From Eunapius fragilis (lineage: Eukaryota > Porifera > Demospongiae > Spongillida > Spongillidae), in NCBI GenBank assembly GCA_963681505.1, contig OY811980.1:3460553-3524552 (forward strand): a stretch of DNA of 64,000 nucleotides. The letters are read 5' to 3'. The translations under genes were made by a program, and so were the position numbers. The notes under the pieces were generated by a model. It searched no databases, was not told where the DNA came from, and worked only from the letters and a program-made list of their open reading frames with translations. Numbering within the stretch: the first letter of the stretch is position 1; every line of letters starts with the position of its first letter. This document shows, one piece after another, positions 1 through 64,000 of the stretch.

Positions 1-55
1 AAAAAAGTTGATGGCTTGGTAACTACACTGAAGCAACCCTGCTGTCGTCTCCCAG

Positions 56-9227
<9,172 letters not shown>

Positions 9228-9329
9228 GTTCATGCTGATTTTATTGTGTGTTGTCGGGAGGTGTGGTCAGTGAGCAGAGATCAATGAGTGTATCACTTTT
9301 TTGTTTTTATGTATTTTGTACTGCCTTTT

Positions 9330-9475
9330 TTATTTTAAAAAATGATGGAGAGTGCAGGGAGCTTGGGTGGGTCTTATCCCCATGGTTGTTGAAGGAAGCT
9401 TATGATGGAGTATTTGTCGTGTCTGGTCTCTCACCTAGCAACCAGTTCCAACGAGTTAAAGGCAGCTGACCTCAA
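9330..9475 (+). mobile_element. short retroelement fragment downstream of Syk
   Basis: Plus-strand residues ECRELGWVLSPW resemble the C-K/R-ELGWVC-PL motif that recurs at 11036, 12030, 61590 and 63930. A small fossil about 100 bp after the Syk stop, possibly within its 3' UTR. Confidence 0.5.
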
Positions 9476-9687
9476 CAGAACAGCCTTTATGGCAGGCTAA
9501 ATCTAAATCTAGTTAAAAGTAAATGCAACTGCTATACTTACTACATGCTTTGCCTCGGACGTGCAGACTGTTTAGATTAATATAAAACAAATATAATTAT
9601 TTAGTTTAATGTAGTTGGACATTAGTGTTGTTTCATCCACCTGTATGTATTTAAGTATCTTAATAACGATTATTATTATTATTATTT

Positions 9688-9937
9688 GGGACAGTGTCCA
9701 GCTAAATCACCCTTATGGTACTTTTTCAAAATTTCCAGAACAAGCAAAAGAAAAGTAACGCTCGCATTGAAATGTATGGCTAATTATAAATTCAGTGCCT
9801 AATAACTTTGTGATGGATAGTCCGATTTAGGATGCGTAAGGACCATTTGACAGAAGTTCATGGGTGTTCAAGGAAAATCAAAAAATTTGAAAACTTGAAA
9901 AACTAGCCAGAAGGGTGATTCTGCTGGACACTGTCCC
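9688..9937. mobile_element. 250-bp MITE
   Basis: Terminal inverted repeats begin GGGACAGTGTCCAGC at the left; the right end closes with CTGGACACTGTCCC, and the homology continues inward (ATCACCCTT / AAGGGTGATT). It is flanked by ATTT-rich sequence, so a short target duplication cannot be called cleanly. No coding capacity. Confidence 0.85.
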
Positions 9938-10149
9938 ATTTATTTATTTATTTATTTTACTAAAAACTCGATAATAATAACACTTGCCTCACATGGTCAT
10001 TCTAGGAGCCCCCATCGGTGATTACCTGTTCTGTGCAAATTTCATTGCCTCAAATCGTCTTGATGCTTTCTAAACTTGTTGAGGTTGCAACATTGATCCC
10101 CAGGTGGTGCTAATTCTGTTGCGTGTATATGGGAGTTAGTTCACCTGGC

Positions 10150-11275
10150 AAAAGCCACCCCTCCAAGTTTGGTCTCTATTCCTTTGCAGCTTTTTGATAA
10201 TGATGTCAGACAGTGTTTTAAAGATTGCTTTGTATTGGACACCTCTGACTCCACATGGCAGCAGGTTCAGCTCAGTCTACGCTATGGTGGCCTTGGCTTG
10301 CGATCTCTTTCTCACCATTCTAGTGCAGCATTTATTGCTTCTGTGTGCTCCTCTGGCTTTGGTGACAGAGATAATCAGTATCTTGTTCAGGCAATTAATC
10401 TTTTTAACATCCAGGTCCTTCCATCTAATGCCATTTCTGTAGAATCTGTTCTGTCCTCTCCTATCAAACAGATAACTTTGTCCCAAAAACTAGATAATCG
10501 TCTGTTCCAGTCATTGCTAATGTCTTCTTCAGTTGCTAACAAGGCTGCATTTTGTCTGAGTCAGCCCCTCACTCTGCTTCTTGGTTGTCTGTGGTACCAT
10601 CTGCTGCACTTGGCCTCCATTTGGAACCTAATGAGTTCTTGGTAGCCTTAAAATGGTGGCTTGGCCATGATTTGTTCAGCGCTTCATTATACCCACTATG
10701 CCCAGACACGCACAAGACCCTCTAGGCCATCATGCAGTGACCTGCAGGCAGGGTGGTGACGTAGTGGTGCGCCATAATCGGTTGCGAGACGTAATTGTCG
10801 ACTTTTGCCACAGTGCTCATCTGGGAGTTAAGGTAGAGGTTGGTAGCCAATTAACATCGGATCTTAGGCAAACTCGCCCAGCTGATGTTTTGGTAGCGGA
10901 CTGGGAGAGAGGAAGACCAGCTGCGTGGGATGTCACTGTAGCCTCACCACTCACCCCTGCTGTGCTGAATGAGGCAGGAATGACTGCAGGTGCTGCAGCT
11001 GCTGCTAGCGAGCAGCGCAAGCACATTGCCAATGATCCAAAGTGCCAGGAACTAGGTTGGGTATGTGTTCCTCTGGCTGTCGAGACATATGGCAACTGGG
11101 GCAGAAAAGCACACACCACTTTTACCCATCTGCCCACTCTGGCTTGCCAACTGTGTTTCTCTGCCAAAAAGTAAGGTCACTGCTGATCTTTTTGGCAGAC
11201 TTAGTCTGGTGTTAACTCGTAGCATAGCAAGAGCTATTTTGACAAGAATTCTGCCCCAATCATTTGAGTAGACTA
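10150..11275 (+). mobile_element. retroelement 3' fragment (polymerase tail, zinc-binding and PD-(D/E)xK-like region)
   Basis: Two adjacent plus-strand frames. The first (10169-10645) has WQQVQLSLRYGGLGLRSL, a pattern found just C-terminal to reverse transcriptase cores. The second (10698-11174) has a LGHHAVTC zinc-knuckle-like motif, then TRPADVLVADWERGRPAAWD, which resembles a restriction-like endonuclease fold, then CQELGWVCVPLAVETYG. The order suggests a LINE-type element with a C-terminal endonuclease, but I cannot name the clade. Degenerate fossil with more than one break. It is the longest of at least seven related fragments in the window. Confidence 0.7.
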
Positions 11276-11887
11276 TGTCTGAAACATTAGTTAGGCTTAG
11301 GTACTTTGTAGTAGTCTGTTTAATAAGTAGTTATTATTTAGTGTGTTATTATCATGTAAAAGTTTATTTAAAATAAGAAGTCATATTATTATTATCAAAA
11401 AATAATAATAAGAAAGATCAATGCATTACACATATAAGTACACTATAAACTAACACGTATGGCTAACAACAACCTAATACTAACAATAATAATAATAATA
11501 TCGTTCAAATCGACATAGATCATCCTCAATATTACTACCACCTACAGTACTTATAACACACACTTTCCTAACATGCACAGTTTACAGAGAGCAGGATAGG
11601 ATGGCTGGAGAATTTGCTCTCACAAGAGCCAAACTGAACCTTCCAAATATTTCACTACACACGAGTGTGACTTGGGACGTCCCTGCCTCTTGACAGTGCT
11701 TGTTATTTCACATCATTATATTCTAATTAAAAGATACAAGAGAATACATGTACACGAATGCACGTGCGTACAGGATTATTATTATTTTTATTGAAAGAAT
11801 TAATACACCCACAAATAAAGTCAAGTCACGAGGGCAGGAACTCCCTTGCAAAGATGGCTCTGGCAATAGACCTGACCAAGGTGATGT
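11276..11887. other. AT-rich intergenic stretch
   Basis: No gene seen. Contains short ATT/AAT repeats (around 11385-11412 and 11484-11502) and otherwise unremarkable sequence between two retroelement fragments. Confidence 0.7.
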
Positions 11888-12740
11888 TCAGCCTACTGTA
11901 GATGTCTGCCAAGATGGAAGGTTTGGGAGAGGACATGCTGATGATGCCAACCTAGAGAATGTGAGGCGAGTCTCCTTACCCCAGTTGCAGGACATCTCAA
12001 CAGCTAAGGGGATGCATGTCCACCCCAATTCCTGACATTTGGGACCATTGGTGAGAAGCTTGCGGGTCTCCACTGCTGTAGAAGCTGCACCAGATGATCT
12101 GCATGACTTCCTTAGATGTTACAGTGACACCAAAAGCTGCAGGCTTGCCCCTGTCCCACCCAGCAATGAGCACATAGGTCTGATGTGGCTGTGATCTCTT
12201 GTAAGACCATGACCCTTCTCCACGCTCAACTCAGATGAGCTCGCCAACAGAAGTCCACAAAGACATCACGCAAGTGATTGTGCCATACTACCACATCTCC
12301 CCCATGCCTGCAGGTTACAGCATGGTGACCCAGGAGATCAAGAGCAACATCCTGGCAAAAGGGACATACAGTCCTACCAACACCCACACCTAGCACTGCA
12401 GTCTGGAACTCATTGGACTACATATGTAGACCTAAACCCATGGAAGCAACTACTGACAACCATGAAGATGAATGAGGGGTTGAAACAGACAGGAGTCTGG
12501 CTTTGTCGGCTGGGCAGGATTCTCCCAAATTGATCCTCATCAATCTTGATGGACAGCTCTCGCTGAGTGATGGGAGAAGTGAGGGCAGACTCAGCCGTGA
12601 TTGCATGATGTGAGGAGACCTTGAAGTTATAGGCTATGATTGCCTGCTGAAGGTGATTGTTGGATTTGGCCCCACAGGAAAAAGTTTCGTGTTCCCATCC
12701 TTGGATTTTGATCCACACTCCCAGGGTGGAATGGCTCATG
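11888..12740 (-). mobile_element. retroelement fragments, antisense
   Basis: Minus-strand frames at 11888-12073 (GPKCQELGWTCIPLAVEMS) and 12410-12739 (VSSHHAITAESALTSPITQR) match the two parts seen at 10150-11275. Read on the minus strand they come in the same order. Degenerate fossil of the same family, so the two copies point toward each other. Confidence 0.65.
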
Positions 12741-13142
12741 TCAACATTGTACCTTAGATGTGGTTAGCAAAGAAAACTGCTAACCTGGGAACATGGGTCA
12801 AAATCCAAGGATGGGAACACGAAACTTTTCCCTGTGTGGCTTAGCAGAGCACAAAACACTGCCTCACATCTTCATCAAAGGACACTAGGGCATCTGAAGC
12901 CAAACTAGGAGACGTGACCCGGGTTAGGTGGATTTGCAAAAACCTAATATAATTAATTGGGATATTGCATTAACCACACCCTCATATAATTATACAGCTG
13001 TTTACTGGACTTTTGGTTTTATCGAGTAGGCTGTGGAACGGTGAACGAACTGATTACCTGTAAGAGGTACGGCACGATGTAATATTGTTCATATTGTCAA
13101 GGGCGCATTCGTTCATCATGCTGTTATGTTACGCGCGCGCGG
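12741..13142. other. intergenic, short repeated block
   Basis: No gene. A block of about 40 bp around 12785-12825 (TCAAAATCCAAGGATGGGAA) is the reverse complement of 12690-12725, giving a small inverted repeat at the edge of the retroelement fragment. Confidence 0.6.
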
Positions 13143-13214
13143 CGCATACGCACACACACACGCACACACACACGCACACACACACACACACACACAACAC
13201 ACACAGACGCGCAC

Positions 13215-13254
<40 letters not shown>

Positions 13255-13258
13255 CGCG
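13143..13258. repeat. (CA)n / CGCG mixed microsatellite
   Basis: Interrupted CA tract bounded on both sides by CGCGCG runs. A second low-complexity tract, poly-G, follows at about 13409-13438. Confidence 0.95.
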
Positions 13259-13405
13259 CGCTAGTAAGTCCAAATTCTTCCATGGTGTTCGTTTGGTATG
13301 CATACATAATACTGCTTTCAAGATTCATTTCTTTGCCTGGACGGAGAGGTATGGAGGAATATCCATGCCGAATACACGGACTGGGAGGAAAGAAGGGAGG
13401 AGGGC

Positions 13406-13438
<33 letters not shown>

Positions 13439-13619
13439 GGGGAATGTGACTAGTATGGTAGAGACTTGAACCAGGTAGCCATGTCTTAATTATGCGCGTC
13501 CCAAGAAGACGCAGTAGCAGTGGCAATGTGTTAGTATGGGGCTCATACGGTTTTTGAGATGGGAGTGTAGCCGGATGGATGGACTGTCAATGTTGGAAGT
13601 GAGCAGGCAATGGCAATGT

Positions 13620-13766
13620 AGGGGTCCATCCATAAGTAGCGTAACAGGGGTAGAGACAGATATTTTAGAGATTTTTGCTATTACACTATTATGTGCATTT
13701 CCATGGGAGAAAAGCGTGATGAGGGGTGTCTAAGTGGTGAGATATCGTTTTTATGGACAGCCCCTT
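13620..13766. mobile_element. probable short MITE upstream of CIB
   Basis: Begins GGGGTCCATCCATAA and ends with TTATGGACAGCCCC, an imperfect terminal inverted repeat. No coding content. Confidence 0.45.
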
Positions 13767-13933
13767 AATGATAGGCAACGGGGTTAGTTGCTGTACATGT
13801 ACATGGTTAGACTGCAATTCACATGATACGTTGGAAGCTGGAATTGAGGTTGTAGTCAATTTTTGTATGTTTCATAACATAAATCAATCACTTGCATGCC
13901 CAAATCAAACATGTTTCTTTTATTTCAAGAGAC

Positions 13934-16900
13934 ATGGGTTCCAAGCAAGCAAAGTTTGATGAAGAAAAGATGCAAGAATTTGAGGTCAGTGCTAGCTATT
14001 GTCATTGCAAACTTATTTGTTGTTCTCGCCAGGATAACACCTCTCTCAATAGAGCCGAGATCATCCAGTGAGTGATGCTTCATTATGGTTAACCACTGTA
14101 TTTAACAACAGTGACCCGAGTAAATAAACACATGTATATATTATATAGATCAGCTCACCTTTCCATTAGTTGGGCACCTTCCACTGGGCACCTTCCACTG
14201 GCACTTTCCACTGGGCACCTTCCACTGGGCACCTTCCACTGGGCACCTTCCCCTGTGCACCTTCCACTGGCACCTCCCCCTGGGCACCTTCCACTGGGCA
14301 CCTTCCACTGGGCACCTTCCACTGGCACATTCCACTGGGCACCTTCCACTGGCACCTTCCCCTGGACACCTCCACTGGTACCTTCCACTGGGCACCTTCC
14401 ACTGGGCACCTTCCACTGGGCACCTTCCACTGGCACATTCCACTGGGCACCTTCCACTGGCACCTTCCCCTGGACACCTCCACTGGTACCTTCCACTGGG
14501 CACCTTCCACTGGGCACCTTCCACTGGGCACCTTCCACTGGGCACCTTCCACTGGGCACCTTCCACTGGGCACCTTCCTTTGGGCACCTTCCACTGGGCA
14601 CCTTCCACTGGGCACCTTCCACTGGGCACCTTCCACTGGGCACCTTCCACTGGGCACCTTCCTTTGGGCACCTTCCACTGGGCACCTTCCACTGGGCACC
14701 TTCTCTTGGGCACCTTCCACTGGGCACCTTCCACCGGGCACTTCCACTGGTACCTTCCACTGGGCACCTTCCAGCGCACCTTCAACCTGGTGTATACCAC
14801 ATTCCCTTCTTTTCTCATTACAGTGCATTCGAAATCTTCCAGTCTATCTACAAACTACACCAGCCAGATGGAGCTGCCCTGCTGGGGAGTGGAGGATTCA
14901 TTGACCCTGAAGTCAGTGTGCCAGTTGAATATATCCTTACCAACCTTCCTGAGCTGAAGGTAACTAGTTTAAAAGCCTTAGCCCCCTACTTGGTATTACC
15001 AAGTGGTTTGCTATTGCCCCTCAGGAAAATCCTTTTAAGGAAAGGATTTGTGGTGTATTCATAAGTAGTGGCACTAATATGATGAGCTTCATTGAGTTTT
15101 TGGACATGGTATCAGCATTCAACCCAAAGGTAATGAAGACATACCTGCTGTTCATGGTTAATACCCTCTCCCCCACCCTCCCCCAAATTAATTGTGAACA
15201 TTCATACAGACCTCTCTTCAAGACAAGATCAACCACGCCTTCCAGATATACGGTAAGGCTACTTTTATTGTCCTCATCCCACCATTCAGTTAAAAAAATT
15301 TCCCAACACCAGCTAATACTTACCTTGCAATATATTTATTATCTAGCTCTGTTACATGTACATGTAGTTACAACTGGCCAAAAGATGCACTCTTTGGAGA
15401 GCATACAATATATGTCCCAATGTTGGGGTGTTGTGTGTGGGAAAGATGTAGTGAGGTTGCTTGCAACACTAATACGTTGGTAGTTTATAAGTTAGAGCTA
15501 CACTGGTAGTTTATAAGTTAGAACTGTGTATTCAAATTTCTAATAATACTAGTATTGGCCGAGATCAGGTGTGAAAGTCAGATAAGGGGTGGTCATGCTG
15601 CCTTCTCACACCTTTAGAATGAGAAGTAGAGATATTGAGTGAGATAATTTAAAGGGTAGAAACCATCTGTTGCCTTGCAACTAATTTGTCATCTCTGAGT
15701 TGGGCTATTGCTGGTCACACATGTATTTTACTCTCAGCTCTTTGCACTTAGTGGGAATATTGGTAATTCTCTGAACATATCATGTGTTGGTGGGATTGGA
15801 ATTGGCTTAATACCTCTCCTATTTATCACTGTGTGTGTTTGTGTGTATGTGTGCGCGCATGCATGTGCACTAATTGGTAGTGGTGATTGGTCAATGGTAT
15901 TACCATGCCTGATTCAATTGAATTTGTGACCTCACTCAGCACATCTGGTATTTGGTACAGTAGTATATTGGCTGTTATGAATTGTAATGTTTGTAAGCTT
16001 ACAATATAAGTCTATTTATGAGAGTTGTCTAATACACCAGTGATTGGTGCCCCCCCCCCCCCCTCCCCCTCCATTTAATGCATGTAGATATGGATGGTGA
16101 TGGAAAAATTGGTCGGACTGACTTGGAACAAATGTTAGACAAAATAACAGACCAGCCATTGGAGCCTGCAGATAAAGAAAAAATCATTGACCAGGTCAGT
16201 TGTAGGTTCAGAGTGAGCGGCGCTAGTTAAAAGATGGTTATAGTTATGGAGTATCATATAAATTGTGTTTTATTTTTCCAGCTTTTCAAAGAAGTGAACA
16301 AGGAGCCAAATGCTGATGGCTTGAGTACTGAGGACTTCCGCTATGCTATCAGTCGAGCTCCAGATTTTCAAAGGTGAGCCATTTGCTCATCAAATCACAA
16401 TCTTGATGCTTCTGTGTCACATTAGTGAGATACATGTGCACAGGAGTGGTCACAAAAGAGCTATTCCATTTCTTAACATTGGGCATGTATATATCTCTAA
16501 TGTACATATACATGTATGATATAACCCAAATGTTGGTTCAAATCACTTAACTTTTGATGAATTTAGATCAATAGGTTATCTGTTATGGAGATTCAATTTA
16601 ACAAAGTATAGCACATGGACATTCTTCAGTTGTATTTGCTTTAGCAAACCATTTACCTCTAACATCGCAGATGTGAATTGAACAGGAATGCCTGTATTCT
16701 TATTTGTCAGAACGGATAGTTTATTATACAACTGAATTTTTCAATAACACAGCTAATATTAGCAGAATCAGTGATTATATGAACAGCAGGGTGACAGTTG
16801 TTCCATTCAGAAGATATATTATATCATGAGGATGATTTTACAGCGGGTAGTTTTCACAGAAACTACTAAGTACAGGTTTATGCAGGATAATCAATATTGC

Positions 16901-17000
16901 TTGTTCTGCAGGTTGCATGCATGCTGTGTATAATTGATACACTTGTACAAATCATTTGTTATCTTATTTCATTGGCAGCACATTCAGCTTTCGCATTTGA
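13934..17000 (+). CDS. CIB: CIB-family EF-hand calcium sensor, complete, 8 exons
   Basis: Calcium- and integrin-binding protein, a small myristoylated EF-hand sensor. Exons: 13934-13984, 14033-14067, 14824-14959, 15025-15129, 15210-15252, 16088-16194, 16282-16373, 16979-17000; all phases agree, total 196 residues (vertebrate CIB1 has 191). The start MGSKQAKF is a good N-myristoylation signal. Family blocks are in order: LPELKENPFKERICGVF, MMSFIEFLDMVSAFNPK, LQDKINHAFQIYDMDGDGKI, and the C-terminal ISRAPDFQ followed by STFSFRI. EF-hand III has the loop DMDGDGKIGRTD with Asp at position 12, the substitution also known in CIB1. EF-hand IV (NKEPNADGLSTEDF) looks degenerate and may not bind calcium. 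Partial copies of the 3' exons lie near 33, 37.5 and 44 kb. Confidence 0.93.
14170..14785. repeat. 14-bp minisatellite filling CIB intron 2
   Basis: Some forty copies of TTCCACTGGGCACC with variants (TCCTTTGGG, CCCCTGG, TCTCTTGG) and some shorter units. It occupies most of the intron between exon 2 and exon 3 and ends about 40 bp before the exon 3 acceptor. Because 14 is not a multiple of 3, all frames cycle through the same peptide, and the array is stop-free on both strands. Confidence 0.97.
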
Positions 17001-17981
17001 AACAGCAAACCACTTGAAGACTTATAATATCATCAATACATGTGTCACCATGATGCACGTTTTTATTTAAGAGCCAGATTTTGCTTTTTTAATATTTTTT
17101 ACTAAAAACTTGTTTGTCAAACTGGAGCTACAACACTTTCTGCATCTTTATTTGTTGTATGTTTTGTCTGACTTTGTTCGTTTGTAGTGTCTACATTTGA
17201 TCATACCAATATGTCATTTGACTAAATGTATATGTAATAGGTAATACATATACATTATGCAATGCCTGGCAACATAAAGATGGCACCCTACACTTCACTA
17301 CACAAGCATGATGAATCACCACCCCTAACTAACTGTTCCTCCACTGAGAGTTTCTGTTGAGTTAAGCTGAATTGGTGTCGCCACCTTAAAGCAGGTTAGA
17401 TTCATGGCCTATCGTTGATAGTCTCGGCTCCGGACCCGTTCGCAGCACCGAATTATATCACCTGTACGCGAACTATCCGCTGCGTACGGGTCTGGGGTCG
17501 AGACTAGATCTTGGACATGAGCGCATCATAACCAACTAAACCGGAATGCACTATAGGTTGAATCAATAGCTCTAGATCTTGAATATAGGAACTACGCTAG
17601 CAGTTGGTATATAGGAATAAAAATTGACCCGGGTCTCCCATCGTTCTCCTTTTCATAGAATCATAGATAATAGAGCCACTCTATTAATCAATTTCAAATG
17701 ATTCCGTTTGTACCAAAGACGTCTGTGTAATGATTCGGCATTTTGTTTTCATTGGTCAGCAGTGCGCATGGCTTTGAACTAATACGCAGTCTGATAAACT
17801 CGGACATGGCGGTTTAAATAGCAGCGTCAGTATGCATACCAGATGGTAATATACAAATGGTATGTGATTATGACACCATTTATATACCTTACTGCCCGTA
17901 TCTGATTGGTAGTGACGTATAGTTTTTTTTATACGTCTGGGTACGAGACGCACTTTGGCTAGCGGACTTATTTTTGTCAAA
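17001..17981. other. intergenic stretch 3' of CIB
   Basis: No gene found. Contains an imperfect inverted repeat at 17421-17505 (GTCTCGGCTCCGGACCCGT against ACGGGTCTGGGGTCGAGAC), perhaps a small MITE. The first part presumably includes the CIB 3' UTR. Confidence 0.6.
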
Positions 17982-18086
17982 ATGCCTTCACGTCAACAAA
18001 AGAGGAGAGCTAAACGACGAGAGAAATACCTCCAAAATCAAGATGGTCGACGAGTTAGAGTCCTCCCGCGTTCGGTACAATGCTGA
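17982..18086 (+). CDS. very basic 34-residue ORF, possibly a first exon or element remnant
   Basis: Starts MPSRQQKRRAKRREKYLQNQ and stops after 34 codons, just before a poly-G run. The Arg/Lys-rich start is of a kind I associate with repetitive ORFs in sponges and cnidarians. No partner exon seen. Confidence 0.25.
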   Translation: MPSRQQKRRAKRREKYLQNQDGRRVRVLPRSVQC

Positions 18087-18169
18087 TACAAAAGCGGGCG
18101 TCTGCTCGTGACGGTAATTAAAGTTGGGGGGGGGGGGGCTGGTAATCATGTGTCATGCTCTCCTGACGA

Positions 18170-19545
18170 TTGCTGATATCTTTACTTGTTTCCTCTATTT
18201 TTATTGTCGATGATATCTGCGAATACTGATAAGTACTGGCAAGTTTTAGTTATAACGTAGCCTCTTTATAAAATTGAAGATCGAGCATTTATGTAGTTCC
18301 CCCCCCCCCCCCCCCCCCTTCCCATTCCTTCTCCAGAGAGTGTCCATTGCACTACAGCACGGCAATGCTGCCTCTGTATTGGACACCACAAGTAGCATGT
18401 TGTAACCCTGTGTATCCAGTACCATTTATTATGACTTATACAATGATTAAACCTCTAATATTTTGAAAGAAAAACATTCTCTAACGAGAAAGTTGGTGGG
18501 ATATAGGAATTGGAGGCAACGTGGTTTAAAAAGGAAGGGAACAAGGTTTTGGGAAAAGAAAAATGATACAAAAAACCTATATTGGTTCTGTTATGCACTT
18601 GTCAATGGTAACTGCGGCCCTGCGCGGGATTTGACAGGCTAATCAGATTATTGCGGTACGCACGCGGGGATTTGACCTCGACCGCGGAAAAAGAATTCTA
18701 ATCGTAAACCAATGTGCTTGTGACCTCCCCCTATCGGCGTGTTTTGCAGCTCAAAACTTGTGACGACCTTGGTAGAACACATAGTTTGGTTTCACGGTAG
18801 GTACGCAACCGTACATTCGAACGGAACTAGAACATGCGCAGAATACCAAACTACTAGTACAATTATATCTACAACTCTTATAGCGGCACAATATCAGGGG
18901 TATACCTACAAAGGCTAACGCGCGTTCGTTTTGAATAGCAGGAACGAAACCGTAGGTTATCAAACATGTAACGGGACTGGGTCGAGGAGGGGTCATTTGA
19001 TCTAATAAATGTCAAATCCTGGACTCGGCCGGAGGCCCCTTTACACCCTGAGGCCGAGGGTAACTTACCCTGCTTACCCCCCCCCCCTCTCTCTCTACGG
19101 CCCTGCGCAGTTACCATTGACAAGGTGCATTACATTTACACGTGCTAAAGCATTTTTGTCTCATTTTTCTTTTCCCAAATCATTGTTCTCACCACTTTGC
19201 CTCCAATTCCTATACTCAGCTGTGTCGACCTCTAAATGAGGTTATATCCACCATGTACGGTCGCCTTATGAGGCAGAATGCCAGGGCAATGTTGGCCAGA
19301 TGTGTCCCACCAATCACATCTTGTGACTTTTAGTTGTTGTAAATGTGCATATTATTATTATTGTATTCACTGCTTATTATTATTTCTCTATTTAGTATAT
19401 CCCACCAACTTTCTCGTTTTTCTTTACTTCTATTTTTAATTTTATTGTTGCGATGATATCTGCAAATATTGGCAAGTGCTGACAAGTTATAGTTATGACG
19501 TAGCCTTTTTAATTGAAGATCCTTATGCAGTCCCCACTTCAATTA
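18170..19545. repeat. nested direct and inverted repeat block
   Basis: Two direct copies of about 125 bp, at about 18185-18305 and 19420-19545 (shared core GATGATATCTGC, then GTAGCCT), bound the block. Inside, inverted arms at about 18480-18629 and 19097-19225 (plus 19378-19425) face each other. Their inner ends, TTGTCAATGGTAACTGCG at the left and its complement at the right, look like termini of a 540-bp inner element (18594-19131). No coding capacity in the inner part; superfamily not identified. Confidence 0.65.
19200..19335 (+). mobile_element. retroelement C-terminal scrap
   Basis: Plus strand reads YGRLMRQNARAMLARCVPP, the end of the same ORF type seen at 61367-61549 (YGRLSLTLMRANSRSLLS). 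It interrupts the right inverted arm of the surrounding repeat block. Confidence 0.5.
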
Positions 19546-19689
19546 CCGTCACGATAATATTTATTTTTTAACAAGCCTACTATTTCAGTCAGCAAAGATA
19601 CATGCAACTTACACTAAAACAAAAAACTGAAGCAGTTCAGAGGGTAGGGGATCAGGATCAGAGCCATACAGATTCAACCGGCCATAAAT

Positions 19690-19990
19690 CTCAGTCACCA
19701 CTGTTGACTTGGGTGCCGAATGACCAGGTGAATGGCTAGGTGCGATGCCAGCCTGAAGAAGGCATCATGGGCCTCTTGGTTCCATATGTCTCCACTGCCA
19801 ATGGAATGGTGGACCAACCTAACTCCTGAAATTTGGAGTGGAACTTGCAGGCCACTGCTGCAAGGGCTGCCACAGCAGGCTTGATGACAAGATGGTAGAT
19901 GGGGGAGATGTAATGGTGATGTCTAAGCGCTGCAGGTTTGCCTATTACTGGTTACTTCAGGTGTGCTCTTACCTCAACTGAGATGCAGCT
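19690..19990 (-). mobile_element. retroelement fragment, antisense
   Basis: Minus strand gives a SWSTIPLAVETYG-like stretch near 19780-19850, again of the CxELGWxxxPLAVExYG type, with flanking degenerate sequence. Fossil scrap. Confidence 0.45.
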
Positions 19991-20265
19991 GCATGCCCCT
20001 ATTACCATATCCTTATCAATGTACATGCTGCCCTATATATACATCGTAGGTTCTCACTTTATCAATCTACATGCTTGCAAGGTTTCCAGAATAGAATAAA
20101 ATTGGGGTCTGGGGCGAGACTAATCATAAAGGCACTGAAATTATAAGATTACATTCCAATGCAATATTGCTTTTCTTTTTCTTGTCCCCAAAGTGAATAG
20201 TAGGCAAGCTTCCTTTCACAGGTATTCATGATTCCTGTTTCAGTCTTACATTGCTGGTGCCAAGA

Positions 20266-20311
20266 TAAAACTTTGGCAACTCTCTGATATCAGAGAGTTG
20301 CCAAAGTTTTA
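20266..20311. repeat. perfect 46-bp palindrome
   Basis: TAAAACTTTGGCAACTCTCTGAT is followed directly by its exact reverse complement, with no loop. It could form a cruciform, or be a head-to-head junction of two copies of one end. Confidence 0.97.
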
Positions 20312-20629
20312 CTAATAGAAAACCATAGTTTCTGTTGCACCAGAGGATAAGGATGCTGATTCTTATCACAATGGAGAGGACAGGACAGACAGTTTAGCCA
20401 CAATACATTCATTCCTTGTCCCATGAGCCCTCTTCACAGTAATAGTACCTTCATAAAAAGAAAAGGTTTTAGCTGCAGCCCTGATTTAATTAGCATTAAC
20501 AGTGAGAAAAGTGCCATCAGCTTCATTAATGGCCTCTCAGTTACATCCAAGGCTCAGCATTTCCAATACAGGAAGTGGGTAAGATATTAATTTAATGTGC
20601 ACTTGCAACATTATATTTCATTTTAAATC

Positions 20630-21094
20630 AGCAGGTTGGATCTATTTATTGCCTGCTTTCAGTGAGAATACTACTATTGAGAACATGGTACATATCCGTC
20701 ATTTTGAGATTCACTATAGCCGTGGCAACATTCCTGCAATGTACAACAGTTTTCCAGATGATTTAACTATAATCCATTCAGGTGTAAAAAGAATTGATAT
20801 TGTGATTGAATCACAAACAATTCCTCCCATTTCCTGAAACTTCACTTTGCATTTCAGGATTTGAAATTTGGAAATGTCTTATTATTGATACCATAGCATT
20901 TCTAACAGATAGACATCCCCATTTATTAATTGTACAACCCCGTCCACCAAGTATGTCTTTTTGCTTTCAGTTGATGTTATACAGGCCATAATTAACCGGG
21001 TGGATGCTATGAGAAGAGATTCACAATTTTCCTGGCAGACTAAGTACACAAGAGATGGAAGTGTACTGTGTAGGATCTGCATGTGCATTTATTG
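20630..21094 (+). pseudogene. weak exon remnants, possibly dynein-heavy-chain-like
   Basis: After a TTTTGCTTTCAG acceptor at about 20970 the plus strand reads DVIQAIINRVDAMRRDSQFS and continues WQTKYTRDGSVLCRI. This recalls the DVV-kLi...v.d..dF.WqsQLRyyW segment of dynein heavy chains. About 300 bp upstream WIYLLPAFSEN weakly recalls the dynein linker W-YLE-iF motif. The spacing is far too short for an intact gene. Identification is uncertain. Confidence 0.25.
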
Positions 21095-21521
21095 AAATAG
21101 ATCCATATTTTTGCAATTCAAGCATTATTCTATTATAAGGAATTGAATTCTAGAAACACAAACAATGTAAGATCATGGCATTCAGTACTAATATATGCCA
21201 CAAACCAACCAATTGAACAATTATCATCATAATTAAAGGTTATGTCAATCATCTACAACCTCAGCCTCACCAGCCAGCCAGGCATTTTCGCCCAGATGTG
21301 TCCCACCAACCTCCTAGCTCTTATGACTATCTGGGGGAAGTGTGGGGGCAAAGGGCCCTGTGCTTCCTACGCCACATATTGTGGTATTACGTTCCTGTTT
21401 AACATTTAAAAAAAAATAAAATAACCATGATCGATCGCGTGATTTAAAAAGGACGTTTGGGTTTTATAGCTTTTAATTGATAAGCTAAATAGGAAAGGTA
21501 AAACATGAACATAAACGGTAC

Positions 21522-21639
21522 CTTGTCGCCCGCCGAAGTCGACGATTCTGGTGATATCAGTAAAACTTTTACTTGCTTTCTCTGTAATGGATATACAGTC
21601 CTCCTGGGATTGATTACTCTCGAACCGAAAGTTGTTCAA
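21522..21639 (-). CDS. possible first exon of an unidentified gene
   Basis: The minus strand starts [20 protein letters not shown], is open for 39 codons and ends at a plausible donor (ACAAG before GTACC). It lies 188 bp from and divergent to the CUE gene start. No downstream exon recognised; may be chance. Confidence 0.3.
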
Positions 21640-21726
21640 CTATCGATGGCTAATGGGTAAGCCCTACGTGCATTACACATGTATCCCATACGGTGTTGTG
21701 TGTAGGCGTGTGTGTTTGTGTGCGTG

Positions 21727-21728
<2 letters not shown>

Positions 21729-21811
<83 letters not shown>
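21729..21811. repeat. (TG)n microsatellite
   Basis: Long TG tract ending about 17 bp before the proposed start codon of the CUE-domain gene. A second TG tract sits at the left edge of segment B (51425-51484). Confidence 0.97.
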
Positions 21812-21812
<1 letters not shown>

Positions 21813-21827
21813 GTGGTGGGTGGATAG

Positions 21828-23208
21828 ATGTGCAAATTATGCCTTCTAGTTCAACCGCCCTATGCGTATCCATGTAGCCACGTTTTGGAAGTGTTTCCGT
21901 ACTCATCGTTAGAATCAGTTAACGAGGAGGAACCCGTGACAGGAGATACACTTATTTTTAATCTCGGTATCCGAGTAAGTAATTTGTCACGTTCGTACAT
22001 AAAATTAGAATATTGTTTTGTTACAGCAAGTCTATGCCTCAAGTCTGCTTCGGAAGGATAAACTGGTCAAGTTCTTTAAATCGCTAGACCTATATCAGGA
22101 AGACGTCCGATTTCCTGCAAACGTATGTGTTACTAGACCTTATTCGATGAACGATGAACTCATTGTAATGCGTTCAATTGGATTAACGCCATTCCTTCAA
22201 TACACAAGTACTGGAGGAATACTGTTAATCCTATTCCAATTAAAAGTAAATAAATGCAATTCATCGTTCATCGAATAAGGTCTATAGACTAGGGAGCAGT
22301 TAGGGTTAGGCAGTTTCCAAGCTGGTCAGTGTATTTATGTTATACAGTAGAGAATACTTCAGTGTGGTGGTTTGGTCTTAAAAGAACTGTTTGACCATAT
22401 TCTACCACTTTTTAATGCATTGACATTTCATTATGTTTGGTGCTACACCCTGATATTGATGTTTGGTGCTACACCCTGATATTGATGTTTGGTGCTACGC
22501 CCTGATATTGATGTTTGATGCTACACCCTGATATTGATGTTTGTTGCTACACCCTGATATTGATGTTTGATGCTACGCCCTGATATTGATGTTTGATGCT
22601 ACACCCTGATCATGTTGTTTGGTGCATGCAGCCATGATTTTGTCATATTGTTTATATCCACTTTGCACACTTAGTTAAATGCAATACTACTATCTATATC
22701 ACATGCTGATTTTTTGGGCTTTAACCTCTTGCTTGATATTTATGTATATGGTCCTCTTTTTTTGAAGGTCTTTGGATTTTACAGATACAGTGCAGATGCT
22801 TTGTCATCACTCCCGAACATGTCCTATGAGAGACCACTCATGCGAGAGGGAGTAAACCCACCAAGACCACAACCACAACTAGACAGCCAACTGCGCTATT
22901 CTAACCTTAATAATTATTCTGATAACCGTGTTGAGAAGCCCTTGTTTGAGAGACAGAGACAAGTGACCAGTGTCCAGTCAGCTGAGGTTCGAGCACGCAA
23001 TACCACACCCAATGCCAGAAGGGAACAGAGTATCAATGCTGATGTCCCATTGAATGTTGATGCAAACCTTGAGACGTTGCGGGCAATGTTTCCAGATCAT
23101 TCTGTTGACGTACTGAAGCGAGCCCTATTGGTTGCAAATTGCGATGTGAATGAAGCTGTTTCTGCTATAATCAAACCAGATACCTCTACAAATAATTTTA
23201 ATGTATGA
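21828..23208 (+). CDS. CUE-domain protein, segment A copy
   Basis: Three exons in phase: 21828-21974, 22027-22122, 22768-23208, giving 227 residues. The C-terminal 50 residues form a CUE (ubiquitin-binding, three-helix) domain: [20 protein letters not shown], with the MFP signature and later the NEAVSAII dileucine-like end. Before it is a charged, Arg/Pro/Gln-rich linker ([11 protein letters not shown] onward). Exon 2 carries [20 protein letters not shown]. The protein is not identified beyond the domain. Exon 1 ([15 protein letters not shown] start) is the least certain part; it is missing from segment B. The gene ends about 350 bp from the stop of METTL4, tail to tail. Confidence 0.65.
22134..22284. 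mobile_element. 151-bp MITE in CUE intron, copy A only
   Basis: Terminal inverted repeats of 25 bp begin TAGACCTTATTCGATGAACG; the right end is the exact complement. The ends are compatible with a TA target site (Tc1/mariner-like, inferred). The matching intron in segment B (after 51610) lacks it. Confidence 0.85.
22433..22620. repeat. 26-bp minisatellite in CUE intron 2
   Basis: About seven copies of GTTTGGTGCTACACCCTGAT plus a short spacer. One more partial unit lies after the CUE gene at 23228. The segment B counterpart at 51745-51925 has a different number and order of variants. Confidence 0.93.
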
Positions 23209-23563
23209 TTATTTGAGTGTGTTTTATATGTTTGGTGCTACACCCTGATCATTTGTTTGGTGGTACCTATATTCAGACTTGCCTGTTGGAGTGATGCACT
23301 TACATGCTTTTGCTACACAAAATTTTTTGATATACTTATACTCCAGGTCCATGACACATCCAGGTAATACTTGCAATAAAAAGTGAAATTCTTGCAGAAT
23401 ATATATGCCCTGAGAGTAGGCATATAGAGTCACTGCTGCTTCATTGTGCAATCAACAACTTGAAGTGGGGAAGTGTCTCCTGAATTTATCTCCTGGAATT
23501 TCAGCACCTTTCAGAGAAATAATGATTTTCACGATCAACAGTAATACATAAAGGGGTGTGTGC

Positions 23564-25807
23564 TTAAGGTGAAGCTGCTACCTCATTTCCCCAGGACGTC
23601 CAACCGTGAAGCAGGTTACGGGCAAACAGTTCTAAACAGTGGGGAGCCTTTGGCAGATATGGAGCTAACAAATCTGCAACAGTAATTCAGGTCACATTAC
23701 ACAAGTCTTTGACATGTGCACATCTCTAGCTATCATATGTCTGTCAAGAGGTAACATCAACTTACTAACCTCCTAGATATGGCTTTTGGGAATGAACAGT
23801 GGTTGGAACACACATGAAAGCATTATGGTATGGAAGTGACACACTTGTCTCTGAACATAGAGACAGTCTTCTCTTCTTTGTATCAGGAGGAGTCCCATCA
23901 TTTTTGCTACTGGACAACAGACCATTTCCATGATACTCTCCAATCATGAGTATCTCGTATGGCTTTTTGTGCGTAGAGTCCATGGGAAAGACAAGCTCTC
24001 CCTCAGTGGTGACCTTTGTGCAGCAAAGTGATAGGTGAACATACAGCATCAAGTCCCTCTCCCTCTACAGAGAACCTTTATCCAGTGCCACTCTCCAACT
24101 GTGGATACATTCCAAGAAGGGAAAAGAGTGTCCTGTACAAATGTGTTTAGTTTCCTTTTGTTGGTGACCCACACAGCAATCAGAGCACCAGGAAGAGAGA
24201 TCAAAGGAACAGGCAATGATGTAAGCTGGCTATGAGAAATCCATTGGTACCTACCAAAATAACAATAAACAGTTATAAGCAGAAAACAAACCAGCAAACT
24301 TACTTTTTACCTCGAATAGCAGATCGATTTTCCCATGGTGGATCAATAACTACCAAGTTGTACCTTGCAGAGACTGGACTTACTAGGTTAGATGGCATGA
24401 CCACACAACCCTAGCTATTAATTGTACCAACCTAAATGTGACACCAGCAAGTCAATTTCACATATGTCTGACATAAAGAATGAGCTGAGACCCGGTATTT
24501 CATAAATGCCTTTTAGAGTCTTCAATTTAATAGCAAAATCACTCTTGTTGTGTACAAACTTTCCAAATAGGTCTCCTTCAAATGTACAGTCTAAAAATTG
24601 AGCTCAATAAATGACACCAAAGGTGACACAGTCCAAACATACCATGGGATAGATCTAACACACAGCCCTCAGCCATTACACACACATACTCATCTGCATC
24701 AGCTTTGGTTTTGTGGGGCTCCACTGGTGCTTATGTTCATGAGAAGTAGTTAAAGAGCTGATGCTATAAAAACTAACGATACCTAGTTGCTGTATGGGGA
24801 GGTATCCAATCGTTCTGCTAGCAGTGAGCAAGTTATTGTAGTGTTGCAATAAATCCCCTTGGATCTGGAGGGCAGTAAATGAATTCAACACTATGAGATC
24901 AAGGTCTAACGTTTTATTACCTCTGAGAAATACTCCTGCTGTGCTATTTCGCCTTCGTTTAGCTGCCGGAGTTTACATTTCTTTTTTCTCTTTCTTATTG
25001 ATTTGAATTTGCCCACCTAATAAGATATCGTTAGTAGCTTTACTCCTCTAGGCATGCTTATACTCAAAACCTAACGTAGAAAAGTGTATGCAATGTACTA
25101 ACACAAAAATAGTAGCGGCGGAAAGACAATAAAGGTATTTAATTGCCAAAAATCCTTTTAAAATGCAAAACATGATGCAAAGTAGATATGACAATTGCTC
25201 AAAATGGTTTGTCCAACTAGTAGTATTGTTAAAAAATACACGAATGGCATTAAAGTGGACAAAGCATATACCTGCTATGGGGGGAAAAAACGCATCCACC
25301 CCTTTTACCAAGTTCGGAGGTGTGATTCCCACTTTTCTACTAGTATAATAAAGAAGTTATTATTGATAACATCAGTGCCAGGTTGGGACATTTTGCATTC
25401 ATCGGGCAGGCCTATATCTTTCGTTGCGTTTTTTAAATTTTTTTTTAGCTTAAGTGGTGTCAGAGATAATATATAGAGGGATTGGAAACTCATCACGTGC
25501 GTCATTCAATGCAATGGTATGTCTGCGGAGCAATCATTATACCTACTACTATGGAAAGTCGCAGAACATGCGATAACATGGGTGGGACTTGCACCAAAAC
25601 TGTGCTAAAACAATCCATGCACAAGCTTCGGGCACAGCATGCGATCGTGATCGGACTAGACGAAGTCCACATGTCTGTACATGTATTACAATTCACCTGT
25701 TGGCATTTAGAGATGTGCGGTGCTGCCACAAGCTCAACCTTGAATTCATCTGGGTACCTTAGAACAACACCGTAACTTGTATTCAGAACAACTGTTGTGA
25801 GCCCCAT
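23564..25807 (-). CDS. METTL4: METTL4, N6-adenine methyltransferase, complete, copy A
   Basis: MT-A70 family methyltransferase. METTL4 proteins methylate adenosine N6, best shown on U2 snRNA (m6Am); a DNA role is debated. Nine exons on the minus strand: 25697-25807, 24921-25016, 24783-24864, 24643-24723, 24432-24590, 24304-24373, 24076-24250, 23770-24013, 23564-23673; every junction is in phase, total 375 residues, no internal stop. The catalytic DPPW is at residues 187-190 (NLVVIDPPWENRSAIRG). METTL4-type blocks follow: AVWVTNKRKLNTFVQ, FPSWNVSTVGEWHWIK, ELVFPMDS.HKKPYEIL, VHSQKPYLG, ELFARNLLHGWTSWGNE. The lysine-rich KRKKKCKL in exon 2 corresponds to the basic stretch of human METTL4. Exon 1 similarity is weak, but phase and conservation in copies B and C support it. 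Head-to-head with the DGCR8-like gene. Confidence 0.93.
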
Positions 25808-25872
25808 CAGGAATAAAATGAGCCGCGTGGGTACGAGATTAGCAATGTAATTGCTTCTTGGTTAATTAACAC
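25808..25872. promoter_or_regulatory. 65-bp putative bidirectional promoter between METTL4 and DGCR8-like
   Basis: Only 65 bp separate the two divergent start codons, so both 5' UTRs and core promoters must overlap or start inside the opposite gene. The interval has GGTTAATTAAC near the DGCR8-like start and no TATA box. It is conserved in segment B (54974-55038) and split by an inserted element in copy C. Inferred from spacing only. Confidence 0.6.
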
Positions 25873-28157
25873 ATGGAGGAAGCGGGTTGTTCTGTACCAT
25901 CTGACAGTGATGGCATAAGCGACCTGTTGGAGCTTCTTAGTGGAGACGTTCTGGAAGATGGAAGTGACGAAAGGTTTCCTGGAGAGATTGAGACGTCGTC
26001 GAAGTTCGAACTGGATGAGTGTGGAATTATGCCACTAGATGCATTCGGACTTGAAGAATCAGGCGCAAAACGTATTAAACTGGATCCGGAGGCGGAAGCA
26101 GAAGGAGTTCTTGTTCCCACTTCGTCTACTAGTAGTGTGGAAGAATTCGGAGGAGCTGGAGATACATTTCTAAGCACCCCAGGTCTTACGTTGTTATATA
26201 TCAACATGTGCGATGGACGAGGCCTAGCTATGTTGCAACTTGTATCATTTTGCACACCATATACATTTGCGTTCCTGGAAGGAAATTTTTTTCAGATGCT
26301 TGTGACTACCAGGAAGTAATGCACAAAAGATAAAAATTTGGTATTGCACTTATATATGGTGTCAGGTCTACCACACCCTGAACAAACAAATGACCAAAAA
26401 GGTTTCCCTTTCACATAGTGGCCTTGAAGATATGATTAGTGTGTAAAATGCATTTAGTTCCCATGCAAGTTTGATCACTTTCTGCCAACTTCAGAGCTTT
26501 TCCCCCTCATTGCCTTTCCCCCTCATTGTATTTCCCACTCATGAGAAGAAGAGACCAATCTAAAACAATTAACGTTGATTACTGCTGTATGGCTATTATT
26601 GCACTTGTCTTAATATATAAGTGATTCAATTTCTGACTGTAAAAGTTAACTGCATGTACTGTATGTGCGTGCAGGTCGTTATATGTATGAGCCGCCTTCG
26701 CTACCTGAAGGTTGGATTGCCCTTCAGCATTGCAGTGGAGGAACTGTTTATTTTCACAAAGCAAGTCGCACTTGCACATGGGCAAGACCCTACACAGTTA
26801 ATACATCCAGCACTATTCGGGTAAGTATTGTCATTAGCATCATATAGATGTGACCAACTTGTTATTCGTAGTAACAGAATTTGATACTAGATGTAGGTTA
26901 AGTGATTCTGTCTATGCTGCATTGTACTTCTGGCTGTATTTATTTATGCGATTAAAGGTTAAATTACACCATGGAATATTATGAAGTATCTTTTATATTT
27001 GTGGGTCACAGAAATATCGTGTTCCTGTGCATGCTATTCCATGTTTGGAAAAGTGGCTTTTTGAAGAATTGAAATGCGAACTTGCCCAAAAATGGCATGA
27101 AGATGCTGGAGGGAGAAAAGGTCTTCTCGTAAAGTTAGGTGCGTCATTTTCTTTGCTAATGTATCAAATGATTATTGAACCCTTAAAAGATATATAGAAT
27201 ACTTAACCATAAGAGGTGGAACTAAACTGAGGTTTTGAAGTTATTTATTTACCAGAACCTAATGCGATAATAGAAAATTTTCCATAAGGAACATGAAGGT
27301 TTTGAAGTGTATATGTAATTGAACACTCTTGCCATTGTAACTCTGTGATGGATACACCAATTTCCAGTGCATAAAAAAGAAGTTGCATAGCTCCCTCCCA
27401 TGCATTGCATGCAGCACCCCTAACACATTACCTCCCCTCCATGACACTGAATTGGTTTAGCATCGTTGTGCACGCCTGCAAATACATCACAGCCACAACA
27501 ACCAACTAAATACATAGCTCCTACCATACACAGCACAGAGTGGTGACCAAAACACACATAATTTTTGCAGGGTGAGTCCACACACCTGCATGAAAAAAAC
27601 TTCTGTGGGAAAAACCCGTGGGGAAAAATCCACACAGTAGGGAAAAGACAATTGAAGCACCGCTCACAAACAACACAACGTTCCCTTGGCCCCATCACTT
27701 CATGATCTGCTCTCTGGTAAGGTACACCTTTTTTCATCTTCCTGTCTGCATTGTGTAGAACATACAACACTCTTGGGGAAAATTTAACAGTCATGCAACT
27801 TACGCTTAGATGGAACTGTTACGCCCCTTCCACTATTAATACCACCCAAGGGGTCACCACGTGCTATCTGACCAGTCACATTGGGAGGGAGCTTAGTTTC
27901 TGTCTGTACAAATGACAGAAACGTATATGATCTAGGTATCCCTTAGGATATCAAATAAAAGTGCGTTAGGTCCCTTTTGTGGCAATGATCCATATCATTT
28001 TAAGTCATCACTCCTGAAGTTCATATTTTAATGTACTCTTAATGATCTCTTAATTGTTCTCCTTATTCTCCTCAGAGCCACCAAAGGTAAAAGAGTATCT
28101 TCTTTTAAGGTGGAGAGAAGACGACATGTTTAAGCAAAGTATTGCTTCTGCTGAAAG
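25873..28157 (+). CDS. DGCR8: DGCR8/Pasha-like protein, N-terminal exons, copy A
   Basis: DGCR8/Pasha is the RNA-binding partner of Drosha in pri-miRNA processing. Four in-phase exons: 25873-26182, 26675-26820, 27012-27138, 28076-28157. Residues 66-71 (KRIKLD) resemble a c-Myc-type nuclear signal. The WW domain is at about 113-143: LPEGWIALQHCSGGTVYFHK, then CTWARPY. After it comes VPVHAIPCLEKW, matching the DGCR8 sequence around the heme-ligating Pro-Cys (IPCL, Cys163 here, Cys352 in human). Exon 4 (KVKEYLLLRWREDD) may correspond to the helix before the RNA-binding domains. A possible fifth exon, 28642-28699, continues in phase (SDSSCRVSFTEDVNILVWAQ). No double-stranded-RNA-binding domain appears in the next 4 kb, so the gene is either truncated or continues beyond a long intron. 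Confidence 0.8.
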
Positions 28158-28902
28158 GTGAGTGTTACAATTGTTGATCTGTTCATAGCAAGGAACTTCT
28201 GTGAGCCATAGCCATGTTCGTCCTGGTATGCTGTGCCTTGGAAGCCAACCATTTATACCTGGTGGGAGTCCATCGATGTGTAATAATTGCATATGTCCAC
28301 AGTCACTTTTGGTATGCCTCAATATGTAAAATGCACTTCTGTGTTGCATTACTCTGTGGTGATGTATTACATGCCAGTTCCTTGTAATGGCTTTTTTCAC
28401 TGCACTATATGATTTAGTCTATTGATGGCTTTGTATGCACAGCTCCATATTTAATTGCAATTTGATACCACGTGTGGTATGTTGTGTAAACAAATACTTG
28501 TATCTTGCGGATCGATAATAAATACATGTACACTATTTAATACTATTAAATGACTTTAATTATAGCGATGGTAAAATCTTTGCGCACTGGAGCGCCCTCA
28601 GATGCAAATGTATCATATACCTCTTCCTTATTCACAATGAGTGACAGCAGCTGTCGAGTCTCATTCACAGAAGATGTCAATATCCTGGTCTGGGCACAAG
28701 TAACTTACTAATTGATCTACCAACATATTAGTAGGTTCCTGCAGTGCCTCTTTCATTCACGCTGTCATCCTCAAGCTCAGCTTCTCCTGCAGCCATTTTA
28801 TGACACAATCACAGACTGTACATTTAAAGTACATGCAATCACTACCACTTCTAATGTGGTATGATTTACATTCGGTATATGAATAAGGACACAGCAAAAG
28901 CA

Positions 28903-29428
28903 CTAAACCATTGCAGAGATGAACAGGGTAGCAAGCATCAGGACTGGCTCATTATACCATTGCAGAGATCACCAGGGCAGCAAACATCAGGACTGGTTCA
29001 TTATACCATTGCAGCGATGAACAGGGCAGCAAACATCAGGACTGGTTCATTATATCATTGCAGAGATCAACAGGGCAGCAAACATCAGGACAGGTTCATT
29101 ATACCATTGCAGCGATGAACAGGGCAGCAAACATCAGGACTGGTTCATTATACCATTGCAGAGATCAACAGGGCAGCAAACATCAGGACTGGTTCATTAT
29201 ACCATTGCAGCGATCAACAGGGCAGCAAATATCAGGACTGGTTCATTATATCATTGCAGCGATCAACAGGGCAGCAAACATCAGGACTGGTTCATTATAT
29301 CATTGCAGCGATCAACAGGGCAGCAAACATCAGGACTGGTTCATTAAACCATGGCAGAGATCAACAGGGCAGCAAACATCAGGACTGGTTCATTAAACCA
29401 TTGCAGAGATCACTGCAACTTTGTCTCC
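28903..29428. repeat. 49-bp minisatellite, copy A
   Basis: About ten copies of a unit containing CAACAGGGCAGCAAACATCA followed by GGACTGGTTCATTAT. The segment B array (58115-58815) has about fourteen. The long open frames across it come from the period not being a multiple of 3. Confidence 0.97.
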
Positions 29429-30334
29429 CCATGCACCAATGGAGTCCACTACAATTGGCACGCTCTACCATCCCAAATCTGTTTTTCTAGCCGAGACAAA
29501 GCATTCCACGCCAGAGTATAGTTGATCTCAGGATACAAAGGCAAAAAAAGCAGTGTGCACTCAAGATGCAAAACTGACCTGACACTTATATGGACTGAAA
29601 TTGAGCAAAGATCAGAGAATAACTCTCTGACCATCAACACTAGCATTGAGGTAGCATGAGGACATTAGAGGTCATCATGTTAAATTGCCTCTCATACTCA
29701 TAAAGTTGTGCATTAATATCTCCAATGTTCTCAAGGCACCTTGAACAATAAGTGGTAGCCTAACACAAGAAAGACTATCAATGTATGTGTAGGTATATCA
29801 TATGATAGGTTATGCCGTAAATGCATTTAGTCCATAATGATTATGGCAGCTTTAGCTGCTGTGTTCTCAATTGTAGGTCAACATCATTTGCAAACCATAC
29901 TGCAGCTTTGGTGTAATAGGTGTGCTCCCTAAGAATTCTCTGATATGGGAGTGGAATAGTTTAAGCAGTTCATAAGCTGAGCTGGACAGATGGTGAAGAT
30001 TCACTGTAACATGACAGGGTCCCATCACAAATATATTCCAGGCGGATGGGCATCATGAATTGCATTAACATTCTCTTTCATCATGTGCATCATGGAGAGA
30101 ACAATGCTCTGTAAATCCTCTTTCCTCTATAGAGTTCCTTTCAACCAGTTTGAAAGGAACTCTATGGCACTAGTTTGTATGACAGAGGCGAAGACCATAT
30201 GACATCATCATCCATCTGTAGCCCAAGAGAAGATATTGGCCGTGCAGTTAACCACGAACTTGTCTCTTTGGCAGAAACAGCCAACATTTGAGTAGAATAA
30301 ATAATTTTGTTTTCTGAATAATACCGCAAGTACA
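29429..30334. other. no gene seen; short hairpin
   Basis: Unique-looking sequence shared with segment B (58816-59750). It contains the inverted repeat ATAGAGTTCCTTTCAA at 30130-30145 with its complement at 30149-30166. Minus-strand frame 29449-29646 has no recognisable domain. Confidence 0.6.
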
Positions 30335-30349
30335 ATATAATATAACAAT

Positions 30350-30685
30350 CACAATAGATTGGGTGGTGGTAGGAAGACCTGCTTCCTCATAGGCACATGA
30401 TAGCACTGCGCAGTATGGCAAAAGACAGACGACATCTCAGCCAGCCCATAATGAGGGAATATGCTTTGTCTTGTTTTTCAGATAGTTGGTCAGCTAACCG
30501 TTTGTAAAAAGTGGTGGCTTCTCTCCCCATTGCACCCGAAGTGGAAAAAACTAGGGGTGTGAAAACACCATGTTCAACATCTCGAATGCGTTGTCTCTTC
30601 ATAGACTGTATCTATTTCTATGGTTATTGTACTTGGTAATTATGTTGTTATCATTGTGTTTGTTGATTGTATATATAACTTACTC
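30350..30685 (-). mobile_element. retroelement tail insertion with 15-bp target duplications, copy A only
   Basis: The inserted 336 bp carries a minus-strand frame with GAMGREATTFYKRLADQLSE and RCRLSFAILRSA, a retroelement ORF tail related to 7740-8066. It is flanked by exact 15-bp direct repeats ATATAATATAACAAT (30335-30349 and 30686-30700). Segment B has a single copy of that 15-mer and no insert at about 59740. A 5'-truncated fragment with a long target duplication is typical of target-primed reverse transcription. Confidence 0.8.
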
Positions 30686-31229
30686 ATATAATATAACAAT
30701 AACATGTATACAGTTGTGCATTAAAAAAAGAATAAAGAGAAAGATTAACTACGGAAATAAACAGGTATGAAATATGCTAAAGTGTTGAATCTGTTACTAG
30801 TGATGAGCAGGAAGTGTTGCTCCATCATCTAAGGCCCTAGACCACATCGCCATTTTACCCAGGAACCTCTCAAACACAAGCAGCAGAATACGTAATACAT
30901 ATTAAAAGAAATGTTCATAGACAACTACTGACAATATTTATCTGGCAATCATTGCTCTGGCATGTTACCTCTGCAACGTGATACTATTATTTTTCATTGA
31001 AATTGGCAGGATAGATAAGAACAACACAGACACATTATGTTTACCAGAGTACATGTACAAGAGATTATATAAATGTGATTATAACACATAGCATGCAATT
31101 CAACATCTTACAAGTGCATGAAAGGACATGGAACAAGACAGCAGTGCTGAAATATTTGCCTTCACCTGCTATCTTTGCCTTGTTGGGTACAGAATTTCAG
31201 CTGGGTGGGAGTGGCTATGGTCAAAGGTG

Positions 31230-32449
31230 AGCTGCCTCCACCTCAACACAAGTGGGCCATGTGACAGGCCTCCTCTAGGGTGTCCCGAAGTTTATTGTTA
31301 TTGTGGCAGGAGACAATGTCACCCACCAGGTGAGAGCATGAAGTCGCCCGAACATACACCCATGCTGTTTACCCCGTGATTCTATCATATCAACAACCAA
31401 GTTCTTGTCTCCATTGAAGTGACCAATGTGACCCATTACTCCAGTTCAATCTGCATTGACTAGTTCACATGTCTGAATGGGAAGCCGGTCTTCCACACCA
31501 CCTACGCCAAACTTGTAACTAACTTGTCTAACCTATTACTACTGTGCGTTTCACTTTATGTTAACATCATTTGTCCTTTTTGCGTCAATAACAATGACAT
31601 TGAACACTTTGTACAAAAATGGCTACCTAAAACCATTTTCTAAGAGATAAATATACATGAGACGGGAGAAAGTAGATTGGCCCCTCTTCCCCAATTACTG
31701 TTGCAAGTCAACCCAGCTCCGAACACTTGGGGTCATTTACCCTGTGCTTCCTGGCCTCTGCCTCTTCTGCTGCAGCCCTTCAGGCACACTTGCTGCTATT
31801 AGGATGGAAGGGGTTAAGGGAGAGGTCGCCATGATGTCATGGGCAGTATGTTTTTCTTTTTCTACCAATTGAGGACAAGTACATCCACTTAGCAGGTATG
31901 GCTTCGGTCTGGTGTAAGGCCACTGCGTGACTACCAAAATGGGCGTGATGGTAGAACTCAACAAACATGTTACGCAGCAGATGGTTGTGGTGAGTGATGA
32001 CATCACCATCCCATTTGCAGATAGTAGCATGGTTGCTAAGGCAGTCAAGAGCTAAGCCAGGGCATAAAGAGCACAAGGAGCCTCTAGCTGTGTCCATCCC
32101 GAGCCACCTAGGGTCAAGGTGCAGATCAAGACCAGGAGATGGTGTAACCAGCAGCCAGGATGTAGCATAAGGTGCTCAAGCCTTGTGGGCAGGTGATGGT
32201 GATGATGCTTCCAACAACAATGAGTACTAGTGATCTGTGTTATTTTTCTATTCCAATAATACATGCAAAAGGGCTGCAACAAAGTACATACATTTAAGTC
32301 CTATAAATATTCTAATTATCAATTGATCCTGAATGCGACAACAGTGACCGTGAGTTGGCTCGCATCAAAGTAAGGCTAAGCCTGCCGTACAATTGGTAGA
32401 TGGCATGAGACTTGGAGTAATTTCCCCTGGTGACTAGGTGACTTGCTAG
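31230..32449 (-). mobile_element. retroelement remains, antisense, copy A
   Basis: Minus-strand scraps in several frames: GDIVSCHNNNKLRDTLG-like near 31270-31330, the zinc-knuckle-like CSLCPGLALDCLSNHATICK at about 32010-32070, and the ORF end YGRLSLTLMRANSRSLLS near 32350-32400. Degenerate fossil with several breaks, also present in segment B. The order runs right to left across 1.2 kb. Confidence 0.6.
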
Positions 32450-32453
32450 GACT

Positions 32454-32600
32454 GGTGTAAAAAGCAAGTTTTATCAGAAGGGAAAATGTAATAGTCCTAT
32501 ATTTAGCACAGAAACAGCATATGCCTTAGTCGAAGTGTGCTAAATATAGGACTATTACATTTTCCCTTCTGATAAAACTTGTTTCCTTGCTTTTTACACC
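32454..32600. repeat. long hairpin at the right edge of segment A
   Basis: Arms of about 55 bp (GGTGTAAAAAGCAAG, then TTATCAGAAGGGAAAATGTA) face each other across a spacer of about 35 bp. The hairpin starts within a few bases of where A and B stop matching. Confidence 0.9.
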
Positions 32601-32639
32601 ATTATACTATTTGCCTGCAAAACCTATATCCCACCAACT

Positions 32640-33460
32640 TTCTCAGAGAGAATGTTTTTATTTACTTGTAACTATTGTGACTCAAAGCATCAAAATTTTG
32701 CAATGTGATGAGTAATAGCCACCTTTGAAAATCTGGAGCTTAGCAGTAGTCCTCAGTACTCAAGCCATCAGCATTTGGCTCCTTGTTCACTTATTTGAAA
32801 AGCTGGAAAAATAAAACACAATACATATGATACTCCATCCTTTTAACTAGCGCCGCTCACTCTGAACCTACAACTGACCTGGTCAATGATTTTTTCTTTA
32901 TCTGCAGGCTCCAATGGCTGGTCTGTTATTTTGTCTAACATTTGTTCCAAGTCAGTCCGACCAATTTTTCCATCACAATCCATATCTACATGCAGTAAAT
33001 GGAGAGGGGGGGGGGGGCACCAATCACTGGTGCATTAGACAACTCTCATAAATACACTTATATTATAAGCTTACAAACATTGCAATTCATAACAGCCAAT
33101 ATAGTAGTGTACTGATACAATATCACCTTTACCTACTAGTGCACACACTCACACACACCACACATGCAAACAGACACACAGTGATGAATGGGAGAGGCAT
33201 TAATTAATAGCCAATCCCACTAGATGTCAGAACAACGTATGATATGTTCAGAGACTACAGAATATTTCCACCGAGTGCATACAGCTGAAAGTGAAATACC
33301 TGTGTGATCAGTAACAGCCCAACTCAGTGAGATAAATCAGTTGTATGGCAGCAAACTTTAAATTATCCCGCTCTGTCTCTACTACAATATTTTTCATTCT
33401 GAAAAGGCAACATGACCCAGGGTCCACCCCTCATCTTGATCCTGCGACAACCCCTACCCC
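32640..33460 (-). pseudogene. inverted partial copy of the CIB gene (exons 6-7)
   Basis: The reverse complement of about 15580-16400. Exon 6 is recognisable at about 32880-32990 (minus strand reads the DMDGDGKIGRTDLEQMLDKI type) and exon 7 at about 32725-32805, with the introns and the poly-G tract between. Exons 1-5 and 8 are absent, so it cannot encode CIB. Confidence 0.85.
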
Positions 33461-33579
33461 ATCGTAGGAACCAATACAAGTCTTCAATTTTATATTGAAT
33501 GCATAAATAAACTAACGTATTAGTGTTGCAAGCTTTTTTGATGATGAATCTTTTGTGTTTTATTCTATATGTTTATTTT

Positions 33580-33745
33580 TTCAGTGTTGCAAAGGATACT
33601 GATAATCCCCTTTGCCCTTTCTGTCCATCCCATGCTTTGGACCCTTTAGGCCACCATGCCTTAACATGCAAGCATGTGGTCTCTTGCCATAATAAACTCA
33701 GAGATGTCCTTTTTGCCAACAGGCTTGTCTGGGTTCTCATGTAAC
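33580..33745 (+). mobile_element. retroelement zinc-knuckle fragment
   Basis: Plus strand reads CPFCPSHALDPLGHHALTCK, the zinc-binding motif of the same retroelement family as 10698-11174, truncated shortly after. Fossil. Confidence 0.6.
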
Positions 33746-34013
33746 ATGAAGTTGGAAGTGATCTGGGGGCACGACAGACAATAACACAATCAGCAGACAT
33801 CTTCATTAGGATTTGGGCAAACCAGCAGCCCTTGATCAAGACCATCACATAAATGAAGTACATTACTAACAGCAAGTGTGACAGGTGGATCTGCAGCTCT
33901 GGCAGCCTAGGTGTGCAAGCAAATTCTAATGATGCCAAATGCTTAGAGCTTGATCCCCATTGCAGTTTAGATGTATGGGTGTTGGGGTGCTGAAGCCATG
34001 CAGACTTTGTCTC
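33735..34013 (-). repeat. segment flank inverted relative to segment B
   Basis: The reverse complement of this stretch matches 61503-61830, which directly follows segment B. On the minus strand it carries the MYGCWGAEAMQ retroelement piece. So the right flank of A is inverted compared with B. Confidence 0.8.
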
Positions 34014-34537
34014 ATATACCATTTGCCTGCAAAACCTATATCCCACCTCAGAGAGAATGTTTTTATTTACTTGTTTCCTTAATTTTTTTAACACCCAAAT
34101 CACTGTTGCATCGCAGGTTTCCCCCCTTTCATTTAACCGCTCAATCCAGACGTATTGTGAACATTTTCTAGGTACTTTTGCTTAATTAGAATTGATAAGA
34201 CCGTGTATAAGCTTTTAGGCTTTTGAGTGTCATTTGAAGCCTAACATCGACTGAGGCGAGTCCTCCAGCAAATTCTAAAGCTATTGGTGCAATTTTCATT
34301 GCTTAAAAGTGTTCCTGTCCCGAGTTATGAGTTCCCAAGAAGAAGCAGAAGCAGAAGCAGAAGCAGAAGACGACCCGCCCACTATTTTTGGAAGGGGAAC
34401 GAGGACAGCAGTATTTTTCGTTCTCGAAAACCACGCGGTTCTACGACATGAAACAAAAACGTAACTACTCAGTTTTGACTTCTAGATCGATTGCCGCAAC
34501 AAGTTAGACGATCCGATCGTCGGGAGCGTAGCTATCA

Positions 34538-34650
34538 AGCAGTGGCGGATCCAGCATATTTTAGGTTCATTAAAACCGGGCAATTATGGGCCCGTGCCCA
34601 TAATTGCCCGGTTTTAATGAGCCTAAAATATACCTGGATCCGCCACTGCT
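34538..34650. mobile_element. 113-bp hairpin element, hAT-like ends
   Basis: Almost perfect inverted repeat: AGCAGTGGCGGATCCAG at the left and CTGGATCCGCCACTGCT at the right, arms of about 52 bp. CAGTGGCGGATCCAG-type ends are familiar from hAT-related MITEs (family knowledge). A single similar end, GGCCTGGATCTGCCCCTG, lies at about 45097-45114. No clear target duplication. Confidence 0.75.
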
Positions 34651-34942
34651 GGTAGGGTCGCAGGATTTTAATTACATTCATAGTCTGGGTCAAAACCTAT
34701 ATGGAAGTCTCTAGCGAGACTTCCGATATGTGCACATAAGTGATCAGAATATTTTTTTTAAGAGCTATTTTTTGCATTCCATTTCTTATGTGCATGTATG
34801 AGAACTGCGATAGGCCACCAAAGTGGCCAAGCCAGATAGGCGCTAATTATTAGTATGTGGTTAACACATGTCATTGTGCCAGAGACTGTTGCAATATTCT
34901 TTGTATTTGCAAAGCTGCCTTGTAGTCCAATCAATGTACAAG

Positions 34943-36149
34943 TTGTACTTTCCCCCCCCCAACCTCCGTAAATGCTTGGTTATTAATTAACACCTCGTTA
35001 ACAGTCGATCCGTCAATTCTGTGAATATAATTAAACATTACATGCTACATTACACTCATAGGGGGTATTGTTCTGCAATGTGTTTGATTATATTACAGAA
35101 TGTAGTTGGCCCTCCGAAACGCCTCCTCCACATGTATTCTTGAAGGTGGGTGGGGAATAATTCAGCGTTTCTACTAGCATGCTCCTCACGCATCATGCGT
35201 TTGCACGCACTCCACAGTCCCTCAATACCTTGGGTATGAGCGCCTGTCTGCGGATCCACAAAGTGGATAGAATGGTTGACAGTTTGGTGTTGACATGCTG
35301 CTGAAGCAGCAAGTTGATTGTAGGCAGCCCACTCATCTGAATATACAATGCTTCCTGGCCTGACGAAATTCTGCACAATCGGTAGTAATGTTGCTGCATC
35401 TCTCTGCTGCACTTCTACTAAGAAGCATTCACCAGTTATACGCTCAACACCCCCGAACACCCAGTGGCCATCAACAGTCCTGCCTCGGTTGTATTTTCGT
35501 TTTCCGAATTTACTTTCATCAATCTCAACTTCTACATTGGGCCCTCCGATTACAGCTGGGTGATCTATATAATATTGAGCGCATACGTCGCGTACAAAAT
35601 TGTACCAGTCCACGGCGGTTTTTGTTGATACTTCTACCTCTACCCTCATCTTGTTTAAAGGGGTCTTGGTGGACCACAGGTGAAGGATCCTTAAAATCTT
35701 CTAGATTTCCAGGTGACTTCCTTCGAAGAAAGTATCTTTCCTCAAAGACACCTCCCTTCTGCACCCCTTCCTTGGACACCGCCAGAGCACTCCCTCCTTT
35801 CCTGCCCTCTCCCTCTCCACCAGGTTCATTCCTCTTGCACAGGAACACATCAAATTAGATCTTAGCAACTTCACACTTTGGCACCAGCAAATAGTGCTCG
35901 CTACATCAACTGTCTGAGCACAGAGATCACGATATGAGAGAGGACCAACAAGAGGGGTTGTCAGAGCAGCCTGAGCCATGATACAAAGGCAGCGATGCAC
36001 TAAGCTTCAAAATGAAATTCGTATTTCTTAAAGATGTAGATGAGACATGTGGTCATGATCTTTGAGTATAAGAATGTTTAATTATATTCACAGAATTGAC
36101 GGATCGACTGTTAACGAGGTGTTAATTAATAACCAAGCATTTACGGAGG

Positions 36150-36184
<35 letters not shown>

Positions 36185-36192
36185 AAGTACAA
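34943..36192. mobile_element. Merlin (IS1016/ISXO2-like) DNA transposon, 1.25 kb
   Basis: Terminal inverted repeats of about 95 bp: TTGTACTTTCCCCC at the left and the complement at the right, then matching ACCTCCGTAAATGCTTGGTT and on through the TTGACGGATCGAC-type block. The poly-C/G stretch inside the repeat differs in length between the ends. The interior holds a minus-strand transposase. The paralogous locus near 43410-43440 lacks the element. The target duplication is not clean; about 33 bp of unexplained sequence lies on the right side. Confidence 0.85.
35056..36000 (-). pseudogene. Merlin transposase, one in-frame stop
   Basis: DDE transposase of the ISXO2-like/Merlin superfamily. The C-terminal 197 residues (35056-35649) carry VEIDESKFGKRK (first Asp), IVYSDEWAAYNQL (second Asp) and TQGIEGLWSACKRMMR (third acidic residue). 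In the same frame upstream, residues WRCPRKGCRREVSLRKDTFF then EGSHLEI form the usual zinc-binding N-terminal part. A TAG at 35701-35703 separates the two; the intervening KILRILHLWST reads naturally as transposase. The N-terminal limit is uncertain. Probably recently inactivated, or a sequencing difference. Confidence 0.85.
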
Positions 36193-36240
36193 CGTAACCC
36201 AATGTACAACCAATCCCGTAATATATTGTAGCCGGTTGTA

Positions 36241-37030
36241 CCATAGATATTGGATTACGGGTATTGCATAGTGACGTCACTTTATAAGCTTGACACAGAT
36301 ACTGATTTTCTTCAACTCGAGTTTATCGTATTTTTGGATGTTTCCATTGGTGTCTATTGCTATTGATAGTCGAAAGTCGTATTTAGCTTTTTGATCTCAC
36401 TTGTTCTCTTGTTCTTTGTGTCTGATTCTAACTCTTTCGCCACCAAATGTAAGTTATGGCCATGTATAAGTATATTTGGGGGTTTTAGTACCAATACGCC
36501 GTTGATACGACGCAACAAAAGAGTTGATCACGCTACACGTGTCGTAGGCCTGTTTTGAAGCTTAAAATTACAACGCTTCGCCCGTATGTTTCTGTTTTAG
36601 CGTAATTATGAGGTGGTTTTGTGGGGGTTTTAGCTTAAGTCCGAACGATTTGTAAGCATTAAAACTCATATTTTTCTTGTTTGGCCATATGTGCTGTGTG
36701 TTGTGAAGTGCTTGGATGGCTGGATAGAAGTTCTGTCTTGGCAGAATGCCAAGAAGAACGAAACGCTCTCTGTCTCTGACTCAACAGCTATACGTTCAAA
36801 TAGCCAAATTCACTACTATGTTCCTGTATAGAATATAAAACTTTTTTCACCTCATTCAAAGCTTTCTTCGATCGCAGAGGCGTTCCCTGGAGCAAGGGAT
36901 CTTCCAGTATAGCTTTTAATGCCACTCTCACTATTTCAGATTCAGCCATAAATGTTTATTACGTGACCGTGTCGCGCATCGAACATATATTTTATGGGCG
37001 TTGCCAATCCAGTAATTCCAATATCTATGG
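36241..37030. mobile_element. second inverted-repeat element, 790 bp
   Basis: Ends CCATAGATATTGGA and TCCAATATCTATGG, flanked by TTGTA on both sides (36236-36240 and 37031-37035). Absent from the paralogous sequence at about 43385-43410, where GGTTGTACCACAC is uninterrupted on the complement. No transposase, so non-autonomous; superfamily not identified. Confidence 0.8.
36788..36949 (-). CDS. 53-residue ORF inside the second element
   Basis: Minus strand: MAESEIVRVALKAILEDPLL, then KKALNEVKKVLYS, ending LNV. The amphipathic, charged composition looks like real coding sequence. It could be an element-encoded exon or a captured host exon. No relative recognised. Confidence 0.35.
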   Translation of the reverse strand: MAESEIVRVALKAILEDPLLQGTPLRSKKALNEVKKVLYSIQEHSSEFGYLNV

Positions 37031-37079
37031 TTGTACCACACATGTAGTTGCAGCCCCAGGTATCTGGTGTATTTGATAT

Positions 37080-37241
37080 TGGTGCGTGAAAACTTCCCAC
37101 ATCATAATAGTCAACAAGGGATTATTCATATTCATGACAGCGATTATTATTATATTCAAATGCACTAGTGCTGAGTGGTTTAGCCATAAGGCCTAACAAA
37201 TAACATGTTGAGTATTATGATGTGGGAAATTTTCATGCAAC
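37080..37241. mobile_element. short MITE, copy 1
   Basis: Inverted ends GTGAAAACTTCCCACATCAT and its near complement. A sister copy is at 43175-43347, in the same paralogous setting but opposite orientation of the flanks. Confidence 0.75.
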
Positions 37242-37429
37242 GATAATAAATACACTATTTGTATGGCATAGCCAAAAACAATACTTTACAGAATAGATAG
37301 TGCATTGATTGGACTATAATGTAGCCTTGCAAGAGAAAGGAATTATGTGGCAGCATGACGTGTACATACAACTAATTATTTAATGTCAATCACGCTTAGC
37401 CACCTTAGCAGTTCAAGGGTTAGGTATAT

Positions 37430-38045
37430 GATGCAACCCAAAAGTTGGTTCAAATCACTTCTATTTTAGTTCTAGCAAAGCACAGCACATGGACATTCTA
37501 TTAGCATTACCAAACCCATTTCCTATAACATCACAGCTGTTTATTAAACAGGAAGGTCCATATTCGTATTTGTCAGAACCGGTAGTTTATTATACAACTA
37601 GAACAGATCCAATGAAAATCACCCAAGGTCTTGATATCTTCTGATTGGAAAAACTGTCACCTGCGGTTCATATCATCATTCTTCTGTAGCTATCTATATT
37701 GGCTGCATGCTTACAACTCACACAACTCAAATTTGCACACAGCCACAGCAGAATGATGATATGAACAGCAGGGTGACAGTTGCTCCATTCAGAAGATATA
37801 TTATATCATGAGGATGATTTTTACAGTGCATGAAACTGTTCTAAGTACAAGTTTATGCAACTTGTGATCATCAATATTGCTTGATCTGCAGGTTGTATGC
37901 ACTCTGTATATAATTGATACACCTGTACATGTACAAATCATTTGTTCATTGGCAACACATCCAGCTTTCTGATTTGAAACCGCAAACCAGTCAACTTCTG
38001 AATTGCCAAACTGGAGCTACAACACTTTCATTGATAATAAAGTGT
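37430..38045 (+). pseudogene. CIB 3' fragment (intron 7 and exon 8)
   Basis: Matches 16490-17030 with gaps and small duplications. The last exon equivalent is at about 37955-37980, where the acceptor reads GGCAAC instead of GGCAGC and the short C-terminal exon is altered. Non-coding relic. Confidence 0.75.
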
Positions 38046-38508
38046 ATTGTTACTTTATATGAATGTGCATTGATTGGATCCTAGAAATAAGATCATGGCA
38101 ATTGAGTTCATGCCACAAACCAACCAAATGACATCATAATTTTTTGGTTTTAATAACTTGTGCCCGATTAGAACTTTCAATTGACTGATAAATTATTAAT
38201 ATCTAATAAAGGTGCAGAATGACAAAGTTCAATACATTATAATTGCACTGCATTTACATGTAAATCTACACCAGCACACCCCATGACAGATTCTCTGCAC
38301 TGCAACAGAATTTTTTAAAACTCAAACCTCAATAAAGTAAAACTGGGTTACTGGGCTTGAGATGTGGGGGTTCTCTGTGCTTGAGATGTGGGGTTCTCTC
38401 TTGAGATTTGGCTATGTTCCCTATTAATTTGTGGTACAAGAAGCCGTTACGTTTAGTAGCTTCTGGGGTAGCCCACCACATAGGATGTTGACGATCTTGA
38501 CATCTTGG

Positions 38509-39391
38509 TCATTCACCCTTCACTCTGCGCACCAAGTCATCCTCATAGGCTACTTCATTTTCGGTGCATGCTGAAATAATGCTGATGGGGTAAGCATGAT
38601 ACTTCATGGCTTTTTCCAATCCCTGAACCCATTGCCCAGAATAACAGCAGTCTGCCAAAATAGTTAGACAGAGCGATTGAGGCGGGCTGATCCATATGTC
38701 CAATACTTCTTCAAGTTGAACTGCACTTAAACTAATCTTACCATGAGGCATGGAATCACACACTACCCAGTTCTCGGTATCTTTTTGCCCATGTCCAGCA
38801 TAGTATATCAATACCTCATTTCGTGGTGGTAATCGCACAAAATGAGCACTAACACAACATCTCACGTGTTTTTAGACCAGGAATATTTAAAGATGCGCTT
38901 TGCTGGAAATTGAATAAGCGTTGGATACAAGATGAATACTCCGACTCCATATAGCTAGTAAACTTTTCCTCATCTCTTAGAAGTCTATCATTGATAGTAG
39001 TACTAGTACTAGCCTAGCGTGTGACAAAACCTTCTCGAGATAATGTACCTCTGAGTGTCTCATCTGTTGGCTCGTGTGAAAGATAAGGAACTGTAAAAGA
39101 AAACCTGATTTCAAGTTTCAAACAGAGTTCTTCATAAGTACGTTTGCATTGTTCATTATCATCAAGGGCACCACCATCCAGAAAATATAGTACGCTCTGC
39201 TTCATTAAGTTGTCACATGACTTCAGGACAATAGCCACAATTTCCCTACGGTCACCACGCTGGTTACCTTTCAACTTGGAATAATCAGCCTTACATCTCG
39301 CTAGGGCATCATGATCACGATCCAATCCATTAACCGCTTTCATGAAGTAGTTTATACCGGTAGCTAGTAACGGGTCCATGTTTCCGTACAA
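38509..39391 (-). pseudogene. caspase-like (C14) gene, broken copy
   Basis: Two minus-strand frames, 39014-39391 (N-terminal) and 38509-38865 (catalytic), correspond to the intact gene at 45245-46345. The catalytic motifs remain (VLIYYAGHGQKD and LTILADCCYSGQW), but a gap of about 150 bp and a frame change separate them, and the C-terminus ends early. Possibly two exons, but comparison with the single-exon copy favours decay. Confidence 0.8.
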
Positions 39392-39499
39392 GTGAAGATG
39401 ATTCAGCAGCTCTCCGCCTATCTAATTATTTATGGGATGTGGTTTGTCGGTCATGCGCAGTGGAATGATCGTTGATTGAAACCATAGATTGCATAGTAA

Positions 39500-42400
39500 G
39501 GATTCTCTTTCACATAGTGGCCTGAAGATATGATTAGTGTATAAAATGCATTTAGTTCCCATGTTTGATCACTTTCTGCCAACTTCAGAGCTTTTCCCCC
39601 TCGTTTTCTCCCTCATTGCCTTTCATTGTATTTCCCACTCATGAGAAGAAGAGACCAATCTAAAAACATTAACATTGATTACTGCTAAATGGTTTATATG
39701 GTTATTATTGCACTTGTCTTAATATATAAGTGATTCAATTTCTGACTGTAAAAGTCAACTGCATGTACTGTACGTGTACATGTGTGCACGTCGTTATATG
39801 TATGAGCCGCCTTCGCTACCTGAAGGTTGGATCGCCCTTCAGCATTGCAGTGGAGGAACTGTTTATTTTCACAAAGCAAGTCGCACTTGCACATGGGCAA
39901 GACCCTACACAGTTAATACATCCAGCACTATTCGGGTAAGTATTGTCATTAGCATCATATGGATGAGACCAACTTGTTATTCATAGTAACAGAATTTGAG
40001 CACCAGATGTAGGTTAAGATCCTATGCTAGATTCTATCTGGCTGTGTTTATTTATGTGGCACTCGAGGGGGGGGGGGGGGTGGCAAAAAACTAAGTGCAA
40101 GACACCATCCCCAACTTTGAAGAGCTCATTGAGAGCAACACAAATATGCTTTTATTTCTTGCAGGGGGGTATGGGGAAAAAAGTTACGAGGTGTCAAAGT
40201 TTGGGGGGGGGGGCGGTCTTTGCCTTAAATGAAAAAAAATTTGCAACATCATACTGTTCGCAGTGTCCATAGGTTTTCCATGCGTGCGAAGATATGGTTT
40301 AACTCAACTATCTGCCTATCAGCACGATTCTATTTGTACGGAAATTAGTGAGGAGCCAACTGTATACACATGGTCACCAGGTCACATCTCACCCTACACA
40401 TAGTCACCAGGTCACACCCCTCAACCTACCATCGTCACCAGGTCACATCCCTCACCCTACACATGGTCACCAGGTCACACCCCTCTCCTTACACGTGGTC
40501 ACCAGGTCACACCCCCTCTCCTTACACATGGGTACCAGGTAATATCCCTTATCAAGTGATTGAGGCTAATTTGCAAAACCACATGCTTTCATCATGAATA
40601 TAACTATTTGCAACGCACAGCTTCAAATACCGCTGATAGACGAGATCAATCTACGACAGCATCAACAATCCAAGAGTTGCAAAGCGATTGCTGCTAAGGT
40701 AAAAGCTAGCGCTAGTCAGCCAAAAATAACTCCGTTGTTAAGACACGTTTTGGAGCAAGTTAATGTGAGAGGAATGCATGGGAATAACTACAACTACTTA
40801 TAAGCGCAATGCGGCAATGTGTAGTATAGTGTATCTATGCAAGTTTGTGCGCAATTTCTAATAGAGGTGCGGCCAATTCGATTGCGTCATGATTTTCAAG
40901 GGGCGTGGTCTATAAATGAGCGAGTTCGTAGGCAGAGGGGGGGGGGGGGGGGGGGTTGACCTGGACCTTCATTTTAAGAATTTTTGGGATGGTGTCTATA
41001 ACTTTTTTTGCCCCCCCCTCCCCCCCCTCGGTGGTACTGCAATAAATTACACCTTGGAAAAGAAATGTATATTATGAGGTGTCTTTTGTTTTGTGGGTCA
41101 CAGAAACATCGTGTTCCTGTGCATGCTATTCCATGTTTGGAAAAGTGGCTTTTTAAAGAATTGAAATGCGAACTTGCCCAAAAATGGCAAAAAGATGCTG
41201 GAGGGAGAAAAGGTCTTCTCATAAAGTTAGGTGCGTCAAATGTATCAATTGATTCTTAAAGGATTTCAAACATTGCATTCATAATGTATTGAAAAGGACT
41301 GGAACCTAATGCGATAATAGAGACCTTTCCATATAAGGAACATGAAGGTTTTGAAGTGTATGTATAATTGAATACTCTTGCCATTGTAACTCTGTGATGG
41401 ATACACCAATTTCCAGTGCGTAAAAAAGAAGTTGCATAGCTCCCTCTCATGCATTGCATGCAGCACCCCTAACACATTACCTCCCCTCCATGACACTGAA
41501 TTGGTTTAGCATCGTTGTGCACGCCTGCAAATACATCACAGCCACAACAACCAACTAAATACATAGCTCCTACCATACACAGCACGGAGTGGTGGCCAAA
41601 ACACACAGCAGGGTGGGTCCACATACCTGCATGAAAAAAACTTCTGTGGTAAAAACCCTTGGGGAAAAATCCACACAGTAGGGAAAAGACAATTGAAGCA
41701 CTACTCAAAAACAACACAATGTTCCCTTGGCCCCATCACTTCATGATCTGCTCTCTCTGGTTAAGGTACACCTTTTCTCATCTTCCTTGTCTGTGCACAT
41801 TGTGTAGACTCTTGGGGAAAATTTAACAGTCATGCACTTACGCTTAGACGGAACTGTTATGCCCCGCCCCTTCCACTCTATTAATACCACCAAAGGGGTC
41901 ACCACGTGCTATCCGACCAGTCACATTGGGAGGGAGCTTAGTTTCTGTCTGTACAAATGACAGAAACATATATGATCTAGGTATCCCTTAGGATATCAAA
42001 TAAAAGTGCGTTAGGTCCCATTTGTGGCAATGATCCATATCTTTATAAGTCATCAGTCAACACTCCTGAAGTTCACTTTTTAGTGTGCTCTTAATGATCT
42101 CTTAATTGTTCTCCTTATTCTCCTCAGAGCCACCAAAGGTAAAAGAGTATCTTCTTTTAAGGTGGAGAGAAGACGACATGTTTAAGCAAAATATTGCTTC
42201 TGCTTAATGGTGAGTGTTCCAATTGTTGATCTGTTCATAGCAAGGAACTTCTGTGAGCCATAGTCATGTTTGTCCTGGTATGTTGTGCCTTGCTAAGTGG
42301 AAGCCAACCATTTATACCTGGTGGGAATCCATCTATGTGTAATAATTTCATATGTCCACAGTCACTTTTGGTATGCCTCAATATGTGAAATGCACTTCTG

Positions 42401-42531
42401 TGTTGCATTACTCTGTGGTGATGTATTACATGCCAGTTCCTTGTAATGGCTTTTTTCACTGCACTGTATGATTTAGTCTATTGATGGCTTTGTATGCACA
42501 GCTCCATATTTAATTGCAATTTGATACCACG
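39500..42531 (+). pseudogene. DGCR8-like partial copy D
   Basis: Matches 26405-28480 of segment A. The WW exon (about 39796-39939) has lost its AG acceptor (CACGTCG instead of CAGGTCG). The IPCL exon (41104-41230) is intact and reads KHRVPVHAIPCLEKW. Exon 4 (from 42128) ends in a premature TAA. Exon 1 and METTL4 are absent. The introns carry an extra tandem repeat (40360-40545) and poly-G runs. Not a working gene. Confidence 0.85.
40360..40545. repeat. about 26-bp tandem repeat, copy D intron
   Basis: Units of the form CACATGGTCACCAGGTCACA with CCCTC spacers, about seven copies. The same array is in copy C (49010-49165) but not in A or B, so C and D share a sublineage. Confidence 0.9.
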
Positions 42532-43170
42532 TGCAGTCACGATTTATTTGGTGTTGTTTGAAGTAGTCACTTGGAAGTAGAGCAGTGTTCAACTTTGGGC
42601 GACATGTTGCCAGTGACCTACACACACACATTAGGCTATATCGCTGGCAACTTTTCCAGCTGACTAGTTGCCAGCGATATCATCTAGTGTGTTCCGGGCC
42701 TTTGAAAGTTGTACTAAGCTTGGTATCAAAATTAGATCTGCCCAATATTTAAAGGATTTTTTGTGTGGCCAGAAGACGCCTACCCAAAGCGGCCAATCAT
42801 TGAAAAATGGTAGTGAAGCAAGAAAGATGGAATCAAAGTAGAGATTAGTAACCAGCAGATCAATTGCACTAAGATTGGGCATCCATTAACGTTGGGACCA
42901 GACAAACCCTAAATCCTTAGGGCCATTGGTCCTACCTAAACCATTTATTTTCTAAATAGGGGAATGTGGTGCACTAACTCTTATGTTGTGTTTCATGGCA
43001 TAGAGGCTGTTTGTGTATGGTCCAGTATCAAGGTAAATGATGATTTTCATATGTACCAAATGGGACAGCAATGCAAGAAATTTAGTTGTCTACCATTTGG
43101 ATATTTTTATTTAGATATGTGCATGAAAATTTAGATATGTGACACATTATAGCCTTCCGAGCTGCCCCTG
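42532..43170. other. intergenic; small inverted repeat
   Basis: No gene. An inverted repeat ATATCGCTGGCAAC / GTTGCCAGCGATAT lies at about 42638-42681. Otherwise nothing seen. Confidence 0.6.
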
Positions 43171-43174
43171 TATC

Positions 43175-43347
43175 GTTGCATGAAAATTTCCCACATCATA
43201 ATACTCAACAAGTTATTTGTTAGGCATTATGGCTAAACCACTCAGCTCTAGTGCATTTGATAAAGTTAAAATACTCGCTGTCATGAATATGAGTAATCTC
43301 ACACACACCCTTGTTGACTATTATGATGTGGGAAGTTTTCATGCAAC
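43175..43347. mobile_element. short MITE, copy 2
   Basis: GTTGCATGAAAATTTCCCAC at the left and GTGGGAAGTTTTCATGCAAC at the right, arms of about 35 bp. Sister of 37080-37241. Confidence 0.8.
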
Positions 43348-43559
43348 AATATTCATATACACCAGATACCTGGGGCTGCAACTACATGTGTGGTACAACC
43401 GGCTACAATACATTGATTGGACTACAAGGCAGCTTTGCAAATACAAAGAATATTGCAACAGTCTCTGGCACAATGACATGTGTTAACCACATACTAATAA
43501 TTAGCGCCTATCTGGCTTGGCCACTTTGGTGGCCCATCGCAGTTCAAGGGTTAAAGCTC

Positions 43560-44990
43560 TAGCACGCCTTCCAGGTATACGATATCGCTGCCTCGTCCCC
43601 ATCCCTCCCCAAAATTGGAGCCTGCAGATTAAGAAAAAAATCATTGACCAGGTCAGTTGTAGGTTTAGAGAGAGCAGGTGCTGGTTTTTAAGGAGATGTT
43701 ATCAAATATTGTATTGTATTTTATTTTTCCAGCTTTTCAAAGAATAAAGATCCAAACTTGAGCACTGAAGATTTCTGCTATGCGATCAGTCAAGCTCCAG
43801 ATTTCAAAGGTTAGTCGTGTTCTCATCACATTGCAACCTTTGGCGCAAATGGTCGAGCTTTAATCACATTTGCACAAAAATAAAAATAAAAGTATTGATA
43901 TGTAACACTTGGCACGATATACAGACAGGTTGTCCATTGCATATAGAATTTGTTACAAGACTGGAGCCAAACTAGCATTATCAAAACAGTGTAATGTAGA
44001 TTACAATTGCATCGTCTAATTAATTAGTCATATAGTGGTAATTACGCCCAAACCACTTTGAAGTATATTGCACCGGCTCTATTTTGATGCTTAGAGTCAC
44101 ACTATTTACATAAGTGATCACAAGTCTTAAAAGAGCTACTTTCATTTCTTATAATTGTGCGTAAGTGATGCACCTTCCACTAGGTAAGTAATGCAATTCA
44201 AAAGTTGATTCAAATCACTTCTATTTTTAAGTATAGCACCATGTACATTCTTCAGTTCTATTTGCTTTAGCAAACCATTTCCCTCTAACATCACAGATGT
44301 GAATTGCCCATATTCTTATTTGTCAGAATGGATAGTCAACAGAATTTTTCCTGTGAAAATCACCCAAGGTCTTGGTATCATGTATTCTGATTGGAACAAC
44401 TGTTCATTTAATCATTCCTCTGTAGTTTTCTATATTGGCTCCATGCTTACAAGTACAACTTACACTACTGAACTTTGTAAGCACCCAGCCAGTATAGATA
44501 GCTACAGCATAATGGTTGTTCCATTCAGAAGGTATGTGAAATCGAGAGGATGATTTTTACAATGGTCATTTTCACTGAAACTATTCAAGTATAATTTGTG
44601 ATCATTTTAATATTGCTTGTCCTGCAGGTTGCGCATGCGCTCAGCGCATAATTGGTGCACCTGTACATGTACAAATAATTGGTTATCTATTTCATTGGTA
44701 GCACATCCAGCTTTCTGTATTTGAAACAGCAAACCAGTTGAAGACTTATTATAATTATTTATAATCATGTTTCACCATGATGTATGTTTTCTTAAAGAGC
44801 ATTTTTAAAACTTGAGATACAACACTTTCTGCGTCTTTAATTGTGTTTTATTCATTATCGTGTCTATATTTGATTGTACATCATTTTTCCAAGACTTGTT
44901 GCATGCATTGAGTCAAATAAGGGGCTAAACGTATACATATTACATAATAGTAATACATATACCTTGAGTGAGGACTAAATTACATGTCAG
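43560..44990 (+). pseudogene. CIB 3' fragment (exons 6-8)
   Basis: Covers the end of exon 6 (near 43620-43652, with an in-frame TAA), exon 7 (43732-43809, with an early stop) and a decayed exon 8 near 44697-44725, plus intron 7 sequence. The counterpart of 16160-17250. Not coding. Confidence 0.8.
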
Positions 44991-45244
44991 CCTACCACAT
45001 TCATTATGCCGTGAATGATAAAGTTTCAACAGCTGCATGAAAAAATGCTTAAGCTTCTGGGGCTCCCTATGGGGGAGTGTACAGCAGCCCCCCCAAGGCC
45101 TGGATCTGCCCCTGAATGGAATGGAGAACCATATCCTAACTCTTGGCGTTTGGGTCCATTAAATGTAATTGCACTAAATATAAATGGCAATTGTTAAATG
45201 CACTTTAATGGCAAAACAAGGACAAGGGTTACTGTGCTTGAGAT

Positions 45245-46345
45245 CTAGAATATGGTACATGAAAATCCATACTGTGCCTGAGATGTGGAGACTATCTGTG
45301 CCTGAGATTTCTTTATGTTCTGTATTAGTTCTTCGTATAAGAAGGGCTTACGTTCAATAGCGTTTGGGGTAGCCCACCACATAGGATGTTGACGATCTTG
45401 ACATCTTGGTTGTTCACCCATCACTCTGCACACTAAGTCATCCTCATAGGCTACTTCCTTTTGACCGCATGCTGAAATAATGCTGATGGGGTAATTATGA
45501 TACCGCGTGGCTTTTTTCAATCCCCTGACCCATTGTCCGGAATAACAGCAGTCTGCCAAAATAGTTAGACAGAGTGATTCAGCCACATCAGACCCGGTCC
45601 ATATGTCCAATACTTCTACAAGTGTAACTGCACTTAACCTAACCTGACCATCAGGAGTGGAATCACACACTACCCAGTTTCCGGTATCTTTTTGCCCATG
45701 TCCAGCATAGTATATCAATACCTCAGTTCGTGGTGGTAATCGCACAAAACGAGCACTTTCGAACAGTGAAATCAACATCGCACGTGTTTTGAGACCAGGC
45801 CTATTTAAGGATGCGCTTTGCTGGGAATTGAATAAGCGTTGGATACAAGATGAATACTCCGACTTCATATAGCTAGTAAAATTTTTCTCATCTCTTACAA
45901 GTCCATCATTGATAGTAGTACTAGGCCTAGTAGCGTTGCGGGGGCTAGTACTAGCGTAGCGTGCGACAAAACCTTCTCGAGATAACGTACCTCTGAGTGT
46001 CTTAGTTGTTGGCTCGTGTGAAAGATAAGGAACTGTAAAAGAAAACCTGACTTCAAGTTTCGAACAGAGGTTTTCATAAATACGTTTGCAGTATATATCA
46101 TTATCAAGGCCATTTTCATTTTCCAGAAAGTTTAGTAGGCGCTGCTTCACTAAGGGGTCACATGACTTCAGGACAATGGTCACAATTTCCTTACGGTCAC
46201 CACGCTTGTCAACTTCCAACTTGGAATAATCAGCCTTACATCTCGCTAGGGCATCATGATCACGACCCAATCCATCAACCACTCTCTTGAAGTAGCTTAT
46301 ACCGGTAGCTAGTAACGGGTCCAACAGGTCCATGTTTCCGTACAA
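45245..46345 (-). CDS. caspase-like (peptidase C14 / metacaspase-type) protein
   Basis: Uninterrupted 366-residue frame in one exon. The C-terminal half is a caspase-fold domain with VLIYYAGHGQKD (catalytic His216) and LTILADCCYSGQW (D265-C266-C267; Cys267 the likely nucleophile). The DCCxSG form is closer to metacaspases and orthocaspase-like proteins than to animal apoptotic caspases (QACxG). The N-terminal 130 residues have no recognised domain and no clear prodomain. A broken sister copy is at 38509-39391. It lies divergent to the decayed DGCR8-like copy C, 320 bp from the METTL4 exon 1 relic. Regulation unknown. Confidence 0.8.
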   Translation of the reverse strand: MYGNMDLLDPLLATGISYFKRVVDGLGRDHDALARCKADYSKLEVDKRGDRKEIVTIVLKSCDPLVKQRLLNFLENENGLDNDIYCKRIYENLCSKLEVRFSFTVPYLSHEPTTKTLRGTLSREGFVARYASTSPRNATRPSTTINDGLVRDEKNFTSYMKSEYSSCIQRLFNSQQSASLNRPGLKTRAMLISLFESARFVRLPPRTEVLIYYAGHGQKDTGNWVVCDSTPDGQVRLSAVTLVEVLDIWTGSDVAESLCLTILADCCYSGQWVRGLKKATRYHNYPISIISACGQKEVAYEDDLVCRVMGEQPRCQDRQHPMWWATPNAIERKPFLYEELIQNIKKSQAQIVSTSQAQYGFSCTIF

Positions 46346-46580
46346 GTGAAGATGATTCAGCAGCTCTCCGCCTATCTAATTATTTATGGATGTGGTTTGT
46401 AGGGCATGCGCAGTGCAACGATGATTGAAACGCAGCCCAGCGATCTCGTACCCCTATAATAAACATTATTACACGAACCTACGCTTGAAAAATTTTCACT
46501 TCCGCAATGTCGGTGAAATAAGAAGCGAATCATAACTTATTGCCAATTTGGCCTGATTGTAATATGGGAGGCCATATTGG

Positions 46581-46667
46581 AGGTGGCACAAGCTCAACCT
46601 TGAATTCATCTGGGTACCTTAGAACAACACCGTAACTTGTATTCAGAACAACTGTTGTGAGCCCCAT
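46581..46667 (-). pseudogene. METTL4 exon 1 relic, copy C
   Basis: Minus strand preserves MGLTTVVLNTSYGVVLRYPD and a few more residues, then diverges before the exon 1 donor. No other METTL4 exon is present near copy C. Confidence 0.85.
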
Positions 46668-46702
46668 GCCTCCCGCAGGAATAAAATGAGCCGCGTGGGT
46701 AC

Positions 46703-47166
46703 AAAATAATTGTACACCCCTACTGATGACAAAAAATGTTGCCCAGAGAGGGTCCAATGGTAATGTCCTGGGGGGAATGTTTATGGCAGTGAGATGTGTC
46801 CAGAGGAGGGTCCAATGGCAATGTCCTAATGGTGTCACACAGTGAGATGTGTCCGAAGGTCAATGATAATGTCCTAGGGGGGGGGGGGGGGGTGTCCTAC
46901 ATTAGGACGTGTCGAGAAGGGGTTCAATGGTAATGTTTAGGGGGGGTGTCCTACATCAGGATGTGTCCAGAGGGGGTTCAATTGCAATGTCCTAGGGGGT
47001 GTCCTACATCATGTTGTGTCCAGAGGGAGTTCAATGGTAATGTTGTGTCCAGAGGAGGTCCAAAATTAATGTCCTGGGGGGAGGGGGGGGGGGGTATGGT
47101 GTAGAGGCTTTATGTCCTGGGGGGATACCTTGATATGCGTCATCAGTAGGGGTGTACAATTATTTT
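46703..47166. mobile_element. inverted-repeat element with internal minisatellite, inserted in the copy C promoter
   Basis: 28-bp terminal inverted repeats AAAATAATTGTACACCCCTA... at 46703-46730 and the exact complement at 47139-47166. The interior is about seven copies of a 50-55 bp unit (GTCCAGAGGGGGTTCAATGG type) with poly-G. It separates the METTL4 exon 1 relic from the DGCR8-like start, which are 65 bp apart in A and B. Confidence 0.9.
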
Positions 47167-47203
47167 ATGGAATAGCCCAAATTTGCTTCTTGGTTAATTA
47201 ACA

Positions 47204-50200
47204 CATGGAGGTAGCAGGTTGTTCTGTACCATCTTACACTGATGGCATAAGCGACCTGTTGGATCTTCGATTCTCAGTGGAGACGTTCTGGAAGATGAAA
47301 GTGACGAAAGATTTCTGGAGAGATTGAGGCGTCATCAAAGTTCGAATTGGATGAGTGTGGAATTATATGCCACTAGATGCATTCGGATTTAAAGAATCAG
47401 GCACTAAATGTATTAAACTGGATCCGAGGCGGAAGCAGAAGGAGTTCTTATTCCCACTTCGTCTAGTGTGGAAGAATTCGGAGGAGCTGGAGATACATTT
47501 CTAAGCACCCCAGGTATTACGTTGTTATATATCAACATGTGCGATGGACGAGGCCTAGCTATGTTGCAACTTGTATCATTTTGCACACCATATACATTTG
47601 CGTTCCTGGAAGGAATTGTTTTTCAGATGCTTGTGACTACCAGGAATTAGACAATAGCGGAAGCAATCTGATTGGTCAATTGCAGGTATCTAAACGCGGT
47701 AGAAACCTTGAGAGGGACTCTAAGTGCCATTGGGGGGGATTCTAAGTGCCTCGGGCACTTAGAATCCCTCCCACTGGCACTTAGAATCCCTCCCATTATC
47801 TTATCGTTATCGCGTTGCGCGATAATTTATTGGTTGCTACGTACGCGTTCTATTGTCTAAATTGGTTAGACCCTTAGTAGCGCCCTCGCTACCGCTCGGG
47901 ACGCTACAGCCCAGGGCCCTCGGGGATTCTAAATCACGTAGATCCCTCGGTTTCAGTGTCTAACCTATATGTAATACACAAAACACAAAAGATTAAAGTT
48001 TGGTATTGCACTTATATATGGTGTCAGGTCTACCACACCCTGAACAAACAAATGACCAAAAAGGTTTCCCTTTCACATAGTGGCCTTGAAGATATGACTA
48101 GTGTGTAAAATGCATTTAGTTCCCCTGTTTGATCACTTTCTGCCAACTTCAGAGCTTTTCCCCATCACTGCCTTTCCCCCCCTCATTGTATTTCCCTTCA
48201 TTGCCTTCCCCCCCCCCCCCTCATTGCTTTCCCCCCCTCATTGTATTTCCCACTCATGAGAAGAAGAGACCAATCTAAAAACATTAACATTGATTACTGC
48301 CAAATGGTATATATGGTTATTATTGCACTTGTCTTAATATATAAGTGATTTAATTTCTGACTGTAAAAGTCAACTGCATGTACTGACTGTACTTGTGTGC
48401 AGGTCGTAATATGTATGAGCCGCCTTCGCTACCTAAAGGTTGGATCGCCCTTCAGCATTGCAGTGGAGGAACTGTTTATTTTCACAAAGCAAGTCGCACT
48501 TGCACATGGGCAAGACCCTACACAGTTAATACATCCAGCACTATTCGGGTAAGTATTGTCATTAGCATCATATGGATGTGACCAACTTGTTATTCGTAGT
48601 AGCAGAATTTGAGCACTTGATGTAGGTTAAGATCCTATGCTAGATTCTATCTATGCTGCATTGTACTTCTGGCTGTATTTATTTACATGGTACTCGGGGG
48701 GGGGGGGGGGGGGGGGGGGGCAACTTTGAAGAACTCATTGAGAGCATCACAAATATGCTATTATTTCTTGCAGGGGGGGGGGTATGGGGAAAAAAGTAGG
48801 TGTCAAAGTTTGAGGGGGGGGGGGGGGTCTTTGCATTAAATGAATTTTTTGAAAAAAATTAATAACATTTTTTTGCAACATCTTACTGTTCGTAGTGTCC
48901 ATAGGTTTTCTATGTGTGCGAATATATGGTTTAACTCAACTATCTGCCTATCAGCACGATTCTATATTATTATTATTTGTACGATAATTAGTGAGGGGCC
49001 AACTGTATACACATAGTCATCAGGTCACACCCCTCAACCTACCATCATCACCAGGTCACATCCCTCACCCTACACATGGTCACCAGGTCATACCCCTCTC
49101 CTTACAGGTGGTCACCAGGTCACACCCCCTCTCCTTACACATGGTTACCAGGTAATATCCCTTATCAAGTGATTGAGGCTAATTTTACCACACGCTTTCA
49201 TCACGAATATAACTATTTGCAACGCACAGCTTCAAATACCGCTGATAGACGAGATCAATCTATGACAGCATCAACAATCCAAGAGTTGCAAAGCGATTGC
49301 TGCTAAGGTAAAAGCTAGCGCTAGTCAGCCAAAAATAACTCCGTTGTTAAGACACGTTTTGGAGCAAGTTAATGTGAGAGGAATGCATGGGAATAACTAC
49401 AACTACTTATAAGCGCAATGCGGCAATGTGTAGTATAGTGTATCTATGCAAGATTTCTAATAGAGGTGCAATCAATTCGATTGCGTCATGATTTTTAAGG
49501 GGCTTGGTCTAAAATGGGCGTGGTCTAAAATGGGCGTGGTCGTAGGCGGAGAGGGGGGGGGGGGGTTGACCTGGACCTTGATTTTAAGAATTTTTGGGAT
49601 GGTGTCTATTTTTTTTTGCCCCCCCCCCCCCCTCGGTGGTTACTGCAATAAATTACATCAAAGAAATGTATATCATGAGGTATCTTTTGTATTTGTGGGT
49701 CACAGAAACATCGTGTTCCTGTGCATGCTATTCCATGTTTGGAAAAGTGGCTTTTTGAAGAATTGAAATGCGAACTTGCCCAAAAATGGCATGGAGGTGC
49801 TGGAGGGAGAAAAGGTCTTCTCATAAAGTTAGGTGCGTCAAATGTATCAATTGATTATTGAATCCTTATAGGATTTCAGACATTGCATTCATAATATACT
49901 GAAAAGGACCGGAACCTAATGCGATAATAGAGACCTTTCCATATAAGGAACATGAAGGTTTTGAAATGTATATGTAATTGAACACTCTTGCCATTGTAAC
50001 TCTGGATACACCAATTTCCAGTGCGTAAAAAAGAAGTGACATAGCTCCCTCCCATGCATTGCATGCAGCACCCCTAACACCCCCCATGACACTGAATTGG
50101 TTTAGCATCGTTGTGCACGCCTGCAAATACATCACAGCCACAACAATCAACTAAATACATAGCTCCTACCATACACAGCACGAAGTGGTGGCCAAAACAC

Positions 50201-50762
50201 ACAGCAGGGTGGGTCCACATACCTGCATGAAAAAAACTTCTGTGGGAAAATCCACACAGTAGGAAAAAGACAATTGAAGCACCGCTCACAAACAACACAA
50301 CGTTCCCTTGGCCCCATCACTTCATGATCTGCTCTCTGGTTAAGGTACACCTTTTTTCACCTTCCTGTCTGCATTGTGTAGAACATACAACACTCTTGGG
50401 GAAAAGTTAACAGTCATACACTTACGCTTAGACGGAACTGTTACGCCCCTTCCACTATTAATACCACCAAAGGGGTCACCACGTGCTGTCTGACTAGTCA
50501 CATTAGAAGGGAGCTTAGATTTAACTCCGTACAAACGACAGAAACGTGTATGATCTAGGTATCCCTTAGAATATCAAATAAAAGTGTGTTAGGTCCCTTT
50601 TGTGGCAATCCATATCTTTATAAGTCATCAGTCAACACTCCTGAAGCTCACTTTTTAGTGTGCTCCTAATGATCTTCCTTATTCTCCTCAGAGTCACCAA
50701 AGGTAAAAGAGTATCTTCTTTTAAGGTGGAGAGAAGACGATGTTTAAGCATCTGCTGAAAGG
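47204..50762 (+). pseudogene. DGCR8-like partial copy C
   Basis: Exon 1 (from 47204, MEVAGCSVPS) is frameshifted. The WW exon (48403-48548) is intact with a good acceptor. The IPCL exon (49706-49832) is intact (KHRVPVHAIPCLEKW). Exon 4 (from 50692) has a deletion and ends early. The exon 5-like sequence near 51190 is shortened. No double-stranded-RNA-binding domain. Decayed. Confidence 0.87.
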
Positions 50763-51422
50763 TGAGTGTTACAATTGTTGATCTGTTCATAGCAAGGAAC
50801 TTCTGTGAGCCATAGTCATGTTCGTCCTGGTATGCTGTGCTTTGGAAGCCAACCATTTATACCTGGTGGGAGTCCATCGATGTGTAATAATTTCATATGT
50901 CCACAGTCACTTTTGGTATGCCTCAATATGTGAAATGCACTTCTGTGTTGCATTACTCTGTGGAGATGTATTACATGCCAGTTCCTTGCAATGGCTTTTT
51001 TCACTGCACTGTATGATTTAGTCTATTGATGGCTTTGTATGCACAGCTCCATATTTAATTGCAATTTGATACCACGTGTGGTATGTTGTGTAAACAAATA
51101 CTTGTATCTTGAAGATTGATAATAAATACATGTACACTTATTTAATATGACTTCAATTATAGCGATGGTTAAATCTTCATATACTAGTTCAAATGAGTGA
51201 CAGCAGCTGTCGGGTCTCATTCACAGAAGATATATCCTGGTCTGGGCACAAGTAACTTACTAATCTACCAACATATTAGCAGGTTCCTGCAGTGCCTCTT
51301 CCGTTCACGCTGTCATCCTCAAGCTCAGCTTCTCCTGCAGCCATTTTATGACATAATTACAGACAGTACAATTAAAGTACATGCAATCACTACCACTTCT
51401 AATGTGGTATGATTAAGTATGC

Positions 51423-51424
<2 letters not shown>

Positions 51425-51484
<60 letters not shown>
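51425..51484. repeat. (TG)n at the junction of copy C and segment B
   Basis: The pure TG tract lies exactly between the end of copy C and the first base matching segment A (GTACATAAAATTAG, 51483). Confidence 0.97.
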
Positions 51485-51486
<2 letters not shown>

Positions 51487-51514
51487 ATAAAATTAGAATA
51501 TTGTCTTGTTTCAG

Positions 51515-52387
51515 CAAGTCTATGCCTCAAGTCTGCTTCGGAAGGATAAACTGGTTAAGTTCTTTAAATCGCTAGACCTATATCAAGAAGACGTCCGATT
51601 TCCTGCAAACGTATGTGTTTATAAGCTAGGGAGCAGTTTCCAAGCTGGTCAGTGTTTTTATGTTATACTTACTTCATTGTGGTGGTTAGGGCTTAAAAGA
51701 ACTGTTTGACCCTATTTTTAATGCATTGACAACATTTCATTATGTTTGGTGCTACATCCTGATTTGATGTTTGATGCTACACCCTGATATTGATGTTTGG
51801 TGCCACACCCTGATATTGGTGTTTGATGCTACACCCTGATATTGATGTTTGGTGCTACACCCTGATATTGATGTTTGGTGTTGCACCCTGATATTGGTAT
51901 TTAAAGCTACATCTTGATATTAATATATGGTCCTCTTTTTTTGAAGGTCTTTGGTTTTTACAGATACAGTGCAGATGCTTTGTCATCACTCCCGAACATG
52001 TCCTATGAGAGACCACTCATGCGAGAGGGACTAAACCCACCAAGACCACAACCACAACTAGACAGCCAACTGCGCTATTCTAACCTTAATAATTATTCTG
52101 ATAACCGTGTTGAGAAGCCCTTGTTTGAGAGACAGAGACAAGTGACCAGTGTCCAGCCAGCTGACGTTCGAGCACGCAATAGCACACCCAATGCCAGAAG
52201 GGAACAGAGTATCAATGCTGATGTCCCATTGAATGTTGATGCAAACCTTGAGACGTTGCGGGCAATGTTTCCAGATCATTCTGTGACGTACTGAAGCGAG
52301 CCCTATTGGTTGCAAATTGCGATGTGAATGAAGCTGTTTCTGCTATAATCAAACCAGACACCTCTACAAATAATTTTAATGTATGAT
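51515..52387 (+). pseudogene. CUE-domain gene, segment B copy, broken
   Basis: Exon 2 (51515-51610) and exon 3 (from 51947) match copy A, but exon 1 is missing because the duplication starts inside intron 1. In addition one T is missing in CATTCTGTGACG near 52283, shifting the frame inside the CUE domain so that it ends after MFPDHSV. If the base is confirmed missing, this copy cannot make the CUE domain. Confidence 0.85.
51745..51925. repeat. 26-bp minisatellite, copy B
   Basis: Counterpart of 22433-22620, about seven units of GTTTGGTGCTACACCCTGAT with a different pattern of variants. Confidence 0.92.
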
Positions 52388-52737
52388 TATTTGAGTGTGT
52401 TTTATATGTTTGGTGCTACACCCTGATCATTTATGTTCGGTGGTAACCTATGCTCAGACTTGCCTATTGGAGTGATGCATTTACATGCTTTTGCTTACAC
52501 AATTTTTTTAAATATACTTATACTCCAGGTCATGACACATCCAGGTAATAAAAAGTGAAATTCTTGCAGAATATATGCCCTGAGAGTAGGCATATAGAGC
52601 CACTGCTGCTTCATTGTGCAATCAACAACTTGAAGTGGTTCCGGAAGTGTCTCCTGAATTTATCTCCTGGAATTTCAGCACCTTTCAGAGAAATAATGAT
52701 TTTCACGATCAACAGTAATACATAGAGGGGTGTGTGC

Positions 52738-54973
52738 TTAAGGTGAAGCTGCTACCTCATTTCCCCAGGACGTCCAACCGTGAAGCAGGTTACGGGCAAA
52801 CAGTTCTAAACAGTGGGGAGCCTTTGGCAGATATGGAGCTAACAAATCTGCAACAGTAATTCAGGTCACATTACACAAGTCTTTGACATGTGCACATCTC
52901 TAGCTATCATATGTCTTGTCAAGAGGTAACATCAACTTACTAACCTCCTAGATATGGCTTTTGGGAATGAACAGTGGTTGGAACACACATGAAAGCATTA
53001 TGGTATGGAAGTGACACACTTGTCTCTGGACATAGAGACAGTCTTCTCTTCTTTGTATCAGGAGGAGTCCCATCATTTTCGCTACTAGACAACAGACCAT
53101 TTCCATGATACTCTCCAATGATGAGTATCTCATATGGCTTTTTGTGCATAGAGTCCATGGGAAAGACCAGCTCTCCCTCAGTGGTGACCTTTGTACAGCA
53201 AAGTGATAGGTGAACATACAGCATCAAATCCCTCTCCCTCTACAGAGAACCTTTATCCAGTGCCACTCTCCAACTGTGGATACATTCCAAGAAGGGAAAA
53301 GAGTGTCCTGTACAAATGTGTTTAGTTTCCTTTTGTTGGTGACCCACACAGCAATCAGAGCACCAGGAAGAGAGATCAAAGGAACAGGCAATGATGTAAG
53401 CTGGCTATGAGAAATCCATTGGTACCTACCAAAATAACAATAAACAGTTATAAGCAGAAAACAAACCTGCAAACTTACTTTTTACCTCGAATAGCAGATC
53501 GATTTTCCCATGGTGGGTCAATAACTACCAAGTTGTACCTTGCAGAGACTGGACTTACTAGGTTAGATGGCATGACCACACAACCCTAGCTATTAATTGT
53601 ACCAACCTAAATGTGACACCAGCAAGTCAATTTCACATATGTCTGACATAAAGAATGAGCTGAGACCCGGTATTTCATAAATGCCTTTTAGAGTCTTCAA
53701 TTTAATAGCAAAATCACTCTTGTTGTGTACAAACTTTCCAAATAGGTCTCCTTCAAATGTACAGTCTAAAAATTGAGCTCAATAAATGACACCAAAGGTG
53801 ACACAGTCCAAACATACCATGGGATAGATCTAACACACAGCCCTCAGCCATTACACACACATACTCATCTGCATCAGCTTTGGTTTTGTGGGGCTCCACT
53901 GGTGCTTATGTTCATGAGAAGTAGTTAAAGAGCTGATGCTATAAAAACTAACGATACCTAGTTGCTGTATGGGGAGGTATCCAATCGTTCTGCTAGCAGT
54001 GAGCAAGTTATTGTAGTGTTGCAATAAATCCCCTTGGATCTGGAGGGCAGTAAATGAATTCAACACTATGAGATCAAGGTCTAACGTTTTATTACCTCTG
54101 AGAAATACTCCTGCTGTGCTATTTCGCCTTCGTTTAGCTGCCGGAGTTTACATTTCTTTTTTCTCTTTCTTATTGATTTGAATTCGCCCACCTAATAAGA
54201 TATCGTTAGTAGCTTTACTCCTCTAGGCATGCTTATACTCAAAACCTAACGTAGAAAAGTGTATGCAATGTACTAACACAAAAATAGTAGCGGCGGAAAG
54301 ACAATAAAGGTATTTAATTGCCAAAAATCCTTTTAAAATGCAAAACATGATGCAAAGTAGATATGACAATTGCTCAAAATGGTTTGTCCAACTAGTAGTA
54401 TTGTTAAAAAATACACGAATGGCATTAAAGTGGACAAAGCATATACCTGCTATGGGGGGAAAAAACGCATCCACCCCTTTTGACAAGTTCGGAGGTGTGA
54501 TTCCCACTTTTCTACTAGTATAATAAAGAAGTTATTATTGATAACATCAGTGCCAGGTTGGGACATTTTGCATTCATCGGGCAGGCCTATATTTTTCGTT
54601 GCGTTTTTTAAATGCTTAAGTGGTGTCAGAAATAATATATAGAGGGATTGGAAACTCATCACGTGCGTCATTCAATGCAATGGTATGTCTGCGGAGCAAT
54701 CATTATACCTACTACTATGGAAAGTCGCAGAACATGCGATAACATGGGTGGGACTTGCACCAAAACTGTGCTAAAACAATCCATGCACAAGCTTCGGGCA
54801 CAGCATGCGATCGTGATCGGACTAGACGAAGTCCACATGTCTGTACATGTATTACAATTCACCTGTTGGCATTTAGAGATGTGCGGTGCTGCCACAAGCT
54901 CAACCTTGAATTCATCTGGGTACCTTAGAACAACACCGTAACTTGTATTCAGAACAACTGTTGTGAGCCCCAT
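52738..54973 (-). CDS. METTL4: METTL4, complete, copy B
   Basis: Exons 54863-54973, 54096-54191, 53958-54039, 53818-53898, 53607-53765, 53479-53548, 53251-53425, 52945-53188, 52738-52847, all the same lengths as copy A, frame open for 375 residues. DPPW and all family motifs are unchanged. I see five amino-acid differences from A: Lys to Glu in exon 2 (VGEFKS), and four in exon 8 (SMHKK, ILIIG, SSSEND, CPETS). Splice signals are intact, so both copies look functional on paper. Intron 1 is about 8 bp shorter than in copy A because a poly-T run is lost. Confidence 0.92.
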
Positions 54974-55038
54974 CAGGAATAAAATGAGCCGCGTGGGTAC
55001 GAGATTAGCAATGTAATTGCTTCTTGGTTAATTAACAC
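54974..55038. promoter_or_regulatory. putative bidirectional promoter, copy B
   Basis: Same 65-bp spacing and sequence as 25808-25872 between the METTL4 and DGCR8-like start codons. Confidence 0.55.
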
Positions 55039-57368
55039 ATGGAGGAAGCGGGTTGTTCTGTACCATCTGACAGTGATGGCATAAGCGACCTGTTGGAGCT
55101 TCTTAGTGGAGACGTTCTGGAAGATGGAAGTGACGAAAGGTTTCCTGGAGAGATTGAGACGTCGTCGAAGTTCGAACTGGATGAGTGTGGAATTATGCCA
55201 CTAGATGCATTCGGACTTGAAGAATCAGGCGCAAAACGTATTAAACTGGATCCGGAGGCGGAGGCAGAAGGAGTTCTTGTTCCCACTTCGTCTACTAGTA
55301 GTGTGGAAGAATTCGGAGGAGCTGGAGATACATTTCTAAACACCCCAGGTCTTACGTTGTTATATATCAACATGTGCGATGGAACAGGCCTATGTTGCAA
55401 CTTGCATCATTTTGCACACCATATACATTTGCGTTCCTGGAAGGAAATTTTTTTCAGATGCTTGTGACTACCAGGAAGTAATGCACAAAAGATAAAAATT
55501 TGGTATTGCACTTATATATGGTGTCAGGTCTACCACACCCTGAACAAACAAATGACCAAAAAGGTTTCCCTTTCACATAGTGGCCTTGAAGATATGATTA
55601 GTGTGTAAAATGCATTTAGTTCCCATGCAAGTTTGATCACTTTCTGCCAACTTCAGAGCTTTTCCCCCTCATTGCCTTTCCCCCTCATTGTATTTCCCAC
55701 TCATGAGAAGAAGAGACCAATCTAAAACAATTAACGTTGATTACTGCTGTATGGCTATTATTGCACTTGTCTTAATATATAAGTTATTCAATTTCTGACT
55801 GTAAAAGTTAACTGCATGTACTGTACGTGTACTTGTGTGCAGGTCGTAATATGTATGAGCCGCCTTCGCTACCTGAAGGTTGGATTGCCCTTCAGCATTG
55901 CAGTGGAGGAACTGTTTATTTTCACAAAGCAAGTCGCACTTGCACATGGGCAAGACCCTACACAGTTAATACATCCAGCACTATTCGGGTAAGTATTGTC
56001 ATTAGCATCATATAGATGTGACCAACTTGTTATTCGTAGTAACAGAATTTGATACTAGATGTAGGTTAAGTGATTCTGTCTATGCTGCATTGTACTTCTG
56101 GCTGTATTTATTTATGCGATTAAAGGTTAAATTGCACCATGGAATATTATGAAGTATCTTTTGTATTTGTGGGTCACAGAAACATCGTGTTCCTGTGCAT
56201 GCTATTCCATGTTTGGAAAAGTGGCTTTTTGAAGAATTGAAATGCGAACTTGCCCAAAAATGGCATGAAGATGCTGGAGGGAGAAAAGGTCTTCTCATAA
56301 AGTTAGGTGCGTCATTTTCTTTGCTAATGTATCAAATGATTATTGAACCCTTAAAAGATATATAGAATACTTAACCATAAGAGGTGGAACTAAATTGAGG
56401 TTTTGAAGTTATTTATTTACCAGAACCTATGTTTTCAAACATTGCATCCATAATATATTGAAAAGGGACCTAATGCGATAATAGAAAATTTTCCATAAGG
56501 AACATGAAGGTTTTGAAGTGTATATGTAATTGAACACTCTTGCCATTGTAACTCTGTGATGGATACACCAATTTCCAGTGCATAAAAAAGAAGTTGCATA
56601 GCTCCCTCCCATGCATTGCATGCAGCACCCCTAACACATTACCTCCCCTCCATGACACTGAATTGGTTTAGCATCGTTGTGCACGCCTGCAAATACATCA
56701 CAGCCACAACAACCAACTAAATACATAGCTCCTACCATACACAGCACAGAGTGGTGACCAAAACACACATAATTTTTGCAGGGTGAGTCCACACACCTGC
56801 ATGAAAAAAACTTCTGTGGGAAAAACCCGTGGGGAAAAATCCACACAGTAGGGAAAAGACAATTGAAGCACCGCTCACAAACAACACAACGTTCCCTTGG
56901 CCCCATCACTTCATGATCTGCTCTCTGGTAAGGTACACCTTTTTTCATCTTCCTGTCTGCATTGTGTAGAACATACAACACTCTTGGGGAAAATTTAACA
57001 GTCATGCAACTTACGCTTAGATGGAACTGTTACGCCCCTTCCACTATTAATACCACCCAAGGGGTCACCACGTGCCATCTGACCAGTCACATTGGGAGGG
57101 AGCTTAGTTTCTGTCTGTACAAATGACAGAAACGTATATGATCTAGGTATCCCTTAGGATATCAAATAAAAGTGCGTTAGGTCCCTTTTGTGGCAATGAT
57201 CCATATCTTTTTAAGTCATCACTCCTGAAGTTCATATTTTAATGTACTCTTAATGATCTCTTAATTGTTCTCCTTATTCTCCTCAGAGCCACCAAAGGTA
57301 AAAGAGTATCTTCTTTTAAGGTGGAGAGAAGACGACATGTTTAAGCAAAGTATTGCTTCTGCTGAAAG
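55039..57368 (+). CDS. DGCR8: DGCR8/Pasha-like protein, N-terminal exons, copy B
   Basis: Exons 55039-55348, 55843-55988, 56180-56306, 57287-57368, same lengths and phases as copy A. Differences from A: FLNTP for FLSTP, RNMYEPP for RYMYEPP, KHRVPV for KYRVPV, LLIKL for LLVKL. The His in KHRVPV is shared with copies C and D and with human DGCR8 (RKHDPP), so the Tyr in A is the derived state. The WW motif and the IPCL heme motif are intact. A fifth exon may follow near 57860-57915. No RNA-binding domain was found in the remaining 6.6 kb of the window. Confidence 0.8.
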
Positions 57369-58114
57369 GTGAGTGTTACAATTGTTGATCTGTTCATAGC
57401 AAGGAACTTCTGTGAGCCATAGCCATGTTCGTCCTGGTATGCTGTGCCTTGGAAGCCAACCATTTATACCTGGTGGGAGTCCATCGATGAGTAATAATTG
57501 CATATGTCCACAGTCACTTTTGGTATGCCTCAGTATGTAAAATGCACTTCTGTGTTGCATTACTCTGTGGTGATGTATTACATGCCAGTTCCTTGTAATG
57601 GCTTTTTTCACTGCACTATATGATTTAGTCTATTGATGGCTTTGTATGCACAGCTCCATATTTAATTGCAATTTGATACCACGTGTGGTATGTTGTGTAA
57701 ACAAATACTTGTATCTTGCGGATCGATAATAAATACATGTACACTATTTAATATTATTAAATGACTTTAATTATAGCGATGGTAAAATCTTTGCGCACTG
57801 GAGCGCACTCAGATGCAAATGTATCATATACCTGTTCCTTATTCACAATGAGTGACAGCAGCTGTCGAGTCTCATTCACAGAAGATGTCAATATCCTGGT
57901 CTGGGCACAAGTAACTTACTAATTGATCTACCAACATATTAGTAGGTTCCTGCAGTGCCTCTTTCATTCACGCTGTCATCCTCAAGCTCAGCTTCTCCTG
58001 CAGCCATTTTATGACACAATCACAGACTGTACATTTAAAGTACATGCAATCACTACCACTTCTAATGTGGTATGATTTACATTCGGTATATAAATAAGGA
58101 CACAGCGCAAAGCA

Positions 58115-58815
58115 CTAAACCATTGCAGAGATGAACAGGGTAGCAAGCATCAGGACTGGTTCATTATACCATTGCAGAGATCAACAGGGCAGCAAACATC
58201 AGGACTGGTTCATTATATCATTGCAGCGATGAACAGGGCAGCAAACATCAGGACTGGTTCATTATACCATTGCAGAGATCAACAGGGCAGCAAACATCAG
58301 GACTGGTTCATTATACCATTGCAGAGATCAACAGGGCAGCAAACATCAGGACTGGTTCATTGTATCATTGCAGCGATCAACAGGGCAGCAAACATCAGGA
58401 CAGGTTCATTAAACCATTGCAGAGATCAACAGGGCAGCAAACATCAGGACTGGTTCATTAAACCATTGCAGAGATGAACAGGGCAGCAAACATCAGGACT
58501 GGTTCATTAAACCATTGCAGAGATGAACAGGGCAGCAAACATCAGGACTGGTTCATTATACCATTGCAGAGATCAACAGGGCAGCAAACATCAGGACTGG
58601 TTCATTATATCATTGCAGGGATCAACAGGGCAGCAAACATCAGGACTGGTTCATTATACCATTGCAGATATCACCAGGGCAGCAAACATCAGGACTGGTT
58701 CATTAAAACCATTGCAGAGATGAACAGGGCAACAAACATCAGGACTGGTTCATTAAACCATGGCAGAGATCAACAGGGCAGCAAACATCAGGACTGGTTC
58801 ATTAAACCATTGCAG
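58115..58815. repeat. 49-bp minisatellite, copy B
   Basis: About fourteen units containing CAACAGGGCAGCAAACATCA; variants AGAGATGAAC, GCGATCAAC and AGATATCACC mark individual units. Confidence 0.97.
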
Positions 58816-60229
58816 AGATCACTGCAACTTTGTCTTCCCATGCACCAATGGAGTCCACTACAATTGGCACGCACTTCCATCCCAAATCTGTTTTTCTAGC
58901 CGAGACAAAGCATTCCACGCCAGAGTATAGTTGATCTCAGGATACAAGGGCAAAAAAAGCAGTGTGCACTCAAGATGCGAAACTGACCTGACACTTATAT
59001 GGACTGAAATTGAGCAAAGATCAGAGAATAACTCTCTGACCATCAACACTAGCATTGAGGTAGCATGAGGACATTGGAGGTCATCATGTTAAATTGCCTC
59101 TCATACTCATAAAGTTGTGCATTAATATCTCCAATGTTCTCATGCACCTTGAACAATAAGTGGTAGCCTAACACAAGAAAGACTATCAATGTATGTGTAG
59201 GTATATCATATGATAGGTTATGCCGTAAATGCATTTAGTCCATAATGATTATGGCAGCTTTAGCTGCTGTGTTCTCAATTGTAGGTCAACATCATTTGCA
59301 AACCATACTGCAGCTTTGGTGTAATAGGTGTGCTCCCTAAGAATTCTCTGATATGGGAGTGGAATAGTTTAAGCAGTTCATAAGCTGAGCTGGACAGATG
59401 GTGAAGATTCACTGTAACATGACAGGGTCCCATCACAAATATATTCCAGGCGGATGGGCATCATAAATTGCATTAACATTCTCTTTCATCATGTGCATCA
59501 TGGAGAGAATAATGCTCTGTAAATCCTCTTTCCTCTATAGAGTTCCTTTCAACCAGTTTGAAAGGAACTCTATGGCACTAGTTTGTATGACAGAGGCGAA
59601 GACCATATGACATCATCATCCATCTGTAGCCCAAGAGAAGATATTGGCCGTGCAGTTAACCACGAACTTGTCTCTTTGGCAGAAACAGCCAACATTTGAG
59701 CAGAATACATAATTTTGTTTTCTGAATAATACCGCAAGTACAATATAATATAACAATAACATATATACAGTTGTGCATTAAAAAAAGAATAAAGAGAAAG
59801 ATTAACTACGGAAATAAACAGGTATGAAATATGCTAAAGTGTTGAATCTGTTACTAGTGATGAGCAGGAAGTGTTGCTCCATCATCTAAGGCCCTAGACC
59901 ACATCGCCATTTTACCCAGGAACCTCTCAAACACAAGCAGCAGAATACGTAATACATATTAAAAGAAATGTTCATAGACAACTACTGACAATATTTATCT
60001 GGCAATCATTGCTCTGGCATGTTACCTCTGCAACGTGATACTATTATTTTTCATTGAAATTGGCAGGATAGATAAGAACAACACAGACACATTATGTTTA
60101 CCAGAGTACATGTACAAGAGATTATATAAATGTGATTATAACACATAGCATGCAATTCAACATCTTACAAGTGCATGAAAGGACATGGAACAAGACAGCA
60201 GTGCTCAAATATTTGCCTTCACCTGCTAT

Positions 60230-61830
60230 CTTTGCCTTGTTGGGTACAGAATTTCAGCTGGGTGGGAGTGGCTATGGTCAAAGGTGAGCTGCCTCCACCT
60301 CAACACAAGTGGGCCATGTGACAGGCCTCCTAGGGTGTCTCGAAGTTTATTGTTATTGTGGCAGGAGACAATGTCACCCACCAGGTGAGAGCATAAAGTC
60401 GCCCGAACATACACCCATGCTGTTTACCCCGTGATTCTATCATATCAACAACCAAGTTCTTGTCTCCATTGAAGTGACCAATGTGACCCATTACTCCAGT
60501 ACAATCTGCATTGACGAGTTCACATGTCTGAATGGGAAGCCGGTCTTCCACACCACCTACGCCAAACTTGTAACTAACTTGTCTAACCTGTTACTACTGT
60601 GCGTTTCACTTTATGTTAACATCATTTGTCCTTTTTGCGTCAATAACAATGACATTGAACACTTTGTACAAAAATGGCTACCTAAAACCATTTTCTAAGA
60701 GATAAATATACATGAGACGGGAGAAAGTAGATTGGCCCCTCTTCCCCAATTACTGTTGCAAGTCAACCCAGCTCTGAACTCTTGGGGTCATTTACCCTGT
60801 GCTTCCTGGCCTCTGCCTCTTCTGCTGCAGCCCTTCAGGCACACTTGCTGCTATTAGGATGGAAGGGGTTAAGGGAGAGGTCGCCATGATGTCATGGGCA
60901 GTATGTTTTTCTTTTTCTACCAATTGAGGACAAGTACATCCACTTAGCAGGTATGGCTTCGGTCTGGTGTAAGGCCACTGCGTGACTACCAAAATGGGCG
61001 TGATGGTAGAACTCAACAAACATGTTACGCAGCAGATGGTTGTGGTGAGTGATGACATCACCATCCCATTTGCAGATAGTAGCATGGTTGCTAAGGCAGT
61101 CAAGAGCTAAGCCAGGGCATAAAGAGCACAAGGAGCCTCTAGCTGTGTCCATCCCGAGCCACCTAGGGTCAAGGTGCAGATCAAGACCAGGAGATGGTGT
61201 AACCAGCAGCCAGGATGTAGCATAAGGTGCTCAAGCCTTGTGGGCAGGTGATGGTGATGATGCTTCCAACAACAATGAGTACTAGTGATCTGTGTTATTT
61301 TTCTATTCCAATAATACATGCAAAAGGGCTGCAACAAAGTACATACATTTAAGTCCTATAAATATTCTAATTATCAATTGATCCTGAGTGCGACAACAGT
61401 GACCGTGAGTTGGCTCGCATCAAAGTAAGGCTAAGCCTGCCGTACAATTGGTAGATGGCATGAGACTTGGAGTAGTTTCCCCTGGTGGCTAGGTGACTTG
61501 CTAGGAGAGACAAAGTCTGCATGGCTTCAGCACCCCAACACCCATACATCTAAACTGCAATGGGGATACACGACCAGTCAAGCTCTAAGCATTTGGCATC
61601 ATTAGAATTGTGCTTGTGCACCTAGGCTGCCAGAGCTGCAGATCCACCTGTCATACTTACTTTCAGTAAAGCACTTGAATTTTGCATTTATGTGATGGTC
61701 TGATCAAAGGTTGCTGGTTTGCCCAAATCCTAATGAGTTAATGAAGATGTCTGCTGGTCATGTTTGATGTCTGTCATGTCCCAGATCACTTCCAACTTCA
61801 TGTTACTTGAGAACCCAGACAAGACCGTTG
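60230..61830 (-). mobile_element. retroelement remains, antisense, copy B
   Basis: Counterpart of 31230-32449, but here the tail continues past segment B without inversion: 61367-61549 reads GCWGAEAMQTLSLLASHLAT to YGRLSLTLMRANSRSLLS, and near 61590 CLELDWSCIP. Same family as 10150-11275. Fossil with several breaks. Confidence 0.65.
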
Positions 61831-61929
61831 GCAAATATTCTAAAAGGACATGCATCCAATGTTCCTCAACATTTTGATGACATGATTGTTTTCTTCCTCT
61901 TACTTGTAAATTTTTCACTTTGTCTATAG

Positions 61930-62190
61930 GTGTGAGCTCTTGATACGAACGTAGCACGTCTTCATACCTCTCAGCACCATGACTGCGCTTTCTCTGAGTG
62001 GGTTGTGATTGCTATATTCCTGACCACGTGGAGTTCGCTCTTGCAGATAACAATGAGTTTTCACTTGGAGGGGAGTTAGCTCTTGATTGATTATGACAAC
62101 GGGTGTTCCTGCCACGGGGAGTTAGCTCTTGCAGATGATGATGGGTGCTCTTGCCGCATAGCGTTCATTCTTACAGTTGAGGATGGTGCA
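61930..62190. repeat. degenerate tandem repeat, about 60 bp period
   Basis: Three to four diverged units around GGAGTTAGCTCTTGCAGATG, each followed by an ATGA(T/C)-rich stretch. No gene. Confidence 0.6.
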
Positions 62191-63780
62191 CTTCGCAATT
62201 AGTTATTAACTTTCTAGCTAAGTGCTACTCTCAAATCCTTCTGGAATGGGCTATCATGTAGTAGAGATTCACAACTACTGTACGCATGCATAGAAATCAC
62301 TTTTTTGTTAAATTTTGCCACATCACAACATTACATCGACCATACATAGATCTGATAATAACATGCAGAAATATGACATATGAAGTTCCAAGGAACTGAA
62401 GCTCCTGCCATTTCATTGCTTTGTTAATGTATACGTTTTCCTTGTCAGTCAACTTTTAAATTATCGTAGCTATTATTATAGCTGTGAACCAATGGGATTG
62501 GCCGTTTGCCTTCATCACAGTGGATCTAGATGAGAGATGAGAAAGTGCGTGTCAGTAAGGACCCTAGCTTTGTATGACACCATAATACGGGGGTCCTTCT
62601 TATCGCGCTGTTTGTGCTCCAGTGCAGTGGGCCTTCTCTTGAGCCAATGTATCCTATAGGCTATTAGGTTACTGGTACCTACTGTGCTCATGTACATACA
62701 CACTTACCCGTACCCAATGTGGTGCATTACCCATGCACATATACGAGAGTGTGTTATGCTGGCATCCAGTAACGCAAGTTATGTATATGTGCGTGGAATT
62801 GCATGTACGCATCTCACCGTGAAAGTGATATACGCGCTTAATTAACTTACAATCAACTAGTGGATTGCGTGGAACATTACCTTGTTTATTATAGCACTGG
62901 TTTCCTATGACATCATACATATCCCATAGTACTTTTGGCTGGTCATCGAAGAAACAACCTGTTGTTCAGTTGCAGAAATGGACCAATCCACAAACTAATC
63001 AATACACAAATTGATCAATGCACAAAGTCTTCAATGTACAAATCGACCATTGTTCGATAGCAGAATAGGACGGTTACTGTTAGAAAAATCGTGTGTCGTG
63101 CATTGTTTGGTACAGCGACACTCCAGGGGCCACTTTACAATGTGGCTGAAAGAACCCGAGTAAATGAAGGTCTTGGTATCTTGGGGACAAACTGTATTTT
63201 TTGGGAGGATAAACTGACACCTTCCTCAAAAGAGGGAAGGTTCAGATTTGGCTGATTTTGGCTACGTGATATCAGGGAAGGAGAATCCATTGGATTAGAA
63301 GTAGGGAGATCTCTGCCTTTGCAGCGTTGGGGTGGGAAGAAGATCTTGAGTTTGCAATCAGCTGGTGACTGAATGCACAGCAATGTAAGTCTTGCTCCTC
63401 TAACCAAACGGCATGGGGTGTCATATGGGATCACCACACGTTTCTTTTTATTTTTGTCAGTAACATAACACTTTTAACAATATACATATTAAAAATACAG
63501 GGACTATAAATGACAATGCACACCAATAACTGGCAGTTAAACTTTAAGAAGGGATCCACCTGGAGAGGATTGTTTCGCATTTGCCCTCCCTAAATGCAGG
63601 TTGTGCCTACTATACAGCTCACATAGCACAGCTGACTTCGTTTTGATTGATATTGGAGGCAAGCATTTTAAATGAGTCTATGGCTTCCTTTCCCTAAGCA
63701 CCCAATTATTATGATGACATTCATAAGATAATATAGCACGCAGCCAGTAATTCATAGTGGCTCAATCCTACTAAGGTTGG
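62191..63780. other. no gene recognised
   Basis: Minus-strand frame 63135-63437 (start MVIPYDTPCRLVRGARLTLL) has no domain I can name; it may be part of a repetitive element. A short run of AATC(A/C)ATACACAAA-like units lies near 62980-63045. Confidence 0.5.
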
Positions 63781-64000
63781 TCGATGCCTCTGATCTCACA
63801 AGGCAGGTGTTCAGCACGATGACAGGCTTTGGCTTGGAGCAGGTGATTGCTATAGCCTAAGTGCCAACTGAGCAAAACTATTCACAGCCTCTTGACCCAC
63901 GTGGCTTCCTTTCCCCAAGCTCCATATGTTTCAACCACCATAGGGACACATACCCACCCTAGTTCTAAGCATTTAGAGTCATTGGATTGGTGCTTCCTTG
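63781..64000 (-). mobile_element. retroelement fragment, antisense, running off the window
   Basis: Minus strand reads SNDSKCLELGWVCVPMVVET and on to a YGAWGKE stretch, the same C-terminal motif as at 11036-11100. Fossil scrap. Confidence 0.6.

What the first reader, a model, noticed from the sequence alone, without database searches (positions are those of the whole stretch)
23564..28157. METTL4 and a DGCR8/Pasha-like gene share a 65-bp head-to-head promoter, and the pair has been duplicated
Seen: two divergent ATGs 65 bp apart, conserved in segments A and B, with METTL4 fully open in both. Known: DGCR8 acts in microRNA maturation; METTL4 is an N6-adenine methyltransferase acting on U2 snRNA. 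Inference: the genes may be co-expressed through one promoter, linking adenine methylation and small-RNA machinery in this animal. METTL3, not METTL4, is the enzyme known to mark pri-miRNAs, so a functional link is only a possibility.
Basis: partly seen in the sequence, partly recalled or inferred. Interest (0 to 1): 0.78.

Follow-up and report, generated by a model that had tools for sequence, protein, structure and literature searches.

The report
Sponge METTL4–DGCR8 head-to-head gene pair
In a freshwater sponge the genes METTL4 and DGCR8 start back to back 65 bases apart, as many neighbours do in compact genomes; METTL4 and only the front part of DGCR8 are present a second time nearby, and nothing in the sequence shows that the two genes work together.

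Summary
METTL4 (minus strand, ATG at 25807) and a DGCR8/Pasha gene (plus strand, ATG at 25873) diverge from 65 bp, and the arrangement recurs 29 kb downstream. METTL4 is intact in both copies (375 aa, nine exons). DGCR8 is not duplicated as a gene. Copy A has only exons 1-4 (N-terminus and WW/RHED). The exons for its two double-stranded-RNA-binding domains were found once, 10-11 kb beyond copy B's exon 4 and outside the window. Two older, broken 5' relics (C, D) lie between A and B without METTL4.

A and B differ at 1.0% of aligned bases, with METTL4 and DGCR8 exons and introns alike (0.6-0.8%). The identical 65-bp spacer is therefore uninformative (about 61% chance without constraint). Assembly statistics match Eunapius fragilis odEunFrag1.1. 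Head-to-head genes are common in Amphimedon (45% of gene models), and METTL4's head-to-head partner in human is NDC80.

Most likely this is an ordinary gene pair, probably with a bidirectional promoter, plus a young tandem duplication that truncates DGCR8. A functional METTL4-microRNA link is unsupported. Transcription starts, expression and adjacency in other sponges could not be tested.

The parts
23564..25807 (-). METTL4 copy A, nine exons: 25807-25697, 25016-24921, 24864-24783, 24729-24643, 24590-24428, 24363-24304, 24250-24076, 24013-23770, 23673-23564; 375 aa, DPPW motif
   Evidence: spliced model with GT-AG borders, no internal stop; MT-A70 E 3.4e-31; best solved relative 7cv6 E 2.8e-42
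25808..25872 (.). 65-bp spacer between the two ATGs, presumed shared promoter; GC 0.40, 3 CpG; each gene's frame meets an in-frame TAA in it
   Evidence: transcription starts not known
25873..28157 (+). DGCR8 copy A, 5' part only: exons 25873-26182, 26675-26820, 27012-27138, 28076-28157 (N-terminus, WW/RHED with IPCL, linker). Reading on past exon 4 meets a stop at once (AGG TGA); polyadenylation-signal words at 28517 and 28545
   Evidence: DGCR8 RHED matches E about 1e-12; exon model; signal words; no second copy of the downstream DGCR8 exons
22511..32451 (.). segment A of the duplication; left flank holds the CUE-domain gene
   Evidence: self-BLAST; 1.0% substitutions to B
51742..61506 (.). 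segment B of the duplication; right flank leads to the dsRBD exons
   Evidence: self-BLAST
52738..54973 (-). METTL4 copy B, nine exons, 375 aa, intact
54974..55038 (.). 65-bp spacer of copy B, identical to that of A
55039..64000 (+). DGCR8 copy B, part in the window: exons 55039-55348, 55843-55988, 56180-56306, 57287-57368. The gene goes on beyond the window (window-scale positions of coding pieces): exon 5 65374-65529, dsRBD1 67399-67653, dsRBD2 68472-68789, C-terminal pieces 68843-68923 and 68974-69072. The only copy found with dsRBDs
   Evidence: an exon between exon 5 and dsRBD1 may be missing from the model
39498..42533 (+). copy C: DGCR8 exons 2-4 only; exon 1 not found, exon 2 acceptor AG reads AC, stop at the end of exon 4; no METTL4
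47183..51414 (+). copy D: DGCR8 exons 1-4, exon 1 frameshifted, exon 4 with 12 bp missing and a stop; homology begins 22 bp upstream of the ATG; no METTL4
22714..23208 (+). open frame holding the last exon of a CUE-domain gene, tail-to-tail with METTL4-A and inside the duplicated segment
   Evidence: ORF; CUE E 5.6e-06; self-BLAST

Best explanation
Shown by sequence: METTL4 and DGCR8 are divergent neighbours with a 65-bp ATG-to-ATG gap. A segment of about 10 kb holding the last exon of a CUE-domain gene, all of METTL4 and DGCR8 exons 1-4 is present twice (A and B), about 1% apart, with two older broken DGCR8 5' relics between. Only B leads on to dsRBD exons.

Inferred: an ordinary head-to-head pair of RNA-related genes, probably transcribed from one short bidirectional promoter, as many pairs may be in compact sponge genomes. 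A young tandem duplication then gave a second complete METTL4 and a truncated DGCR8. No special METTL4-DGCR8 cooperation is needed.
For: Gene identities and models. 65-bp spacer and in-frame stops. DGCR8 exons from exon 5 on only 3' of B. The CUE gene lies left of A and the dsRBD exons right of B, with no second copy of the sequence outside the segments in the 114 kb beyond repeats and short stretches: the order a tandem duplication leaves. A/B divergence is even over the genes: METTL4 coding 9/1128, METTL4 introns 7/1107, DGCR8 exons 5/665, DGCR8 introns 11/1616. C and D lesions. In Amphimedon 18,054 genes (45%) could be transcribed head-to-head and 11,379 have start sites within 1 kb (PMC4773876 passages). 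Human METTL4 is head-to-head with NDC80.
Against: No transcription-start or expression data, so promoter sharing is itself unproven. No head-to-head frequency is available for this species, which seems less gene-dense than Amphimedon. Adjacency in other sponges is untested and could prove old and conserved. Exons 2-4 of relics C and D differ from A and B by 1.5-2.5% while introns 2-3 differ by 7.3-8.2%, which a plain story of dead fragments does not fully explain. The left flank of the segment is more diverged (15/651, 2.3%) than the genes.
Confidence: 0.8

Rival explanations
1. The pair is a selected co-regulation module: one promoter sets METTL4 and DGCR8 levels together because adenine methylation and microRNA maturation are coupled in this animal.
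For: Spacer of 65 bp with both starts bounded by in-frame stops. Both genes belong to families that act on RNA (functions recalled).
Against: METTL4's partner in human is NDC80. Spacer identity between A and B has about 61% probability without constraint at 0.75% divergence. The older copy D kept only 22 bp of the spacer and no METTL4. Three full-text searches listed no paper on such a pair (listings only, 20 of 31 seen).
Confidence: 0.08
2. The A/B duplication is an assembly artefact: two haplotypes of one locus laid in tandem.
For: A/B divergence of 1.0% is of an order that alleles of an outbred animal could show (recalled). The assembly was made with HiCanu and purge_dups, and curation removed 8 haplotypic duplications (PMC12616128).
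Against: No N in the 114 kb examined. Sequence right of A and left of B does not match the other copy's flank beyond repeats (matches over 150 or 250 bases were listed). C and D at 84-92% nucleotide identity to A, B and each other point to older real duplications here. BUSCO duplicates are only 1.2%.
Confidence: 0.12
3. Copy A is a working 5' cassette: it is spliced over about 37 kb into the shared dsRBD exons, or ends in intron 4 and makes a dsRBD-less RHED protein of about 222 aa that could dimerise with and modulate DGCR8.
For: Exons 1-4 of A are intact with GT-AG borders. Reading past exon 4 meets a stop at once and polyadenylation-signal words lie at 28517 and 28545. Exons of C and D changed less than their introns.
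Against: A is too young for intactness to mean selection: 4 nonsynonymous and 1 synonymous difference to B in 221 codons. C and D, the older cassettes, are broken. A 37-kb intron across other genes would be unusual (inference). The same signal words lie in intron 4 of B, so they do not set A apart.
Confidence: 0.07

Closest known systems
Human METTL4-NDC80 head-to-head pair (PMC2774331, PMC7817982; one passage each)
   Same: METTL4 shares a bidirectional promoter with a divergent neighbour.
   Different: The partner is NDC80, not DGCR8. No duplication was looked for there.
Bidirectional promoters of the sponge Amphimedon queenslandica (PMC4773876, passages)
   Same: Short divergent intergenic gaps in a sponge genome.
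   Different: Promoter analysis there used RNA-seq-supported gene ends; here only ATGs are known. E. fragilis has 26,614 annotated protein-coding genes in 218.91 Mb against 40,122 models in Amphimedon.
METTL4 (MT-A70 family); closest solved structure 7cv6, 'Methyltransferase-like protein 2' (that it is Arabidopsis METTL4 is recalled)
   Same: MT-A70 domain over its full length with DPPW; aligned over residues 134-370.
   Different: Two nearly identical copies here; activity untested.
DGCR8/Pasha (3le4, 2yt4, 6v5b)
   Same: WW/RHED with IPCL, and two dsRBDs 3' of copy B.
   Different: Copy A lacks the dsRBDs; C and D are broken 5' relics.

Membership tests
METTL4 | MT-A70 methyltransferase domain with DPPW motif | tested here: met
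   PF05063 E 3.4e-31, profile positions 1-172 of 172, for the copy A protein; DPPW read in both translations
METTL4 | closer to METTL4 than to METTL3/METTL14 | tested here: met
   best solved match 7cv6 E 2.8e-42; none of its 6 matches at E <= 0.01 is named METTL3 or METTL14. The genome's METTL3 is a separate gene on C6. That 7cv6 is a METTL4 is recalled; no tree was built
METTL4 | N6-methylation of U2 snRNA or other substrate | not testable with these tools
   needs enzyme assay
DGCR8/Pasha | WW-containing RHED with IPCL cysteine | tested here: met
   residues 7-59 match 3le4 and 4e5r at about 1e-12; IPCL present in exon 3 of A, B, C and D. Pfam's WW model alone scores 19.3 bits, below its cut-off of 26.9
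DGCR8/Pasha | two dsRBDs (copy B) | tested here: met
   hand-joined downstream exons match 2yt4 E 1.9e-24 in two stretches; dsRBD2 to C-terminus matches 6v5b E 2.1e-19
DGCR8/Pasha | two dsRBDs (copy A) | tested here: not met
   dsRBD pieces of B have one match each in the 114 kb and dsRBD2 one in the genome. A genome-wide dsRBD profile search put none of 20 matches in the window, but it also missed B's own dsRBD2, so alone it is weak
DGCR8/Pasha | C-terminal helix that binds Drosha | tested here: inconclusive
   leans met: the alignment to 6v5b runs through the candidate exon to its LQKLRQEMQKLA, but that stretch alone scored -0.6 bits
Bidirectional-promoter gene pair | divergent genes with transcription starts within 1 kb | tested here: inconclusive
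   ATGs are 65 bp apart; transcription starts unknown
Bidirectional-promoter gene pair | transcription of both genes from the spacer | not testable with these tools
   needs CAGE, 5' RACE or reporter assay
Conserved functional gene neighbourhood | adjacency kept in related species | not testable with these tools
   the collections offered are described as prokaryote, viral, phage, plasmid and metagenome, and I made no search for other sponges in them; human METTL4 pairs with NDC80

The most novel reading that the evidence does not exclude
In freshwater sponges METTL4 and DGCR8 form a conserved bidirectional unit, and repeated 5' duplication of DGCR8 supplies dsRBD-less RHED proteins or alternative 5' exons that tune the Microprocessor.
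Probability: 0.04. Interest if true: 0.6.

Novelty: new member of a known kind. Interest (0 to 1): 0.2.

Why it matters
If the pair were conserved and co-expressed, it would suggest a link between METTL4 methylation and microRNA processing early in animals. As it stands, its value is practical: annotators of this genome should expect two nearly identical METTL4 genes, one full DGCR8, one truncated DGCR8 and two relics, and RNA-seq mapping must allow for copies that differ by 1%.

Tried and rejected
The idea that the 65-bp spacer is conserved by selection was rejected as unsupported: A/B differences are as low in METTL4 and DGCR8 introns as in exons. The idea that the 5' end of DGCR8 mRNA forms an unusually stable hairpin (Microprocessor self-cleavage, recalled from vertebrates) was tested on 25808-26182 and not supported: z = -0.86, 22 of 100 shuffles fold as well.

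Full-text searches: METTL4+DGCR8+sponge gave 31 papers, 20 listed, disease or RNA-modification papers by their titles; METTL4+NDC80+bidirectional gave 2; METTL4+Porifera+adenine methylation gave 0. Nothing listed reports the pair.

Corrected on the way: exon borders used were off by one or two bases and were set right. Searches failed because a file was not where expected, and were redone. I first read the C7 MT-A70 matches on the wrong strand; on the right strand they look like METTL14 (the label is recalled).

Full report
What is there. The window lies at G000:C10:3460553-3524552 of a 218,937,333-base genome in 24 contigs. Size, contig count, C1 of 24.99 Mb and C22 of 5.50 Mb match Eunapius fragilis odEunFrag1.1: 218.91 Mb, 23 chromosomes plus a 28.5-kb mitochondrial genome, longest scaffold 24.99 Mb, chromosome 22 of 5.5 Mb (PMC12616128, outline with abstract and passages). 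This is identification by assembly statistics, not by sequence comparison.

The two genes. On the minus strand 25807-23564 spells a nine-exon gene with GT-AG borders and a 375-aa product. It holds a full MT-A70 domain (E 3.4e-31), the DPPW motif, and matches 7cv6 best (E 2.8e-42). On the plus strand, exons at 25873-26182, 26675-26820, 27012-27138 and 28076-28157 encode an N-terminus that I did not search and a WW/RHED that matches DGCR8 chains 4e5r and 3le4 at about 1e-12, IPCL included. The ATGs are 65 bp apart, and both frames meet a stop inside the spacer, so both coding starts are well placed unless an upstream intron exists.

DGCR8 is complete only at copy B. Translation of the flank beyond the window shows exon 5, dsRBD1, dsRBD2 and C-terminal exons between window-scale 65.4 and 69.1 kb. 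Joined by hand, they match DGCR8: 2yt4 at E 1.9e-24 in two stretches, and 6v5b at E 2.1e-19 from dsRBD2 to the C-terminal helix (the helix alone scored -0.6 bits). Each of the seven pieces has one full match in the 114 kb, and exon 5 one further weak partial match (24 aa, 42%). The dsRBD2 piece has a single match in the genome. A genome-wide dsRBD profile search gave 20 matches, none in the window and one at window-scale 67555; it missed B's own dsRBD2, so it is weak evidence of absence by itself. Copy A therefore has exons 1-4 and no dsRBD exons that I could find. Reading past its exon 4 meets a stop at once, and polyadenylation-signal words follow in intron 4 of both A and B.

Four 5' copies, not two. 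The RHED query found 13 matches: 12 on C10, falling in four copies (A, B, C, D), and one weak match on C22, which on its coding strand reads as another WW domain (by eye). C (39498-42533) lacks a recognisable exon 1, has AC in place of the exon 2 acceptor AG and a stop at the end of exon 4. D (47183-51414) has a frameshifted exon 1 and a 12-bp loss with a stop in exon 4. D's match to A starts 22 bp upstream of the DGCR8 ATG, so it contains neither METTL4 nor most of the spacer.

How it arose (inference). The CUE-domain gene lies at A's left and the dsRBD exons lie at B's right, the order expected after tandem duplication of a segment starting in a 26-bp repeat array near 22.5 kb and ending near 32.45 kb. 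A and B differ at 93 of 9,241 aligned bases over 22780-32451. By class: METTL4 coding 9/1128, METTL4 introns 7/1107, spacer 0/65, DGCR8 exons 1-4 5/665, DGCR8 introns 1-3 11/1616, right flank 30/3419 (with the tandem repeat 28900-29420 left out), left flank 22900-23563 15/651. Coding changes are METTL4 4 synonymous and 5 nonsynonymous, DGCR8 1 and 4. The exons and the spacer are not set apart from the introns; only the left flank is more diverged. Zero changes in 65 bases has a probability of about 0.61 at 0.75% divergence.

A result that does not fit neatly. Between the older copies, exons 2-4 differ less than introns 2-3: A-C 9/355 against 76/1045, A-D 8/343 against 83/1039, B-C 8/355 against 78/1045, B-D 5/343 against 85/1039, C-D 10/343 against 110/1925 (Fisher p from 1.6e-6 to 0.035; the pairs are not independent). 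The exon changes are mostly nonsynonymous (1 synonymous and 4-7 nonsynonymous in the four A/B-C/D comparisons; 0 and 8 for C-D; codons with stops or gaps left out), so this is not textbook protein constraint. Gene conversion, past constraint before inactivation, or intron misalignment around indels could each contribute.

Function. The sequence supports an ordinary divergent pair. In Amphimedon 18,054 genes (45%) could be transcribed head-to-head and 11,379 have starts within 1 kb (PMC4773876, passages). A DGCR8/Pasha gene is expected: Drosha was found in both demosponges of one study and Pasha in one of the two, grouping with other sponges (PMC4752309, passages), and this genome has RNase III matches (5). 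METTL4's head-to-head partner in human is NDC80 (PMC2774331 and PMC7817982, one passage each). That METTL4 and DGCR8 cooperate is not supported by any result here and cannot be excluded either.

Artefact check. The 114 kb contains no N. Flanks outside the segments do not match across copies except for repeats (with length filters of 150 and 250 bases). Older copies of the same exons lie between. These favour a true duplication, but read depth was not available. The genome's METTL3 also has a nearby inverted second copy (96.6% over 1,285 bp), and a dsRBD-encoding gene on C19 has a neighbour copy 22 kb away, so local duplication is not special to this pair.

Verdict. Real head-to-head pair, plausible bidirectional promoter, young duplication truncated in DGCR8, no evidence for a functional link. 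Interest 0.2.

Noticed in passing
L001 and L002 (G000:C6:10225753 minus and 10250158 plus): METTL3 is present twice, inverted, about 24 kb apart, 96.6% identical over 1,285 bp; the second copy's open frame is shorter (404 against 475 aa).
   Followed up: partly
L014 and L015 (G000:C19:5596595 and 5618463): A dsRBD-encoding gene has two local copies 22 kb apart, about 91-92% identical over the two longest matches of the fetched stretches.
   Followed up: partly
39498-42533 and 47183-51414: Exons 2-4 of the broken DGCR8 copies C and D are less diverged from A/B than their introns, yet most exon changes are nonsynonymous.
   Followed up: partly
38375-39482 and 45272-46431: A stretch overlapping a caspase/peptidase-C14-like frame (weak Pfam match, below cut-off) is duplicated at 84% just upstream of copies C and D.
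   Followed up: no
35056-35649: ISXO2-like (IS1595) DDE transposase frame on the minus strand, between segments A and B (E 1.1e-19).
   Followed up: no
28907-29412 and 58119-58821: A 49-bp tandem repeat inside the duplicated segment has 10.3 copies in A and 14.3 in B.
   Followed up: no
L031, about window-scale 71.5 kb: A KH-domain frame lies downstream of the DGCR8 dsRBD exons (E 5e-05).
   Followed up: no
L005 and L006 (G000:C7:9214105 and 9214495, minus): Two exons that read like METTL14 on the coding strand (label recalled), separate from METTL4 and METTL3.
   Followed up: partly
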